A stretch of 50,030 nucleotides of DNA from Alphaproteobacteria bacterium. Lineage in GTDB: Bacteria; Pseudomonadota; Alphaproteobacteria; UBA2136; JAPPOO01. The position numbers and the translations under genes are program-made. The first letter of the stretch is position 1. Every line of letters starts with the position of its first letter. The notes beneath the pieces are model-generated. The model saw nothing but the letters and a program-made list of their open reading frames with translations. It was not told where the DNA came from and ran no database searches. The stretch spans positions 1 through 50,030 of the forward strand of contig JAPPOO010000037.1 of NCBI GenBank assembly GCA_028817875.1. The letters run 5' to 3'. Shown here piece by piece: positions 1 to 50,030 of the stretch.

Positions 1-32
1 GAACCATAATAGCGCCACCACCATATTTAACT

Positions 33-50
33 GTTTTAAACTGTAAACTT
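33..50 (+). promoter_or_regulatory. shared 18-nt upstream box GTTTTAAACTGTAAACTT (copy 1)
   Basis: Identical to 46244-46261. Both copies start exactly 33 nt before an ATG. Confidence 0.55.
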
Positions 51-65
51 AAGGAAGGACTTAAA

Positions 66-455
66 ATGTCTGAAATGCAAAACTACCTTACGGATAGTAA
101 TAAAAGAATGGCGGTAACTATTGTTGTAATTCTCTGGAAAGCAAAAGAATTTCCAGAAATAGGGGTGGATCATCCAGAATTTGTAGAGCTTTTCAATAAG
201 CTTCTCCAAAAAATAGCCTCTGATAGCTCAGTCAACAATAGTGAAGAAAGTCATTTAGCTACACTGTTGGGTGTAATACTCAAATTGATATCTAAAAGCG
301 TACCTTTTGATTTCCAGGATATTCCTCCCATGTTCTTTGGGGAGAAAGCGTACCCCTTAAACGTAGAAATGGCGGCGAATCCTAGTAACGGCATGGTCAG
401 ATTCTGGATCAACGGTAACCAACAGTTAGTTGATTCTTTCAATGTTGGAAAATAG
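66..455 (+). CDS. small hypothetical protein (129 aa)
   Basis: Complete ORF with an AAGGA-type RBS (aaggaaggac) and an upstream 18-nt box shared with the gene at 46277. No family recognised. Confidence 0.6.
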   Translation: MSEMQNYLTDSNKRMAVTIVVILWKAKEFPEIGVDHPEFVELFNKLLQKIASDSSVNNSEESHLATLLGVILKLISKSVPFDFQDIPPMFFGEKAYPLNVEMAANPSNGMVRFWINGNQQLVDSFNVGK

Positions 456-464
456 GCATCTATT

Positions 465-499
465 GCTGTGGGACTCATCAACATGATGAGCCTCACAGC
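465..499. other. near-perfect stem-loop GCTGTG..CTCATC-aacat-GATGAG..CACAGC
   Basis: Inverted repeat read directly. There is no T-run on the + strand immediately after it, so it is not a classical + strand terminator. Confidence 0.5.
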
Positions 500-569
500 A
501 CACAATAAAAAAAAGCCACCCAAGGGCATTTCTTAGAAGTTTTTTTGCTTTTTTGTGCATTTTTTGGTC

Positions 570-680
570 AAAATTTACACTTTTTTGACCTCAAATATCA
601 CTTTTAAATACTGATTTATCCTTTATTCACCCTCATTTATCACTGATTTAGATACTGTTTGCGTCGCAAATTTTTTTTAT
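570..680 (+). repeat. dispersed AT-rich intergenic repeat, copy 1
   Basis: Shares long blocks with 47604-47701: acttttttgacctcaaatatcactttt..., gatttatcc.ttattcacc.tcattt, and cg.cgcaaattttttt. Confidence 0.7.
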
Positions 681-739
681 GGGGAAAAATGAATCTGAAT
701 ACAAAAATATAGAACTAAATTTATGGTGTTTTAAAAGTT

Positions 740-830
740 CCCAACATCCCAAATGCGAGAAGCATTTGGTTGTTGTGGGGGCTGGGGCCTTGACCCAGAG
801 CCATTTGCAGGCTTCGCCTGTGAACTGGCT
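740..830 (+). ncRNA. putative structured RNA/leader of three consecutive hairpins upstream of miaB
   Basis: Hairpins CAACA..CAAATGC/GCATTTG..TGTTG (about 740-779), CTGGG/CCCAG (782-798) and AGCCATT..CAGGC-ttc-GCCTG..AAcTGGCT (799-830). Confidence 0.35.
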
Positions 831-879
831 ATATCAAATTCTAATTGAGTTTTTGTCATAACCCGTGTAAATAGCCCCC

Positions 880-2301
880 ATGCCAGTAAGAATTGAACAC
901 GCCGTAGAAAATACCACCCCCGCCGCCAACCAAGCGGCTAAGCGTATGTTTATTAAGTCTTATGGCTGCCAAATGAATGTGTATGATGGCCTCCGCATGG
1001 CTGAACTTCTCACCCCATTAGGGTACGAGCTTCAAGACGCTGCAGATGGCGCTGACCTTGTGATTCTCAACACATGCCACATTCGCGAAAAGGCAGACGA
1101 CAAAATGTTTTCCGACATCGGCCGCTTCCGCAAAACCGCGGCTGATAACGCAATCATCGCTGTTGGCGGTTGCACAGGCCAAGCCCTCGGCGCTAAGTTG
1201 ATGCAGCAAGCGCCTGCCGTTTCAATCGTTTTTGGCCCTCAAACGTACCACCGCCTACCAGAGTTTATAGAAAAAGTTGAAACTGGTCGCACACAACGCG
1301 CCGCAGGCCACAAAAATGCGCCCATTCGCGTTTCTGACACTGACTTTCCGGAGTTGGAAAAATTTGACAAATTACCTCAAGCAAACAGCTATGGGCCTTC
1401 AGCTTTCTTAACAATTCAAGAAGGATGCGATAAATTTTGCACTTATTGTGTCGTTCCTTACACCCGCGGTGCCGAGATTTCTCGCCCAGTAAACCACATC
1501 CTTGAAGAAGCACAGGAAATGGCGGAAAACGGAACGCGAGAACTGGTTTTATTGGGGCAGAATGTTAATGCTTACCATGGCGAAGATGTTGACGGAAACG
1601 AAGTTACTCTCGCTAAATTATTAGATAAATTGGCGGAAATAGAAGGGATTGCGCGTTTACGTTTTGTAACAAGTCATCCTCAAAATACAACGCAAGATTT
1701 AATGGAAGCTTTTCGTGATAATCCAAAGCTGATGCCGTTTTTCCACCTACCTGTGCAAGCTGGCAGCAACAAAATTTTACAGGCTATGAACCGTAGCCAT
1801 ACAGCAGAAGAATACTTAGCAATATTAGATAAAGTGCGCGAATACTGTCCTGATATTGCTATGAGCGGCGATTTTATTGTCGGATTCCCAGGAGAAACCG
1901 AGGAAGACTACCAGCAAACACTAGCTATCGCACACGCATCTAAGTATGTGTACGCCTATTCTTTCGCATACTCACCACGCCCAGGTACACCAGCAGCAGA
2001 TATGCCGAACCAAGTGCCAGAAGATATTAAAAAAGAACGCCTTGCAGGGCTTCAGGCTGTTTTAGATAATTCACAAGAAGAGTTTAATAAAACGTTTGAA
2101 GGCAAAACAATAGAAGTTTTGGTGGAAGAAATGGGTGGGAAAATTGACCAGTTGAGAGGTCGCAGTCCTCACAACGTAGCGGTTAACTTCACAACAGGCC
2201 TTACCAGTGAGAAACTAAACCGCCGCTTGATAGGAGATATCCTAAAAGTAAAAATCACTGAAGCTGGCGCTAAAAGCCTTATGGGCGAACTTATTTCCTA
2301 G
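880..2301 (+). CDS. miaB: tRNA-2-methylthio-N6-dimethylallyladenosine synthase MiaB
   Basis: Radical-SAM motif GCDKFCTYCVVPYTRGAE, N-terminal MTTase domain SYGCQMNVYD, TRAM-like C-terminus. Confidence 0.96.
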   Translation: MPVRIEHAVENTTPAANQAAKRMFIKSYGCQMNVYDGLRMAELLTPLGYELQDAADGADLVILNTCHIREKADDKMFSDIGRFRKTAADNAIIAVGGCTGQALGAKLMQQAPAVSIVFGPQTYHRLPEFIEKVETGRTQRAAGHKNAPIRVSDTDFPELEKFDKLPQANSYGPSAFLTIQEGCDKFCTYCVVPYTRGAEISRPVNHILEEAQEMAENGTRELVLLGQNVNAYHGEDVDGNEVTLAKLLDKLAEIEGIARLRFVTSHPQNTTQDLMEAFRDNPKLMPFFHLPVQAGSNKILQAMNRSHTAEEYLAILDKVREYCPDIAMSGDFIVGFPGETEEDYQQTLAIAHASKYVYAYSFAYSPRPGTPAADMPNQVPEDIKKERLAGLQAVLDNSQEEFNKTFEGKTIEVLVEEMGGKIDQLRGRSPHNVAVNFTTGLTSEKLNRRLIGDILKVKITEAGAKSLMGELIS

Positions 2302-2376
2302 TAAATAAATGAGTGTAAAGTTCATTATACTTGTTTTACAATATTCCCAAGAACGACAACAAATAAGTGGAAGCAA

Positions 2377-3411
2377 ATGTCGGAAAATACGGTAGATACG
2401 CCAGAAAATAATATAGAACAAAACGGAAAAGAACCCGTTTACCTCAAGTTCTCCAGTAATGCCTTATTAATGGAATTGTGTGGGCGACATGATGCCCACT
2501 TGCAGCAAGTAGAAGAGCGTCTCGGTGTTCAACTAGTAACACGCGGAAACCAGTTAGCCATTCTAGGGCCTGCTGACCAAGTTGAAAAAGCTAAAATAGT
2601 ATTAGAAGATTTGTATGAGCTTTTACAAAGCGGTCTTCCCGTTGCAGCCCCGCAAATAGATGCAGCTTTACGCGTGACAGATGGCCTTTTAGGGGCTCAA
2701 CTGCGTCCATCTGACCTCATGGGGCAAGATGTGATTTTAAATACACCAAATAAAAAGGTGGCGCCGCGCTCCGTTCAACAACATGTTTATGTGGCAGCCT
2801 TGCAAAGTAGTTCTCTAACGTTTGGTCTTGGCCCCGCAGGGACAGGAAAAACCTACTTAGCAACGGCTTATGCTGTTCAAGGATTAATACAAAAAAAATA
2901 TAAAAAACTTATCTTAACACGCCCAGTTGTAGAGGCTGGAGAGAGGCTAGGTTTTTTACCGGGAACGTTAGAAGAAAAAATAGATCCATATTTACGCCCA
3001 TTTTTTGATGCCTTGGACGATATGGTTGGACGAGAAAAAGTAGATAAGTGGCGTGAACAAGGAGTTATTGAAATTGCACCGTTAGCCTATATGCGTGGTA
3101 GAACACTAGAAAAATGCATCATGATTTTAGACGAAGCTCAAAATACAACAACAACGCAAATGCGGATGTTTTTAACGCGTATGGGTGAGGGAAGTAAGGC
3201 TATTGCAACAGGTGATATTACCCAAAGCGATTTACCAAAAAGCCAAATATCAGGGCTTAAGCAAGCGGTGCAAGTTTTAGAAGGTTTGGCTGATATTGAG
3301 GTAACGAGATTTAGTGAAGCTGACGTCGTTCGTCACGAATTGGTTGCGCGCATTGTCCAAGCCTATGAAGAGAAAGATCGTCAAATTAGTATGAAACTAG
3401 ATAGCGAATGA
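2377..3411 (+). CDS. phoH: PhoH/YbeZ family ATPase
   Basis: Walker A FGLGPAGTGKTYLA, Walker B MILDEAQN. Follows miaB as in many proteobacteria. Confidence 0.95.
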   Translation: MSENTVDTPENNIEQNGKEPVYLKFSSNALLMELCGRHDAHLQQVEERLGVQLVTRGNQLAILGPADQVEKAKIVLEDLYELLQSGLPVAAPQIDAALRVTDGLLGAQLRPSDLMGQDVILNTPNKKVAPRSVQQHVYVAALQSSSLTFGLGPAGTGKTYLATAYAVQGLIQKKYKKLILTRPVVEAGERLGFLPGTLEEKIDPYLRPFFDALDDMVGREKVDKWREQGVIEIAPLAYMRGRTLEKCIMILDEAQNTTTTQMRMFLTRMGEGSKAIATGDITQSDLPKSQISGLKQAVQVLEGLADIEVTRFSEADVVRHELVARIVQAYEEKDRQISMKLDSE

Positions 3412-3448
3412 CAGCTTTTTTTGAGTTTAGGTTAGTTAAGACAGAAAA

Positions 3449-3853
3449 CTAATTCTCTTCAGCCGCTTCAGCAGCCATACTCTTAATCATGTCTAAAACT
3501 TTTTTACGAACTTTTTCATTCTCGATAGCATAGTAAGACCTGACAAGTGTCAAAGTTTCGCGTCTAGCCATTAAGTCCTCTTCAAGAGAAGGGGTATCTT
3601 CTGCAATGCTAGCACTGCTCTTAGGAGCGTATCCGTCAAAGAAAAAAGAAACAGGAACTTCAAGAACACGGCCAATTTGGAAAAGGCGGCTAGCACCTAC
3701 ACGGTTAGAACCGTTTTCATATTTCTGTACTTGCTGAAAAGTAATCCCAAGGGCATCAGCAAGTTTTTCCTGACTAACACCTAGCAAAGTACGTCTCTGC
3801 TTAAGGCGTTTGCCAACATGAATATCTACAGGGTTAGGTTTGCTCACAGTCAT
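3449..3853 (-). CDS. XRE-family HTH transcriptional regulator
   Basis: HTH 'RLKQRRTLLGVSQEKLADALGITFQQVQKYENGSNRV'. Start chosen at MTVSK; the ORF extends to 3871. Confidence 0.9.
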   Translation of the reverse strand: MTVSKPNPVDIHVGKRLKQRRTLLGVSQEKLADALGITFQQVQKYENGSNRVGASRLFQIGRVLEVPVSFFFDGYAPKSSASIAEDTPSLEEDLMARRETLTLVRSYYAIENEKVRKKVLDMIKSMAAEAAEEN

Positions 3854-3906
3854 AGCTCTTATATAGAGCATTTAATGCAAGTATGCAAAGCTTAGAAGGC
3901 GATTTG

Positions 3907-5397
3907 TCATATCTTTTTTAAGTATTCTTTAAAAAACAAAGAGATACGAATCCATGCTGTAGGGGAAATAGCCTGAGGAATATGAATATTTTTAGCTATT
4001 ATTTTTTGTGGAGGTAGTTTTTCGACAATATGCCCATAGCCATTCACAACGGCAGAAATGCCTGTGTTGGCGATTCTTACAAGGGGGAGTCCTGTCTCTA
4101 CTGCCCGTAAACGAGCAAGAGCAAAGTGCTGGTATGGTGCAGTTGTGCCGTCAAACCAATTATCGTTAGTAATATTTAGTAAAAACTGTTGGTTTTCAAG
4201 GTGTCGGGCTACATAAAAAGGGAATGAAGTCTCGTAGCAAATAAGAGGAAGTGCCTGAAGATTTTCTTCTAAGTCAAGAACAGGTGGTGCTGTGCCAGAT
4301 GTATAGGTAGCTCGATTAAAGGAAAGTGTGCGTAAAAAACGTTGAGTGATACTGGAAAAAGGGAGGGTTTCGCCAAAAGGTACTAAAATACGTTTGTCAT
4401 AAATAGGGCTAAGGTGAGCACGGTAGTTTATCGTAGAGATGCTATTAAAAGCTTTCTGTCCCTTCTTTTGGTCAAAGTCAAAGCGTAAAAAACCAAGAGT
4501 GAGTTTTTGGTAAGGGCTAAGGTGGCGAGCCAGCATTTGACGTAAACTTGTATCTGAATCTACCTCATAGGCTACGGCAGTTTCAGGCCATATAATATGC
4601 TTAACTTCGGGATCATTTGTTTGCATAAGGTCAACATGCCTATGTAAAAACTCCCGACGTTTAACATCATCCCATTTATGAGCAGTTTCAATATTTGCTT
4701 GTACAAGTCGGACTTTTGTTAGAGGGGTAAACGAGGTGTCACTTTGATATAGTCTATAGTAACCAAAGCCTGCTTGTCCCGCCAAAAGAAGTAATAACGA
4801 TACAAGAGAGGTATAATTAAGTCTTAAGAAACTAGCAGCTAACAAGGCAAAAAAACTAAGTAAAAATACACTGCCAACGCTAGCAAGCTGCATCATAATG
4901 AGGTTGCCAGCAAAAATACTGCCGATAGGGTTCCAAGGGAAATGGATAGGAGGGAAATTTCTTGCAAGTTCAAAAAGTAACCATAAGAAAATAAAGGTCG
5001 CAGTGCGCCACTTTTTAGGAGCTTTGTAAGCAGTTCCAGTAATACATCCAGTAAAACAAGAGAAAATAACTGTAATGAGACAGAGTGCTGGAACACCTGC
5101 CCAAATAGCAGGGCCCCACTGCCCTCCAGCATCAATGTAGAAAGCTCGCGGGATCCAGTATAGAGAAGTTAAATAATGCCCAATACCAAATAGAAAACCA
5201 ACAAAGAACGCTTGTTTGAAAGAGGAGGCGTGCCGCATAAAAAAAAGAAGGCCGCTTAAGGATAAAATGCTAATTGGCCAAAGAAAAAAAGGCGCAAAAC
5301 CAAGCGTAAGAAGAGTGCCAAGAAGGAAGATAGCTCCACCTGTAGGGTAAGAGAGTGATAAACTAGTAAACCGTTGCAATAATAACAGCATGGGCAA
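3907..5397 (-). CDS. lnt: apolipoprotein N-acyltransferase
   Basis: Multi-TM N-terminus plus nitrilase-like domain (IIWPETAV, VPFGETLPF, LICYETSFP, NITNDNWFDGTTAPYQHFALARLRAVETG). Confidence 0.95.
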   Translation of the reverse strand: MPMLLLLQRFTSLSLSYPTGGAIFLLGTLLTLGFAPFFLWPISILSLSGLLFFMRHASSFKQAFFVGFLFGIGHYLTSLYWIPRAFYIDAGGQWGPAIWAGVPALCLITVIFSCFTGCITGTAYKAPKKWRTATFIFLWLLFELARNFPPIHFPWNPIGSIFAGNLIMMQLASVGSVFLLSFFALLAASFLRLNYTSLVSLLLLLAGQAGFGYYRLYQSDTSFTPLTKVRLVQANIETAHKWDDVKRREFLHRHVDLMQTNDPEVKHIIWPETAVAYEVDSDTSLRQMLARHLSPYQKLTLGFLRFDFDQKKGQKAFNSISTINYRAHLSPIYDKRILVPFGETLPFSSITQRFLRTLSFNRATYTSGTAPPVLDLEENLQALPLICYETSFPFYVARHLENQQFLLNITNDNWFDGTTAPYQHFALARLRAVETGLPLVRIANTGISAVVNGYGHIVEKLPPQKIIAKNIHIPQAISPTAWIRISLFFKEYLKKI

Positions 5398-5455
5398 AAT
5401 ATAGCATATTTCTAATAAAAGTCCTTTTTCTTTCCCCTTGCTGTTAAGGGGTAGC

Positions 5456-5469
5456 TTAGAGTACTCTAA
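5456..5469. promoter_or_regulatory. 14-bp perfect palindrome TTAGAGTACTCTAA between lnt and the fibre gene
   Basis: Read directly in the divergent intergenic region 5398-5519. Confidence 0.4.
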
Positions 5470-5519
5470 AAGGCAAATAAATGTAAGAAGGCGTTAATAA
5501 GGGCCCGCATAATATAGTA

Positions 5520-8500
5520 ATGAGAAATATTTCCTCCATCGTTACACTGCTATTTATAGCAGGCGTCGCTTATGCCGCAGATGACTGGGCGAATTTGGGG
5601 ACGGTCTCTAATACAGTAGCAGGATACTTATGCGACGTAACAGATGATGGTAAAGACATTATTTGTGAAGGGCCAAATCCTTACGTTGATAGTAGCGGTA
5701 ATGTAGGAATCGGCACATCTGCCCCCCAAACCGCACTAGAAGTAGCAGGTACAATCTCCGCCACAGGTGTAGAGGTGGCAGGTACTGTAACAGCCACCAA
5801 CTTCGTAGGTGATGGGAGCGGTTTGACAAACGTATCGGCAGGCAGTGCAGACTGGTATGATGTAACCAACATCCCAACAGGCGTAGTCAATATTAGTAAC
5901 ACAGCCCTAGATGCCGCCGAGCTAGGCGAACTCCAAAATATTGACACAACCACCATTTCCGCCGCCCAATGGGATTATGTAGGCGCCCTAGACCAAGGCC
6001 TAAGCACCACAGCAGATGTGCAATTTGCCAACCTAGATGCCAGCAGTATCTCCATCACAGGTCACCTATCAGCAACCACCATCTCCGCCACGTACATTGA
6101 GGGGGATGGCTCACTCCTAACTAATTTAAACCCTGCAGCACTAAGCGGTTATGACGCAGCACGAATCGTATCAGGCACAACAGACATAACCGTCAATGAA
6201 AACACGAGCATTTCGTTTACCACTGCGGGTACTGAGGTAGCAGTCATAGACGCCAGTGGTAATATGGGAATCGGCACATCTGATCCTCAAACTTCCCTAG
6301 AAGTAGCAGGTACAATCTCCGCCACAGGTGTAGAGGTGGCAGGTACTGTAACAGCCACCAACTTCGTAGGTGATGGGAGCGGGTTAACAAATGTACCAGT
6401 TGGAGCTGTAAGTGGATTAGATACAGCTACAATAGTATCTGGAACAACAAATATAACAGCCAATGAAAATACATCAATTTCATTTACTACAGCAGGTACT
6501 GAAAGAGCTGTAATCACTGCTGCAGGAGATGTGGGTATAGGAACCGATGCGCCCGGTACAGAATTAGAAGTTTCAGGAACTATAACAGCAGATTACTTCG
6601 TAGGAGACGGCTCTTTGCTCACGAACATCCCTGCGGCAGCTGTGAGTGGTAGTGTGGGAGCTTTAGATGACTTATCCGACGCGATTACAGATTATGCCAC
6701 CGCCCATAGCATGTACCTCGGCTCTGGCGCAGGCGCAGCAGCAGGTACAACCAGTACTTACAACATAGCTTTAGGTGAAAACGCTTTAGCTGTAAATGAC
6801 GGCGGAGACCGTAACGTGGCTATTGGCTATAATGTGTTAGACGCTAATACGACAGGGCAAGATAATGTCGGTATTGGTTATCAAGTACTAACTGACAATG
6901 CCGCAGGCATTAGGAACATAGGTGTAGGTTATAGCGCTTTGGCAAATAATACATCAGGGCAATCAAACATAGCGCTTGGGTATAATGCCCTAAATCAAAA
7001 CGCAACTGGAAGCGATAATATAGCCATTGGCCTAGTCACATTACAAAATAGTACAGGAAACGATAACATAGGGTTAGGTTCTTGGGTACTCAATGCAAAT
7101 ACTAGTGGATCTAGTAATGTAGCAATTGGTCGTTCCAGCCTAATTAATAATACAACTGCTAACAATAATACTGCTATTGGTTTTAATGTCCTTTATGATA
7201 ATAGAATCGGATCTGAAAATGTTGGAGTTGGATCGTATGCATTATACGATAACACAAATGCTCGAGGAAATACTGGAATTGGATATAATGCGCTGAACGA
7301 TAACGAAGATGGAAACTATAACATAGCAGTAGGGTATAATGCTCTTGATATAGCTAGTGGTCATAGTGTGACAGGAACTGTGGCTGTAGGATATAGAGCG
7401 GGTTACAATGCGCAAAGTGGAGCTAATTATAATACGTTTGTAGGCTACGAAGCTGGTGATAGTATTACCACAGGCTCCAACAACACTTTGTTGGGCTATC
7501 AAGCTGGTGATAGTATTACCACAGGCTCCAATAATATTATCATCGGTCAAGTAGCAGACGCAATTTCCACCACAGCCGATGACCAATTAAACATCGGAAA
7601 TACTATCTACGGAGACTTAAGCACAGACCAAGTTGGTATCGGCGTAACTGCCCCCCAAACCGCACTAGAAGTAGCAGGTACAATCTCCGCCACAGGTGTA
7701 GAGGTGGCAGGTACTGTAACAGCCACCAACTTCGTAGGTGATGGGAGCGGTTTAACAAATGTACCTGCAGGAAGTGCCGATTGGTACGACGTAACTAATA
7801 TCCCAACAGGCGTAGTCAATATCAGTAACACAGCCCTAGATGCCGCCGAGCTAGGCGAACTCCAAAATATTGACACGACAACAATTTCCGCCGCCCAGTG
7901 GGACTACGTCGGTGCCCTAGACCAAGGCTTAAGCACCACAGCAGATGTGCAATTTGCTAACCTAGATGCCAGCAGTGTCTCCATCACAGGTCACCTATCG
8001 GCAACCACCATCTCAGCTACCTATATTTCAGGGGATGGTTCGTTATTAACCAACATTGCCGCAGGTGCGGTTACAATAGGTATTGATGATCTAACCGACG
8101 CTGCGGTAGACTCAACTAACAATAATGTATTCCTTACTCATGAAGGTGGCACTCTTATCAGCCCAACTAGTAACTACAATACAGCTTTAGGGCTTTACGC
8201 GTTGGATGCTTTAGAAGCAGGTGCAGACTATAATACAGCACTGGGTTACAACGCTTTAGGTTTAGCAACAACTGGAGATGATAATACAGCTCTTGGATAT
8301 GATGCATTAAGAAACAATACGACAGGCTCCCAAAACACAGGGATTGGCTCCATAGTATTACAAGCTAATACAACAGGCTCTAACAATACAGCAGTAGGAG
8401 ATGGTGTATTAAGGAATAACACGACAGGCGGAAATAATGTAGGTATTGGTAATGCAGGGACTCTCCAAAATAATGTAATAGGAAGTTACAATATGGCCTT

Positions 8501-10577
8501 TGGGGGAGGAGCACTGAGTTCCAATTTAGTAAGTTACAATGTAGGGTTTGGAAGAAGTGCACTAGCTAATAATGTGAGTGGACAGCAAAATATAGCGATA
8601 GGTGACCGGGCTTTGACTGGGGTTTCGGGGGTATACAGTGTTACTCGCACAATTGCTATTGGAGCTAGCGCTGGATATGAAGTAGAAACTGGTGCTGACA
8701 ATAATGTATTTATTGGTTATCGCTCTGGGCATGATGTTACCACAGGTGCTAACAACACATTTCTTGGGTACCAAGGAGGTGATAATGTTACTACAGGTTC
8801 CAACAATATTATTATCGGTCAAGATGTAAATGCCGTATCTGCTACTGCCGACGACCAACTCAATATCGGAAACACCATCTACGGTGACCTAAGTACAGAT
8901 CAAGTCGGTATTGGCGTAACCGATCCTCAAACTGCATTAGAAGTAGCCGGCACAATCTCCGCCACGGGTATAGAGGTGGCAGGTACAGTAACAGCCACCA
9001 ACTTCGTAGGTGATGGGAGTGGTTTAACAAATGTAACTGCAAGTGGTGCAGACTGGTACGACGTGACGAATATCCCGACAGGTGTGGTAAATATTAGTAA
9101 TACGGCGCTAGACGCTGCTGAGCTAGGCGAACTCCAAAATATTGACACAACAACAATTTCCGCCGCCCAGTGGGATTACGTGGGTGCCCTAGATCAAGGT
9201 CTGAGCACCACAGCGGATGTGCAATTCGCTAATTTGGATGCCAGCAGCGTCTCCATCACAGGTCATCTATCTGCAACCACCATCTCCGCCACGTACATTG
9301 AGGGGGATGGTTCGTTATTAACCAACATTGCCGCAGGTGCGGTTACAATAGGTATTGATGATTTAACAGATGCAGCAGTAGATAATACAAATAATAACGT
9401 GTTCTTAACTCATGAAGGTGGCGCTCTTATCAGTCCAACTAGTAATTTTAATACAGCGCTGGGCATAAACGCACTAGACTCTTTAGAGACTAATGCTGAT
9501 GGTAATACAGCTATTGGTTATAATGCATTAACGGCTAACACAACAGGTTATCAAAATACTGCTGTTGGTTACCGTGCACTAGCTGATACAACCACAGGGT
9601 ATTTTAACTCAGCATTTGGTCATGATGCTCTTTGGAAAAATACAACAGGCTATCGTAATACGGCATTGGGGTACGCGACTCTCAGCGAAAATACAACAGG
9701 CCGAGAAAATGTTGCAGTTGGCTATGCCAGCTTAGTAAATAATACAACAGGTATTTGGAATACAGCTGTAGGGGTAAATACTTTAAATGGGAATACAACG
9801 GCTAATGGGGGAGCGGCATTTGGCTATGGGGCATTGCAATATAATCAATTTGGTGCATACAATATAGCTATTGGTAAAGACGCTATGCACTACAATGTAA
9901 ATGGAGGTAGCAATGTAGGTATAGGATCAAATGCGCTGCGCGGGGTAAGTAGCCATAGCACAACAGGAACCGTAGCTGTTGGAGCTAATGCAGGACTTTC
10001 TATCCAAAATGGTTCAAACTACAATACGTTTGTAGGCTACCAGTCAGGTGATAGTATAACCACTGGTGCTCAAAATACTTTTTTAGGTTACCAATCTGGT
10101 CAAAATGTCACCACAGGTTCCAATAATATTGTTATTGGTCAGGCCGTAGACGCAATTTCTACCACAGCTGATGACCAACTCAATATCGGAAACACCATCT
10201 ACGGAGACCTAAGTACAGACCAAGTCGGTATCGGTATAACTGACCCGCAAGCTGCCTTAGAAGTAGCCGGTACAATTTCATCTACAGGTGTTATTGTAAC
10301 TGGAACTGTGACAGCAACAGCTTTTGTAGGAGATGGTTCTGCCCTTACAGGCATAGCTGGTGATAATTTAGGTGACCATACTGCCACCCAAGCTTTAGAT
10401 ATGGCAGGGTTTGATATAGATGCAGCGGGTACAATTTCTGCTACTGCCGTAAGTGCAACAACAGTATCAACTACAATTATTCAAGTAGGAAGCGCTTCTG
10501 TAACTTGTAGTAATGATCTTCTAGGCTCTCTTTACTACGATACTGTAACTGGAAGGATGCATATATGTCGTCCGTAA
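5520..10577 (+). CDS. giant secreted modular fibre/adhesin-like protein (1685 aa)
   Basis: Signal peptide MRNISSIVTLLFIAGVAYA. Repeated 'VGIGxxxPQxxLEVAGTIxATxFVGDGSxLTN' shaft-like modules and many YadA-head/Hep_Hag-like 'NxAxGxxAL..NTTGxxN' repeats. No beta-barrel anchor seen at the C-terminus. Confidence 0.85.
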   Translation: MRNISSIVTLLFIAGVAYAADDWANLGTVSNTVAGYLCDVTDDGKDIICEGPNPYVDSSGNVGIGTSAPQTALEVAGTISATGVEVAGTVTATNFVGDGSGLTNVSAGSADWYDVTNIPTGVVNISNTALDAAELGELQNIDTTTISAAQWDYVGALDQGLSTTADVQFANLDASSISITGHLSATTISATYIEGDGSLLTNLNPAALSGYDAARIVSGTTDITVNENTSISFTTAGTEVAVIDASGNMGIGTSDPQTSLEVAGTISATGVEVAGTVTATNFVGDGSGLTNVPVGAVSGLDTATIVSGTTNITANENTSISFTTAGTERAVITAAGDVGIGTDAPGTELEVSGTITADYFVGDGSLLTNIPAAAVSGSVGALDDLSDAITDYATAHSMYLGSGAGAAAGTTSTYNIALGENALAVNDGGDRNVAIGYNVLDANTTGQDNVGIGYQVLTDNAAGIRNIGVGYSALANNTSGQSNIALGYNALNQNATGSDNIAIGLVTLQNSTGNDNIGLGSWVLNANTSGSSNVAIGRSSLINNTTANNNTAIGFNVLYDNRIGSENVGVGSYALYDNTNARGNTGIGYNALNDNEDGNYNIAVGYNALDIASGHSVTGTVAVGYRAGYNAQSGANYNTFVGYEAGDSITTGSNNTLLGYQAGDSITTGSNNIIIGQVADAISTTADDQLNIGNTIYGDLSTDQVGIGVTAPQTALEVAGTISATGVEVAGTVTATNFVGDGSGLTNVPAGSADWYDVTNIPTGVVNISNTALDAAELGELQNIDTTTISAAQWDYVGALDQGLSTTADVQFANLDASSVSITGHLSATTISATYISGDGSLLTNIAAGAVTIGIDDLTDAAVDSTNNNVFLTHEGGTLISPTSNYNTALGLYALDALEAGADYNTALGYNALGLATTGDDNTALGYDALRNNTTGSQNTGIGSIVLQANTTGSNNTAVGDGVLRNNTTGGNNVGIGNAGTLQNNVIGSYNMAFGGGALSSNLVSYNVGFGRSALANNVSGQQNIAIGDRALTGVSGVYSVTRTIAIGASAGYEVETGADNNVFIGYRSGHDVTTGANNTFLGYQGGDNVTTGSNNIIIGQDVNAVSATADDQLNIGNTIYGDLSTDQVGIGVTDPQTALEVAGTISATGIEVAGTVTATNFVGDGSGLTNVTASGADWYDVTNIPTGVVNISNTALDAAELGELQNIDTTTISAAQWDYVGALDQGLSTTADVQFANLDASSVSITGHLSATTISATYIEGDGSLLTNIAAGAVTIGIDDLTDAAVDNTNNNVFLTHEGGALISPTSNFNTALGINALDSLETNADGNTAIGYNALTANTTGYQNTAVGYRALADTTTGYFNSAFGHDALWKNTTGYRNTALGYATLSENTTGRENVAVGYASLVNNTTGIWNTAVGVNTLNGNTTANGGAAFGYGALQYNQFGAYNIAIGKDAMHYNVNGGSNVGIGSNALRGVSSHSTTGTVAVGANAGLSIQNGSNYNTFVGYQSGDSITTGAQNTFLGYQSGQNVTTGSNNIVIGQAVDAISTTADDQLNIGNTIYGDLSTDQVGIGITDPQAALEVAGTISSTGVIVTGTVTATAFVGDGSALTGIAGDNLGDHTATQALDMAGFDIDAAGTISATAVSATTVSTTIIQVGSASVTCSNDLLGSLYYDTVTGRMHICRP
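5838..6088 (+). repeat. 251-bp stretch identical to 11789-12039
   Basis: Base-by-base comparison in the displayed sequence shows no differences over 251 nt at offset 5951. Confidence 0.9.
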
Positions 10578-10651
10578 TATATATGTTAGTAAACTTGTTG
10601 CCGTATAGAGGATGTGTTAGCGTCGATCAAGTAGAAAAAAAACAAAGAAAA

Positions 10652-13600
10652 ATGCCTCCATTGACAAAAAAATTTGTCACGGTACTGATTTTATGCAGCT
10701 CTTTCGGGGTAGTCACTTCCTACGCTCAAAGCTGGGGGAAAATCGCAACAGCAGCAACAACAACAGCAGGCTATTTATGTGATGTAACCAGTGATAGTAA
10801 AGACATCATTTGTGAAGGCCCAAACCCATACGTAGACGCAAGTGGTAATTTAGGTGTAGGCACAATTACGCCAACAACAGCTTTAGAAGTAGCCGGGGTT
10901 GTTTCTGCTAGCGCTTTTGTAGGTGATGGCTCAAGTTTGACCAACATTGCCGCAGGTGCGGTTACAATGGGTATTGATGATCTAACAGATGCAGCGGTAG
11001 ATAATACAAATAATAATGTGTTTTTAACTCATGAAGGCGGAGCAGCAGGAGCCAATAATGACTATAACATAGCTATAGGACAAACAGCTTTAGATTCACT
11101 TGACAATGATGCAACAGCCAATGCAGGGGATTGGAACGTAGCTGTAGGGTATGATGCCTTAACAAAAAATACAGTAGGACATGGTAATGTAGCGATAGGT
11201 GGGATGGATGCGCTAAGCGAGAATATCTCAGGAGACTACAATATAGGTATTGGTAGAGAGGCGTTAGAGGAAAACACTGTAGGAAGGGGAAATTTAGGAA
11301 TAGGGTACCGTGCTCTTACCTCTAACTCTGTAGGGAGTCATAATATTGGTTTGGGTTATTTAGCTTTAAACGGTATAGCAGGGCACAGTGTAACAGGTAC
11401 AGTAGCTATTGGTTATCAAGCAGGGAGCGGTGCTCAAACAGGTGGGAATTACAACACATTGATAGGTTATGAAGCTGGGGAATCAATAACAACAGGTACA
11501 AATAACGTAACATTAGGCTATGAAGCTGGAGATAATATAACAACTGGCTCTAATAACATTGTTATTGGTCAGGCAGTAGACGCCGTATCCACCACAGCCG
11601 ACGACCAACTAAACATCGGGAACACCATCTACGGAGACCTAAGCACTGACCAAGTTGGTATTGGCGTAACTGACCCACAGGTTGCTTTAGAAGTAGCAGG
11701 TACAATCTCCGCTACAGGGGTAGAGGTAGTAGGCACAGTAACAGCTACTAACTTCGTAGGTGATGGAAGTGGTTTGACAAATGTGCCAGCAGGCAGTGCA
11801 GACTGGTATGATGTAACCAACATCCCAACAGGCGTAGTCAATATTAGTAACACAGCCCTAGATGCCGCCGAGCTAGGCGAACTCCAAAATATTGACACAA
11901 CCACCATTTCCGCCGCCCAATGGGATTATGTAGGCGCCCTAGACCAAGGCCTAAGCACCACAGCAGATGTGCAATTTGCCAACCTAGATGCCAGCAGTAT
12001 CTCCATCACAGGTCACCTATCAGCAACCACCATCTCCGCAACGTACATTGAAGGTGACGGTTCACTCCTAACCAACATTGCTGCAGGTGCAGTTGCAATG
12101 GGTATTGATGATCTAGTTGACGGAGAATACAATCTAACAACAGATAATATGTTTATTGGTCACCAATATGGAACAGCTCTAACAAACAATACAGGAAATC
12201 TTGCAATTGGTGAAAATGCGTTAGATTCACTAACTGACAGCGCAACAGGTAGTGAAGGCGATTTTAATACAGCAATAGGCTTGAGTGCGTTAACTGCTAA
12301 TACAACGGGGTATAACAGTACAGTAATAGGTTATCAGGCAGCTTTAAATAATACAGTAGGAGACCGATTATTAGCAGTTGGTTCAAGTTCTCTACGTAAT
12401 AATATTGCAGGGGTTGATAATGTTGGATTAGGTGTAAGCTCTTTGCACTATAACCAAGGAGGAGACGGAAACACAGCTATTGGTGGGTATGGCGTATTAC
12501 GAGGTAATGCTGTAATGGATGTAAGTTTTAATGTAGCTATTGGTAGTGGAGCTGGCTACAATATAGCCACTGGTGCAGATAATAATGTATTGGTAGGTTA
12601 CGAGGCTGGTAACGTTGTAACAACAGGTGCCAATAACACCTTTTTTGGCTATCAAGCGGGTGATAATATTACAACTGGCGACAATAATATTGTCATTGGC
12701 GCAGGTATAGATGCTGTATCCACCACTGCTGACAATCAACTAAACATCGGAAATACTATCTACGGTGACCTAAGTACAGATCAAGTTGGTATCGGCGTAA
12801 CTGACCCCCAAACTTCCCTAGAAGTAGCAGGCACAATCTCTGCCACAGGTGTGGAGGTAGCTGGTACAGTCACAGCAACTAACTTTGTAGGTGATGGGAG
12901 CGGTTTGACAAATCTATCTGTTAGTGGAGATCAAATTGTAAGTGGTACAACCAGTGTAGTAGCAAGTGAAAATACAAGTCTAACTTTCACCACTGGTGGT
13001 ACAACAGCCATGGTAATCGGAAGTGATCAGCAGGTTGGTATCGGTACTGACACACCAAGCGATACTTTACACATCCATACAGATAACGGTAGAATTCGTT
13101 TATCTCATTCTGCCACAAATACTGTAAATCAAATTCTCTTTTACGAAGATGCCACATTACAGGCGAGCATAGGGGTTCTTGGTACGGCACATGCTGCAAC
13201 AGATCGCCAAAATAATATGGAAATTAATACACGTAATAGTGGAGATTTGATTTTCCAAACTTTGACAGGGTCGGGTAACATTGGGGTAGGAACAGATATA
13301 GCAAGTCAAACTCTAACTGTAAGTGGTACGGCTTGGATAAAAGCTGCACAGTTTGATCTTGTAGGTGGAGCCTCTGCACCAATTTCAGTGACATCAACAT
13401 CAGAAGTAGATGGTGCAGCTGGAGCAGTTCAATTTAGTGACGGGTCAAACTTTGCGTCTGATGCAACCAACTTTTTCTGGGACGATACAACCAACCGTTT
13501 AGGGCTAGGTACAGGAGCGCCAAGTGCAACTCTACATATAAGCGGTACAATGATCTTAGCTGATGGCGGAGAAAGTTGTGATGCAACAATTATAGGAGCT

Positions 13601-13945
13601 ATTAAATACACTAGTGGAGATTTGTACGTATGTGATGGTTCTTCTTGGTCTACCGTTGGAGGAAGTGCAACATCTATATCTGATAGTGATAATGATACAA
13701 TGATTACACTAGAAAATGCAGGCGATACAGATACTATCTCCTTCACAACAGCTGGAAGCGTAGCAGTAGTAATCGACAGTAGCCAAATGGTAGGTATAGG
13801 GACTGAGTCACCAAGCGAAACCTTGCATGTAAACGGAGCTGTACAAATCGCAGGGCAAAGTGCAAATGACTGTACGGCGACGGAGCACATCGGTAAAATC
13901 CATCTAAACCCAGCAACTAATAAGTTGCAATTATGTAAGCCATAA
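10652..13945 (+). CDS. second secreted modular fibre/adhesin-like protein (paralogue, ~1097 aa)
   Basis: Start set at MPPLTKKFVTVLILCSSFGVVTSYAQ, giving a signal peptide. Same N-terminal AGYLCDVTSDSKDIICEGPNPYVD domain and same modules as the preceding gene. Confidence 0.85.
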   Translation: MPPLTKKFVTVLILCSSFGVVTSYAQSWGKIATAATTTAGYLCDVTSDSKDIICEGPNPYVDASGNLGVGTITPTTALEVAGVVSASAFVGDGSSLTNIAAGAVTMGIDDLTDAAVDNTNNNVFLTHEGGAAGANNDYNIAIGQTALDSLDNDATANAGDWNVAVGYDALTKNTVGHGNVAIGGMDALSENISGDYNIGIGREALEENTVGRGNLGIGYRALTSNSVGSHNIGLGYLALNGIAGHSVTGTVAIGYQAGSGAQTGGNYNTLIGYEAGESITTGTNNVTLGYEAGDNITTGSNNIVIGQAVDAVSTTADDQLNIGNTIYGDLSTDQVGIGVTDPQVALEVAGTISATGVEVVGTVTATNFVGDGSGLTNVPAGSADWYDVTNIPTGVVNISNTALDAAELGELQNIDTTTISAAQWDYVGALDQGLSTTADVQFANLDASSISITGHLSATTISATYIEGDGSLLTNIAAGAVAMGIDDLVDGEYNLTTDNMFIGHQYGTALTNNTGNLAIGENALDSLTDSATGSEGDFNTAIGLSALTANTTGYNSTVIGYQAALNNTVGDRLLAVGSSSLRNNIAGVDNVGLGVSSLHYNQGGDGNTAIGGYGVLRGNAVMDVSFNVAIGSGAGYNIATGADNNVLVGYEAGNVVTTGANNTFFGYQAGDNITTGDNNIVIGAGIDAVSTTADNQLNIGNTIYGDLSTDQVGIGVTDPQTSLEVAGTISATGVEVAGTVTATNFVGDGSGLTNLSVSGDQIVSGTTSVVASENTSLTFTTGGTTAMVIGSDQQVGIGTDTPSDTLHIHTDNGRIRLSHSATNTVNQILFYEDATLQASIGVLGTAHAATDRQNNMEINTRNSGDLIFQTLTGSGNIGVGTDIASQTLTVSGTAWIKAAQFDLVGGASAPISVTSTSEVDGAAGAVQFSDGSNFASDATNFFWDDTTNRLGLGTGAPSATLHISGTMILADGGESCDATIIGAIKYTSGDLYVCDGSSWSTVGGSATSISDSDNDTMITLENAGDTDTISFTTAGSVAVVIDSSQMVGIGTESPSETLHVNGAVQIAGQSANDCTATEHIGKIHLNPATNKLQLCKP
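11789..12039 (+). repeat. 251-bp stretch identical to 5838-6088
   Basis: See the partner copy. Two further intragenic copies (~7770-8030 and ~9040-9300) are diverged, mostly at synonymous sites. Confidence 0.9.
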
Positions 13946-13947
13946 AA

Positions 13948-14343
13948 ATGAAAAATAGCCTTTTACTAATTTTACTTTTTACATGTTTTATATACGCAGC
14001 AAATGCTGTTTGTTCTAACCCAGCAGGGGAAGAAGGCGAGCAAATTTATAATTTAGATCATAAGGTTATGCAGTATTGTGACGGCACCAATTGGCAAGCT
14101 ATGGGGGCTATACAAAGTAATATTCAAGGCTATGAAAGGATAACAAATAATTGCGGTAGCACGACAACTTGCACGGTATCATGTTCTGCTGGAAAAGAAG
14201 TGCTAGGGGGAGGGTGTGTACTAGATGCTCCTGGTAGTGGAAGTGTATATAGAACATATCCTCCTTCCAATAGTGCTTGGGAGTGCACGACAACGGGCAC
14301 TATTGTTATTACAGCATATGCTATTTGTGCAGAAATTCAGTAG
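13948..14343 (+). CDS. small secreted Cys-rich protein, third gene of the fibre cluster
   Basis: Signal peptide MKNSLLLILLFTCFIYAANA. Motif 'GEQIYNLDHKVMQYCDGTNWQAMG' is related to segments in the two large proteins. Starts 2 nt after the preceding stop. Confidence 0.75.
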   Translation: MKNSLLLILLFTCFIYAANAVCSNPAGEEGEQIYNLDHKVMQYCDGTNWQAMGAIQSNIQGYERITNNCGSTTTCTVSCSAGKEVLGGGCVLDAPGSGSVYRTYPPSNSAWECTTTGTIVITAYAICAEIQ

Positions 14344-14344
14344 G

Positions 14345-15205
14345 TTAAACTTTTTGTACCGTTATTTCTAGCAAACGTCGCCCATCAGATTTACTGACAG
14401 AAAACTTGAGATTATCAGGTGCAAGAACAGATTCACCTTGAGTTGGAACTCTTCCGGCTAGAGAAAATATATAGCCGCTAACAGTTTCAAAATCTTCTTC
14501 GTCCATAGGTTCTGGCAAACTAAAAAAAGTTCTAAAATCTTGCATAGGCATCTTAGGGTCCAACTTATAGCTACCGTTTCCTAAAGGTAAGGGCATCATA
14601 CACGGAGCTTCTTCAGCATCTTCATCCTCTAAATCACCCACAAGCTCCCCTAACACATCTTTTAAGGTTAGTAGGCCTGCTGTGCCTCCATACTCGTCTG
14701 TAACAACAGCAATAGCAGCACGTTGCTTTTTCATACGTTGAAGTACACGGTCAACGCTTAAGGTTTCCGGTAAGAAAGTAGCAGGGCGGATGAGGTCTTT
14801 TAGCTTAAAATCAGCCTCTTTACCGACATAAGAAATAACATCCTTAAGAGAAAGAAAACCTTGGACATCATCTAAATCCTCCCCAATAACAAGCAATCGA
14901 GCTTTTCTTGAAGTTTGAAAAATTTTCAAAACCTCAGGAAAGGAACAGTCAGATTTAATAAAAACAATGTCAGAACGAGGAAGGGCAACATCATCAGCAA
15001 CAAGTGTATCTAATTGCAAAGCCGCAGAAATCAAAGAGCGCTCGTGCTCAGTAAGAGGCTCGTCTTCTTCTACTTGGTTAAGCTTGCGTAGGTTTTGCCA
15101 CTCTTGTTCTGTATCATTACTAAACAAGGCGTAAGCCTTACGTCGCCAGTGGCTTAAAAAGCTTTCCTTGCGGCCACTATCATTTGTACTGCTATCATCC
15201 ATCAT
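14345..15205 (-). CDS. corC: CBS-domain CorC/TlyC (hemolysin-like) protein
   Basis: Tandem CBS-like motifs (VIGEDLDDVQGFLSLKDVI, AIAVVTDEYGGTAGLLTLKDVLGELVGDLEDE) and CorC_HlyC C-terminal domain. Overlaps ybeY by 4 nt. Confidence 0.92.
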   Translation of the reverse strand: MMDDSSTNDSGRKESFLSHWRRKAYALFSNDTEQEWQNLRKLNQVEEDEPLTEHERSLISAALQLDTLVADDVALPRSDIVFIKSDCSFPEVLKIFQTSRKARLLVIGEDLDDVQGFLSLKDVISYVGKEADFKLKDLIRPATFLPETLSVDRVLQRMKKQRAAIAVVTDEYGGTAGLLTLKDVLGELVGDLEDEDAEEAPCMMPLPLGNGSYKLDPKMPMQDFRTFFSLPEPMDEEDFETVSGYIFSLAGRVPTQGESVLAPDNLKFSVSKSDGRRLLEITVQKV

Positions 15206-15696
15206 GGTTGGTAAGGGTTTGGTATTCCAAGTTTGTTAAGTACATGCACCTCTGCATTCTCCATAATATCAGCCTCGTTGTCTAGTATATGGTCATATCC
15301 ATACAAGTGGAGAATACCATGCACAATCAAGTGTTGTAGATGTTGTTCTATGGGTTTATTAGCTTCGTGTGCTTCCTGAGTTAAGACACCATCCGCAATA
15401 ATAATATCACCTAAATACATAATATTTTCAGAATCATCCCAAGCGTCACAGTCATCAGTAGGGAAAGATAAAACATTGGTAGGCTTATCTTTATACCTAA
15501 ATTCCGCATTTAAATTTTTGACTTCCTCATCCGAGTCAAGGCGAATACTCATGCCATAATTTTTACCGTCAGAACGTATAGGAGTAAGGGTGTTTTGAAG
15601 AGCCTCTATAGCTTCTTTAATACACTGTGCAGCTGCTGCAGTGCCAATAGAACAAGTATTTATTTCAATGGAAGGTTGGCAAGTTAATATGCTCAT
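15202..15696 (-). CDS. ybeY: endoribonuclease YbeY
   Basis: HGILHLYGYDH metal-binding motif and 'RYKDKPTNVLSFP'. Start set at MSILTCQPS; the ORF extends to 15825. Confidence 0.93.
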   Translation of the reverse strand: MSILTCQPSIEINTCSIGTAAAAQCIKEAIEALQNTLTPIRSDGKNYGMSIRLDSDEEVKNLNAEFRYKDKPTNVLSFPTDDCDAWDDSENIMYLGDIIIADGVLTQEAHEANKPIEQHLQHLIVHGILHLYGYDHILDNEADIMENAEVHVLNKLGIPNPYQP

Positions 15697-15818
15697 CAAG
15701 TGATAAACATACCTACGCTTTAGGTGAAAAATCAAGCTAAAATTACGTGGAAAAACGCACTGATATGCGCTAATCTGGCTAAAAATTAAGTAAAAAAAGA
15801 ACAAAATTAAGCAAAAAA

Positions 15819-16982
15819 ATGTCAAATTTTTTCTTCACAAGTGAAGCCGTAGCACCAGGGCACCCAGACAAAGTTGCAGACCAAATCTCAGACGCCATTT
15901 TAGATGCTTTTTTGCAGAAAGACCCTAACGCGCGTGTTGCTGTAGAAACATTAGTAACAACAAACCACGTAACGCTTGCAGGTGAAGTGCGCAGTACCTT
16001 TACGCCAAATTATGACCGCATTGTACGCCAAACAATTAAAGAGATAGGCTACACAAAGGCGATTCAGTCAGATTTCAATTGCGATGACGTCGTAATAAAT
16101 AACCATATTCATGAACAAGCGTCAGAAATTGCCCAAGGGGTAGACGCAGGCGACCGCAAAAGCGAAGGAGCAGGAGACCAAGGAATAATGTTTGGTTTTG
16201 CAATAGCGGAGACAAATCCTCAGCTGATGCCTGCACCGCTATATTACGCGCATGAATTGCTACGCAAACTACAACAACACCGCCTAAAGGATAATCGCCT
16301 AAGGCCAGATGCCAAATCTCAATTAACATTTGAGTACGAAGACGGAAAGCCAAAAAGGGTACACACTCTGCTGGTTTCCCATCAACACGCGCAGGATTTA
16401 TTAAAAGACGAGCTAACGGATATCGTCCTAAAAACAGCAAAACCGCTATTGGGAAATATGCTAGATGAGCAAACACGTATATTAGTAAACCCAACAGGCT
16501 CATTTGTTTACGGAGGGCCAGCGCAGGATACAGGTTTAACAGGCCGCAAAATCATTGTAGATACCTATGGTGGTATGGCACACCACGGTGGCGGAGCCTT
16601 TAGCGGAAAAGACCCGACAAAGGTAGACCGTTCTGCTGCGTACATTGCACGCTATCTTGCTAAAAATATTGTTGCAGCAAATTTAGCCTACGTATGTGAA
16701 ATTCAATTGTGTTACGCCATTGGCGTACCTGAGCCTTTAGCTATTTACGTTAACACCTTTGGGACGGCAGATGAGGGGATGGACGAAAAGCTATCTCATA
16801 TACTTCCAAAAATAGTAGACTTAACGCCGCGGGGCATACGGACAACCTTAGGTCTAGGTGCACCCATTTACCGTGCAACAGCAGCGGGCTGCCATTTTGG
16901 CCGCGCTCCTGACCACGATGGTGTAGGTACCTACAGTTGGGAAAAAACAGACCTTGTACAGAAAATTCAAGACAGTCTGTAA
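15819..16982 (+). CDS. metK: S-adenosylmethionine synthetase
   Basis: FFTSEAVAPGHPDKVADQISDAILD, GAGDQGIMFGFA, GGGAFSGKDPTKVDRSAAY. Confidence 0.97.
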   Translation: MSNFFFTSEAVAPGHPDKVADQISDAILDAFLQKDPNARVAVETLVTTNHVTLAGEVRSTFTPNYDRIVRQTIKEIGYTKAIQSDFNCDDVVINNHIHEQASEIAQGVDAGDRKSEGAGDQGIMFGFAIAETNPQLMPAPLYYAHELLRKLQQHRLKDNRLRPDAKSQLTFEYEDGKPKRVHTLLVSHQHAQDLLKDELTDIVLKTAKPLLGNMLDEQTRILVNPTGSFVYGGPAQDTGLTGRKIIVDTYGGMAHHGGGAFSGKDPTKVDRSAAYIARYLAKNIVAANLAYVCEIQLCYAIGVPEPLAIYVNTFGTADEGMDEKLSHILPKIVDLTPRGIRTTLGLGAPIYRATAAGCHFGRAPDHDGVGTYSWEKTDLVQKIQDSL

Positions 16983-17075
16983 CCCGTGCTTCCCTTGCCA
17001 CGCAGTAGGAGAGATTTAAAGGAAGTTTCCCACAGCCCATTGCCGTAAAGAGAAGAGTTGTGTACGTTAGGGTAT

Positions 17076-19361
17076 ATGGCTAAACAGACAAGCGGACAAG
17101 TAAGTGACAGAATAAACGAAGGGCTAGGGCTTGCACTCGCCGTTATAGGTGCGTACTTCTTCATGTGTTTGGTAACATTTCATCCTGAAGACCCCTCCGC
17201 AAACAACTCAACCATGGTAGCTCAAGTTTACAACTACGGCGGAACATGGGGAGCCTACTTAGCAGATATACTTGTGATGCAGTTAGGGTTAGCCGCTTAC
17301 GCATTGCCACTACTATGTTTTACATATGCAGTCTCTCTCATTCTGCACCGCCCCTTGCAAGAGTGGTCACTACAAGTCATCACAATACCTATTCTATTAC
17401 TGGCCGTTTGCGCATTACTGCAAATGGTTTCTCCGCTGCCAGATTGGCCATCTCCAAATCCGCTTTACAAAGGGTTTGGCAATGGCGGGCTATTAGGAAA
17501 AATTACCGTGTACTGGTGTGCCCCAAATGTTGGTTGGGTTGGCTGCTACATTTTATTTTTGATGCTCGCTTTTGTAAGTATTTTATGGCTAACGGGAACA
17601 AGCCTGCATGATGTATATCGCGGCATAATGTGGGTAAAACGGGCAGGGCAGTTTACCTTGCAGCTTATTTGGCAAAGGCTAAAACGCATACAGTTTAAAA
17701 AAGCATCTCAGTTTGATTTACCGTTGCAACCAAGGATGCCAAAAGGCAAGCCAAAGGTAGAGCGCCCGATGTTAGAAGTGACAAAACCTGCAACAAGAAG
17801 TGAGCAGGAACGACAAGAAGCACTGCCGTTAGAGCTTACGGAAGGTTTTGCACTGCCGCCGTTACGTTTGCTAGGTGATGCACCACCGCAGGTTTCTGCC
17901 GAGAGTGAGGACGCCTTAACACAAAACGCACGTCGGTTAGAGGCAGAGCTGAAGAATTTTGGTGTAGAGGGAGCTGTTACAAAAATTTGCCCTGGGCCAG
18001 TTATCACAATATACGAATTAGAGCCTGCGGCAGGGGTCAAAACATCCTCTATTGTAAACTTAGCTGATGACTTAGCACGGTCTATGTCTGCCATTGCAGT
18101 GCGGATTGCTCCAATCCCTGGCAGGAATGTAATTGGTATAGAAATGCCAAACCATAATCGGCAGGGGGTCTCGCTAAAAGAACTGCTAGATACAGCAGAC
18201 TTCGAAAGCCACGCAGGTAAGCTAACGGTTGCTATGGGGGTAGATACCGCTGGAAACCCCGTCTACGAAGACATTGCTAAAATGCCTCATGCATTGATTG
18301 CAGGAACAACAGGGTCAGGTAAATCTGTTGCGATGAACGCATTTATTATGAGCTTGCTCTACCGCTTAACGCCAGATCAACTCAAGTTCGTGATGGTTGA
18401 CCCAAAAATGTTGGAACTTTCCATCTACAATGATATTCCACACCTTCTTACGCCTGTGATAACAGACCCGAACAAAGCGGCGTCGGCCTTAAACTGGGTT
18501 GTAAAGGAAATGGAAAATAGGTACCGCCTGATGAGCGAATTAGGCGTGAAAAACCTAGCGAGCTTTAACGCAAAATTTTCAGAGCTACAGGCCGCAGGGG
18601 AAGTACCAACAAGGCTTGTCCAAACAGGGTTTGACGTTCATACAGGTCAACCAATTATGGAAGAGCAATTACTGACAGATAAAATGCTGCCGCACATTGT
18701 TGTTGTGATTGATGAACTGGCCGACTTAATGATGGTGGCGGGTAAACAGGTAGAAATGTACATTGCCCGTTTAACACAAATGGCGCGGGCATCAGGAATT
18801 CACCTATTAGTAGCAACACAGCGGCCAAGTGTGGATGTTGTAACAGGGTTGATTAAAGCGAACATCCCAACGCGGATTTCCTTCAGCGTCGCCTCTAAAA
18901 TTGATAGCCGTACAGTGTTGGATAGTATGGGAGCTGAGCAACTATTAGGCAAAGGGGATATGCTTTTCCTAGCAAATGGGTCAAACACAATTCAGCGGCT
19001 ACACGGGGCGTTTGTTAGCGAGGAAGAGTGTAATGCTGTTGCCAAACATCTAAGAGAGCAAAGTAAACCTCAATACGTAGAAGATATTTTTAAAGCCGCT
19101 GGCGCGGCAAGCGGTGCAAACGGCGGCACAGTAACAGCAAGCGAAGGCGGTGAAGGGGATGAACTATACCAACAAGCTATTGAAGTTATTGCTAAAGAGC
19201 AAAAAGCTAGCACATCCTTCTTACAAAGAAGCTTAAAAATTGGTTACAACCGCGCAGCCGACATTATTGACCGTATGGAGTCGGATGGGTTCATTTCAGC
19301 AGCCAACCACGTTGGAAAAAGAGAAGTTATTTTAAGAAAACCTCCTGAAGAAGGTTATTAA
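17076..19361 (+). CDS. ftsK: DNA translocase FtsK
   Basis: N-terminal TM segments, 'PHALIAGTTGSGKSVAMNAFIMSLLY', 'VVIDELADLMM', C-terminal gamma winged helix (ASTSFLQRSLKIGYNRAADIIDRME). Confidence 0.95.
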   Translation: MAKQTSGQVSDRINEGLGLALAVIGAYFFMCLVTFHPEDPSANNSTMVAQVYNYGGTWGAYLADILVMQLGLAAYALPLLCFTYAVSLILHRPLQEWSLQVITIPILLLAVCALLQMVSPLPDWPSPNPLYKGFGNGGLLGKITVYWCAPNVGWVGCYILFLMLAFVSILWLTGTSLHDVYRGIMWVKRAGQFTLQLIWQRLKRIQFKKASQFDLPLQPRMPKGKPKVERPMLEVTKPATRSEQERQEALPLELTEGFALPPLRLLGDAPPQVSAESEDALTQNARRLEAELKNFGVEGAVTKICPGPVITIYELEPAAGVKTSSIVNLADDLARSMSAIAVRIAPIPGRNVIGIEMPNHNRQGVSLKELLDTADFESHAGKLTVAMGVDTAGNPVYEDIAKMPHALIAGTTGSGKSVAMNAFIMSLLYRLTPDQLKFVMVDPKMLELSIYNDIPHLLTPVITDPNKAASALNWVVKEMENRYRLMSELGVKNLASFNAKFSELQAAGEVPTRLVQTGFDVHTGQPIMEEQLLTDKMLPHIVVVIDELADLMMVAGKQVEMYIARLTQMARASGIHLLVATQRPSVDVVTGLIKANIPTRISFSVASKIDSRTVLDSMGAEQLLGKGDMLFLANGSNTIQRLHGAFVSEEECNAVAKHLREQSKPQYVEDIFKAAGAASGANGGTVTASEGGEGDELYQQAIEVIAKEQKASTSFLQRSLKIGYNRAADIIDRMESDGFISAANHVGKREVILRKPPEEGY

Positions 19362-19373
19362 AAAAACTAAAAC

Positions 19374-20027
19374 TTATTCCAAATTTTTCGTAATAAAATC
19401 AGCAATGTGTTGAATACCCTCTTGGTTAATACCATGGCCAAGGTTAGGTAGAAGGTTATATTGAACGGAAAACCCAGCGTCCGTAAAAACCTGATTTGCC
19501 TGAACTGTCGCATCAGCTGGTACAACATCATCTTCCGTACCATGAAGCAATAAAACAGGTGTATCTGTTGATACACCATTGGAAATATGTTCGGGCCACA
19601 TCAAAGCGGTAGAGTGCCCAATTAAACCTGCAGCAGGCATACCCCAATGGGGAACATTATGTAGCGCAACCATACCACCCTGAGAGAAACCTAAAACAAA
19701 GACTTGGCTCCAGTTGAGCTTTAGCTCAGAAATAACTTCTTTTTCAATATAAGCTTTAAGTTCGGTGCCAGCGTTTTCTATGCCGGGTTTGTCACGGAAA
19801 GTCCAATTATTGTCGCTAAACCATTGGTAACCTTGGCCAAACGGCGTTGGCTGTAAGGCGTTAGGTGAAAAATAAGCCACATGTTGTTGGTAAGCGGTAG
19901 GAAGCGCAGCGTCCAACATAGGCGCAAGGGAGATAAGGTCTTGCCCATCACTTCCAAATCCATGGAGCAGGATTATGGCAGCTTTAAGCGTTGTACTATC
20001 AGGAATAATAAAAGGGCCTGTTAACAT
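19374..20027 (-). CDS. alpha/beta hydrolase, phospholipase/carboxylesterase family
   Basis: GFGSDGQDL, GFSQGGMVAL nucleophile elbow, LLHGTEDDVVP, LGHGI. Confidence 0.88.
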   Translation of the reverse strand: MLTGPFIIPDSTTLKAAIILLHGFGSDGQDLISLAPMLDAALPTAYQQHVAYFSPNALQPTPFGQGYQWFSDNNWTFRDKPGIENAGTELKAYIEKEVISELKLNWSQVFVLGFSQGGMVALHNVPHWGMPAAGLIGHSTALMWPEHISNGVSTDTPVLLLHGTEDDVVPADATVQANQVFTDAGFSVQYNLLPNLGHGINQEGIQHIADFITKNLE

Positions 20028-20064
20028 GTATCTCTCTTCTTTCTTTTATGCTACGTTCAGCCTC

Positions 20065-20691
20065 ATGCAATTTATAGCTAAAATCATTTTCTTTTGGGTA
20101 TGCGCAATATTTTTCATTGCCTCCGCCAAAGCCGAAACAACTGACCCGATGGTGCAACGGGTAGAAAATTATTTCAATAATCTTTCAACCTATCAGGCTT
20201 ATTTTAGGCAAGTGAACGAAACACAAGGGCTTGTGCAAGAAGGGAATTTTTACTTAAAACGCCCACGGCAATTTTTATGGCAATACCAAGCGCCGCATAA
20301 GCAAAAAGTTGTTTCAACAGGCAGCAGAATGTTTTACGTAGATGAAGAAAGCCAGCAAGTAACGCAACTTCCTCTTAATTCAGGTTTGGCAGCAGTATTA
20401 ACGCAAAAAAAAATGGCATTTAAAGAAAGTAAACTCCAACTTCTGCAAAGTGAAAAAAGTACCAACGGTTTTGGTGTAACATTCCAGTTGCCTGAAGAAG
20501 ACGGTTTGCAAGGCGGAACAATGACGCTACGTTTTCAAGAAAACCCCTTGCAATTAGCACAAATGGTCACCACAACTCCATTAGGGCAAAAAACATTGAT
20601 TGATTTCTACGATGTGGTACAAGGTCAACCTCTAACAGCAGGTCTATTTGACTACACACCGCCGCAGGAAGAAATTATTTTCGGAAATTAG
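20065..20691 (+). CDS. lolA: outer-membrane lipoprotein carrier protein LolA
   Basis: Signal peptide; 'YQAYFRQVNETQGLVQEGNFYLKRPRQFLWQYQAPHKQKVVSTGSRMFYVDEESQQVTQ'. A start at 20026 is also possible. Confidence 0.88.
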   Translation: MQFIAKIIFFWVCAIFFIASAKAETTDPMVQRVENYFNNLSTYQAYFRQVNETQGLVQEGNFYLKRPRQFLWQYQAPHKQKVVSTGSRMFYVDEESQQVTQLPLNSGLAAVLTQKKMAFKESKLQLLQSEKSTNGFGVTFQLPEEDGLQGGTMTLRFQENPLQLAQMVTTTPLGQKTLIDFYDVVQGQPLTAGLFDYTPPQEEIIFGN

Positions 20692-20706
20692 ATAAAGGGG
20701 ATATTT

Positions 20707-22212
20707 ATGAACTTTCCTAAACCACAAGCAGATTTAAAACCAAACACAGTAAGCTACGAGCAACTACCACTTGTGAAGCCAACAGGTTTCAGAGAATATG
20801 ATGCACGCTGGCTGTTTGAAAAAGAAATCAATTTACAAGGTATTCAAGCTGTCGGCTTAGGGATGGCAACACTCTTTCGTCGCAAAGGTGTACCAGTACG
20901 CCTTGTTGTAGGGCATGACTTCCGCTCTTACTCCAGCTCCATTAAAATGGCGCTAACAAGCGGTTTACTAGCAGGTGGAGCCGAGGTTTTCGATATCGGG
21001 CTTGCCTTATCACCAATGGCTTATTTTGCTCAGTTTGAGTTGGATGTAGAAGGCGTTGCCATGGTAACTGCTAGCCATAACGATAATGGTTGGACGGGAA
21101 TCAAAATGGGTATGCAACGGCCTGTTACATTTGGTCCAGACGAAATGAGCGCCTTAAAAGAAATCGTTCTAAATGGTGATTTTGATGAGCCAACAACCAC
21201 GGGCAAATATCACTACGTAACAGATATGGCTGAAAGATACGCCGCTGACCTAACTAAATCAGTCAGCCTAAAGCGCAAACTAAAAGTTGTTTGTGCGTGT
21301 GGAAATGGGACTGCAGGTGCGTTTTCACCCGATGTACTAAGGCGTGCAGGGTGTGAAGTTGTTGAACTTAACTGCGACCTAGACCACACATTCCCAAACC
21401 ACAATCCAAATCCAGAAGATATGAAGATGCTTCATGCTGTGCGTGATGCTGTACTAGAGCATAAGGCCGATATTGGATTAGCCTTCGATGGTGATGGTGA
21501 CCGCTGCGGTGTTGTTGATAACGAAGGTGAAGAACTTTTTGCTGATAAAGTGGGTGTACTTCTCGCACGGGATTTATCTGCCCAAAACGAAAACAGCACG
21601 TTCGTAGTTGATGTTAAGTCGACAGGGCTATTTTTAACAGACCCAATTCTGCAAGAAAATGGCGCTAAAACAACGTATTGGAAAACAGGTCACTCCTACA
21701 TCAAGCGTTACTGTAGTGATAACAATGCGTTGGCAGGCTTTGAAAAAAGCGGACACTTTTTCTTCAATGCGCCTGTTGGCCGTGGATATGATGATGCCCT
21801 TGTAACAGCCCTGGCCGTTTGCAATATGTTGGAAAGAAATTCTGACAAAACAATGGCCGATTTAAGAAGAAGTCTGCCAAAAACATGGCAATCTCCATCA
21901 ATGGCGCCAAAATGTGCCGATGAAGAAAAATACGGCGTAATTGACAGAGCCGTAAGCCACTTTAGCAAAATAGCTGAATCTGGCGCGTCAATTGCTGGTC
22001 AAAAAGTGAAAGAAGCCATTACTGTAAATGGTATCCGTTTGGTGTTAGAAGATGGCACGTGGGGGCTTGTACGAGCATCCTCCAACAAACCTGAGCTAGT
22101 TGTAGTGGTGGAAAGCCCAACTTCTGAAGAAAACATGCGTGCGATTTTCAGTGAAATTGATGGCTTTTTGTCTCAACAGCCAGAAGTTGGTGAGTACAAC
22201 CAAAAAATATAG
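20707..22212 (+). CDS. phosphomannomutase/phosphoglucomutase
   Basis: FREYDARW, VTASHNDNGWTGIKMG, AFDGDGDRCGVVD, FEKSGHFFF. Confidence 0.93.
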   Translation: MNFPKPQADLKPNTVSYEQLPLVKPTGFREYDARWLFEKEINLQGIQAVGLGMATLFRRKGVPVRLVVGHDFRSYSSSIKMALTSGLLAGGAEVFDIGLALSPMAYFAQFELDVEGVAMVTASHNDNGWTGIKMGMQRPVTFGPDEMSALKEIVLNGDFDEPTTTGKYHYVTDMAERYAADLTKSVSLKRKLKVVCACGNGTAGAFSPDVLRRAGCEVVELNCDLDHTFPNHNPNPEDMKMLHAVRDAVLEHKADIGLAFDGDGDRCGVVDNEGEELFADKVGVLLARDLSAQNENSTFVVDVKSTGLFLTDPILQENGAKTTYWKTGHSYIKRYCSDNNALAGFEKSGHFFFNAPVGRGYDDALVTALAVCNMLERNSDKTMADLRRSLPKTWQSPSMAPKCADEEKYGVIDRAVSHFSKIAESGASIAGQKVKEAITVNGIRLVLEDGTWGLVRASSNKPELVVVVESPTSEENMRAIFSEIDGFLSQQPEVGEYNQKI

Positions 22213-22255
22213 TTCAAAGTAGGCGAAAAGCGTCCTCTGCGTTACACTGCTGCCT

Positions 22256-22729
22256 ATGGGGAAATTTGAATGCAACTTACCAAATGAAGCAGCAACAGTA
22301 CAGCTAGCAGAACGTCTGGCAGATACTGTACAAGCGGGGGATGTAATTCGTCTAGAAGGTGATTTAGGCGCGGGCAAATCAACATTTGCACGCGCTTTTA
22401 TTCGTGCAATGGGCACGCAAAGCCAACATATACCCAGCCCAACCTACACAATTATGCAGGTTTATGACGATACAAAACTACCCGTAGCCCACCTAGATTG
22501 CTATAGGCTGGATGACCCGGAAGAGCTCGCCTTTTTAGGGCTAGAAGATTATTTGCAAACAGGTATCGTTATGGCCGAGTGGCCGCCAGCACCGTTACAA
22601 CACACAGAAAAAACAGCAGGAACCTTAACAATCCAACTGGGTATTGTTGAATCAGGCCGTTCAGCAAACTTTTCTGTAATAGGCACATGGGAGGATCGTC
22701 TACCCGCGTTGGAAATTATATGTCGGTAG
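22256..22729 (+). CDS. tsaE: tRNA threonylcarbamoyladenosine biosynthesis ATPase TsaE
   Basis: LEGDLGAGKSTFARAFIRA, SPTYTIMQVY, HLDCYRL, MAEWP. Confidence 0.93.
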   Translation: MGKFECNLPNEAATVQLAERLADTVQAGDVIRLEGDLGAGKSTFARAFIRAMGTQSQHIPSPTYTIMQVYDDTKLPVAHLDCYRLDDPEELAFLGLEDYLQTGIVMAEWPPAPLQHTEKTAGTLTIQLGIVESGRSANFSVIGTWEDRLPALEIICR

Positions 22730-25485
22730 CTTGTATACCTTCAAAGTACCCTTTTATGCAAACGGTGGCGCAGAAGCTACTAAAAACGGTAAAAGAACCT
22801 ATAGAACTAGCGGAAACAACCATATGGGTACCCGCACCACGTCAAGGGCAGGTGCTAGCCCAACTTTTACAAAATGCTGTTGGTAGCTCGGTTATTCTTC
22901 CTAAAATTCTACCGCTTCAACTCAAAGAAGAAATACCCGAAACACTAAAAACTGAAGAAGACCAAAAAGGCGAAGCAAGCAGTACAGTCAGGCAAATGGT
23001 GCTGACCCGCTTACTATGTAAGCGAGATAAAAACCTGCAATACCAACAAGCGTGGGATCAAGCAAAGCAACTGGCCAGTGTGTTAGATGAACTCACGTCT
23101 CACGGTATTGAAAAAGAAAAACTGGAAGAGCTTGTAAGTGGTTCTTTAGCCCAACACTGGCAACTGAATTTGGACTTTTTAAATATCGTGTTAGAAGCAT
23201 GGCCTGCTTGGCTAGATGAGAATAACTTAATAGACTCAAAACAAGCGCAAAGGCACCGCCTGCAAAAATTAGCAAACTACTATAAAATAGAGGGAAAAAG
23301 TACAACCGTATGGGCGGTTGGATTTGCTGATACAACCCCCAGCGGCCTAGCAGTGTTAAAAGCGATTGCTCAAATGCCAAACGGGTACGTTGTGCTACCA
23401 AGCTATAATGGTACAGAAAGAAAAGACATTTCCACCACTCACCCTCAGTACCAAGTACAAAAATTAGCCCGCCAAATAACTGATGAGAACATTATAGTTT
23501 GGGAAGGAAAAACAACGCACAAAACTAACGTAACAACCGTTGAAACCCAAACGTTACAAAGGGAAGCAGCAATAATTGCACTAATAATGCGAGAAGCATG
23601 GGAAGAGCAAAAAACATGCGCTCTTGTAACGCCTGACCGCCTGATTGCAGAGCGCGTAAAAGCTGAATTGTCAAGGTGGAAGCTAATAGCGGACGACTCC
23701 GCAGGTCAGCCGTTATCAGAAAGCGACTGGGGAAAGTTACTCATACAAATTTCCCAAGTGGCAGCAAGCCGCTTTAACCCCATCCAACTGGCTGATTTAT
23801 TAAGTAATTTTTTAGTTTCAGAGGTAATACCCCCCACAAGTGCAACCATATTCACAAATACATTATTGCGCGGAATTCAGCCTGAACCAGGGCTTTCAGG
23901 GCTACGTAAAAGCTGGCAAAAAAAGGTGAAAAAAGGTGAAAAAAGAGCAAATTTAGACCTTTCTGACACTATTTTGAACGCAATTGCGCAAAGTTTTCAG
24001 CCACTCACACAAATTCAGGATGCATCCTTCAAAGAATACCTAGAAACACTGCTAGAAACGGCAACAACCCTAACACAGCAGCCAGTACCAGAAGAAATTG
24101 AAACGGCCATAACCGAATGGCAGGAAGAATCAGAAGAAGCAGGAAAGTTCAATTTACAAGCTGCGTCTGATGCTCTCCAAGCGTTGCTCGCGCAGGAGGT
24201 GACACGCGCACCTGCGGTGACGGACAGGCTATTCATTTGGGGGCCGTTGGAATCCCGCCTCCAGCAGGTTGACCGTGTCATCCTTGCTGGCCTGAATGAA
24301 GGGACTTGGCCAAATCAACCAAGCCCTGATGCATGGTTGAACCGTGCCATGAGGGAACAGTTAGGTTTGCCGGATGCCGAGCGCACCATAGGGCTCGCTG
24401 CGCACGATGTATCAAGCCTAATGCACCTGCCTAAAGTATTCCTAACCCGCAGCAAGTTAGTGGACGGAGAAGAAACAACAGGGTCTCGTTTTATCAAACG
24501 TTGGGAAGTCGAAGCTGGAGAAGCTGCTGTTCAGCAGGCAAAGCAACAAGGGCTTAAATGGCAAAGTTGGGCGGAAAGGCTGGAGGAAGAAGGCAGAGCA
24601 AGTACACTGGAATCAGTAGACGGCAAACCGCCGTTGCCACTCAGGCCAAAGCGTTGGTCAGCATCCGCTGTAGGGCAACTCATGAGCTGCCCCTACCAAT
24701 TTTTTGCAGAAAAAGTGCTCATATTGCCAGAAATCGAAAGCTTTTTAGAAATACCAGAAGCGCGGGAGCGCGGCCAATTGGTTCACACATGGCTACAGGC
24801 GTTTTTTGAACAAATAGAAGAGCTGCCGCCGCCTTTTACAGAAACGGTAACAGAGAAAAACAAGCAAGAAGCCTTAAGCAAATTACAGGAGTTAGCGGAA
24901 GCGGTCTGTGAAGATTTAGCGCCTGCCGTTAAAGCCATATGGTTCCCACGTTTAATGAAGCTGGCGCCCGATTTGGTAAACCATTTTGCGCAAATGGCGC
25001 AGCAAGGTGAAGAAGTGCATAAGTTGGAACAAAAAGCTGAGGCCGAGCTAAATGGCATCACCTTTCATGCGCGGGCAGACCGTATTGACAACAGTCCTCA
25101 AGGCGTTTGGATTGTTGACTACAAAACAGGTGAGCCACCCCAAGCGAAAGATGTTGCCTTGGGGCGTAAGCCTCAGCTAGCGGTGGAAGCGTGGCTGCAA
25201 CAAAAACAAAAGTATGTACCAAATGCGGTGCTGGCAGGCGTGAGTGTATGGCATATCCCCGCAGGGGGAACAAAGCCCGTAACAGTATCACGCTACGATG
25301 ATGAGGCCTTGGCCCAAAAGGTTGAAAACTGGCAAGCAGAGTTAATCGCAGGGTTAGAAAAATTGGTTTCCCATTATCAAAATCCGGAAGGCACATACGC
25401 AGCAGTCCCCGGCAGCGCTTGTACATACTGTGTTTACGCCGGCGTCTGCCGTAAAGCCGAGTGGGCAGCAGAAGGGGCAGGGTAA
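22720..25485 (+). CDS. addB: double-strand break repair protein AddB
   Basis: 'GLNEGTWPNQPSPDAWLNRAMREQLGLP', C-terminal nuclease domain 'ADRIDNSPQGVWIVDYKTG' and CTYCVYAGVC cluster. Start set at MSVACIPSK. Confidence 0.9.
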   Translation: MSVACIPSKYPFMQTVAQKLLKTVKEPIELAETTIWVPAPRQGQVLAQLLQNAVGSSVILPKILPLQLKEEIPETLKTEEDQKGEASSTVRQMVLTRLLCKRDKNLQYQQAWDQAKQLASVLDELTSHGIEKEKLEELVSGSLAQHWQLNLDFLNIVLEAWPAWLDENNLIDSKQAQRHRLQKLANYYKIEGKSTTVWAVGFADTTPSGLAVLKAIAQMPNGYVVLPSYNGTERKDISTTHPQYQVQKLARQITDENIIVWEGKTTHKTNVTTVETQTLQREAAIIALIMREAWEEQKTCALVTPDRLIAERVKAELSRWKLIADDSAGQPLSESDWGKLLIQISQVAASRFNPIQLADLLSNFLVSEVIPPTSATIFTNTLLRGIQPEPGLSGLRKSWQKKVKKGEKRANLDLSDTILNAIAQSFQPLTQIQDASFKEYLETLLETATTLTQQPVPEEIETAITEWQEESEEAGKFNLQAASDALQALLAQEVTRAPAVTDRLFIWGPLESRLQQVDRVILAGLNEGTWPNQPSPDAWLNRAMREQLGLPDAERTIGLAAHDVSSLMHLPKVFLTRSKLVDGEETTGSRFIKRWEVEAGEAAVQQAKQQGLKWQSWAERLEEEGRASTLESVDGKPPLPLRPKRWSASAVGQLMSCPYQFFAEKVLILPEIESFLEIPEARERGQLVHTWLQAFFEQIEELPPPFTETVTEKNKQEALSKLQELAEAVCEDLAPAVKAIWFPRLMKLAPDLVNHFAQMAQQGEEVHKLEQKAEAELNGITFHARADRIDNSPQGVWIVDYKTGEPPQAKDVALGRKPQLAVEAWLQQKQKYVPNAVLAGVSVWHIPAGGTKPVTVSRYDDEALAQKVENWQAELIAGLEKLVSHYQNPEGTYAAVPGSACTYCVYAGVCRKAEWAAEGAG

Positions 25486-28400
25486 TGGCGCGGCAGATGG
25501 ATGAACGCATTATCGGTAAGGCAACGCTTGCCCAGCAACAAGCGGCTAACCCAAACATGTCCGTATGGGTTTCCGCCAACGCAGGCACGGGTAAAACAAA
25601 AGTATTGGTAGACCGCCTGTTGCGTTTAATGATTGCAGAACCAGCAACCAAGCCCACGGAGATATTAGGGCTGACCTTCAGCAAAGCTGGCGCCTCCGAA
25701 ATGTTGAATAAGCTACAAGAAAAATTGGGCGAGTTAAGCGCACTAAGTGCAGCTGTATTAGCTCAGGAACTTGAAGAAAAAATACTGCTCAGAACACCAA
25801 CAAAAACAGAAGTACAGCGTGCGAAACAGATGTACGACCAAGTGTTGGACAGTCCGCCCCAGCTCATGACAATTCACAGCTTCTGTCACGGCATTTTAAA
25901 GCGTTTTCCGTTAGAGGTTGGTATATTCCCGCAGTTCATTTTGTTAGAAGAAGAGGCGGCGAACGAAACGCTACAGCAGGCAATGGAGCAAACGTTTACC
26001 GAAATTGCCGACCCACAGCACCTACAACATGCAGCATACCAGCACGTTATGAGGTACGTAGCCGAGCAAAACGTACGTACGGTGCTACAAAAAACATTGG
26101 CTCAACGGGCGCGGCTACAGCGTTTATTGCACAAAGCAAACGGAGTAGATAACTACATCAACAAACTGGGTGATATATTAGAGGTAAATCCCGAATTAGC
26201 AAAACAGCCGCTTGTAGAAAACATGGAACGCTATGTGCCGGACAGTAAAACGCAGCGCCTGTTGGAAGAAAGCGTTGCAGCGCTTTTAGGCGGTGGTAAA
26301 AAAGCGAAGGAAAGAGGCGAAAAATTACAAGCGTATGTGCAGTTGCCTAATAGCGAACAAAAACAAAAAGTCGAAAACTACATCAACCTGTTTTTAACAA
26401 GCAAAGGGCAGGCACTAAGCAGCCTGACAGACAAAAAAGTACAAGAAAGCAACCCCGAAGTAGAAAGCCTACTAAGAGCAGAACAAGGGCGGATTATGGG
26501 GCTAAAAAAAGAGTGGTATAGCCAGCAAACATTCTGCCATACGGCGGCTATTTTACAGGTTGCCTCTGCTGTTTTGGATAACTACACTGCGCTGAAAAAG
26601 AAGAAAAACGGACTAGATTTTGAAGACCTTATTCAATACACGTTAGAACTACTCAGCAACGCAGATGTAAAGGATTGGGTGGGCTATCGGTTGGACCAAA
26701 ATATAAAGCACATCATGCTGGACGAAGGGCAGGACACCAACCAGAGGCAGTGGGAAATTTTACAAACGCTGGTGGAAGAGTTTTTTAGCGGCAGTGACCA
26801 ACACGAAGAAAAACGCACATTTTTTGCTGTGGGAGACATCAAACAATCCATCTACCGTTTTCAGGAAGCGGAACCTCGCGTATTTCAGCAAATTTTAACC
26901 CAAATGCAAAAGTGGGATGCAACGGGGACACAGGTGCGTGAGGTAGCATTAGAAACATCGTTCAGAACAAACCCAGCTATTCTTCAAGCAGTAGATTTAA
27001 TTTTTTCAGAGGGCGAAAAAGCAGAAAGCCTCACGGATACAACACAAAAGGTAGAACACGCGTCAGCGTACACAAATCACCATGCGTCAATACAAGTGTG
27101 GCCGCTAGTAGCCAAAAACAAAGTTAAAAAACAAGAAGACATCCCGTGGCAGCTACCCGTTTACGAACCTACGGAAGAAAACGCTACGTGGCAAGTGGCA
27201 GAGCGCGTAGCTAAGTCTATGAATACACTGGCAAATAGCTCTCAACGGCTAAGTGACGGCAAGCGCATTGACTACGGCGATATGATGATTCTGCTCAGAA
27301 GTCGCAAAATGTTGCCGATGCTACTCAAAAAGCTGCAAGAACACGGCGTGCCGGTAGTGGTAACAGGCGGAAATAAAAAAGAAAATCACCCAATAGTGGA
27401 TGATTTACTCGCCTTGTGCCGCGTGCTGATAAACCCGCTGGACGACCTGAGTTTAGCGCAAGTTCTGAAAAGCCCACTTTTCAATAAAACGGATGATTTA
27501 CTGATAAATTTAGCTGAAAAAAGGCAAAAAGAAGAACCACTTTGGGATGTTTTGGAACAAATTCAGCCCGATATATACGCGCAGTTGGAAAAATGGAGAA
27601 CAGGTGCGCAGAAACAAACCGTTTACCAAGTTTGCATGCAGGTTTTGCAACAAACAAAGGCAAGGGGAGCCTTCATCACACGGTTTGGAGGAAGCTCAGG
27701 CAGTAAATCCGCCCGCCAAGCCGTCCAAAGCGTGATAGACGGCTTTTTAGAAACCGCGCTAAAACACACGGGCGGTTGGCATAAATTCATCTACACAGTA
27801 GAAAACAAAGGCATCAGCATAGCGGCAGCCTCTGGCGAAAGTAGCGATGCCGTCCGAGTCATGACCGTTCACGGTTCTAAGGGTTTGGAAGCGCCCATTG
27901 TTTTCTTGCCCGACACAACGGGCAACTACACCAAACGCCAGCAAGACGACAAATGGCTGTGGGACGAGGAGGAACTAATTCTCTACAGCCTGCCAAAAGA
28001 GCAAGCAACGCCGCTACAACAAAAGCTGTTGGATGCGGAAGAAAAACGCATGATTCAAGATGAACAGCGCCTGCTATACGTCGCCCTAACTCGCGCAAAG
28101 GAGCGTCTCTACATCGGCGGTGCTCTTGCAGGCAATACAAAAGAGGCGCCTGAAAATAGTTGGTATGCTGATATCCAATCCATCGTTTCAACGGAAAACG
28201 GCTGGCTCCAGCAGGAAGATGAAAGCTGGGTATATGAGAACGGCAGCGTAACAGCAACCCCTGAGCAGCCCACTCAGCAGTCGTTTGAAGAAAATATACC
28301 GCCGCCTGCTTGGTTGAACCAGCCAGCAAAGCAAAGCTATACCATTAAACAACCTACTAACGAAGATACAGAAAACGAAGAAATCCGCAAGCGCGGGGAG

Positions 28401-28835
28401 GACATCCATAAACTACTGGAAGTGCTGCCAAGGTACGATGAACGACAATGGCAAATGTTAACAAAACACCTGCTACCTAACTGGCAGGAAAATGAACGTA
28501 ATACGGCCATTCAGTGTGTTCAAAAAGTAGTACAGCAACACCCATGGCTGTTTAGTAAAACAAGCAAAGCCGAGGTGGCCATCCAAACCAAAAAAGGCCA
28601 AAAAAGAATAGACAGGCTAGTGGTAGATAACACCTCAAAAAATATACAAATTATTGACTTCAAAACGGTATCAGAAATACCCAACACCATACCAAGTAAA
28701 TATATGAATCAACTAACGGAATACGCTGTAACTATAGGGGAGATTTACCCGAACTATAAGGTACAGGCAGGGGTTTTGTGGGTGCCGTATCCAACGGAGA
28801 AAAGCCGTTTGGATTGGGTTGACTTAACGCCGTAA
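25485..28835 (+). CDS. addA: double-strand break repair helicase AddA
   Basis: UvrD-like motifs VSANAGTGKTKVLVDRLLRLM, LDEGQDTNQRQWEIL, TVHGSKGLEAPIVFLPDT, YVALTRAKERLYIGG. TAATG overlap with addB. Confidence 0.94.
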   Translation: MARQMDERIIGKATLAQQQAANPNMSVWVSANAGTGKTKVLVDRLLRLMIAEPATKPTEILGLTFSKAGASEMLNKLQEKLGELSALSAAVLAQELEEKILLRTPTKTEVQRAKQMYDQVLDSPPQLMTIHSFCHGILKRFPLEVGIFPQFILLEEEAANETLQQAMEQTFTEIADPQHLQHAAYQHVMRYVAEQNVRTVLQKTLAQRARLQRLLHKANGVDNYINKLGDILEVNPELAKQPLVENMERYVPDSKTQRLLEESVAALLGGGKKAKERGEKLQAYVQLPNSEQKQKVENYINLFLTSKGQALSSLTDKKVQESNPEVESLLRAEQGRIMGLKKEWYSQQTFCHTAAILQVASAVLDNYTALKKKKNGLDFEDLIQYTLELLSNADVKDWVGYRLDQNIKHIMLDEGQDTNQRQWEILQTLVEEFFSGSDQHEEKRTFFAVGDIKQSIYRFQEAEPRVFQQILTQMQKWDATGTQVREVALETSFRTNPAILQAVDLIFSEGEKAESLTDTTQKVEHASAYTNHHASIQVWPLVAKNKVKKQEDIPWQLPVYEPTEENATWQVAERVAKSMNTLANSSQRLSDGKRIDYGDMMILLRSRKMLPMLLKKLQEHGVPVVVTGGNKKENHPIVDDLLALCRVLINPLDDLSLAQVLKSPLFNKTDDLLINLAEKRQKEEPLWDVLEQIQPDIYAQLEKWRTGAQKQTVYQVCMQVLQQTKARGAFITRFGGSSGSKSARQAVQSVIDGFLETALKHTGGWHKFIYTVENKGISIAAASGESSDAVRVMTVHGSKGLEAPIVFLPDTTGNYTKRQQDDKWLWDEEELILYSLPKEQATPLQQKLLDAEEKRMIQDEQRLLYVALTRAKERLYIGGALAGNTKEAPENSWYADIQSIVSTENGWLQQEDESWVYENGSVTATPEQPTQQSFEENIPPPAWLNQPAKQSYTIKQPTNEDTENEEIRKRGEDIHKLLEVLPRYDERQWQMLTKHLLPNWQENERNTAIQCVQKVVQQHPWLFSKTSKAEVAIQTKKGQKRIDRLVVDNTSKNIQIIDFKTVSEIPNTIPSKYMNQLTEYAVTIGEIYPNYKVQAGVLWVPYPTEKSRLDWVDLTP

Positions 28836-28882
28836 CTCCCTTACCGTGATGAAAATTTTTAAGATAATGGGAGTAATAAAAT

Positions 28883-29200
28883 ATGGCTGTACAAGCGGTA
28901 AACGATGATAATTTTGAAGCAGAAGTTCTAAAATCTGACCAAACGGTAATCGTAGATTTTTGGGCGGAATGGTGTGGCCCATGCAAACAGTTTTTACCAA
29001 CACTGGAAGAATTTTCTAGCGAGAACGATGCCGTAAAAGTCGTAAAAGTAAATATTGAAGAAAGCCCTGAAACACCAACAAAATACGGTGTACGCAGCAT
29101 CCCAACGCTTGTTATGTTCAAAAACGGAGAAGCAACAGCCGTTCAGGTAGGCTCCCTCCCCAAAACAGACCTTGCAACATGGGTAGAAAACAACAGTTAA
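28883..29200 (+). CDS. trxA: thioredoxin
   Basis: VDFWAEWCGPCKQF active site; 105 aa. Confidence 0.95.
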   Translation: MAVQAVNDDNFEAEVLKSDQTVIVDFWAEWCGPCKQFLPTLEEFSSENDAVKVVKVNIEESPETPTKYGVRSIPTLVMFKNGEATAVQVGSLPKTDLATWVENNS

Positions 29201-29219
29201 TCAGCAATGATTAAAACAA

Positions 29220-29246
29220 TAAAAGCTGCCCTTGGGCGGCTTTTAT
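29220..29246. terminator. intrinsic terminator after trxA (likely bidirectional)
   Basis: AAAAGCTGCCCttgGGCGGCTTTTA stem-loop between convergent genes. Confidence 0.8.
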
Positions 29247-29253
29247 TATGTTG

Positions 29254-29688
29254 TTACTTACGGGGGAGTTCTTGATAACTCTGCCCTTGCCAAACAAGTT
29301 CTATGTCATCAATTGCAATAAGATTAAAACCATTACGAATATCTTTAGAGATATACATCTCAGTACCAAATAAGACATTTAGTAGTTGCCACGCACTGTC
29401 ATATTTTTTAAAAATAGCATGCATGCAGCCTGCCATACCGCAGTAATCTTCATGCTTTAAAAATAAGATATATTCATTTGCACCATCATGGTCTAAGTCT
29501 ACAGCTCTCTGCGTTAAAAAAGGCAAGTACTCTAAATCTATACTCAGCTGGTGCATAAAGGTGAGTATGGTCGTATCTTCTTGAGCAGGTTCAAAAGCCA
29601 GCGGTTTATTTGGCGCAGGCTGTAAAAGATACCAACCAAAAATAACAGTGATAAGTAAGACCAAAAGAATAGAAAGTATTTTTTTCAT
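29254..29688 (-). CDS. membrane-anchored periplasmic hypothetical protein with 'DLDHDGANEYI' and Cys-pair motif
   Basis: N-terminal TM/signal segment, YCGMAGC motif. Start codon overlaps the stop of the upstream gene (TAATG). Confidence 0.7.
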   Translation of the reverse strand: MKKILSILLVLLITVIFGWYLLQPAPNKPLAFEPAQEDTTILTFMHQLSIDLEYLPFLTQRAVDLDHDGANEYILFLKHEDYCGMAGCMHAIFKKYDSAWQLLNVLFGTEMYISKDIRNGFNLIAIDDIELVWQGQSYQELPRK

Positions 29689-30581
29689 TATTTAATCAAT
29701 CCCGCCCTTTTTAGATAACCCTCAGGGTTATGTTGCTGGGACTTCGGTCCGCAAACATTCGTTTTCATACATGTAACCCCTCCGTTAACGCCATAAGTGT
29801 GAGCCAAAGTTTGAGCAATAACCTTAGCCTGACTACCACTAGCCCCGTAGCGTTGCCCTGCTAAATTAGTAAGAGTACCAAAGTTTTTATGGTTTAGGTT
29901 TCTATTTGTTAAGTTCGTGAAAGCTTGCTCCTGTAGGCTTGGACTTGCAAGAAACTGTTGAGCTGTCAGATTTGGCATACCAAGTACATCACGCGCATAG
30001 GTCATTCTAAATCCGTATTTACCATAGGCACCATTAAGATGATCTCGGCCATAGTCATTAGGGTTACCTGTTTCTGCTATAGCAATAGCATTGTTAAGTG
30101 TCCCATTATATTGGGTAGCAGCCCCACCAATACTTTGGTATTGGGAATAATTCGGATTTGTAGCCTCCATAGTCAAATATGGTCGCAACCGCTCACTTCC
30201 AAAATCACAGTTAGTATCCTTTCCGGCAAATTTGTGTTGTAGCTGATTACCACCACTTTCAAGCGGAGCTGTAATGGTTTCAACAGCATCAATACCCGCC
30301 TCAAACCAACCTGGGATAGCCGTCAATAAAACACCACTTAAAATAAAAATAAGTGTACTGGTAGAAACGCCTCTAAAAATAAGAGAAATAAATCCCACTG
30401 CAGAGATAGCCAAACCAATGAGAATACCGATATCACCACTCATGGTGGTTGCCACTTGGCAGTAAAATTCCTTAGCAAGCGCTTGGGAAAAGGCGTCATG
30501 AGGGCTACTACGGCCACTGGCTGCCAAAACCATCTGAGGAACAGCTAACAAAAGCCCAAAAACAATAAAACCTAACCGCAT
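29688..30581 (-). CDS. VirB2/TrbC-like pilin domain fused to a lytic-transglycosylase-like C-terminal domain
   Basis: Signal peptide, two TM segments (DIGILIGLAISAVGFISLIFRG, TLIFILSGVLLTAIPGWFEAG), then 'AIAIAETGNPNDYGRDHLNGAYGKYGFRMTYARDVLGMPNLTAQQFLASPSLQEQAF', resembling transglycosylase/lysozyme-like domains. Confidence 0.65.
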   Translation of the reverse strand: MRLGFIVFGLLLAVPQMVLAASGRSSPHDAFSQALAKEFYCQVATTMSGDIGILIGLAISAVGFISLIFRGVSTSTLIFILSGVLLTAIPGWFEAGIDAVETITAPLESGGNQLQHKFAGKDTNCDFGSERLRPYLTMEATNPNYSQYQSIGGAATQYNGTLNNAIAIAETGNPNDYGRDHLNGAYGKYGFRMTYARDVLGMPNLTAQQFLASPSLQEQAFTNLTNRNLNHKNFGTLTNLAGQRYGASGSQAKVIAQTLAHTYGVNGGVTCMKTNVCGPKSQQHNPEGYLKRAGLIK

Positions 30582-30970
30582 GAAACTGATACCTGCGTAC
30601 CGCCACTGCCAAGTGGTGCAGTAATTTGTTCAACCGCATTAATTCCCGCTTCAAACCAACCGGGGATGGCTGTGAGTAAAACACCGCTCAGCATCAAAAC
30701 AATATTCCCCATAGAAACACCATTAAAAATAAGGGAAATAAACCCCACAGCAGAAATAGCCAAACCAAGCAAAATACCAATGTCCCCGCCCATGGTTCCC
30801 GCCACTTGGCAATAAAATTCCTTAGAGCGCGTTAACGCATATTGGCCTTCTTTGTCACCAACTGTAACGGTTGCTGCATGTAAAAGTGTTGGAAAGTAAA
30901 CATAATAACAAACCAAAACAGCAACATACCATGCTGTTTGGCTGGTTTTTTCTCCACAACGGTCACTCAT
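30572..30970 (-). CDS. VirB2/TrbC-like pilin family protein, paralogue of the preceding pilin domain
   Basis: 'EFYCQVAGTMGGDIGILLGLAISAVGFISLIFNGVSMGNIVLMLSGVLLTAIPGWFEAGINAVEQITAPL' is nearly identical to the fused protein's pilin domain. Start set at MSDRCGEK; the ORF extends to 31018. Confidence 0.7.
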   Translation of the reverse strand: MSDRCGEKTSQTAWYVAVLVCYYVYFPTLLHAATVTVGDKEGQYALTRSKEFYCQVAGTMGGDIGILLGLAISAVGFISLIFNGVSMGNIVLMLSGVLLTAIPGWFEAGINAVEQITAPLGSGGTQVSVSCG

Positions 30971-31224
30971 ACTCCAAATATAGGGAGATTTAGCCCGAAA
31001 TACCAGCATGTCTTGCAAATAGTTTTATTATTTTTGGCTAAATTCGTTGGCGTATGCCATTTTTTGGGGTATAAGCAGCTATTACATAGAAATCAAAAGA
31101 GTAAAAAGCGGTTGTAGGGCGGTTTGAAGCGGTAAAGCGGCGGGTGATAAATTTCCTTAACGGGTTCTCCTAGTTTTCCTTATCTATTCGGCGGAAATAC
31201 AACCAACGACAGAGGAAACGAAAA

Positions 31225-33441
31225 ATGTTCACAATTTATAAAAAACAGATTGAATGGGGCGGGCGCGAGTTAACCCTAGAAACAGGCCGTATGGCACGCC
31301 AAGCTGATGGCGCTGTATTGGCAACTTACGGCGGTACACAGGTATTAGCAACGGTTTGCTACGCAAGACAACCAAAAGAAGGCGTGGATTTCTTCCCGCT
31401 AACTTGCCTATACCAAGAGAAATTCTACGCTTCCGGCCGTATCCCTGGTAGCTTTTTCCGTCGTGAAGGCCGCCCATCCGAGAAAGAAACACTCACATCT
31501 CGCCTTATGGACCGCCCGATTCGCCCACTATTCGTAAAAGGCTTCCAAAACGAAACACAAGTTGTTGCAACAGTTCTTTCTGCTGATAGCGAAAATGACC
31601 CAGATGTTGTTGCTATGGTAGCTGCTTCCGCGGCGCTAACAATTTCAGGCGCACCATTCCTAGGCCCAATTTCTGCCGCACGGGTGGGTTATGTAGATGG
31701 TGAGTACACCCTCAACCCAACTAATGAAGAGCGCGAAGCTTCCAACCTAGACCTTGTTGTTGCGGGTACAAAAGAAGGCGTACTGATGGTTGAATCCGAA
31801 GCAAAAGAGCTTTCTGAAGACGTTATGCTGGGTGCTGTAAACTACGGGCATGAGCAGTGCCAAAAAGTGATTGATGCAATCATCGAACTTGCTGAAAAAG
31901 CGGCTAAACCAGGCTTTGAAATGCCAGAAGCGGAAGACTACAGTGCTCTGCAAGCTGACCTTGAAAAAGCATACGGAAGCGACATTGTTGCTGCATTTAA
32001 AATTGCTGACAAAATCGAGCGTCAAAACCGCATGGAAGAGCTAACTGCTACAGCCGTAGAAGCCCAAGCAGGCTCAGGTGACGAGCAAGATGGCGAAAAA
32101 GCTGATCTTGTGAAAAAGCTGATGAAAGGTTTACGTTCCGATGTTATGCGTAAAGACGTATTGACCAACAAAAAACGTATTGATGGCCGTACACCTGTAG
32201 ATGTACGTCCAATCGTATGTGAGGTAGACACTCTTTCTCGCACGCACGGTTCTGCTTTGTTTACACGTGGAGAAACACAGGCGCTAGTTGTTACAACACT
32301 AGGAACCAAAACAGAAGCAGCCCTAATGGATACGCTAGATGGTACCTACGATGAAACATTCATGCTGCACTACAACTTCCCACCATACTCTGTTGGGGAA
32401 GTTGGTCGTATGGGTAGCCCGGGTCGTCGTGAAATCGGCCACGGTAAACTAGCTTACCGCGCCATTCGCCCACTTATGCCAAACGCAGATGCGTGCCCAT
32501 ACACCATCCGTGTTGTAAGTGAAATCACTGAATCCAACGGGTCATCCTCCATGGCAACAGTTTGCGGAACATCTATGAGTTTGATGGCCGCAGGTGTGGC
32601 TCTGCCAAAACCAATTGCAGGGATTGCGATGGGCTTGGTGAAGGAAAATGACGACTTTGTTGTTCTGTCCGACATCATGGGTGACGAAGACCACTTAGGT
32701 GATATGGACTTTAAAGTAGCAGGTTCTGCCGAGGGTATTACAGCGTTGCAAATGGATATCAAAATTACATCCATCACAAAGGAAATCATGGAAATTGCGC
32801 TAAATCAGGCCAAAGACGGCAGATTGCACATTTTGGACAAAATGGCGACAGCAATTACTGAAGCCCGTACAGACATTTCCGAGTACGCACCAGCCATGAA
32901 GAACATGATGGTACCGGTTGATAAAATCCGTGAAGTCATCGGTAAAGGTGGAGATACTATCCGCGCTCTATGTGAACAGTTTGATGTAACAATCAATATT
33001 GAAGACGACGGTACAACCGTTGTTGCTGGTGTTAACCGCACAAGCGTAGATGACTGTATTGCCCACATTACACAAATGGTAGCTGACCCTGAAGTAGGTA
33101 CAATCTACTCCGGTAAAGTAACAGGCGTAACAGATTTCGGTGCGTTTGTTGAAATCATGCCAGGTAAAGAAGGTTTGCTACACATTAGTGAAGTAGTTCC
33201 TGTACGCTTAGGCCACATTACCGATGTAATGGGCGAGGGCGATGCTGTAACGGTACGTGTTGTTGAATTTGAAAACGGCAAAACACGCCTGACAGCTAAG
33301 GAAATCGACCAAGAGGGCAGCGTTGCCGATAAAATGGAAGAAGTTATCGCTGCTGGCGGTACCTCTCGTCCTGAAGGTGATAAAGAAGGCGGAGACCGTA
33401 AAAAACGCGGAGACCGTGGGCCACGTCGCCGTCGGGACTAA
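31225..33441 (+). CDS. pnp: polyribonucleotide nucleotidyltransferase
   Basis: RNase PH domains, KH '[22 protein letters not shown]', S1 '[33 protein letters not shown]'. Confidence 0.97.
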
Positions 33442-33456
33442 TCCCAACTAAATCCA

Positions 33457-33482
33457 AAAGCCCTCCTAGCGGGGGCTTTTTT
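33457..33482 (+). terminator. intrinsic terminator of pnp
   Basis: AAAAGCCCtcctagcGGGGGCTTTTTT. Confidence 0.85.
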
Positions 33483-33508
33483 AGTATTGCATTTTCCTAC
33501 TTTATTTT

Positions 33509-33519
33509 GTATGCAAATA
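33509..33519 (+). promoter_or_regulatory. GTATGCAAATA, variant copy of the shared GTATRCA motif, 62 nt before the gene at 33571
   Basis: Compare the copies at 34622, 43967 and 47137. Confidence 0.35.
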
Positions 33520-33570
33520 TCAAATCTAACAGTCAATTTTAATTACATTAACTTGAAGGAGGATTGAGTC

Positions 33571-34197
33571 ATGACTCAACCTGAAAAGAGGTCAATTGAA
33601 AATTTGTTTCTTTTGATGTGCCAACGGCTGGTACCAGAAGCGACAAGAATACTAACGTCTCGCGAAATCAAAGAAGGAGCACCTTGGATTGATAAAAGAG
33701 TAGTTATAGACTTAGTTTTAGACAAAGATTTCCAAGGGGGAAGTATAACATTAAGGTTTGGTGGAGGAATATATTCGTTACGCTGTACAGAAGATGGTAA
33801 AGGCGCAGTTCCATTATTTTTACCTCTTGGGTTAAATGACCAAGTTATTGTTTGGAGTGAAATACCTGAAGTATGGCCTGCAAATAGAGCTCCATCTTTA
33901 CGTCAAATACTGATGGTAATGCTGGGAGAGGAAGAGGTACCAAAGGAATCATATTCTCCAAAAATTTGGTTTTACCTGAAGAATGTTGGCTTAGCCTACC
34001 AATTCTCTATTATAGATGCAGAAAAAGGTCTTTTTCTAGCAACCCCAAGTATTCAAGAAACATTTGGTGAGAAACCTTCAACGCTCAAAGAAATTTGCCA
34101 GTGTTGGAAAGACAGAGATGTTTATTATCAAATTAAAGCTTTTTATGAAGGGGGGTCTTTTAACTTAGAAGGGTATAAAGAAAAGAGGGGGGAGTAG
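33571..34197 (+). CDS. hypothetical protein (208 aa)
   Basis: Strong SD (ttgaaggagg) before ATG; no family recognised. Confidence 0.7.
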   Translation: MTQPEKRSIENLFLLMCQRLVPEATRILTSREIKEGAPWIDKRVVIDLVLDKDFQGGSITLRFGGGIYSLRCTEDGKGAVPLFLPLGLNDQVIVWSEIPEVWPANRAPSLRQILMVMLGEEEVPKESYSPKIWFYLKNVGLAYQFSIIDAEKGLFLATPSIQETFGEKPSTLKEICQCWKDRDVYYQIKAFYEGGSFNLEGYKEKRGE

Positions 34198-34310
34198 GAG
34201 GGGCTTGTTCCCCCTTCTACCATTTCCCTTGTGTCTTTCTACTAAACGTGTTGCAATTGACGCGTTGACCCTGTAGTAGGGTCTTTTTTAATGAATGAAA
34301 TGTTTTTAAA

Positions 34311-34544
34311 ATGACGAATTACGTATTTGTAAAACTTAAAGGCAACTACCTAAGCCTGCAAGAAGATGATGAAACAATTGAATTGACGGAAGACAAAGCC
34401 TTCGCCACAGCGTTCCCAACAGAAGTTTTGGGCGAGCTTCAATCTGCCTTTGCTGAGCACGGTATAACGGACGAGCTAGAGCAAGAACCCGTCACGGAAG
34501 AAGAGCTAAAAGCCATGCAGGAAGATGACGGCCAAGTTCAATAA
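34311..34544 (+). CDS. small acidic hypothetical protein (77 aa)
   Basis: ORF followed directly by an intrinsic terminator; strongly acidic C-terminus (EEELKAMQEDDGQVQ). Confidence 0.6.
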   Translation: MTNYVFVKLKGNYLSLQEDDETIELTEDKAFATAFPTEVLGELQSAFAEHGITDELEQEPVTEEELKAMQEDDGQVQ

Positions 34545-34561
34545 CCCGTTGATATAAAGAA

Positions 34562-34588
34562 TCAACTGCCTGTTTATCAGGCAGTTTT
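34562..34588 (+). terminator. intrinsic terminator
   Basis: AACTGCCTGtttatCAGGCAGTTTTTT. Confidence 0.85.
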
Positions 34589-34599
34589 TTATGCCCAAC

Positions 34600-34632
34600 T
34601 TGCCAAACTTACCTATTTTAGGTATACATAAA
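34600..34632 (+). promoter_or_regulatory. candidate sigma70-like promoter containing GTATACATAAA
   Basis: TTGCCA (34600-34605), 17-bp spacer, TATACA (34623-34628). Confidence 0.5.
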
Positions 34633-34685
34633 GCTCATCATTAGTATTGCGTTTATTAATAAATTTCCTTTCAGGAGAAGATGTA

Positions 34686-34997
34686 ATGTCACTATCTCAA
34701 ACTTTAGACCTAATCGAAAAACGTGCAGCTGAATCCAATGGCAATAAGGGTAGAGCTAACGTAACTCTTGATCGCCCAGACCGTATGGTGACAATTGGTG
34801 TTGGACGAGCGGCGTGGAAGTTTAAGGTAACAACAAGGGGAGATAAATTCACACCTGTTGGTATGAATTTCCTGAAAAACAAGGCATACACACCAGAAGA
34901 GTTATCTGGTGAGCTTATTGCAGCAAAAAAGAATAAAGACGCCCCCGTGTATTTCAAGGCGTTTCATGCTGCGGTAGGCATTGAGGTAACAGCCTAA
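34686..34997 (+). CDS. small hypothetical protein (103 aa)
   Basis: Start set at MSLSQTLDL preceded by aggagaag. Basic 'RPDRMVTIGVGRAAWKFKVTTRGDKF'. No family recognised. Confidence 0.65.
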   Translation: MSLSQTLDLIEKRAAESNGNKGRANVTLDRPDRMVTIGVGRAAWKFKVTTRGDKFTPVGMNFLKNKAYTPEELSGELIAAKKNKDAPVYFKAFHAAVGIEVTA

Positions 34998-35069
34998 TAG
35001 GCTTCGGCCGGCACGACAGCTCTTTCCCTACTATAGGAAAGGGCTGTTCGTGTTTATAGAGAGTACCGC

Positions 35070-36080
35070 TTATTCTCCGGGTTTATGTGCTGTAGAGTAT
35101 TGAACTTTAAATTTTTTATCAGGCTCAATAATGGCCTGAGCCGTTTTAGCCGCCTGAGCTGCCTCAGCAAAACCAACCAAAATAAGGCTGATTTTTCCTT
35201 CATAAGCAGCAATATCACCAATCGCCAGTACGCCATCAATGTTCGTTTTTTGCGTAATAGGCTCCACCGCTACTTTTTTGCCCTGCAAGGCCAAATCCCA
35301 CTTGGCAAACGGGCCAGGGTTCGGCGCAATACCAAAAAAACACAAAACCGCATCCGCTGGTAATTCAGTAACGTTACCATCTAAATCTTTAATCGCAACA
35401 GCCTCAACTTGGCCGTTATCTCCCTTAAGTTCAGATAACTGCATTGGCGTATGTAGCTGAATCTTCCCAGCTTCCGCCAGTTCATACATTTGCCGCACGG
35501 TTTCTTCGGCAGCTCTAAAATCATTTCGTCGGTGGACTACATGCAAGCTTTTTGCATTGTCTGCCAACTCCACCGCCCAATCCACGGCAGAATCCCCACC
35601 GCCCGCAATAATAATATGCTTATCAGCAAACTGGCTTTTTTGCTTAACAGCGTAGAACAAACTTTTTTCTTCAAACTCCTGCAAATTCTCCAATCCTGGT
35701 GGTTTGCGCGGAGTAAACATGCCGCCGCCGCCTGCAATAATCACAACTTTGCAGGTAAGCTCAGTATCTTTTGTTTCTAAAACAAAACGCCCGTCTTCCA
35801 GTTTATGAAGCACCTCAACAGATTGCCCTAAAACGTACTCAGGCTTAAAAGGGGAGGCCTGCTTTTCAAGCTTTTCAACTAGTCCCATCGCTAAAATTTC
35901 AGGGTGACCGGGAACATCGTAAATCGGCTTTTCAGGGTATAAGGCTGCTAATTGCCCACCAATTTCAGGAAGAGCATCCACCACGGCGCAGCTATAGCCT
36001 AAAAATCCGCACTCAAAAACAGCAAACAAGCCGCTAGGGCCGGCACCAATAATAACAACGTCTTTTTCAATCTTTCTCAT
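35070..36080 (-). CDS. ferredoxin/flavodoxin-NADP+ reductase (thioredoxin reductase-like)
   Basis: DVVIIGAGPSGLFAVFECGFLG, GGGDSAVDWAVELADNAKSLHVVHRR, ATGD-like 'LAIGDIAAYEGK'. Start set at MRKIEKD. Confidence 0.9.
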   Translation of the reverse strand: MRKIEKDVVIIGAGPSGLFAVFECGFLGYSCAVVDALPEIGGQLAALYPEKPIYDVPGHPEILAMGLVEKLEKQASPFKPEYVLGQSVEVLHKLEDGRFVLETKDTELTCKVVIIAGGGGMFTPRKPPGLENLQEFEEKSLFYAVKQKSQFADKHIIIAGGGDSAVDWAVELADNAKSLHVVHRRNDFRAAEETVRQMYELAEAGKIQLHTPMQLSELKGDNGQVEAVAIKDLDGNVTELPADAVLCFFGIAPNPGPFAKWDLALQGKKVAVEPITQKTNIDGVLAIGDIAAYEGKISLILVGFAEAAQAAKTAQAIIEPDKKFKVQYSTAHKPGE

Positions 36081-36152
36081 GGCCGCAGGGTACGGCTCTT
36101 TTTTGATAAAATCAATCCACAAAAGCAGTATAAGCCGCTATACTCAAAACCC

Positions 36153-37940
36153 ATGGAGTCAGCCATAATAATAAAAACGTTGCTGTCCACGTTTGCGGTA
36201 ACTTTTGTTTACATTCTACTGGGTCGCCTTGTGGCTGCTCACGCTGCGCCGCGCCAAGCTTTTTTAACGCCTCTTGCTAGCCTTACAACAGGCATTGGCA
36301 TCTGGCTATTTTGGTTTGTTGGCCTTGCAGGCGCGCTCGGAACATCGCTAGATACAACATTCTATCTATTTATAGGCGCATCCTTTTTGCTGTTATTAGG
36401 CATGTTCCAAACATTCAAAAGTTTTCAAGGGGTTGAACACTTTTGGAGCAAACTCATCACGTCCATGCTTCTTGTTTATCCGCTTTGGAGTATCTTAGCG
36501 CTCGATGCACCGCAACTACCGCAAGAGCTCGCAGAAACAGCTAAAAACCTAGCCTTGATAAACCACTTCCAGCATCTGCCAAATCAAGCGGAAACGCTTA
36601 GCTACAACATAGCAGGTCTTTCAGAAAATCCAGCTTTATGGGCAACTGTTTTGCCAATAACACTCCTGACGCAAACATTCGTACCGGGTATTTTTGCCGT
36701 ATTAAATCTTATTGTATTTCTGGCAGCAACAGGCAGTCTTGTACAAGCTTCAGGTATGCAAATCCGTTGGAGTAACCTCCCGCTTATCACCGCGGGCAGC
36801 CTGTTCGGCATAACATTGTTTAACCCATTTTTTACTCCTGAAATAATAACAGCGGCTTTGCCGGATGTTCTAATCGCCGCCAGTTTACTTATGTTAACAG
36901 TACCGCTTATTCGCCCAACGCCACTACCCGTAGGGTTTGCCGTGCTTCCAAGTGCGTTTACCGCTGTGGCAGCAGCTTTATTAAGTCAAAAAATCTGGCC
37001 AATTTTAATAATTTTAGCAGCCTTTTGGGCAGCAAGAACACTCCTGATAGAAAAGAAAAAAATCAGCATAAGCCATTTATTCGGATGGGTAAGTTTAGGG
37101 GCTTTGCCCACGTTAGCTGTTCTTTTATGGCGAGAATACGCCCTGCGCGTGGGCATATCAGTGCCTGCAACAACGCTGGTAGAACTTACCCCGTGGATGC
37201 CAACCGTCGCTGCGGCAGTAGCCTCATTAACAATTTTAGGAGCCATTTGGTACAACATAGGCGGCCTAAGCCGTACATCTCTAGAACAAACGTGGTATCA
37301 GTACGGCAGTTGGGTTATTGCCGCTACATGTGCAGCTTTCATATGGCCTGAAGAAGAAATATTCTTCTCGCGTTACCTTATATGGTTGCAATTCATCATC
37401 TTATTACCGTTTTGGCAGCTATGGGTGTCCTACTACCAAAAGAGTGCACTGCAAAAAATAGCCTTCAAATCACCATGGGGAATAGGCGGTGTTCTCATGC
37501 TTGCCGTAATAGGTTTGGCGTATAATTCTTTACCATTATGGAAACCTACCAATCCGCTCGCCTTAACCCACATCCAAAAAGTAGGGGAGGATGTAACACG
37601 CCAAGGTTGGGTTCAACCCAATGAACCACTGGCCGTACTCAGTAACCACCCTGCCATCGTAGCAGGCATGGCTTATACATTAAGGGAAAAAACCATTGTC
37701 CAGCCAGCAGCACAAATTTTTCAACAGTCAGCAGGTAAACGCACCGCTTTTCACCATAAATTGAGAGAGCAAGGCAGCATTTACCTTTGGATAAACAGCC
37801 CCACACCTGAAGTAATCCAAATGTTCCAGCGTAATCTAAAAAGTAATCATTCTTACTTATTCAAAATTACCCCATCTAGTTTCCGCCTCCTTAAGGCTTA
37901 TCCGCACATCAATTACTCAGGTCATGGTTGGAATAACTAA
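36153..37940 (+). CDS. polytopic membrane protein, possibly glycosyltransferase-like (unassigned)
   Basis: Many hydrophobic TM segments over ~600 aa; no decisive motif. Confidence 0.7.
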   Translation: MESAIIIKTLLSTFAVTFVYILLGRLVAAHAAPRQAFLTPLASLTTGIGIWLFWFVGLAGALGTSLDTTFYLFIGASFLLLLGMFQTFKSFQGVEHFWSKLITSMLLVYPLWSILALDAPQLPQELAETAKNLALINHFQHLPNQAETLSYNIAGLSENPALWATVLPITLLTQTFVPGIFAVLNLIVFLAATGSLVQASGMQIRWSNLPLITAGSLFGITLFNPFFTPEIITAALPDVLIAASLLMLTVPLIRPTPLPVGFAVLPSAFTAVAAALLSQKIWPILIILAAFWAARTLLIEKKKISISHLFGWVSLGALPTLAVLLWREYALRVGISVPATTLVELTPWMPTVAAAVASLTILGAIWYNIGGLSRTSLEQTWYQYGSWVIAATCAAFIWPEEEIFFSRYLIWLQFIILLPFWQLWVSYYQKSALQKIAFKSPWGIGGVLMLAVIGLAYNSLPLWKPTNPLALTHIQKVGEDVTRQGWVQPNEPLAVLSNHPAIVAGMAYTLREKTIVQPAAQIFQQSAGKRTAFHHKLREQGSIYLWINSPTPEVIQMFQRNLKSNHSYLFKITPSSFRLLKAYPHINYSGHGWNN

Positions 37941-38096
37941 CGCTCCCTCAGTAATAATTGTGGACTTCCCACAACACAGTAGCCTTCCTCATAGAAAACA
38001 ATGAATATTTGAAGGCATTTATTCCTGACATTTGCAAAAAACTCTTATATCATCCCTAACAACAATAAGGTTTTTGGATTAAAGGAAAAAAACTCC

Positions 38097-39809
38097 ATGA
38101 AAGAACATGATATCCTCATCATTGGTGCTGGCTTAGCTGGCCTACGTGCAGCGTTTGAAGGCGTAACAGCAGGGCTTTCCACAGCCGTTATCTCCAAAAT
38201 TCACCCGCTGCGTAGCCACTCTTGCGCAGCGCAAGGAGGCGTTAACGCCGCCATCAACCCAAAAGATGATTGGCATGACCACGCGTTTGATACCGTAAAA
38301 GGTGCAGACTACATTGGAGATCAAGATTCCATCGACATGATGTGTGAAGAAGCCCCACAAGCAGTGTTGGACTTGGATGCCATGGGGTGCCCGTTCAGCC
38401 GTGAGGAAGACGGAACCATCGCCCAACGGGCATTTGGCGGACAAAATTTTCCACGCACAGCCTACGCAGCAGACCGAACAGGCCATGCCATGCTGCACAC
38501 CCTGTGGGAACAAGCCATTAAAAACGGCGTATTTGTGTATGATGAATATTATCTGTTGGATATCACAACATCCGGCACAGGCAAAAGCAAACGGGCGTCC
38601 GGTTGTATCGCTATGGATATCAAAACAGGCAAACTACACCAGTTCAACGCTAAGGCCGTTGTTATTGCAACGGGTGGCTTTGGCCGCTTATTTGCCAGCA
38701 ACACCAACGCCATGACGTGTACAGGCGATGGCGTAGCCGCAGCCATGCGCGCAGGCGCACCGGGTGCTGATTTAGAAATGGTACAATTCCATCCAACGGG
38801 TCTGCGCTCAACAGGGATTCTTATCTCGGAAGGTGTGCGCGGAGAAGGTGCTTACCTAATCGGTAAAGACGGTAAACGCTTTATGAGCAAGTACGCACCG
38901 AATAAGCTGGAACTCGCCAGTCGGGATGTAGTCTCTCGTGCAGAAATGACTGAAATTATGAACGGTAACGGCGTAGATGGCGCTGTTTTCCTTGATGTTC
39001 GCCACCTCGGGCGAGACCTCATTCTGGAACGCCTCCCGCAAATTCGCCAACTATCTATTGATTTTGAAGGCGTTGACCCTATTGATGAACCCATCCCCGT
39101 GCGCCCAACGTGCCACTACACAATGGGTGGTATCCGAACCGACAAATACGGCCAAAGCATTAGCTTAAAAGGGTTATTTGCAGCAGGTGAAGCCGCCTGT
39201 GTCTCCGTTCACGGTGGAAATAGGCTCGGCGCCAACTCACTGTTAGAAACAATCGTATTCGGGAAAATTACAGGAAAAGAAGTTGTACGCTTTACAAAGG
39301 AAGAAGGAAAAGAGCGTCCGCACTCCAGCACAAAAGACCTCTCCGCCCAGCAAAAGCGCATTGCCACCCTGAAGGCACAGCCCAAACAAGGCGGTAAACG
39401 TCAGGCTGATATCCGCGAATCTCTCACAGACGCAATGAATGAGGATTGCAGCGTGTTCCGTGATGAACCACGCTTAACAAAAGCTATGAAAGCCGTCCTT
39501 AAAGCCAAAAAAGACATCAAAAAAATGTACATTGATGACAAGGAAGACGCTTTCAATACAGACCTTGTAACCGCACTGGAACTTGAAAACCTAGTCCTGT
39601 TAGGTGAGGCAACAGTAAAAAGCGCGCTGGAACGTAAGGAATCCCGCGGTGCCCACACACGGGAAGAATTCCCTGACCGAGATGATGAAAACTGGATGGT
39701 GCACATCACCGCCCACTGGGATAAGGACAAAGAGGAAGTCACCCTCGGCCGAGACCCCGTGCGCACGGTAGATAACCCCAAATACGCACCGCAGGAACGG
39801 AAATATTAA
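38097..39809 (+). CDS. sdhA: succinate dehydrogenase/fumarate reductase flavoprotein subunit
   Basis: FAD motif DILIIGAGLAGLRAAFE, flavinylation-type 'RSHSCAAQGG', 'FHPTG', 'SVHGGNRLGANSLLE'. Confidence 0.95.
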   Translation: MKEHDILIIGAGLAGLRAAFEGVTAGLSTAVISKIHPLRSHSCAAQGGVNAAINPKDDWHDHAFDTVKGADYIGDQDSIDMMCEEAPQAVLDLDAMGCPFSREEDGTIAQRAFGGQNFPRTAYAADRTGHAMLHTLWEQAIKNGVFVYDEYYLLDITTSGTGKSKRASGCIAMDIKTGKLHQFNAKAVVIATGGFGRLFASNTNAMTCTGDGVAAAMRAGAPGADLEMVQFHPTGLRSTGILISEGVRGEGAYLIGKDGKRFMSKYAPNKLELASRDVVSRAEMTEIMNGNGVDGAVFLDVRHLGRDLILERLPQIRQLSIDFEGVDPIDEPIPVRPTCHYTMGGIRTDKYGQSISLKGLFAAGEAACVSVHGGNRLGANSLLETIVFGKITGKEVVRFTKEEGKERPHSSTKDLSAQQKRIATLKAQPKQGGKRQADIRESLTDAMNEDCSVFRDEPRLTKAMKAVLKAKKDIKKMYIDDKEDAFNTDLVTALELENLVLLGEATVKSALERKESRGAHTREEFPDRDDENWMVHITAHWDKDKEEVTLGRDPVRTVDNPKYAPQERKY

Positions 39810-39822
39810 GGAGGCTTGACCC

Positions 39823-41121
39823 ATGGCTGAAACAAAGAAAAAAACAACGGCTAAGGCACCTGCTAAAAAAACAGCCGCAAAAAAAACGGTAACTAAAAAA
39901 ACACCTGCGGCCAAAAAACCCGCAACAAAAGCTGCGGCAGCGAAAAAGCCAACCGCCACCAAAAAGGCGACAGCTACAAAGAAACCAGCTACTAAAGCCG
40001 TAGCGAAAAAGACTGCGGCTAAAAAAGCCCCCGCTAAGAAAACAACGGCGAAGAAAGCCGCGCCTAAAAAGGCCAATCCAGCTGTGTCTTCCCGTAAACC
40101 AATGCGGCAAACGGTTACTTTTCGGGTAAAACGCGGAACCGTTATTGGCGAACGCCTGCAACAAAAAGACCAAGACTACAAAGTCTCGTACGATGGCGCG
40201 ATGACAGTCCTCCAAGGGCTAGAAGTCATTAAAGGTGACATGGACGGCACGCTCACATTCCGCCGTTCCTGCCGCGCCAGCATTTGCGGAAGCTGCGGAA
40301 TGTTCATAGCCAACCGTTCTCGTCTAGCCTGTAAAACAAAAATTAAAGACCTCGTCGAAGGCAACGCCGAGAAAAACATCGCACCGGTGAAGGATGGCAT
40401 CATCACAATCGAACCCCAGAAAAACCAACCTGTTTTGAAAGATTTGGTGGTGGATATCGAGCCGTTCTACAACAAAGTGAAGGACATTATCCCCTACGTG
40501 CAAGAAGGCGCGGAATCCGAAAAAAGCGTGGATAAAGACTCCTTCTCCCAAGTCAATATGGTCAGTAACTGCATCATGTGCGGAAGCTGCGTGTCAGACT
40601 GCACCGCCATGGCCGTAAATCCAGACTTCATCGGCCCTGCCGCGTTGGCAAAAGCGTACCGCTTTGTGGCCGACCCACGGGAAGGCAGCAAAACCGAGCG
40701 TCTGAAAGAACTCTCCGAAAAGAACGGCATTTGGGATTGTGTCCGCTGCGGCATGTGTATCGACGCCTGCCCGAAGGACGTCGCCCCCATGCAAGCCATC
40801 GTTAAACTGCGCAGCAAAGCGATAGACGCAGGCATCACCAACCACGCAGGCGCGCGCCACTCCATGTCCATGAAGAAAGACATCGCCACATGGGGCGTCC
40901 TGAACGAACCGTTCATGCTACTAAAAACGCTACGCTTCGGCATTTTTAGCCAAATCGGTAACGCATTGAATTTATTTAAAAAAGGGAAGATACCAAACCC
41001 ACTTCCTTTTGACCATAAAGCAACAAAACTAAACGAGGTCAAAGCCATCTTCGCCGAGCTGGAGAAAAACCCAATCGACGTAGACACCAAAGCGGAAGAT
41101 AGCGGCCCCGGCGCAGGTTAA
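39823..41121 (+). CDS. sdhB: succinate dehydrogenase/fumarate reductase iron-sulfur subunit with H1-like Lys/Ala-rich N-terminal tail
   Basis: Strong SD (taaggagg) overlapping the sdhA stop. [2Fe-2S] motif SCRASICGSCGMFIANRSRLAC, plus CIMCGSCVSDC and CVRCGMCIDACP. Confidence 0.93.
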   Translation: MAETKKKTTAKAPAKKTAAKKTVTKKTPAAKKPATKAAAAKKPTATKKATATKKPATKAVAKKTAAKKAPAKKTTAKKAAPKKANPAVSSRKPMRQTVTFRVKRGTVIGERLQQKDQDYKVSYDGAMTVLQGLEVIKGDMDGTLTFRRSCRASICGSCGMFIANRSRLACKTKIKDLVEGNAEKNIAPVKDGIITIEPQKNQPVLKDLVVDIEPFYNKVKDIIPYVQEGAESEKSVDKDSFSQVNMVSNCIMCGSCVSDCTAMAVNPDFIGPAALAKAYRFVADPREGSKTERLKELSEKNGIWDCVRCGMCIDACPKDVAPMQAIVKLRSKAIDAGITNHAGARHSMSMKKDIATWGVLNEPFMLLKTLRFGIFSQIGNALNLFKKGKIPNPLPFDHKATKLNEVKAIFAELEKNPIDVDTKAEDSGPGAG

Positions 41122-41129
41122 CTGAAAAG

Positions 41130-41163
41130 AAAAAAGGCGGCAAAATCACACTGCCGCCTTTTC
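41130..41163 (+). terminator. intrinsic terminator after sdhB
   Basis: AAAAGGCGGCaaaatcacactGCCGCCTTTTC. Confidence 0.8.
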
Positions 41164-41177
41164 TCAAACGTAAAAAC

Positions 41178-41612
41178 CTAATCCAAAATAAACGTGTCCG
41201 CCGTAAGGTAGCCATCTATCACAGTTTTGTGGTTTTCAAACAAGTTTTCAGGCATGTCATCTAAGGGAAACCATTGAACATCCAAACTTTCGCTATTGCT
41301 GGTTATAGCTTCACCTCCAATAACTGAGCACTCAAAACCAAGCATAAAACCTTGAACTTTATTACCATCAGGGTAGGAGAAAACGAAGTGTTCAGGGTTG
41401 GAAAAAGCACCGAAAACACGGTTAACTTTAATGGTATAACCAGTTTCTTCTTCAACTTCCCGAATCACTGCTTGCTCAAAAGTTTCGCCAAAATCAACGC
41501 TACCACCTGGCAACCCCCATTTTTGGTGGTCTCTGCGCAGGTGTAAAAGAATTTTAGTTCTCGTCTCATCCAGCACAACAGCCATCGTACCAGCGTTTAT
41601 CGTATGGAGCAT
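41178..41612 (-). CDS. NUDIX hydrolase
   Basis: Nudix box '[24 protein letters not shown]'. Confidence 0.93.
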
Positions 41613-41699
41613 ACAAACCTCATGTGCAATAGCTTACAATAAAAAACTATCCAGCCCAACTATACTCATCCTAGCCTAATATAACCCTCTATGCTAAAG

Positions 41700-41907
41700 T
41701 AGCCTCGCATTTGTAAGTTACAGGTGTGGGGCTTAACAACCTCTTATAAGCTGGCCATCGCAACGCTGGCCATTAAATAGTAGCGTTGCTGAACCAACAA
41801 TGTGGTTGGGGAGGCAGCGAATACAATACGGTGAAAGCTGAAATAAGCTGCGTCGTTGCTTATAGCGATTGTTAACTCCCCAGCCACTTCACGAAGTGGC
41901 TGTTTTT
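41700..41907 (+). ncRNA. putative structured ncRNA or riboregulatory leader (~200 nt)
   Basis: Closing stem 41728-41739/41869-41881, inner stem 41745-41751/41858-41864, hairpins 41760-41767/41782-41789, 41794-41798/41805-41809, 41814-41818/41847-41851, then terminator AGCCACTTC-ac-GAAGTGGCT-GTTTTT. Confidence 0.55.
41882..41906 (+). terminator. intrinsic terminator of the putative ncRNA/leader
   Basis: Perfect 9-bp stem followed by T5. Confidence 0.75.
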
Positions 41908-41929
41908 AAACAAAAAGGGAGCCATAAAC

Positions 41930-42070
41930 ATGACGAACAAAAACAAAATACCATCTCCAATAACAGAGCGTGACTTTCGTAGACTAGTAGACATTTTGAA
42001 TGTGTATTTAGGGCTAAGTCAGCGCAAAAGGAGGCTATTACTTCAACTTATTCAAACATTAGCCAGATAA
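41930..42070 (+). CDS. small protein (46 aa) MTNKNKIPSPITERDFRRLVDILNVYLGLSQRKRRLLLQLIQTLAR, absent from the ORF track
   Basis: AAAGGGAG RBS, ATG to TAA, immediately followed by a perfect terminator-like inverted repeat. Confidence 0.5.
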   Translation: MTNKNKIPSPITERDFRRLVDILNVYLGLSQRKRRLLLQLIQTLAR

Positions 42071-42099
42071 TTTAAATCCCCCTCTCAGGGGGATTTAAA
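42071..42099. terminator. bidirectional terminator between the 46-aa ORF and flhG
   Basis: TTTAAATCCCCCtctcaGGGGGATTTAAA. Confidence 0.8.
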
Positions 42100-42103
42100 T
42101 CAC

Positions 42104-42883
42104 CTACCCCGTCAACCTCCGCGGGTAGTCCAAATTATCAATAATCTGGTTAGCAAGGGTGGATAACCCTTCTGACGCCTTTGTATTGGGGAAAGCCTGC
42201 GTTACCAACTGCTGCATTTTTACAGCCGCCGCGTAGTTGCGGTCGTAAGGAACCTGCCCAAAAACAGGCACGCTCACACCTAAAAAATTCTTGGCCGCCG
42301 TCACAATTTTTGTCGCCGTTTGCTGGCCTTCCGTAACACTCGCTGCTTGGTTCGCAATAAGGTGGCAACTCTGGTTATCGTACCGCTTGGCCAGCAATTT
42401 AATAATCGCGTAGGCATCCGTAATCGCACTGGGGTCGGGCGTTGTTACAAGCAGGGTCTTATCCGCACAAGTACACAAACTCAGCACGTTTTCATCCAAC
42501 CCCGCAGGCACATCAATAAAAACAGCATCAAAGGAAGCAGCAAGTTGTTTAAGCTCTTCCAGCAAATTATGCCGCTGTAACGCATTCATAAAAGGAAGGT
42601 TTTGCGTGCCGCTACGGCCGGGAATCAACCAAAACCCCTTGTCAGATTTCACCATAATATCCTGCAACGTCGCTTGACCACGCAAAACGTCGGAAAGGTC
42701 TTTCTCCGTCGTCAAACCAAGCTGAACATCCGCATTGGCAAGGCCAAAGTCTCCATCAAAAACAGCAACTTTTTTCCCTTTTTTAGCGAGTAAATGCGCC
42801 AAGTTAAGGCAAATGCTGGTTTTTCCAACGCCGCCTTTGCCGCTAGCAAAAGCAAAAATAGGTGTGGATTGAAAAGACGTCAT
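42104..42883 (-). CDS. flhG: MinD/ParA-like ATPase FlhG (FleN)
   Basis: FASGKGGVGKTSICLNLAHLLAKKGKKVAVFDGDFGLANADVQLGL; overlaps flhF by 4 nt. Confidence 0.9.
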   Translation of the reverse strand: MTSFQSTPIFAFASGKGGVGKTSICLNLAHLLAKKGKKVAVFDGDFGLANADVQLGLTTEKDLSDVLRGQATLQDIMVKSDKGFWLIPGRSGTQNLPFMNALQRHNLLEELKQLAASFDAVFIDVPAGLDENVLSLCTCADKTLLVTTPDPSAITDAYAIIKLLAKRYDNQSCHLIANQAASVTEGQQTATKIVTAAKNFLGVSVPVFGQVPYDRNYAAAVKMQQLVTQAFPNTKASEGLSTLANQIIDNLDYPRRLTG

Positions 42884-43896
42884 GCATCAACCTCCCATAT
42901 TGGTTTTGGTGGAGTCGTAAGCTGTTGTGCCAGTAGCGGAGCCGTCAATTCGCATGGGCCACTCTGAATCGCATTGCTGTCACTAACAAGCCCGCACGGC
43001 AGTTTTTGCGCCATCATCACGCTGGCAATGGGGCCAAGGCGGGTTGTTTCATCCAATTTGGTAAAAACAAGGCTGCTGGGGTTTAAATGCCTAAAAGCGT
43101 AGGGCAGGGCGGCCATATCCGTTTCGTTCAAGTTGGCAGGTAACACAAGGTGTACGGTTGTGGGCAAACCAAGGCCATCTAACCGTTCCTTAAACTCAAT
43201 AATTTCCCGAGGCTTACGCGGGTTCAACCCTGGCGTATCAATCAAAAGATAATGCCGCTTCCCAAGGCTTTTAGCTGCTGTTGCAAGGTCTTCCGTACTG
43301 CGGATAAGATGCGCCTGCTCACCAAGGGCATCGCCCACAATATTCAAAGGTTCAAACCCAGCAATTTTCTGATCGTCTAAAGACATCAACCCGATGCTTG
43401 CGCCACTGCGCTGACGGTCAACCGCCAACTTGCACAAAAATGTTGTTTTACCCGCGCCCGTTGGGCCAACCACAACATGCGCCTGCCCACGCGGAAAAAG
43501 ATCAGCAGGAGCTTTAAAAGAAATCATCTTGCTCATGACCATTTCCAAGGCGTCAGTCGGGCTAAAACCCGCTTCCACAACACCATGAGTCGCCTTGCTC
43601 AACTTCTCGGAATACTCAGGCAAAATGCTGTGCTCGCGCAAAGCTTCCATAAGGTTGCTCGGCGCAGCCGTAGAACCATTGCTCGGTGCCATAATAGGCG
43701 TAGGAGAAATCTCAATCGTCTCTGCATCGGTAGTTGACGTAGAACGTTCCAACGCGGCGGTAATTTCCAACGTGGTTTTACCTTCAGGCGTCTTCACTTT
43801 GCGGGTGGAAAGAATCACCGCGTCACGGCCAAGGTCGTTCTTAATCAGCCGCAAGGCGGCCGCCATATCCGGAGCAGTGAAGGTTTTAAGTTTCAT
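42880..43896 (-). CDS. flhF: flagellar SRP-like GTPase FlhF
   Basis: MKLKTFTAPDMAAALRLIKNDLGRDAVILSTRKV, VVGPTGAGKTTFLCKLA, DTPGLNPR, FTKLDETTRLG. Confidence 0.92.
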   Translation of the reverse strand: MKLKTFTAPDMAAALRLIKNDLGRDAVILSTRKVKTPEGKTTLEITAALERSTSTTDAETIEISPTPIMAPSNGSTAAPSNLMEALREHSILPEYSEKLSKATHGVVEAGFSPTDALEMVMSKMISFKAPADLFPRGQAHVVVGPTGAGKTTFLCKLAVDRQRSGASIGLMSLDDQKIAGFEPLNIVGDALGEQAHLIRSTEDLATAAKSLGKRHYLLIDTPGLNPRKPREIIEFKERLDGLGLPTTVHLVLPANLNETDMAALPYAFRHLNPSSLVFTKLDETTRLGPIASVMMAQKLPCGLVSDSNAIQSGPCELTAPLLAQQLTTPPKPIWEVDA

Positions 43897-43966
43897 ACAA
43901 TTTACTTATACGGCATTTTCACCGCTTTTACTAGCTGACGCTAAAAATGCTTGACCAAACACAAAC

Positions 43967-43977
43967 GTATACATAAA
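43967..43977 (+). promoter_or_regulatory. GTATACATAAA motif, 62 nt before the gene at 44029
   Basis: Identical 11-mer at 34622 and 47137. Confidence 0.4.
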
Positions 43978-44028
43978 AAGAAGCACGAAATACTTATCAT
44001 TTAGCACTAGACATTAAAGGAGGTCGCG

Positions 44029-44682
44029 ATGCGCGCCCATAAAACATTTAACCCACAAGAAACATATCCTAACCGCCAAATCATTTTATTTTGTTCAGCA
44101 GGCATTAGCGGAGGAATCCCGTCTAACTCTAGCAAAGCAATTCATAAAAAAGGGACGGATATTGTTATCTGCGGTAAGAGAACCCGCAAAAGCGATACAG
44201 GTGATGAATCCCAAGCTGAAGCTTTGCTTCAGTGGGCAGCGAAAAATTGGGATAATGGAGGTGTAAATTTTAATCACACCGGCCTGGCAATATTGTCAAT
44301 CTTTCCATACTCTCTTGAAGATGCCTACGAGCGTCTTGTCCAAGGCCTACCTCATGGTGTAATGATCGATATCGTGTTAGATAGCACCTTCGCATCAGCA
44401 TATGAGGCTCAGTTGCGCGCAATCAACGAGGAGTTTTTCAAAGATCGCGTGAAAATTCACGCCAGCTATTCACCTATAAGCAGTAGCTACGCAAATTACT
44501 ACAATGCACTGCTATTCTTGAGAGGAGCGATCTCTTCAACAGGAAGCTGGAAAATCATCAAATTTCCTTGGCAGTTCTTTTGGTTCGCGGTTGACCGAGC
44601 CATCAACAAAGAGCCAAAAAACTTTGTAACAAAATTTCTCGCTTGGTGTGCTAGCAAAGCTCTGCCAAAGCATATGCGCTAA
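44029..44682 (+). CDS. hypothetical protein (217 aa)
   Basis: Strong SD (aaaggaggtcgcg) before ATG; no family recognised. Confidence 0.7.
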   Translation: MRAHKTFNPQETYPNRQIILFCSAGISGGIPSNSSKAIHKKGTDIVICGKRTRKSDTGDESQAEALLQWAAKNWDNGGVNFNHTGLAILSIFPYSLEDAYERLVQGLPHGVMIDIVLDSTFASAYEAQLRAINEEFFKDRVKIHASYSPISSSYANYYNALLFLRGAISSTGSWKIIKFPWQFFWFAVDRAINKEPKNFVTKFLAWCASKALPKHMR

Positions 44683-44701
44683 GCACCTATTACCAACAAA
44701 A

Positions 44702-44735
44702 GGAAAAGGAGGAAACACCACCCTCCTTTTTCTGT
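44702..44735 (+). terminator. intrinsic terminator
   Basis: AAAAGGAGGaaacaccaCCCTCCTTTTT. Confidence 0.75.
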
Positions 44736-44854
44736 ACAAACTCTCCCAAGCCCTCAAAATCCCTATTCAAAATTTCTTTAGGGGGTGTTAAGTCTCAAAA
44801 TGCGCCCTATAACATCTTTATTGCCGATAAGTACAAAATAAACTAGGTTCGGGT

Positions 44855-45631
44855 ATGTTTTTTGCGGAAGTTGATTTAACAGTTTGGGCGTATGTTGCTG
44901 CGTTTGTCGTCGTATTCTTAGCCCAAATGTACGGAGCCGTCGCAAGCGGCGATGGCCTAATCATCCAGCCCATTTTAGTCGCCCTCGGCGTACCTGCCAA
45001 TGCCGCCATGGCAAACGATACAACAGGTTCCGCTTTCGCAGGATTTTCCTCCGCATGGGTTTACTACAAAAACGGCCTTTTATCATTCAACACGCTGCTA
45101 TGGTGGGCACCTGGAATTATACTCGGCCCCATAGCAGGAGCCATCCTTCTTGCGTATCTGCCGCTTATCGCGCTAGATATCCTTATTGTCGCCTCATCCA
45201 TCGCAGGGGCTGCCTACTTTTTGCTACGGCGTAAAAGCAAAACACAAACCTCTAAAGTAGGAACAAGCATTAACCGCCTATGCTCTGTTATCTTTGGTTT
45301 TATCGTAGGGTTTTTAACGGGGCTAGGCCTTGGTGGCGTTGGCATTATTACTAAAATGCTCCTTATCGCGTCAGGGCTTGATATCAAACGCGCCAGCGCA
45401 ATATCCAGCGTTATCGGTACCGTACCTATTTTTCCCGCATTTTTTGCTTACCTTGTAGCTGGCCTTATTTCACCGCTGTTATTACTTGTTATTTCCGTGG
45501 CTTTTGCTACAGGCTCTTACGTTGGCAGCCATATTGTTATCCGTATGGATACCGCATTGCTAGAGCGTATTTTCATGGTCTCAACCATCCTCATATCCAT
45601 CTTCATCCTCGCAATGAAGTTTATAGGTTAA
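44855..45631 (+). CDS. TauE/SafE-family sulfite/anion exporter-like permease
   Basis: Polytopic; 'GDGLIIQPILVALGVPANAAMANDTTGSAFAGFSSAWVYY', 'GFLTGLGLGGVGIITKMLLIASGLDIKRASAISS'. Confidence 0.85.
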   Translation: MFFAEVDLTVWAYVAAFVVVFLAQMYGAVASGDGLIIQPILVALGVPANAAMANDTTGSAFAGFSSAWVYYKNGLLSFNTLLWWAPGIILGPIAGAILLAYLPLIALDILIVASSIAGAAYFLLRRKSKTQTSKVGTSINRLCSVIFGFIVGFLTGLGLGGVGIITKMLLIASGLDIKRASAISSVIGTVPIFPAFFAYLVAGLISPLLLLVISVAFATGSYVGSHIVIRMDTALLERIFMVSTILISIFILAMKFIG

Positions 45632-45731
45632 ACCGTTAACCTCCAAAACCCACTTGCATTACGCGCCACAGGCTCTATTCTATGCACATTGCGCTTCGGC
45701 GCACCTAACCTTTTCAAGGGAGATATTGATA

Positions 45732-46106
45732 ATGTCAAAATCAATGGAAAAACTGCAACCTATCTTAGAAGCTCTCCAAACTGGGGAGATGATGGTAACG
45801 CTCACAGTTAAGTGGTTTGCTTTAGCGCAAAGCAACACAGTTTACCATATGTTCACCACTAATAACGTAGCTACAGCTCTATTTGATGGTAGCGATCCTA
45901 CCTGTCCAAGGCCTTTTCATAATGACAAAGTAGAGGGGAAAGAACTCTCTTTTGAAGAAGCTCTAACTCTATTGATCAAAGATCTAGACCCTCGGATAAA
46001 AATCTGCAAAGAACTCCGTGTCGGCGTTGCGAAGATGGAGAAGCCTCGTGAAGAGCTGGCATCTGTAACTTTAGACGGGTGGCAAGTTAAGGCACTAATA
46101 AGGTAG
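45732..46106 (+). CDS. small hypothetical protein (124 aa)
   Basis: Start set at MSKSMEKL preceded by aagggagat; followed by AAACAGGtCATGC..GCATGgCCTGTTT stem-loop. Confidence 0.65.
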   Translation: MSKSMEKLQPILEALQTGEMMVTLTVKWFALAQSNTVYHMFTTNNVATALFDGSDPTCPRPFHNDKVEGKELSFEEALTLLIKDLDPRIKICKELRVGVAKMEKPREELASVTLDGWQVKALIR

Positions 46107-46243
46107 GTTCCTTTGAAGAAGAAAACAGGTCATGCAATACGCATGGCCTGTTTCTCGTTGGAAAGGGAGATATTCCAACTCATAAATCACCATAGGGGTT
46201 GATTTTCAACCAAAGCTCATCTATCTACCTAAGCATGTAAAGC

Positions 46244-46261
46244 GTTTTAAACTGTAAACTT
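46244..46261 (+). promoter_or_regulatory. shared 18-nt upstream box GTTTTAAACTGTAAACTT (copy 2)
   Basis: Identical to 33-50, same 33-nt distance to ATG. Confidence 0.55.
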
Positions 46262-46276
46262 CATAAGGATTCTACA

Positions 46277-46651
46277 ATGACGACAGAAGTAGAAGAAATC
46301 CCAGTAACCAGCATGCATTTTTACGATCAAAAGGGAACTTTTGAGATTGAGTTGGAAAAAGCTCATCCTGTATTGGGTGAAAAACTGACCATTCCAGTAG
46401 CTGAGCTAAACGAAGCACTATCCGTGATTAACCTCCTTGCAGGAGCAAATAATCCAGAGCTACCGAAAGCAACAGGAGTAAATGGTACAGAAATCACAGT
46501 AAATTCTAACTTTTCGGAAAATAAATTGACCGCACACTGGAACGGTGGCGGGGAAGCACATCTCATGTTGGGCAAAGGTGGCTTTAAAAAACTTATAGAT
46601 GCCACTGCTCTGATCAGCGAAAAATACTTTGGCAAGGAAACAGCCATATAA
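46277..46651 (+). CDS. small hypothetical protein (124 aa)
   Basis: RBS ataagga; followed by terminator AATAACCCCAGA..TCTGGGGTTATT. Confidence 0.65.
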   Translation: MTTEVEEIPVTSMHFYDQKGTFEIELEKAHPVLGEKLTIPVAELNEALSVINLLAGANNPELPKATGVNGTEITVNSNFSENKLTAHWNGGGEAHLMLGKGGFKKLIDATALISEKYFGKETAI

Positions 46652-46674
46652 CTGCTTTCCTAACCTGAATAAAA

Positions 46675-46711
46675 ATAACCCCAGAGCCACGCAAGTGATC
46701 TGGGGTTATTT
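46675..46711. terminator. intrinsic terminator
   Basis: AATAACCCCAGAgccacgcaagtgaTCTGGGGTTATT. Confidence 0.8.
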
Positions 46712-46784
46712 TAGTAAATCCACCAACATATCATGACAAAAATTGTACGATAAGTTGGCGGATTTGGTTTTGTAGAAACAGAAA

Positions 46785-47066
46785 TTAGGCGTCTTTTTCC
46801 ACTTCTGTGAATCCTAAACTAGGGAGCTTCTGCCTGATAGCGGGAAGGTCACTAGATTTTTGAATCCACTGCAGATGAATAACACCTTGCCCTATGTCTT
46901 TCTCACGTTTTGTAGGAGTAGCATTATAATCATCCATAAACTCAATAACTTCCTCAGTGCAATGCTCTTTTGGAATTGATACGGCATGGTCACCAAGCGC
47001 TTCTACCATTTGAGGTCCTAGGTTGAAATAATCTACCCAGAAGGTTTTCTCAGTCTGATTCGACAT
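46785..47066 (-). CDS. small hypothetical protein (93 aa)
   Basis: ORF with upstream aacagaggtaaac RBS-like sequence; no family recognised. Confidence 0.6.
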   Translation of the reverse strand: MSNQTEKTFWVDYFNLGPQMVEALGDHAVSIPKEHCTEEVIEFMDDYNATPTKREKDIGQGVIHLQWIQKSSDLPAIRQKLPSLGFTEVEKDA

Positions 47067-47136
47067 ATGTTTACCTCTGTTAACAGGTTAGTAATTTAAA
47101 AAGGAATGATTGAGCTTGTCTGCCCATTCATTATTT

Positions 47137-47147
47137 GTATACATAAA
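47137..47147. promoter_or_regulatory. GTATACATAAA motif upstream of the minus-strand gene ending at 47066
   Basis: Read on the minus strand as TTTATGTATACAAATAA, so the GTATAC core is in the same region relative to the start (about 76 nt). Confidence 0.35.
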
Positions 47148-47603
47148 GTAAATTATCAATATCTGCAACAGCTAAAACAAAAACCCCTCCCACTCGACTG
47201 ACCTTCAATGTGTGAAGCGCATTTCATCAGATTTTCAAGGCGTTGGCCCCCAGTAGAGTAAGCACATAGGAACTTCGGCTTGAACACCCAAGGGTGGCTT
47301 TGCCAGCCCTTGAGGTGGGAATAAATCCGCTGCACCGTGTACACGCCACCGCCCATACTAACCCATACAAACTTCTCACTTGCCATCAAGCAACCATCGT
47401 CTCAGCAGTTCTTTCCTTCACCCTATTACCTCAAAGCTCCAGTACACTCCTGTCCCTTCCTTGTCCTGCCTACCGTTCGTTCCATCCAGAAAACACCTTT
47501 CTGCCTCCCCACATCCACCGGCAAAAATATTCATCCAACTCACTCACGACCACTTCGCCCCGCACTAGTCATGTTGTATACAAAAAGGCAGAGAGAAACG
47601 CCA

Positions 47604-47701
47604 AAAATTCACTTTTTTGACCTCAAATATCACTTTTTAATACCGATTTATCCCTTATTCACCATCATTTTTGATGCTTTTTACGCCGCAAATTTTTTTA
47701 A
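47604..47701 (+). repeat. dispersed AT-rich intergenic repeat, copy 2
   Basis: See copy 1 at 570-680; same orientation. Confidence 0.7.
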
Positions 47702-47734
47702 GCAAAAAATAAAGGTCAGACAAAAAAGTGTCGT

Positions 47735-49822
47735 CTAAACAGTGCCAACAGTTTTAATTTTGGCCTTAGGGGAAAGCTCAGCTTGAGAAATAACGGCAAT
47801 ACTCGGCAAAGTCCGCTCCATCAATAACCGCGCAAACGGGCGGATACCGGGCGTTGTCAGCAAAATTGGCTGTAGCCCTGCCATAAGCTGCTTCTCGAAG
47901 GCATCTTTCGCAGCATTTAAGAAAGACTGAACCTTATCCGGCGCCATAGCAAGCTGCCGCTCCTCACCATTGGTTAAGATGCTGTTTGCAAACTCTTTTT
48001 CCCAAGAAGGAGAGAGGGAAACAATAGGAATCGTGCCGTCCATTCCCACATGCTGAGTCGAAATTTGTCGACCCAAACGCTGGCGAACATTCTCCGTTAA
48101 AATCGCAATATTACGAATACCCGCAGAGTCCGACAAAGCCTCTAAAATCGTTGGTAGGTCACGGATAGAGACACGTTCATTCAATAAACTTTGAAGCACT
48201 TTTTGCAGTGTTCCCAACGCAATACGCTCAGGAATAAGCTCTTTAATCAGAGTCTCATGCTCTCCGCTAATTTCATCCAATAACTTCTGAAGCTCGTTAC
48301 GGGTCAGCAATTCTGACAGATTATCTTTAATAACTTCAGTAAGATGAGTCACAATAACGGTCGCATTATCCACCACCGTATAACCATTAAAAGTGGCATC
48401 TTCTTTTCTACTTTCATCAACCCAAATAGCAGGGAGTCCAAAAGTTGGCTCTGTCGTTGGGGTTCCCTCTATTTGCGGAGCACTCCCCGTAGGGTCCATG
48501 GCTAAAAGTTTTCCAGGGTCTAACGTACCGCGCCCAGCCTCAATATCCTTGATATAAAGGCAGTATTCACCCGGTTGAAGCTGCATATTGTCCTGAATTC
48601 GTAAACTAGGAACCACAAAACCAATTTCTTTTGCCATTTGGCGGCGCATAGCTTTGATTTGGTCAGTTAAACGTCCACCACGAGATTCATCAATAAGCCC
48701 AAGCAAACCGTACCCAAGCTCAAGGCGCAGGGTATCAATATGTAAAATGCTGGCAATAGGCTCTTCTTGAATTTGGTCAGCTTCAGCAGCAGCTTCTTCT
48801 GCTTCTTTTTCAGCTTGTTCTGCCGCCTCTAATTCAGGCGCAAGCTTGTGGTTCTTATAGGCAAAGTAACCCATGCTTCCCAGAGAACCTGAAATAAACC
48901 AAAACGGTAAAATAGGCATGTTTGGTAAAAGTGAAAGGGAGAACATAAGCCCTGAAGCAACAAAGAGAGCTAAGTGGTTCTGTGCAATTTGGGTAATAAC
49001 CACATTTCCTGCACTGCCCATAGTACCTGATTTTGCAACCAACATACCCGCAGCAATAGAGATAGTAAGGGCAGGGATGTAAGCAACCAAACCGTCTCCC
49101 ACTGTGAGGAGCATGTATTTTTGGGAAGCATCGGCAATAGATAAATCATGCTGAGAAACCCCAACAATAACACCAACAAGAAGGTTTAGAGCCGTAATGA
49201 TAAGTCCCGCAATAGCGTCTCCACGCACAAATTTACTAGCACCATCCATAGCCCCGTAAAAACCAGTTTCTTGCTCCAGTTCTTTACGTCGCTCGCGGGC
49301 GGCATCTTCGTCTATCAAACCAGCATTCAAATCAGCGTCAATGGCCATTTGTTTCCCAGGTAAACTATCTAGTGTGAATCGGGCTGCCACTTCTGCAATA
49401 CGCCCAGAACCCTTGGTGATAACGATAAAATTCACAATGATAAGAATTAGGAAGATAATCAATCCAATAATAAAATTACCACCCATAATAACGCTACCAA
49501 AGGTCTCGATAATCTTTCCCGCCGCAGCTGTACTTGCATGGCCTTCAGATAAAATTAAGCGGGTAGAGGCAACATTCAGCGCTAAGCGAAATGTTGTTGT
49601 CACAAGCAAGAGCATAGGAAAGGCTGTAAATTCTAAAGCCTTTTGAATAAATAAAACTGTAAGTAGAATAAGCAATCCAAGCGTAATATTAAGGGCAAAA
49701 AGCAAGTCCAACATAATAGCTGGTAATGGAACGAAAAATAGAATAATTAAGCTGATAACCCCAAGCGCCATCAGCATTTCTTGCTGGCGTACGGCATGAA
49801 GGATATTTTTAAAATCAGGCAT
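47735..49822 (-). CDS. flhA: flagellar biosynthesis protein FlhA
   Basis: FHIPEP-family features: N-terminal TM region, 'FPMLLLVTTTFRLALNVASTRLIL', 'GNFIIGLIIFLILIIVNFIVITKGSGRIAEVAARFTLDSLPGKQMAIDADLNAG'. Confidence 0.96.
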   Translation of the reverse strand: MPDFKNILHAVRQQEMLMALGVISLIILFFVPLPAIMLDLLFALNITLGLLILLTVLFIQKALEFTAFPMLLLVTTTFRLALNVASTRLILSEGHASTAAAGKIIETFGSVIMGGNFIIGLIIFLILIIVNFIVITKGSGRIAEVAARFTLDSLPGKQMAIDADLNAGLIDEDAARERRKELEQETGFYGAMDGASKFVRGDAIAGLIITALNLLVGVIVGVSQHDLSIADASQKYMLLTVGDGLVAYIPALTISIAAGMLVAKSGTMGSAGNVVITQIAQNHLALFVASGLMFSLSLLPNMPILPFWFISGSLGSMGYFAYKNHKLAPELEAAEQAEKEAEEAAAEADQIQEEPIASILHIDTLRLELGYGLLGLIDESRGGRLTDQIKAMRRQMAKEIGFVVPSLRIQDNMQLQPGEYCLYIKDIEAGRGTLDPGKLLAMDPTGSAPQIEGTPTTEPTFGLPAIWVDESRKEDATFNGYTVVDNATVIVTHLTEVIKDNLSELLTRNELQKLLDEISGEHETLIKELIPERIALGTLQKVLQSLLNERVSIRDLPTILEALSDSAGIRNIAILTENVRQRLGRQISTQHVGMDGTIPIVSLSPSWEKEFANSILTNGEERQLAMAPDKVQSFLNAAKDAFEKQLMAGLQPILLTTPGIRPFARLLMERTLPSIAVISQAELSPKAKIKTVGTV

Positions 49823-49950
49823 TTATTTTATTCTATTGTTCGTGCTTAAGCAGGTAAGAAGTATACGTGAGAAGCAAAAAATAGGGAAGGGGCGAAAGCA
49901 AGGAAGACAAAAAATATGAAATTTTAAAAAATCGTATATCTATTTAAGCT

Positions 49951-50030
49951 TTATGCAACATTATAGGTAGAAAGCTTATCTTTAAGAAGCTTAATAGAAA
50001 TACCTAAAACATTAGCAGCGTGTTCTTGTT
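49951..50030 (-). CDS. C-terminal fragment of a Fis-type HTH (NtrC/FlbD-like) regulator, truncated by the window edge
   Basis: Reverse strand reads QEHAANVLGISIKLLKDKLSTYNVA*, the Fis/NtrC C-terminal HTH pattern, next to flhA. Not in the ORF track. Confidence 0.65.
   Translation of the reverse strand, partial: QEHAANVLGISIKLLKDKLSTYNVA

Follow-up and report, generated by a model that had tools for sequence, protein, structure and literature searches.

How might a bacterium display giant secreted fibre proteins that have no visible outer-membrane anchor and no binding tip in their own chains, and what does the small cysteine-rich protein encoded right behind them do? The question is raised by three genes, ORF1, ORF2 and ORF3, that are packed tightly on the plus strand within positions 5520–14343 of the window, the whole stretch of 50,030 nucleotides analysed here, an alphaproteobacterial contig from an uncultured bacterium with a small genome. 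A sequence-only reading had described two giant secreted repeat ORFs and a 131-residue Cys-rich secreted ORF in tandem, and all three were found. It took them for a secreted fibre or adhesion-like system, which our results support. It also offered the third protein as an assembly or anchoring component, which is most likely wrong because the hairpin of this protein family is constant while its adhesin-like C-terminal domains vary. We propose with a probability of roughly 0.55 that the cassette encodes a secreted fibre system resembling the mosaic adhesive trimers (MATs) of Bdellovibrio, with ORF3 as a separate tip.

Results

A cassette between two housekeeping genes

The cassette is oriented opposite to the flanking lnt and corC genes. 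These two adjoin each other in eight relatives, and the cassette of the window was therefore inserted between them. The ORF2 stop and the ORF3 start are 2 bp apart, the ORF3 stop and the corC stop 1 bp. Cassette and window have the same GC content (43.9% versus 44.4%). A consensus scan of positions 5200–14700 found promoter-like sites no commoner than in shuffled sequences, so no promoter is claimed for the divergent region where one is expected (Table 1).

A phase-variable inversion of ybeY-corC-lnt was considered and ruled out, as metK is divergent from ybeY in the relatives too and the cassette is not flanked by inverted repeats. The gene order lnt-XRE regulator-metK hints at Alphaproteobacteria; an alpha_tmRNA search of the host genome was negative.

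All three proteins begin with Sec signal peptides, as had been claimed before. Read by eye, the signal peptides end between AGVAYA and ADDW in ORF1, between VTSYA and QSW in ORF2 and between YAANA and VCSN in ORF3. An alternative ATG at 10565 would extend ORF2 to 1126 residues and overlap the end of ORF1. The start was taken at 10652 because the signal peptide begins there, and the upstream start would add an unlikely leader.

Table 1. Positions of the cassette genes, their modules and neighbours in the window, and loci of the ORF3 family
Feature	Position	Strand	Basis or remark
lnt	3907..5397	-	left neighbour of the insertion; LNT_N, CN_hydrolase
Divergent intergenic region, 122 bp, lnt (-)/ORF1 (+)	5398..5519	+	position; expected promoter place
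ORF1, 1685-aa secreted fibre protein	5520..10577	+	ORF, translation, motif reading
ORF1 N-module (DDWANLGTVSNTVAGYLCDVTDDGKDIICEGPNPYVDSSGN, two Cys; ~40 aa)	5580..5700	+	common to fibres across the host's order
300-nt shaft unit, first copy (VGIGTSAPQTALEV...GDGSGLTN...DWYDVTNIPTG...)	5703..6002	+	DNA identity
ORF1 array 1, 17-residue NxAxG repeats	6762..7586	+	motif spacing
ORF1 array 2, 17-residue repeats	8178..8858	+	motif spacing
ORF1 array 3, 17-residue repeats; predicted regular beta solenoid	9450..10178	+	spacing, structure model
ORF1 terminal Cys hairpin CSNDLLGSLYYDTVTGRMHICRP	10506..10574	+	motif reading; runs to the last residue
ORF2, 1097-aa secreted fibre protein	10652..13945	+	ORF, translation
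ORF2 array 1	11066..11608	+	motif spacing
ORF2 array 2	12266..12739	+	motif spacing
ORF2 internal full Cys hairpin CDATIIGAIKYTSGDLYVCDGSSWSTVG	13577..13660	+	motif reading
ORF2 terminal Cys hairpin CTATEHIGKIHLNPATNKLQLCKP	13871..13942	+	motif reading; runs to the last residue
ORF3, 131-aa Cys-rich secreted protein; proposed separate fibre tip	13948..14343	+	ORF, homologues, adjacency
ORF3 N-terminal Cys hairpin CSNPAGEEGEQIYNLDHKVMQYCDGTNWQAMG	14011..14106	+	motif; weak Mtd_N match
ORF3 C-terminal domain, 6 Cys (SCSAGKEVLGGGC...WECTTTG..ITAYAICAEIQ); proposed binding domain	14107..14340	+	no homologue
corC	14345..15205	-	right neighbour; CBS, CorC_HlyC; contiguous with lnt in relatives
ORF3-family loci adjacent to a fibre gene			window, L137, L142, L184:5656, L147, L186, L187, L188
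ORF3-like loci without a fibre gene in front (6/14)			L185, L184:11589, L190, L191, L192, L193

Anatomy of the fibre proteins

ORF1 consists, in this order, of the signal peptide, the N-module, shaft modules, three arrays of 17-residue repeats and a terminal Cys hairpin. It has only four cysteines, which are paired at either end (C38/C49 and C1663/C1683). The terminal hairpins of ORF1 and ORF2 measure 23–24 residues and correspond to the short Cys motif previously noticed at both C-termini.

The shaft units join VGIGTxxPQTALEVAGTISATGVEVAGTVTATNFVGDGSGLTN to a segment DWYDVTNIPTG... and are repeated at the DNA level. Further copies of the 300-nt unit lie at 7632, 8904 and 11654, making four in all, with 84–91% identity to the reference copy. 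Another unit, of 141 nt, is present in seven copies. Fibre length may thus be changeable by recombination between the repeated shaft units. The spacer LNIGNTIYGDLSTDQVGIG occurs five times and follows each array in ORF1.

The NxAxG motifs of ORF1 and ORF2 are spaced by exactly 17 residues in 26 of the 39 neighbour pairs and by 16 or 18 residues in six more. The YadA head repeat has a period of 14 residues. The arrays had been described as YadA-head/Hep_Hag-like, a description that the period and the lack of Pfam matches do not support. As had been suggested, the window proteins were searched with the profiles of YadA_head, Hep_Hag, Peptidase_S74 and YadA_anchor, and none matched. The sole Pfam repeat match was Chlorovi_GP_rpt, above the cut-off in ORF1 (30.8 bits) and below it in ORF2 (19.6 bits).

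The arrays match strongly the PHROG families of tail-spike and virion-structural proteins. The array region is common to at least 80 viral contigs, and arrays are found also in 19 genomes, mostly of Bacteroidota. The viral matches mostly span the array region (about residues 215–1602) and not the N-module. A single-chain model of ORF1 array 3 (pLDDT 65, with the array part mostly at 65–82) has regular short solenoid-like strands. Its fold search matched viral fibre-like predictions only, with no solved structure at E <= 0.001 in the PDB.

The capping loops number five in ORF1 and five in ORF2 by a narrow pattern and 11 in all by a slightly wider one, versus 0.004 expected from 2000 shuffles. 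They carry the motif that Caulton et al. (2024, PMC10769870) give as the MAT consensus, V-G-G/N-x-x-x-P-x-x-x-L. The best solved sequence relative is the MAT protein Bd2133 (8ond), at a marginal E of 0.036–0.07; the capping loops align in register.

Relatives in the genome and the order

ORF1 has matches in 15 of the 18 genomes of the host's order, the host included; 43 further genomes from the class gave none. Searching other genomes for the N-terminal domain, another earlier suggestion, located the N-module across the order. In 17 aligned fibres both of its cysteines are invariant and the C-terminal ends differ. The ends seen in the order are S74, a terminal Cys hairpin and a lectin-like domain (L188, by eye).

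S74 exceeds the Pfam cut-off in 13 of the 18 genomes, nearly always within large frames, and the S74 fibres of close relatives carry the same N-module. No S74 was found in the cassette or anywhere else in the host genome, and no YadA_anchor in any of the 18 genomes, with E. coli as the positive control. The sequence-only reading, which had seen neither an S74 domain nor a YadA barrel, was right on both counts. Judged by sequence, the host lineage has both S74 and non-S74 fibre forms, as the Bdellovibrio MATs do.

The host genome contains at least three more such fibre genes, on contigs C47, C38 and C60. The C47 fibre has 1584 residues and the same terminal hairpin; those on C38 and C60 are cut by contig ends. 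All related loci inspected have housekeeping neighbours and no capsid, terminase, baseplate or tail genes, and homologues inside phage morphogenesis clusters, named earlier as the finding that would speak against a bacterial fibre system, were looked for and did not turn up.

A second base type, RFFTxSGGxRG or KFFSTPxRGG, follows the signal peptide at L131, L134, L139, L012 and L220–L223 (G197). In genomes G002 and G007 it is found on a hairpin-ended fibre just upstream of an N-module fibre. At L132 and L135 of these two genomes, which belong to one genus, a fibre gene immediately follows genes of flagellar type, judged by eye to be MotA-like and others. The Micavibrio genome paper mentions neither 'fiber' nor 'hemagglutinin'.

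A Cys hairpin shared by shafts and small proteins

The Cys hairpin forms the last residues of 14 fibres and comes first after the signal peptide in the proteins of the ORF3 family. In ORF3 the mature N-terminus, read by eye, is one residue upstream of the hairpin. One protein of G002 (L194) unites in a single chain a short shaft, the hairpin and a C-type-lectin-like DUF1554-like domain (27.1 bits; cut-off 27.5).

Such hairpins are rare, being present in 8 of 290 genomes of the class, three of the eight from the host's order. With a stricter limit applied phylum-wide, they remain in 2 of 399 genomes, one of which is the host's. They also occur in unrelated secreted proteins, for instance the plasmid-encoded 'Ig domain-containing' proteins. 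Outside the order, G253 and G254 tandemly encode lectin-like proteins with hairpins at start and end.

The G253 locus has some further features. A giant fibre frame (L213, L214; G253:C12) has a prepilin-like N-terminus, by eye, and an S74-like C-terminus. The tandem proteins behind the giant fibre are lectin-like (Laminin_G_3), and some of them begin and end with a Cys hairpin.

A profile of the hairpin matched no meaningful solved structure. Four of 15 hairpins match Mtd_N (best 4.6e-5), all below the Pfam cut-off of 26.3 bits, with ORF3 at 14.5 bits and the best relative at 23.7. In the Bordetella phage, Mtd is a separately encoded receptor-binding tip, and its N-terminal domain joins the tip to the fibre. 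ORF3 directly follows the fibre gene ORF2, as is expected of an Mtd-like tip.

The ORF3 family

A genome-wide sequence search with ORF3 in the host's order yielded a family with a common plan: a signal peptide, one to three hairpins (CTxPxGxAGxVIYNxTxKxMQYCNGTNWVxxG) and then a changing C-terminal part. The latter can be an FG-GAP propeller (up to 463 bits), a BNR/YCF48-like propeller, Gly-rich, fibrinogen-C or S74. Between pairs of putative tips the hairpins are 53–83% identical, and C-terminal domains that differ in fold are about 23–34% identical in a permissive alignment. What is new here, from sequence comparison, is this mosaic family, in which the N-terminal hairpin is conserved and the C-terminal domains are unrelated to one another.

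The C-terminal domain of ORF3 itself has no homologue beyond noise in phages, viral contigs and the 399 genomes of the phylum. Plasmid matches to ORF3 cover mainly the signal peptide and the hairpin. A single-sequence model of ORF3 was poor (pLDDT 55) and unfit as a structure query.

Of 14 loci, eight have an ORF3-family gene immediately following a fibre gene; these eight are not fully independent, several of the genomes being close relatives. The two genes overlap or are separated by at most 6 bp. Tandem copies are found at L137 (four, G001) and L142 (three, G015). One further ORF3-like locus, L189, is truncated where its contig ends. Hairpin-ended fibres with no tip gene behind them occur at L132, L135, L143 and L145.

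Possible export routes and other surface loci

Secretins are encoded in all 18 genomes of the order. The host genome has a type IVb-pilus-like cluster (L247) of a secretin, a TcpQ-like protein, T2SSE, T2SSF and a prepilin-like protein. Another prepilin-like protein (L248, 947–1633 of G000:C47) is encoded directly behind the hairpin-ended C47 fibre gene and resembles that of L247 over 49 residues (pairwise E 6e-7). The pilus cluster, this C47 neighbour and the prepilin-like start of the G253 fibre are mere leads to a pilus-like export or base.

Three small minus-strand ORFs at 29254–31018 of the window have no Pfam match. Two of them, 29688–30581 and 30572–31018, share a tandem-paralogous stretch (EFYCQVAGTMGGDIGILLGLAISAVGFISLIF...) that is VirB2/TrbC-type pilin-like. 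Positions 42104–49822 hold flhF, flhG (by eye) and flhA (FHIPEP), which suggests a polar flagellum. Elsewhere in the host genome, L195 (G000:C39, 2310–11951) encodes a giant adhesin of Cadherin/Big repeats, 1242 aa, with a TolC-like protein, an ABC transporter, a membrane-fusion protein and a Peptidase_C93 (LapG-like) as neighbours, as in a Lap-type adhesin system.

Discussion

ORF3 is probably a separately encoded, detachable and exchangeable adhesive fibre tip and not an anchor. We read it as a tip because the hairpin that closes the fibres also opens the proteins of the ORF3 family; stacking of the tip on the shaft is the simplest reading.

In the proposed system, ORF1 and ORF2 would be long Sec-exported shafts, probably trimeric, with the conserved N-module as the cell-proximal base as in the Bdellovibrio MATs. 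The beta-solenoid arrays and the capping-loop modules would supply length, and the disulphide-closed beta hairpin would close the distal C-terminus of the shaft. The N-terminal hairpin of mature ORF3 would stack on this terminal hairpin and carry a small disulphide-rich putative binding domain outward. Three tip chains would sit on three shaft chains, much as though one continuous fibre had been divided at the hairpin. We infer the trimerisation, the disulphides, the surface display, the docking, the ligand binding and the use in cell-cell or cell-surface attachment.

The MAT superfamily comprises the mosaic adhesive trimers that Caulton et al. (2024, PMC10769870) described in one predatory bacterium, Bdellovibrio bacteriovorus, and in which shaft and binding tip are fused. 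The window fibres resemble them in the signal peptide, the long modular shaft, the capping loops of V-G-x-G-x-x-x-P-x-x-x-L, the conserved base with exchangeable ends, the S74 and non-S74 subgroups within the lineage and the several members per genome. However, their base module is about 40 residues with two cysteines before the first capping loop, whereas the MATs have a beta-rich domain of about 130 residues. Moreover, the window fibres have 17-residue arrays and marginal sequence similarity to the solved MATs, and end in the Cys hairpin rather than a globular tip, the tip being apparently a separate gene. Neither ORF1 nor ORF2 has the adhesive tip or S74 in the same chain that marks a MAT. 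The system probably works like a MAT fibre; we call it a MAT-like variant whose tips are probably separate and do not file it as a MAT.

The likeness of ORF3 to the phage protein Mtd lies in the weak hairpin match and in the proposed role of a tip encoded apart from its fibre. ORF3 differs in being cellular and Sec-exported, in its Cys-paired hairpin and in a C-terminal domain that is not the Mtd lectin.

ORF3 and its relatives could instead be independent secreted lectins or matrix proteins, merely co-transcribed with the fibres and unattached to them. The orphan genes at L185, L184:11589, L190 and L191 would suit this, and so would the hairpins of the unrelated plasmid proteins, but the frequent adjacency to fibre genes, the same hairpin at the fibre ends and the succession of hairpin and lectin-like domain within one chain make it rather unlikely, though a possibility to reckon with. 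A role of ORF3 in fibre assembly or anchoring is less probable still. It would explain a small, Cys-rich, operon-terminal protein next to fibres in which no anchor is visible. However, an anchor should keep its membrane-facing part, whereas the relatives keep the hairpin and vary the C-terminal domain. ORF3 also has no visible outer-membrane beta-barrel or lipobox, and G013 encodes a 2408-aa fibre with no separate ORF3-like gene found.

That the cassette encodes tail fibres of a prophage or tailocin, or recent phage remnants, is hardly credible in spite of the viral families, contigs and folds that its arrays match. Array and capping-loop modules are indeed common to phage tail fibres and spikes, including those with S74. 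Yet the window proteins have Sec signal peptides, no S74 and an N-module that is order-wide and mostly outside the viral matches, and they share with all related loci inspected a chromosomal housekeeping context. A prophage origin was rejected, as this context lacks phage structural genes. Equally far-fetched is a type Vc trimeric autotransporter with an unrecognised anchor. The long secreted proteins with head-like repeated arrays recall YadA, and YadA_head does match two relatives, L131 and L134, but none of the 18 genomes of the order has YadA_anchor, the C-termini consist of either a soluble hairpin or an S74 chaperone and not of a beta-barrel, and the repeat period is 17. A YadA-type autotransporter is thus ruled out by the C-terminus and the anchor search, barring an unknown barrel.

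Beyond the tip role of ORF3 in this cassette, we advance more tentatively, and at somewhat less than even odds, that exchangeable tip proteins, each encoded by its own gene, cap generic MAT-like shafts in trans through the shared Cys hairpin. If so, one shaft gene could show several specificities, which is what the tandem set of four putative tips in G001 suggests. The double-hairpin proteins of G253 and G254 might even link several separate chains head to tail.

Binding specificity would then be altered by swapping a small gene, with no rebuilding of the fibre, which would be cheap for small-genome bacteria. The arrangement can be likened to that of phages with separate receptor-binding proteins. 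A hairpin followed by a variable domain, encoded behind a fibre gene, would define a family to look for in further lineages of predators or host-attached bacteria.
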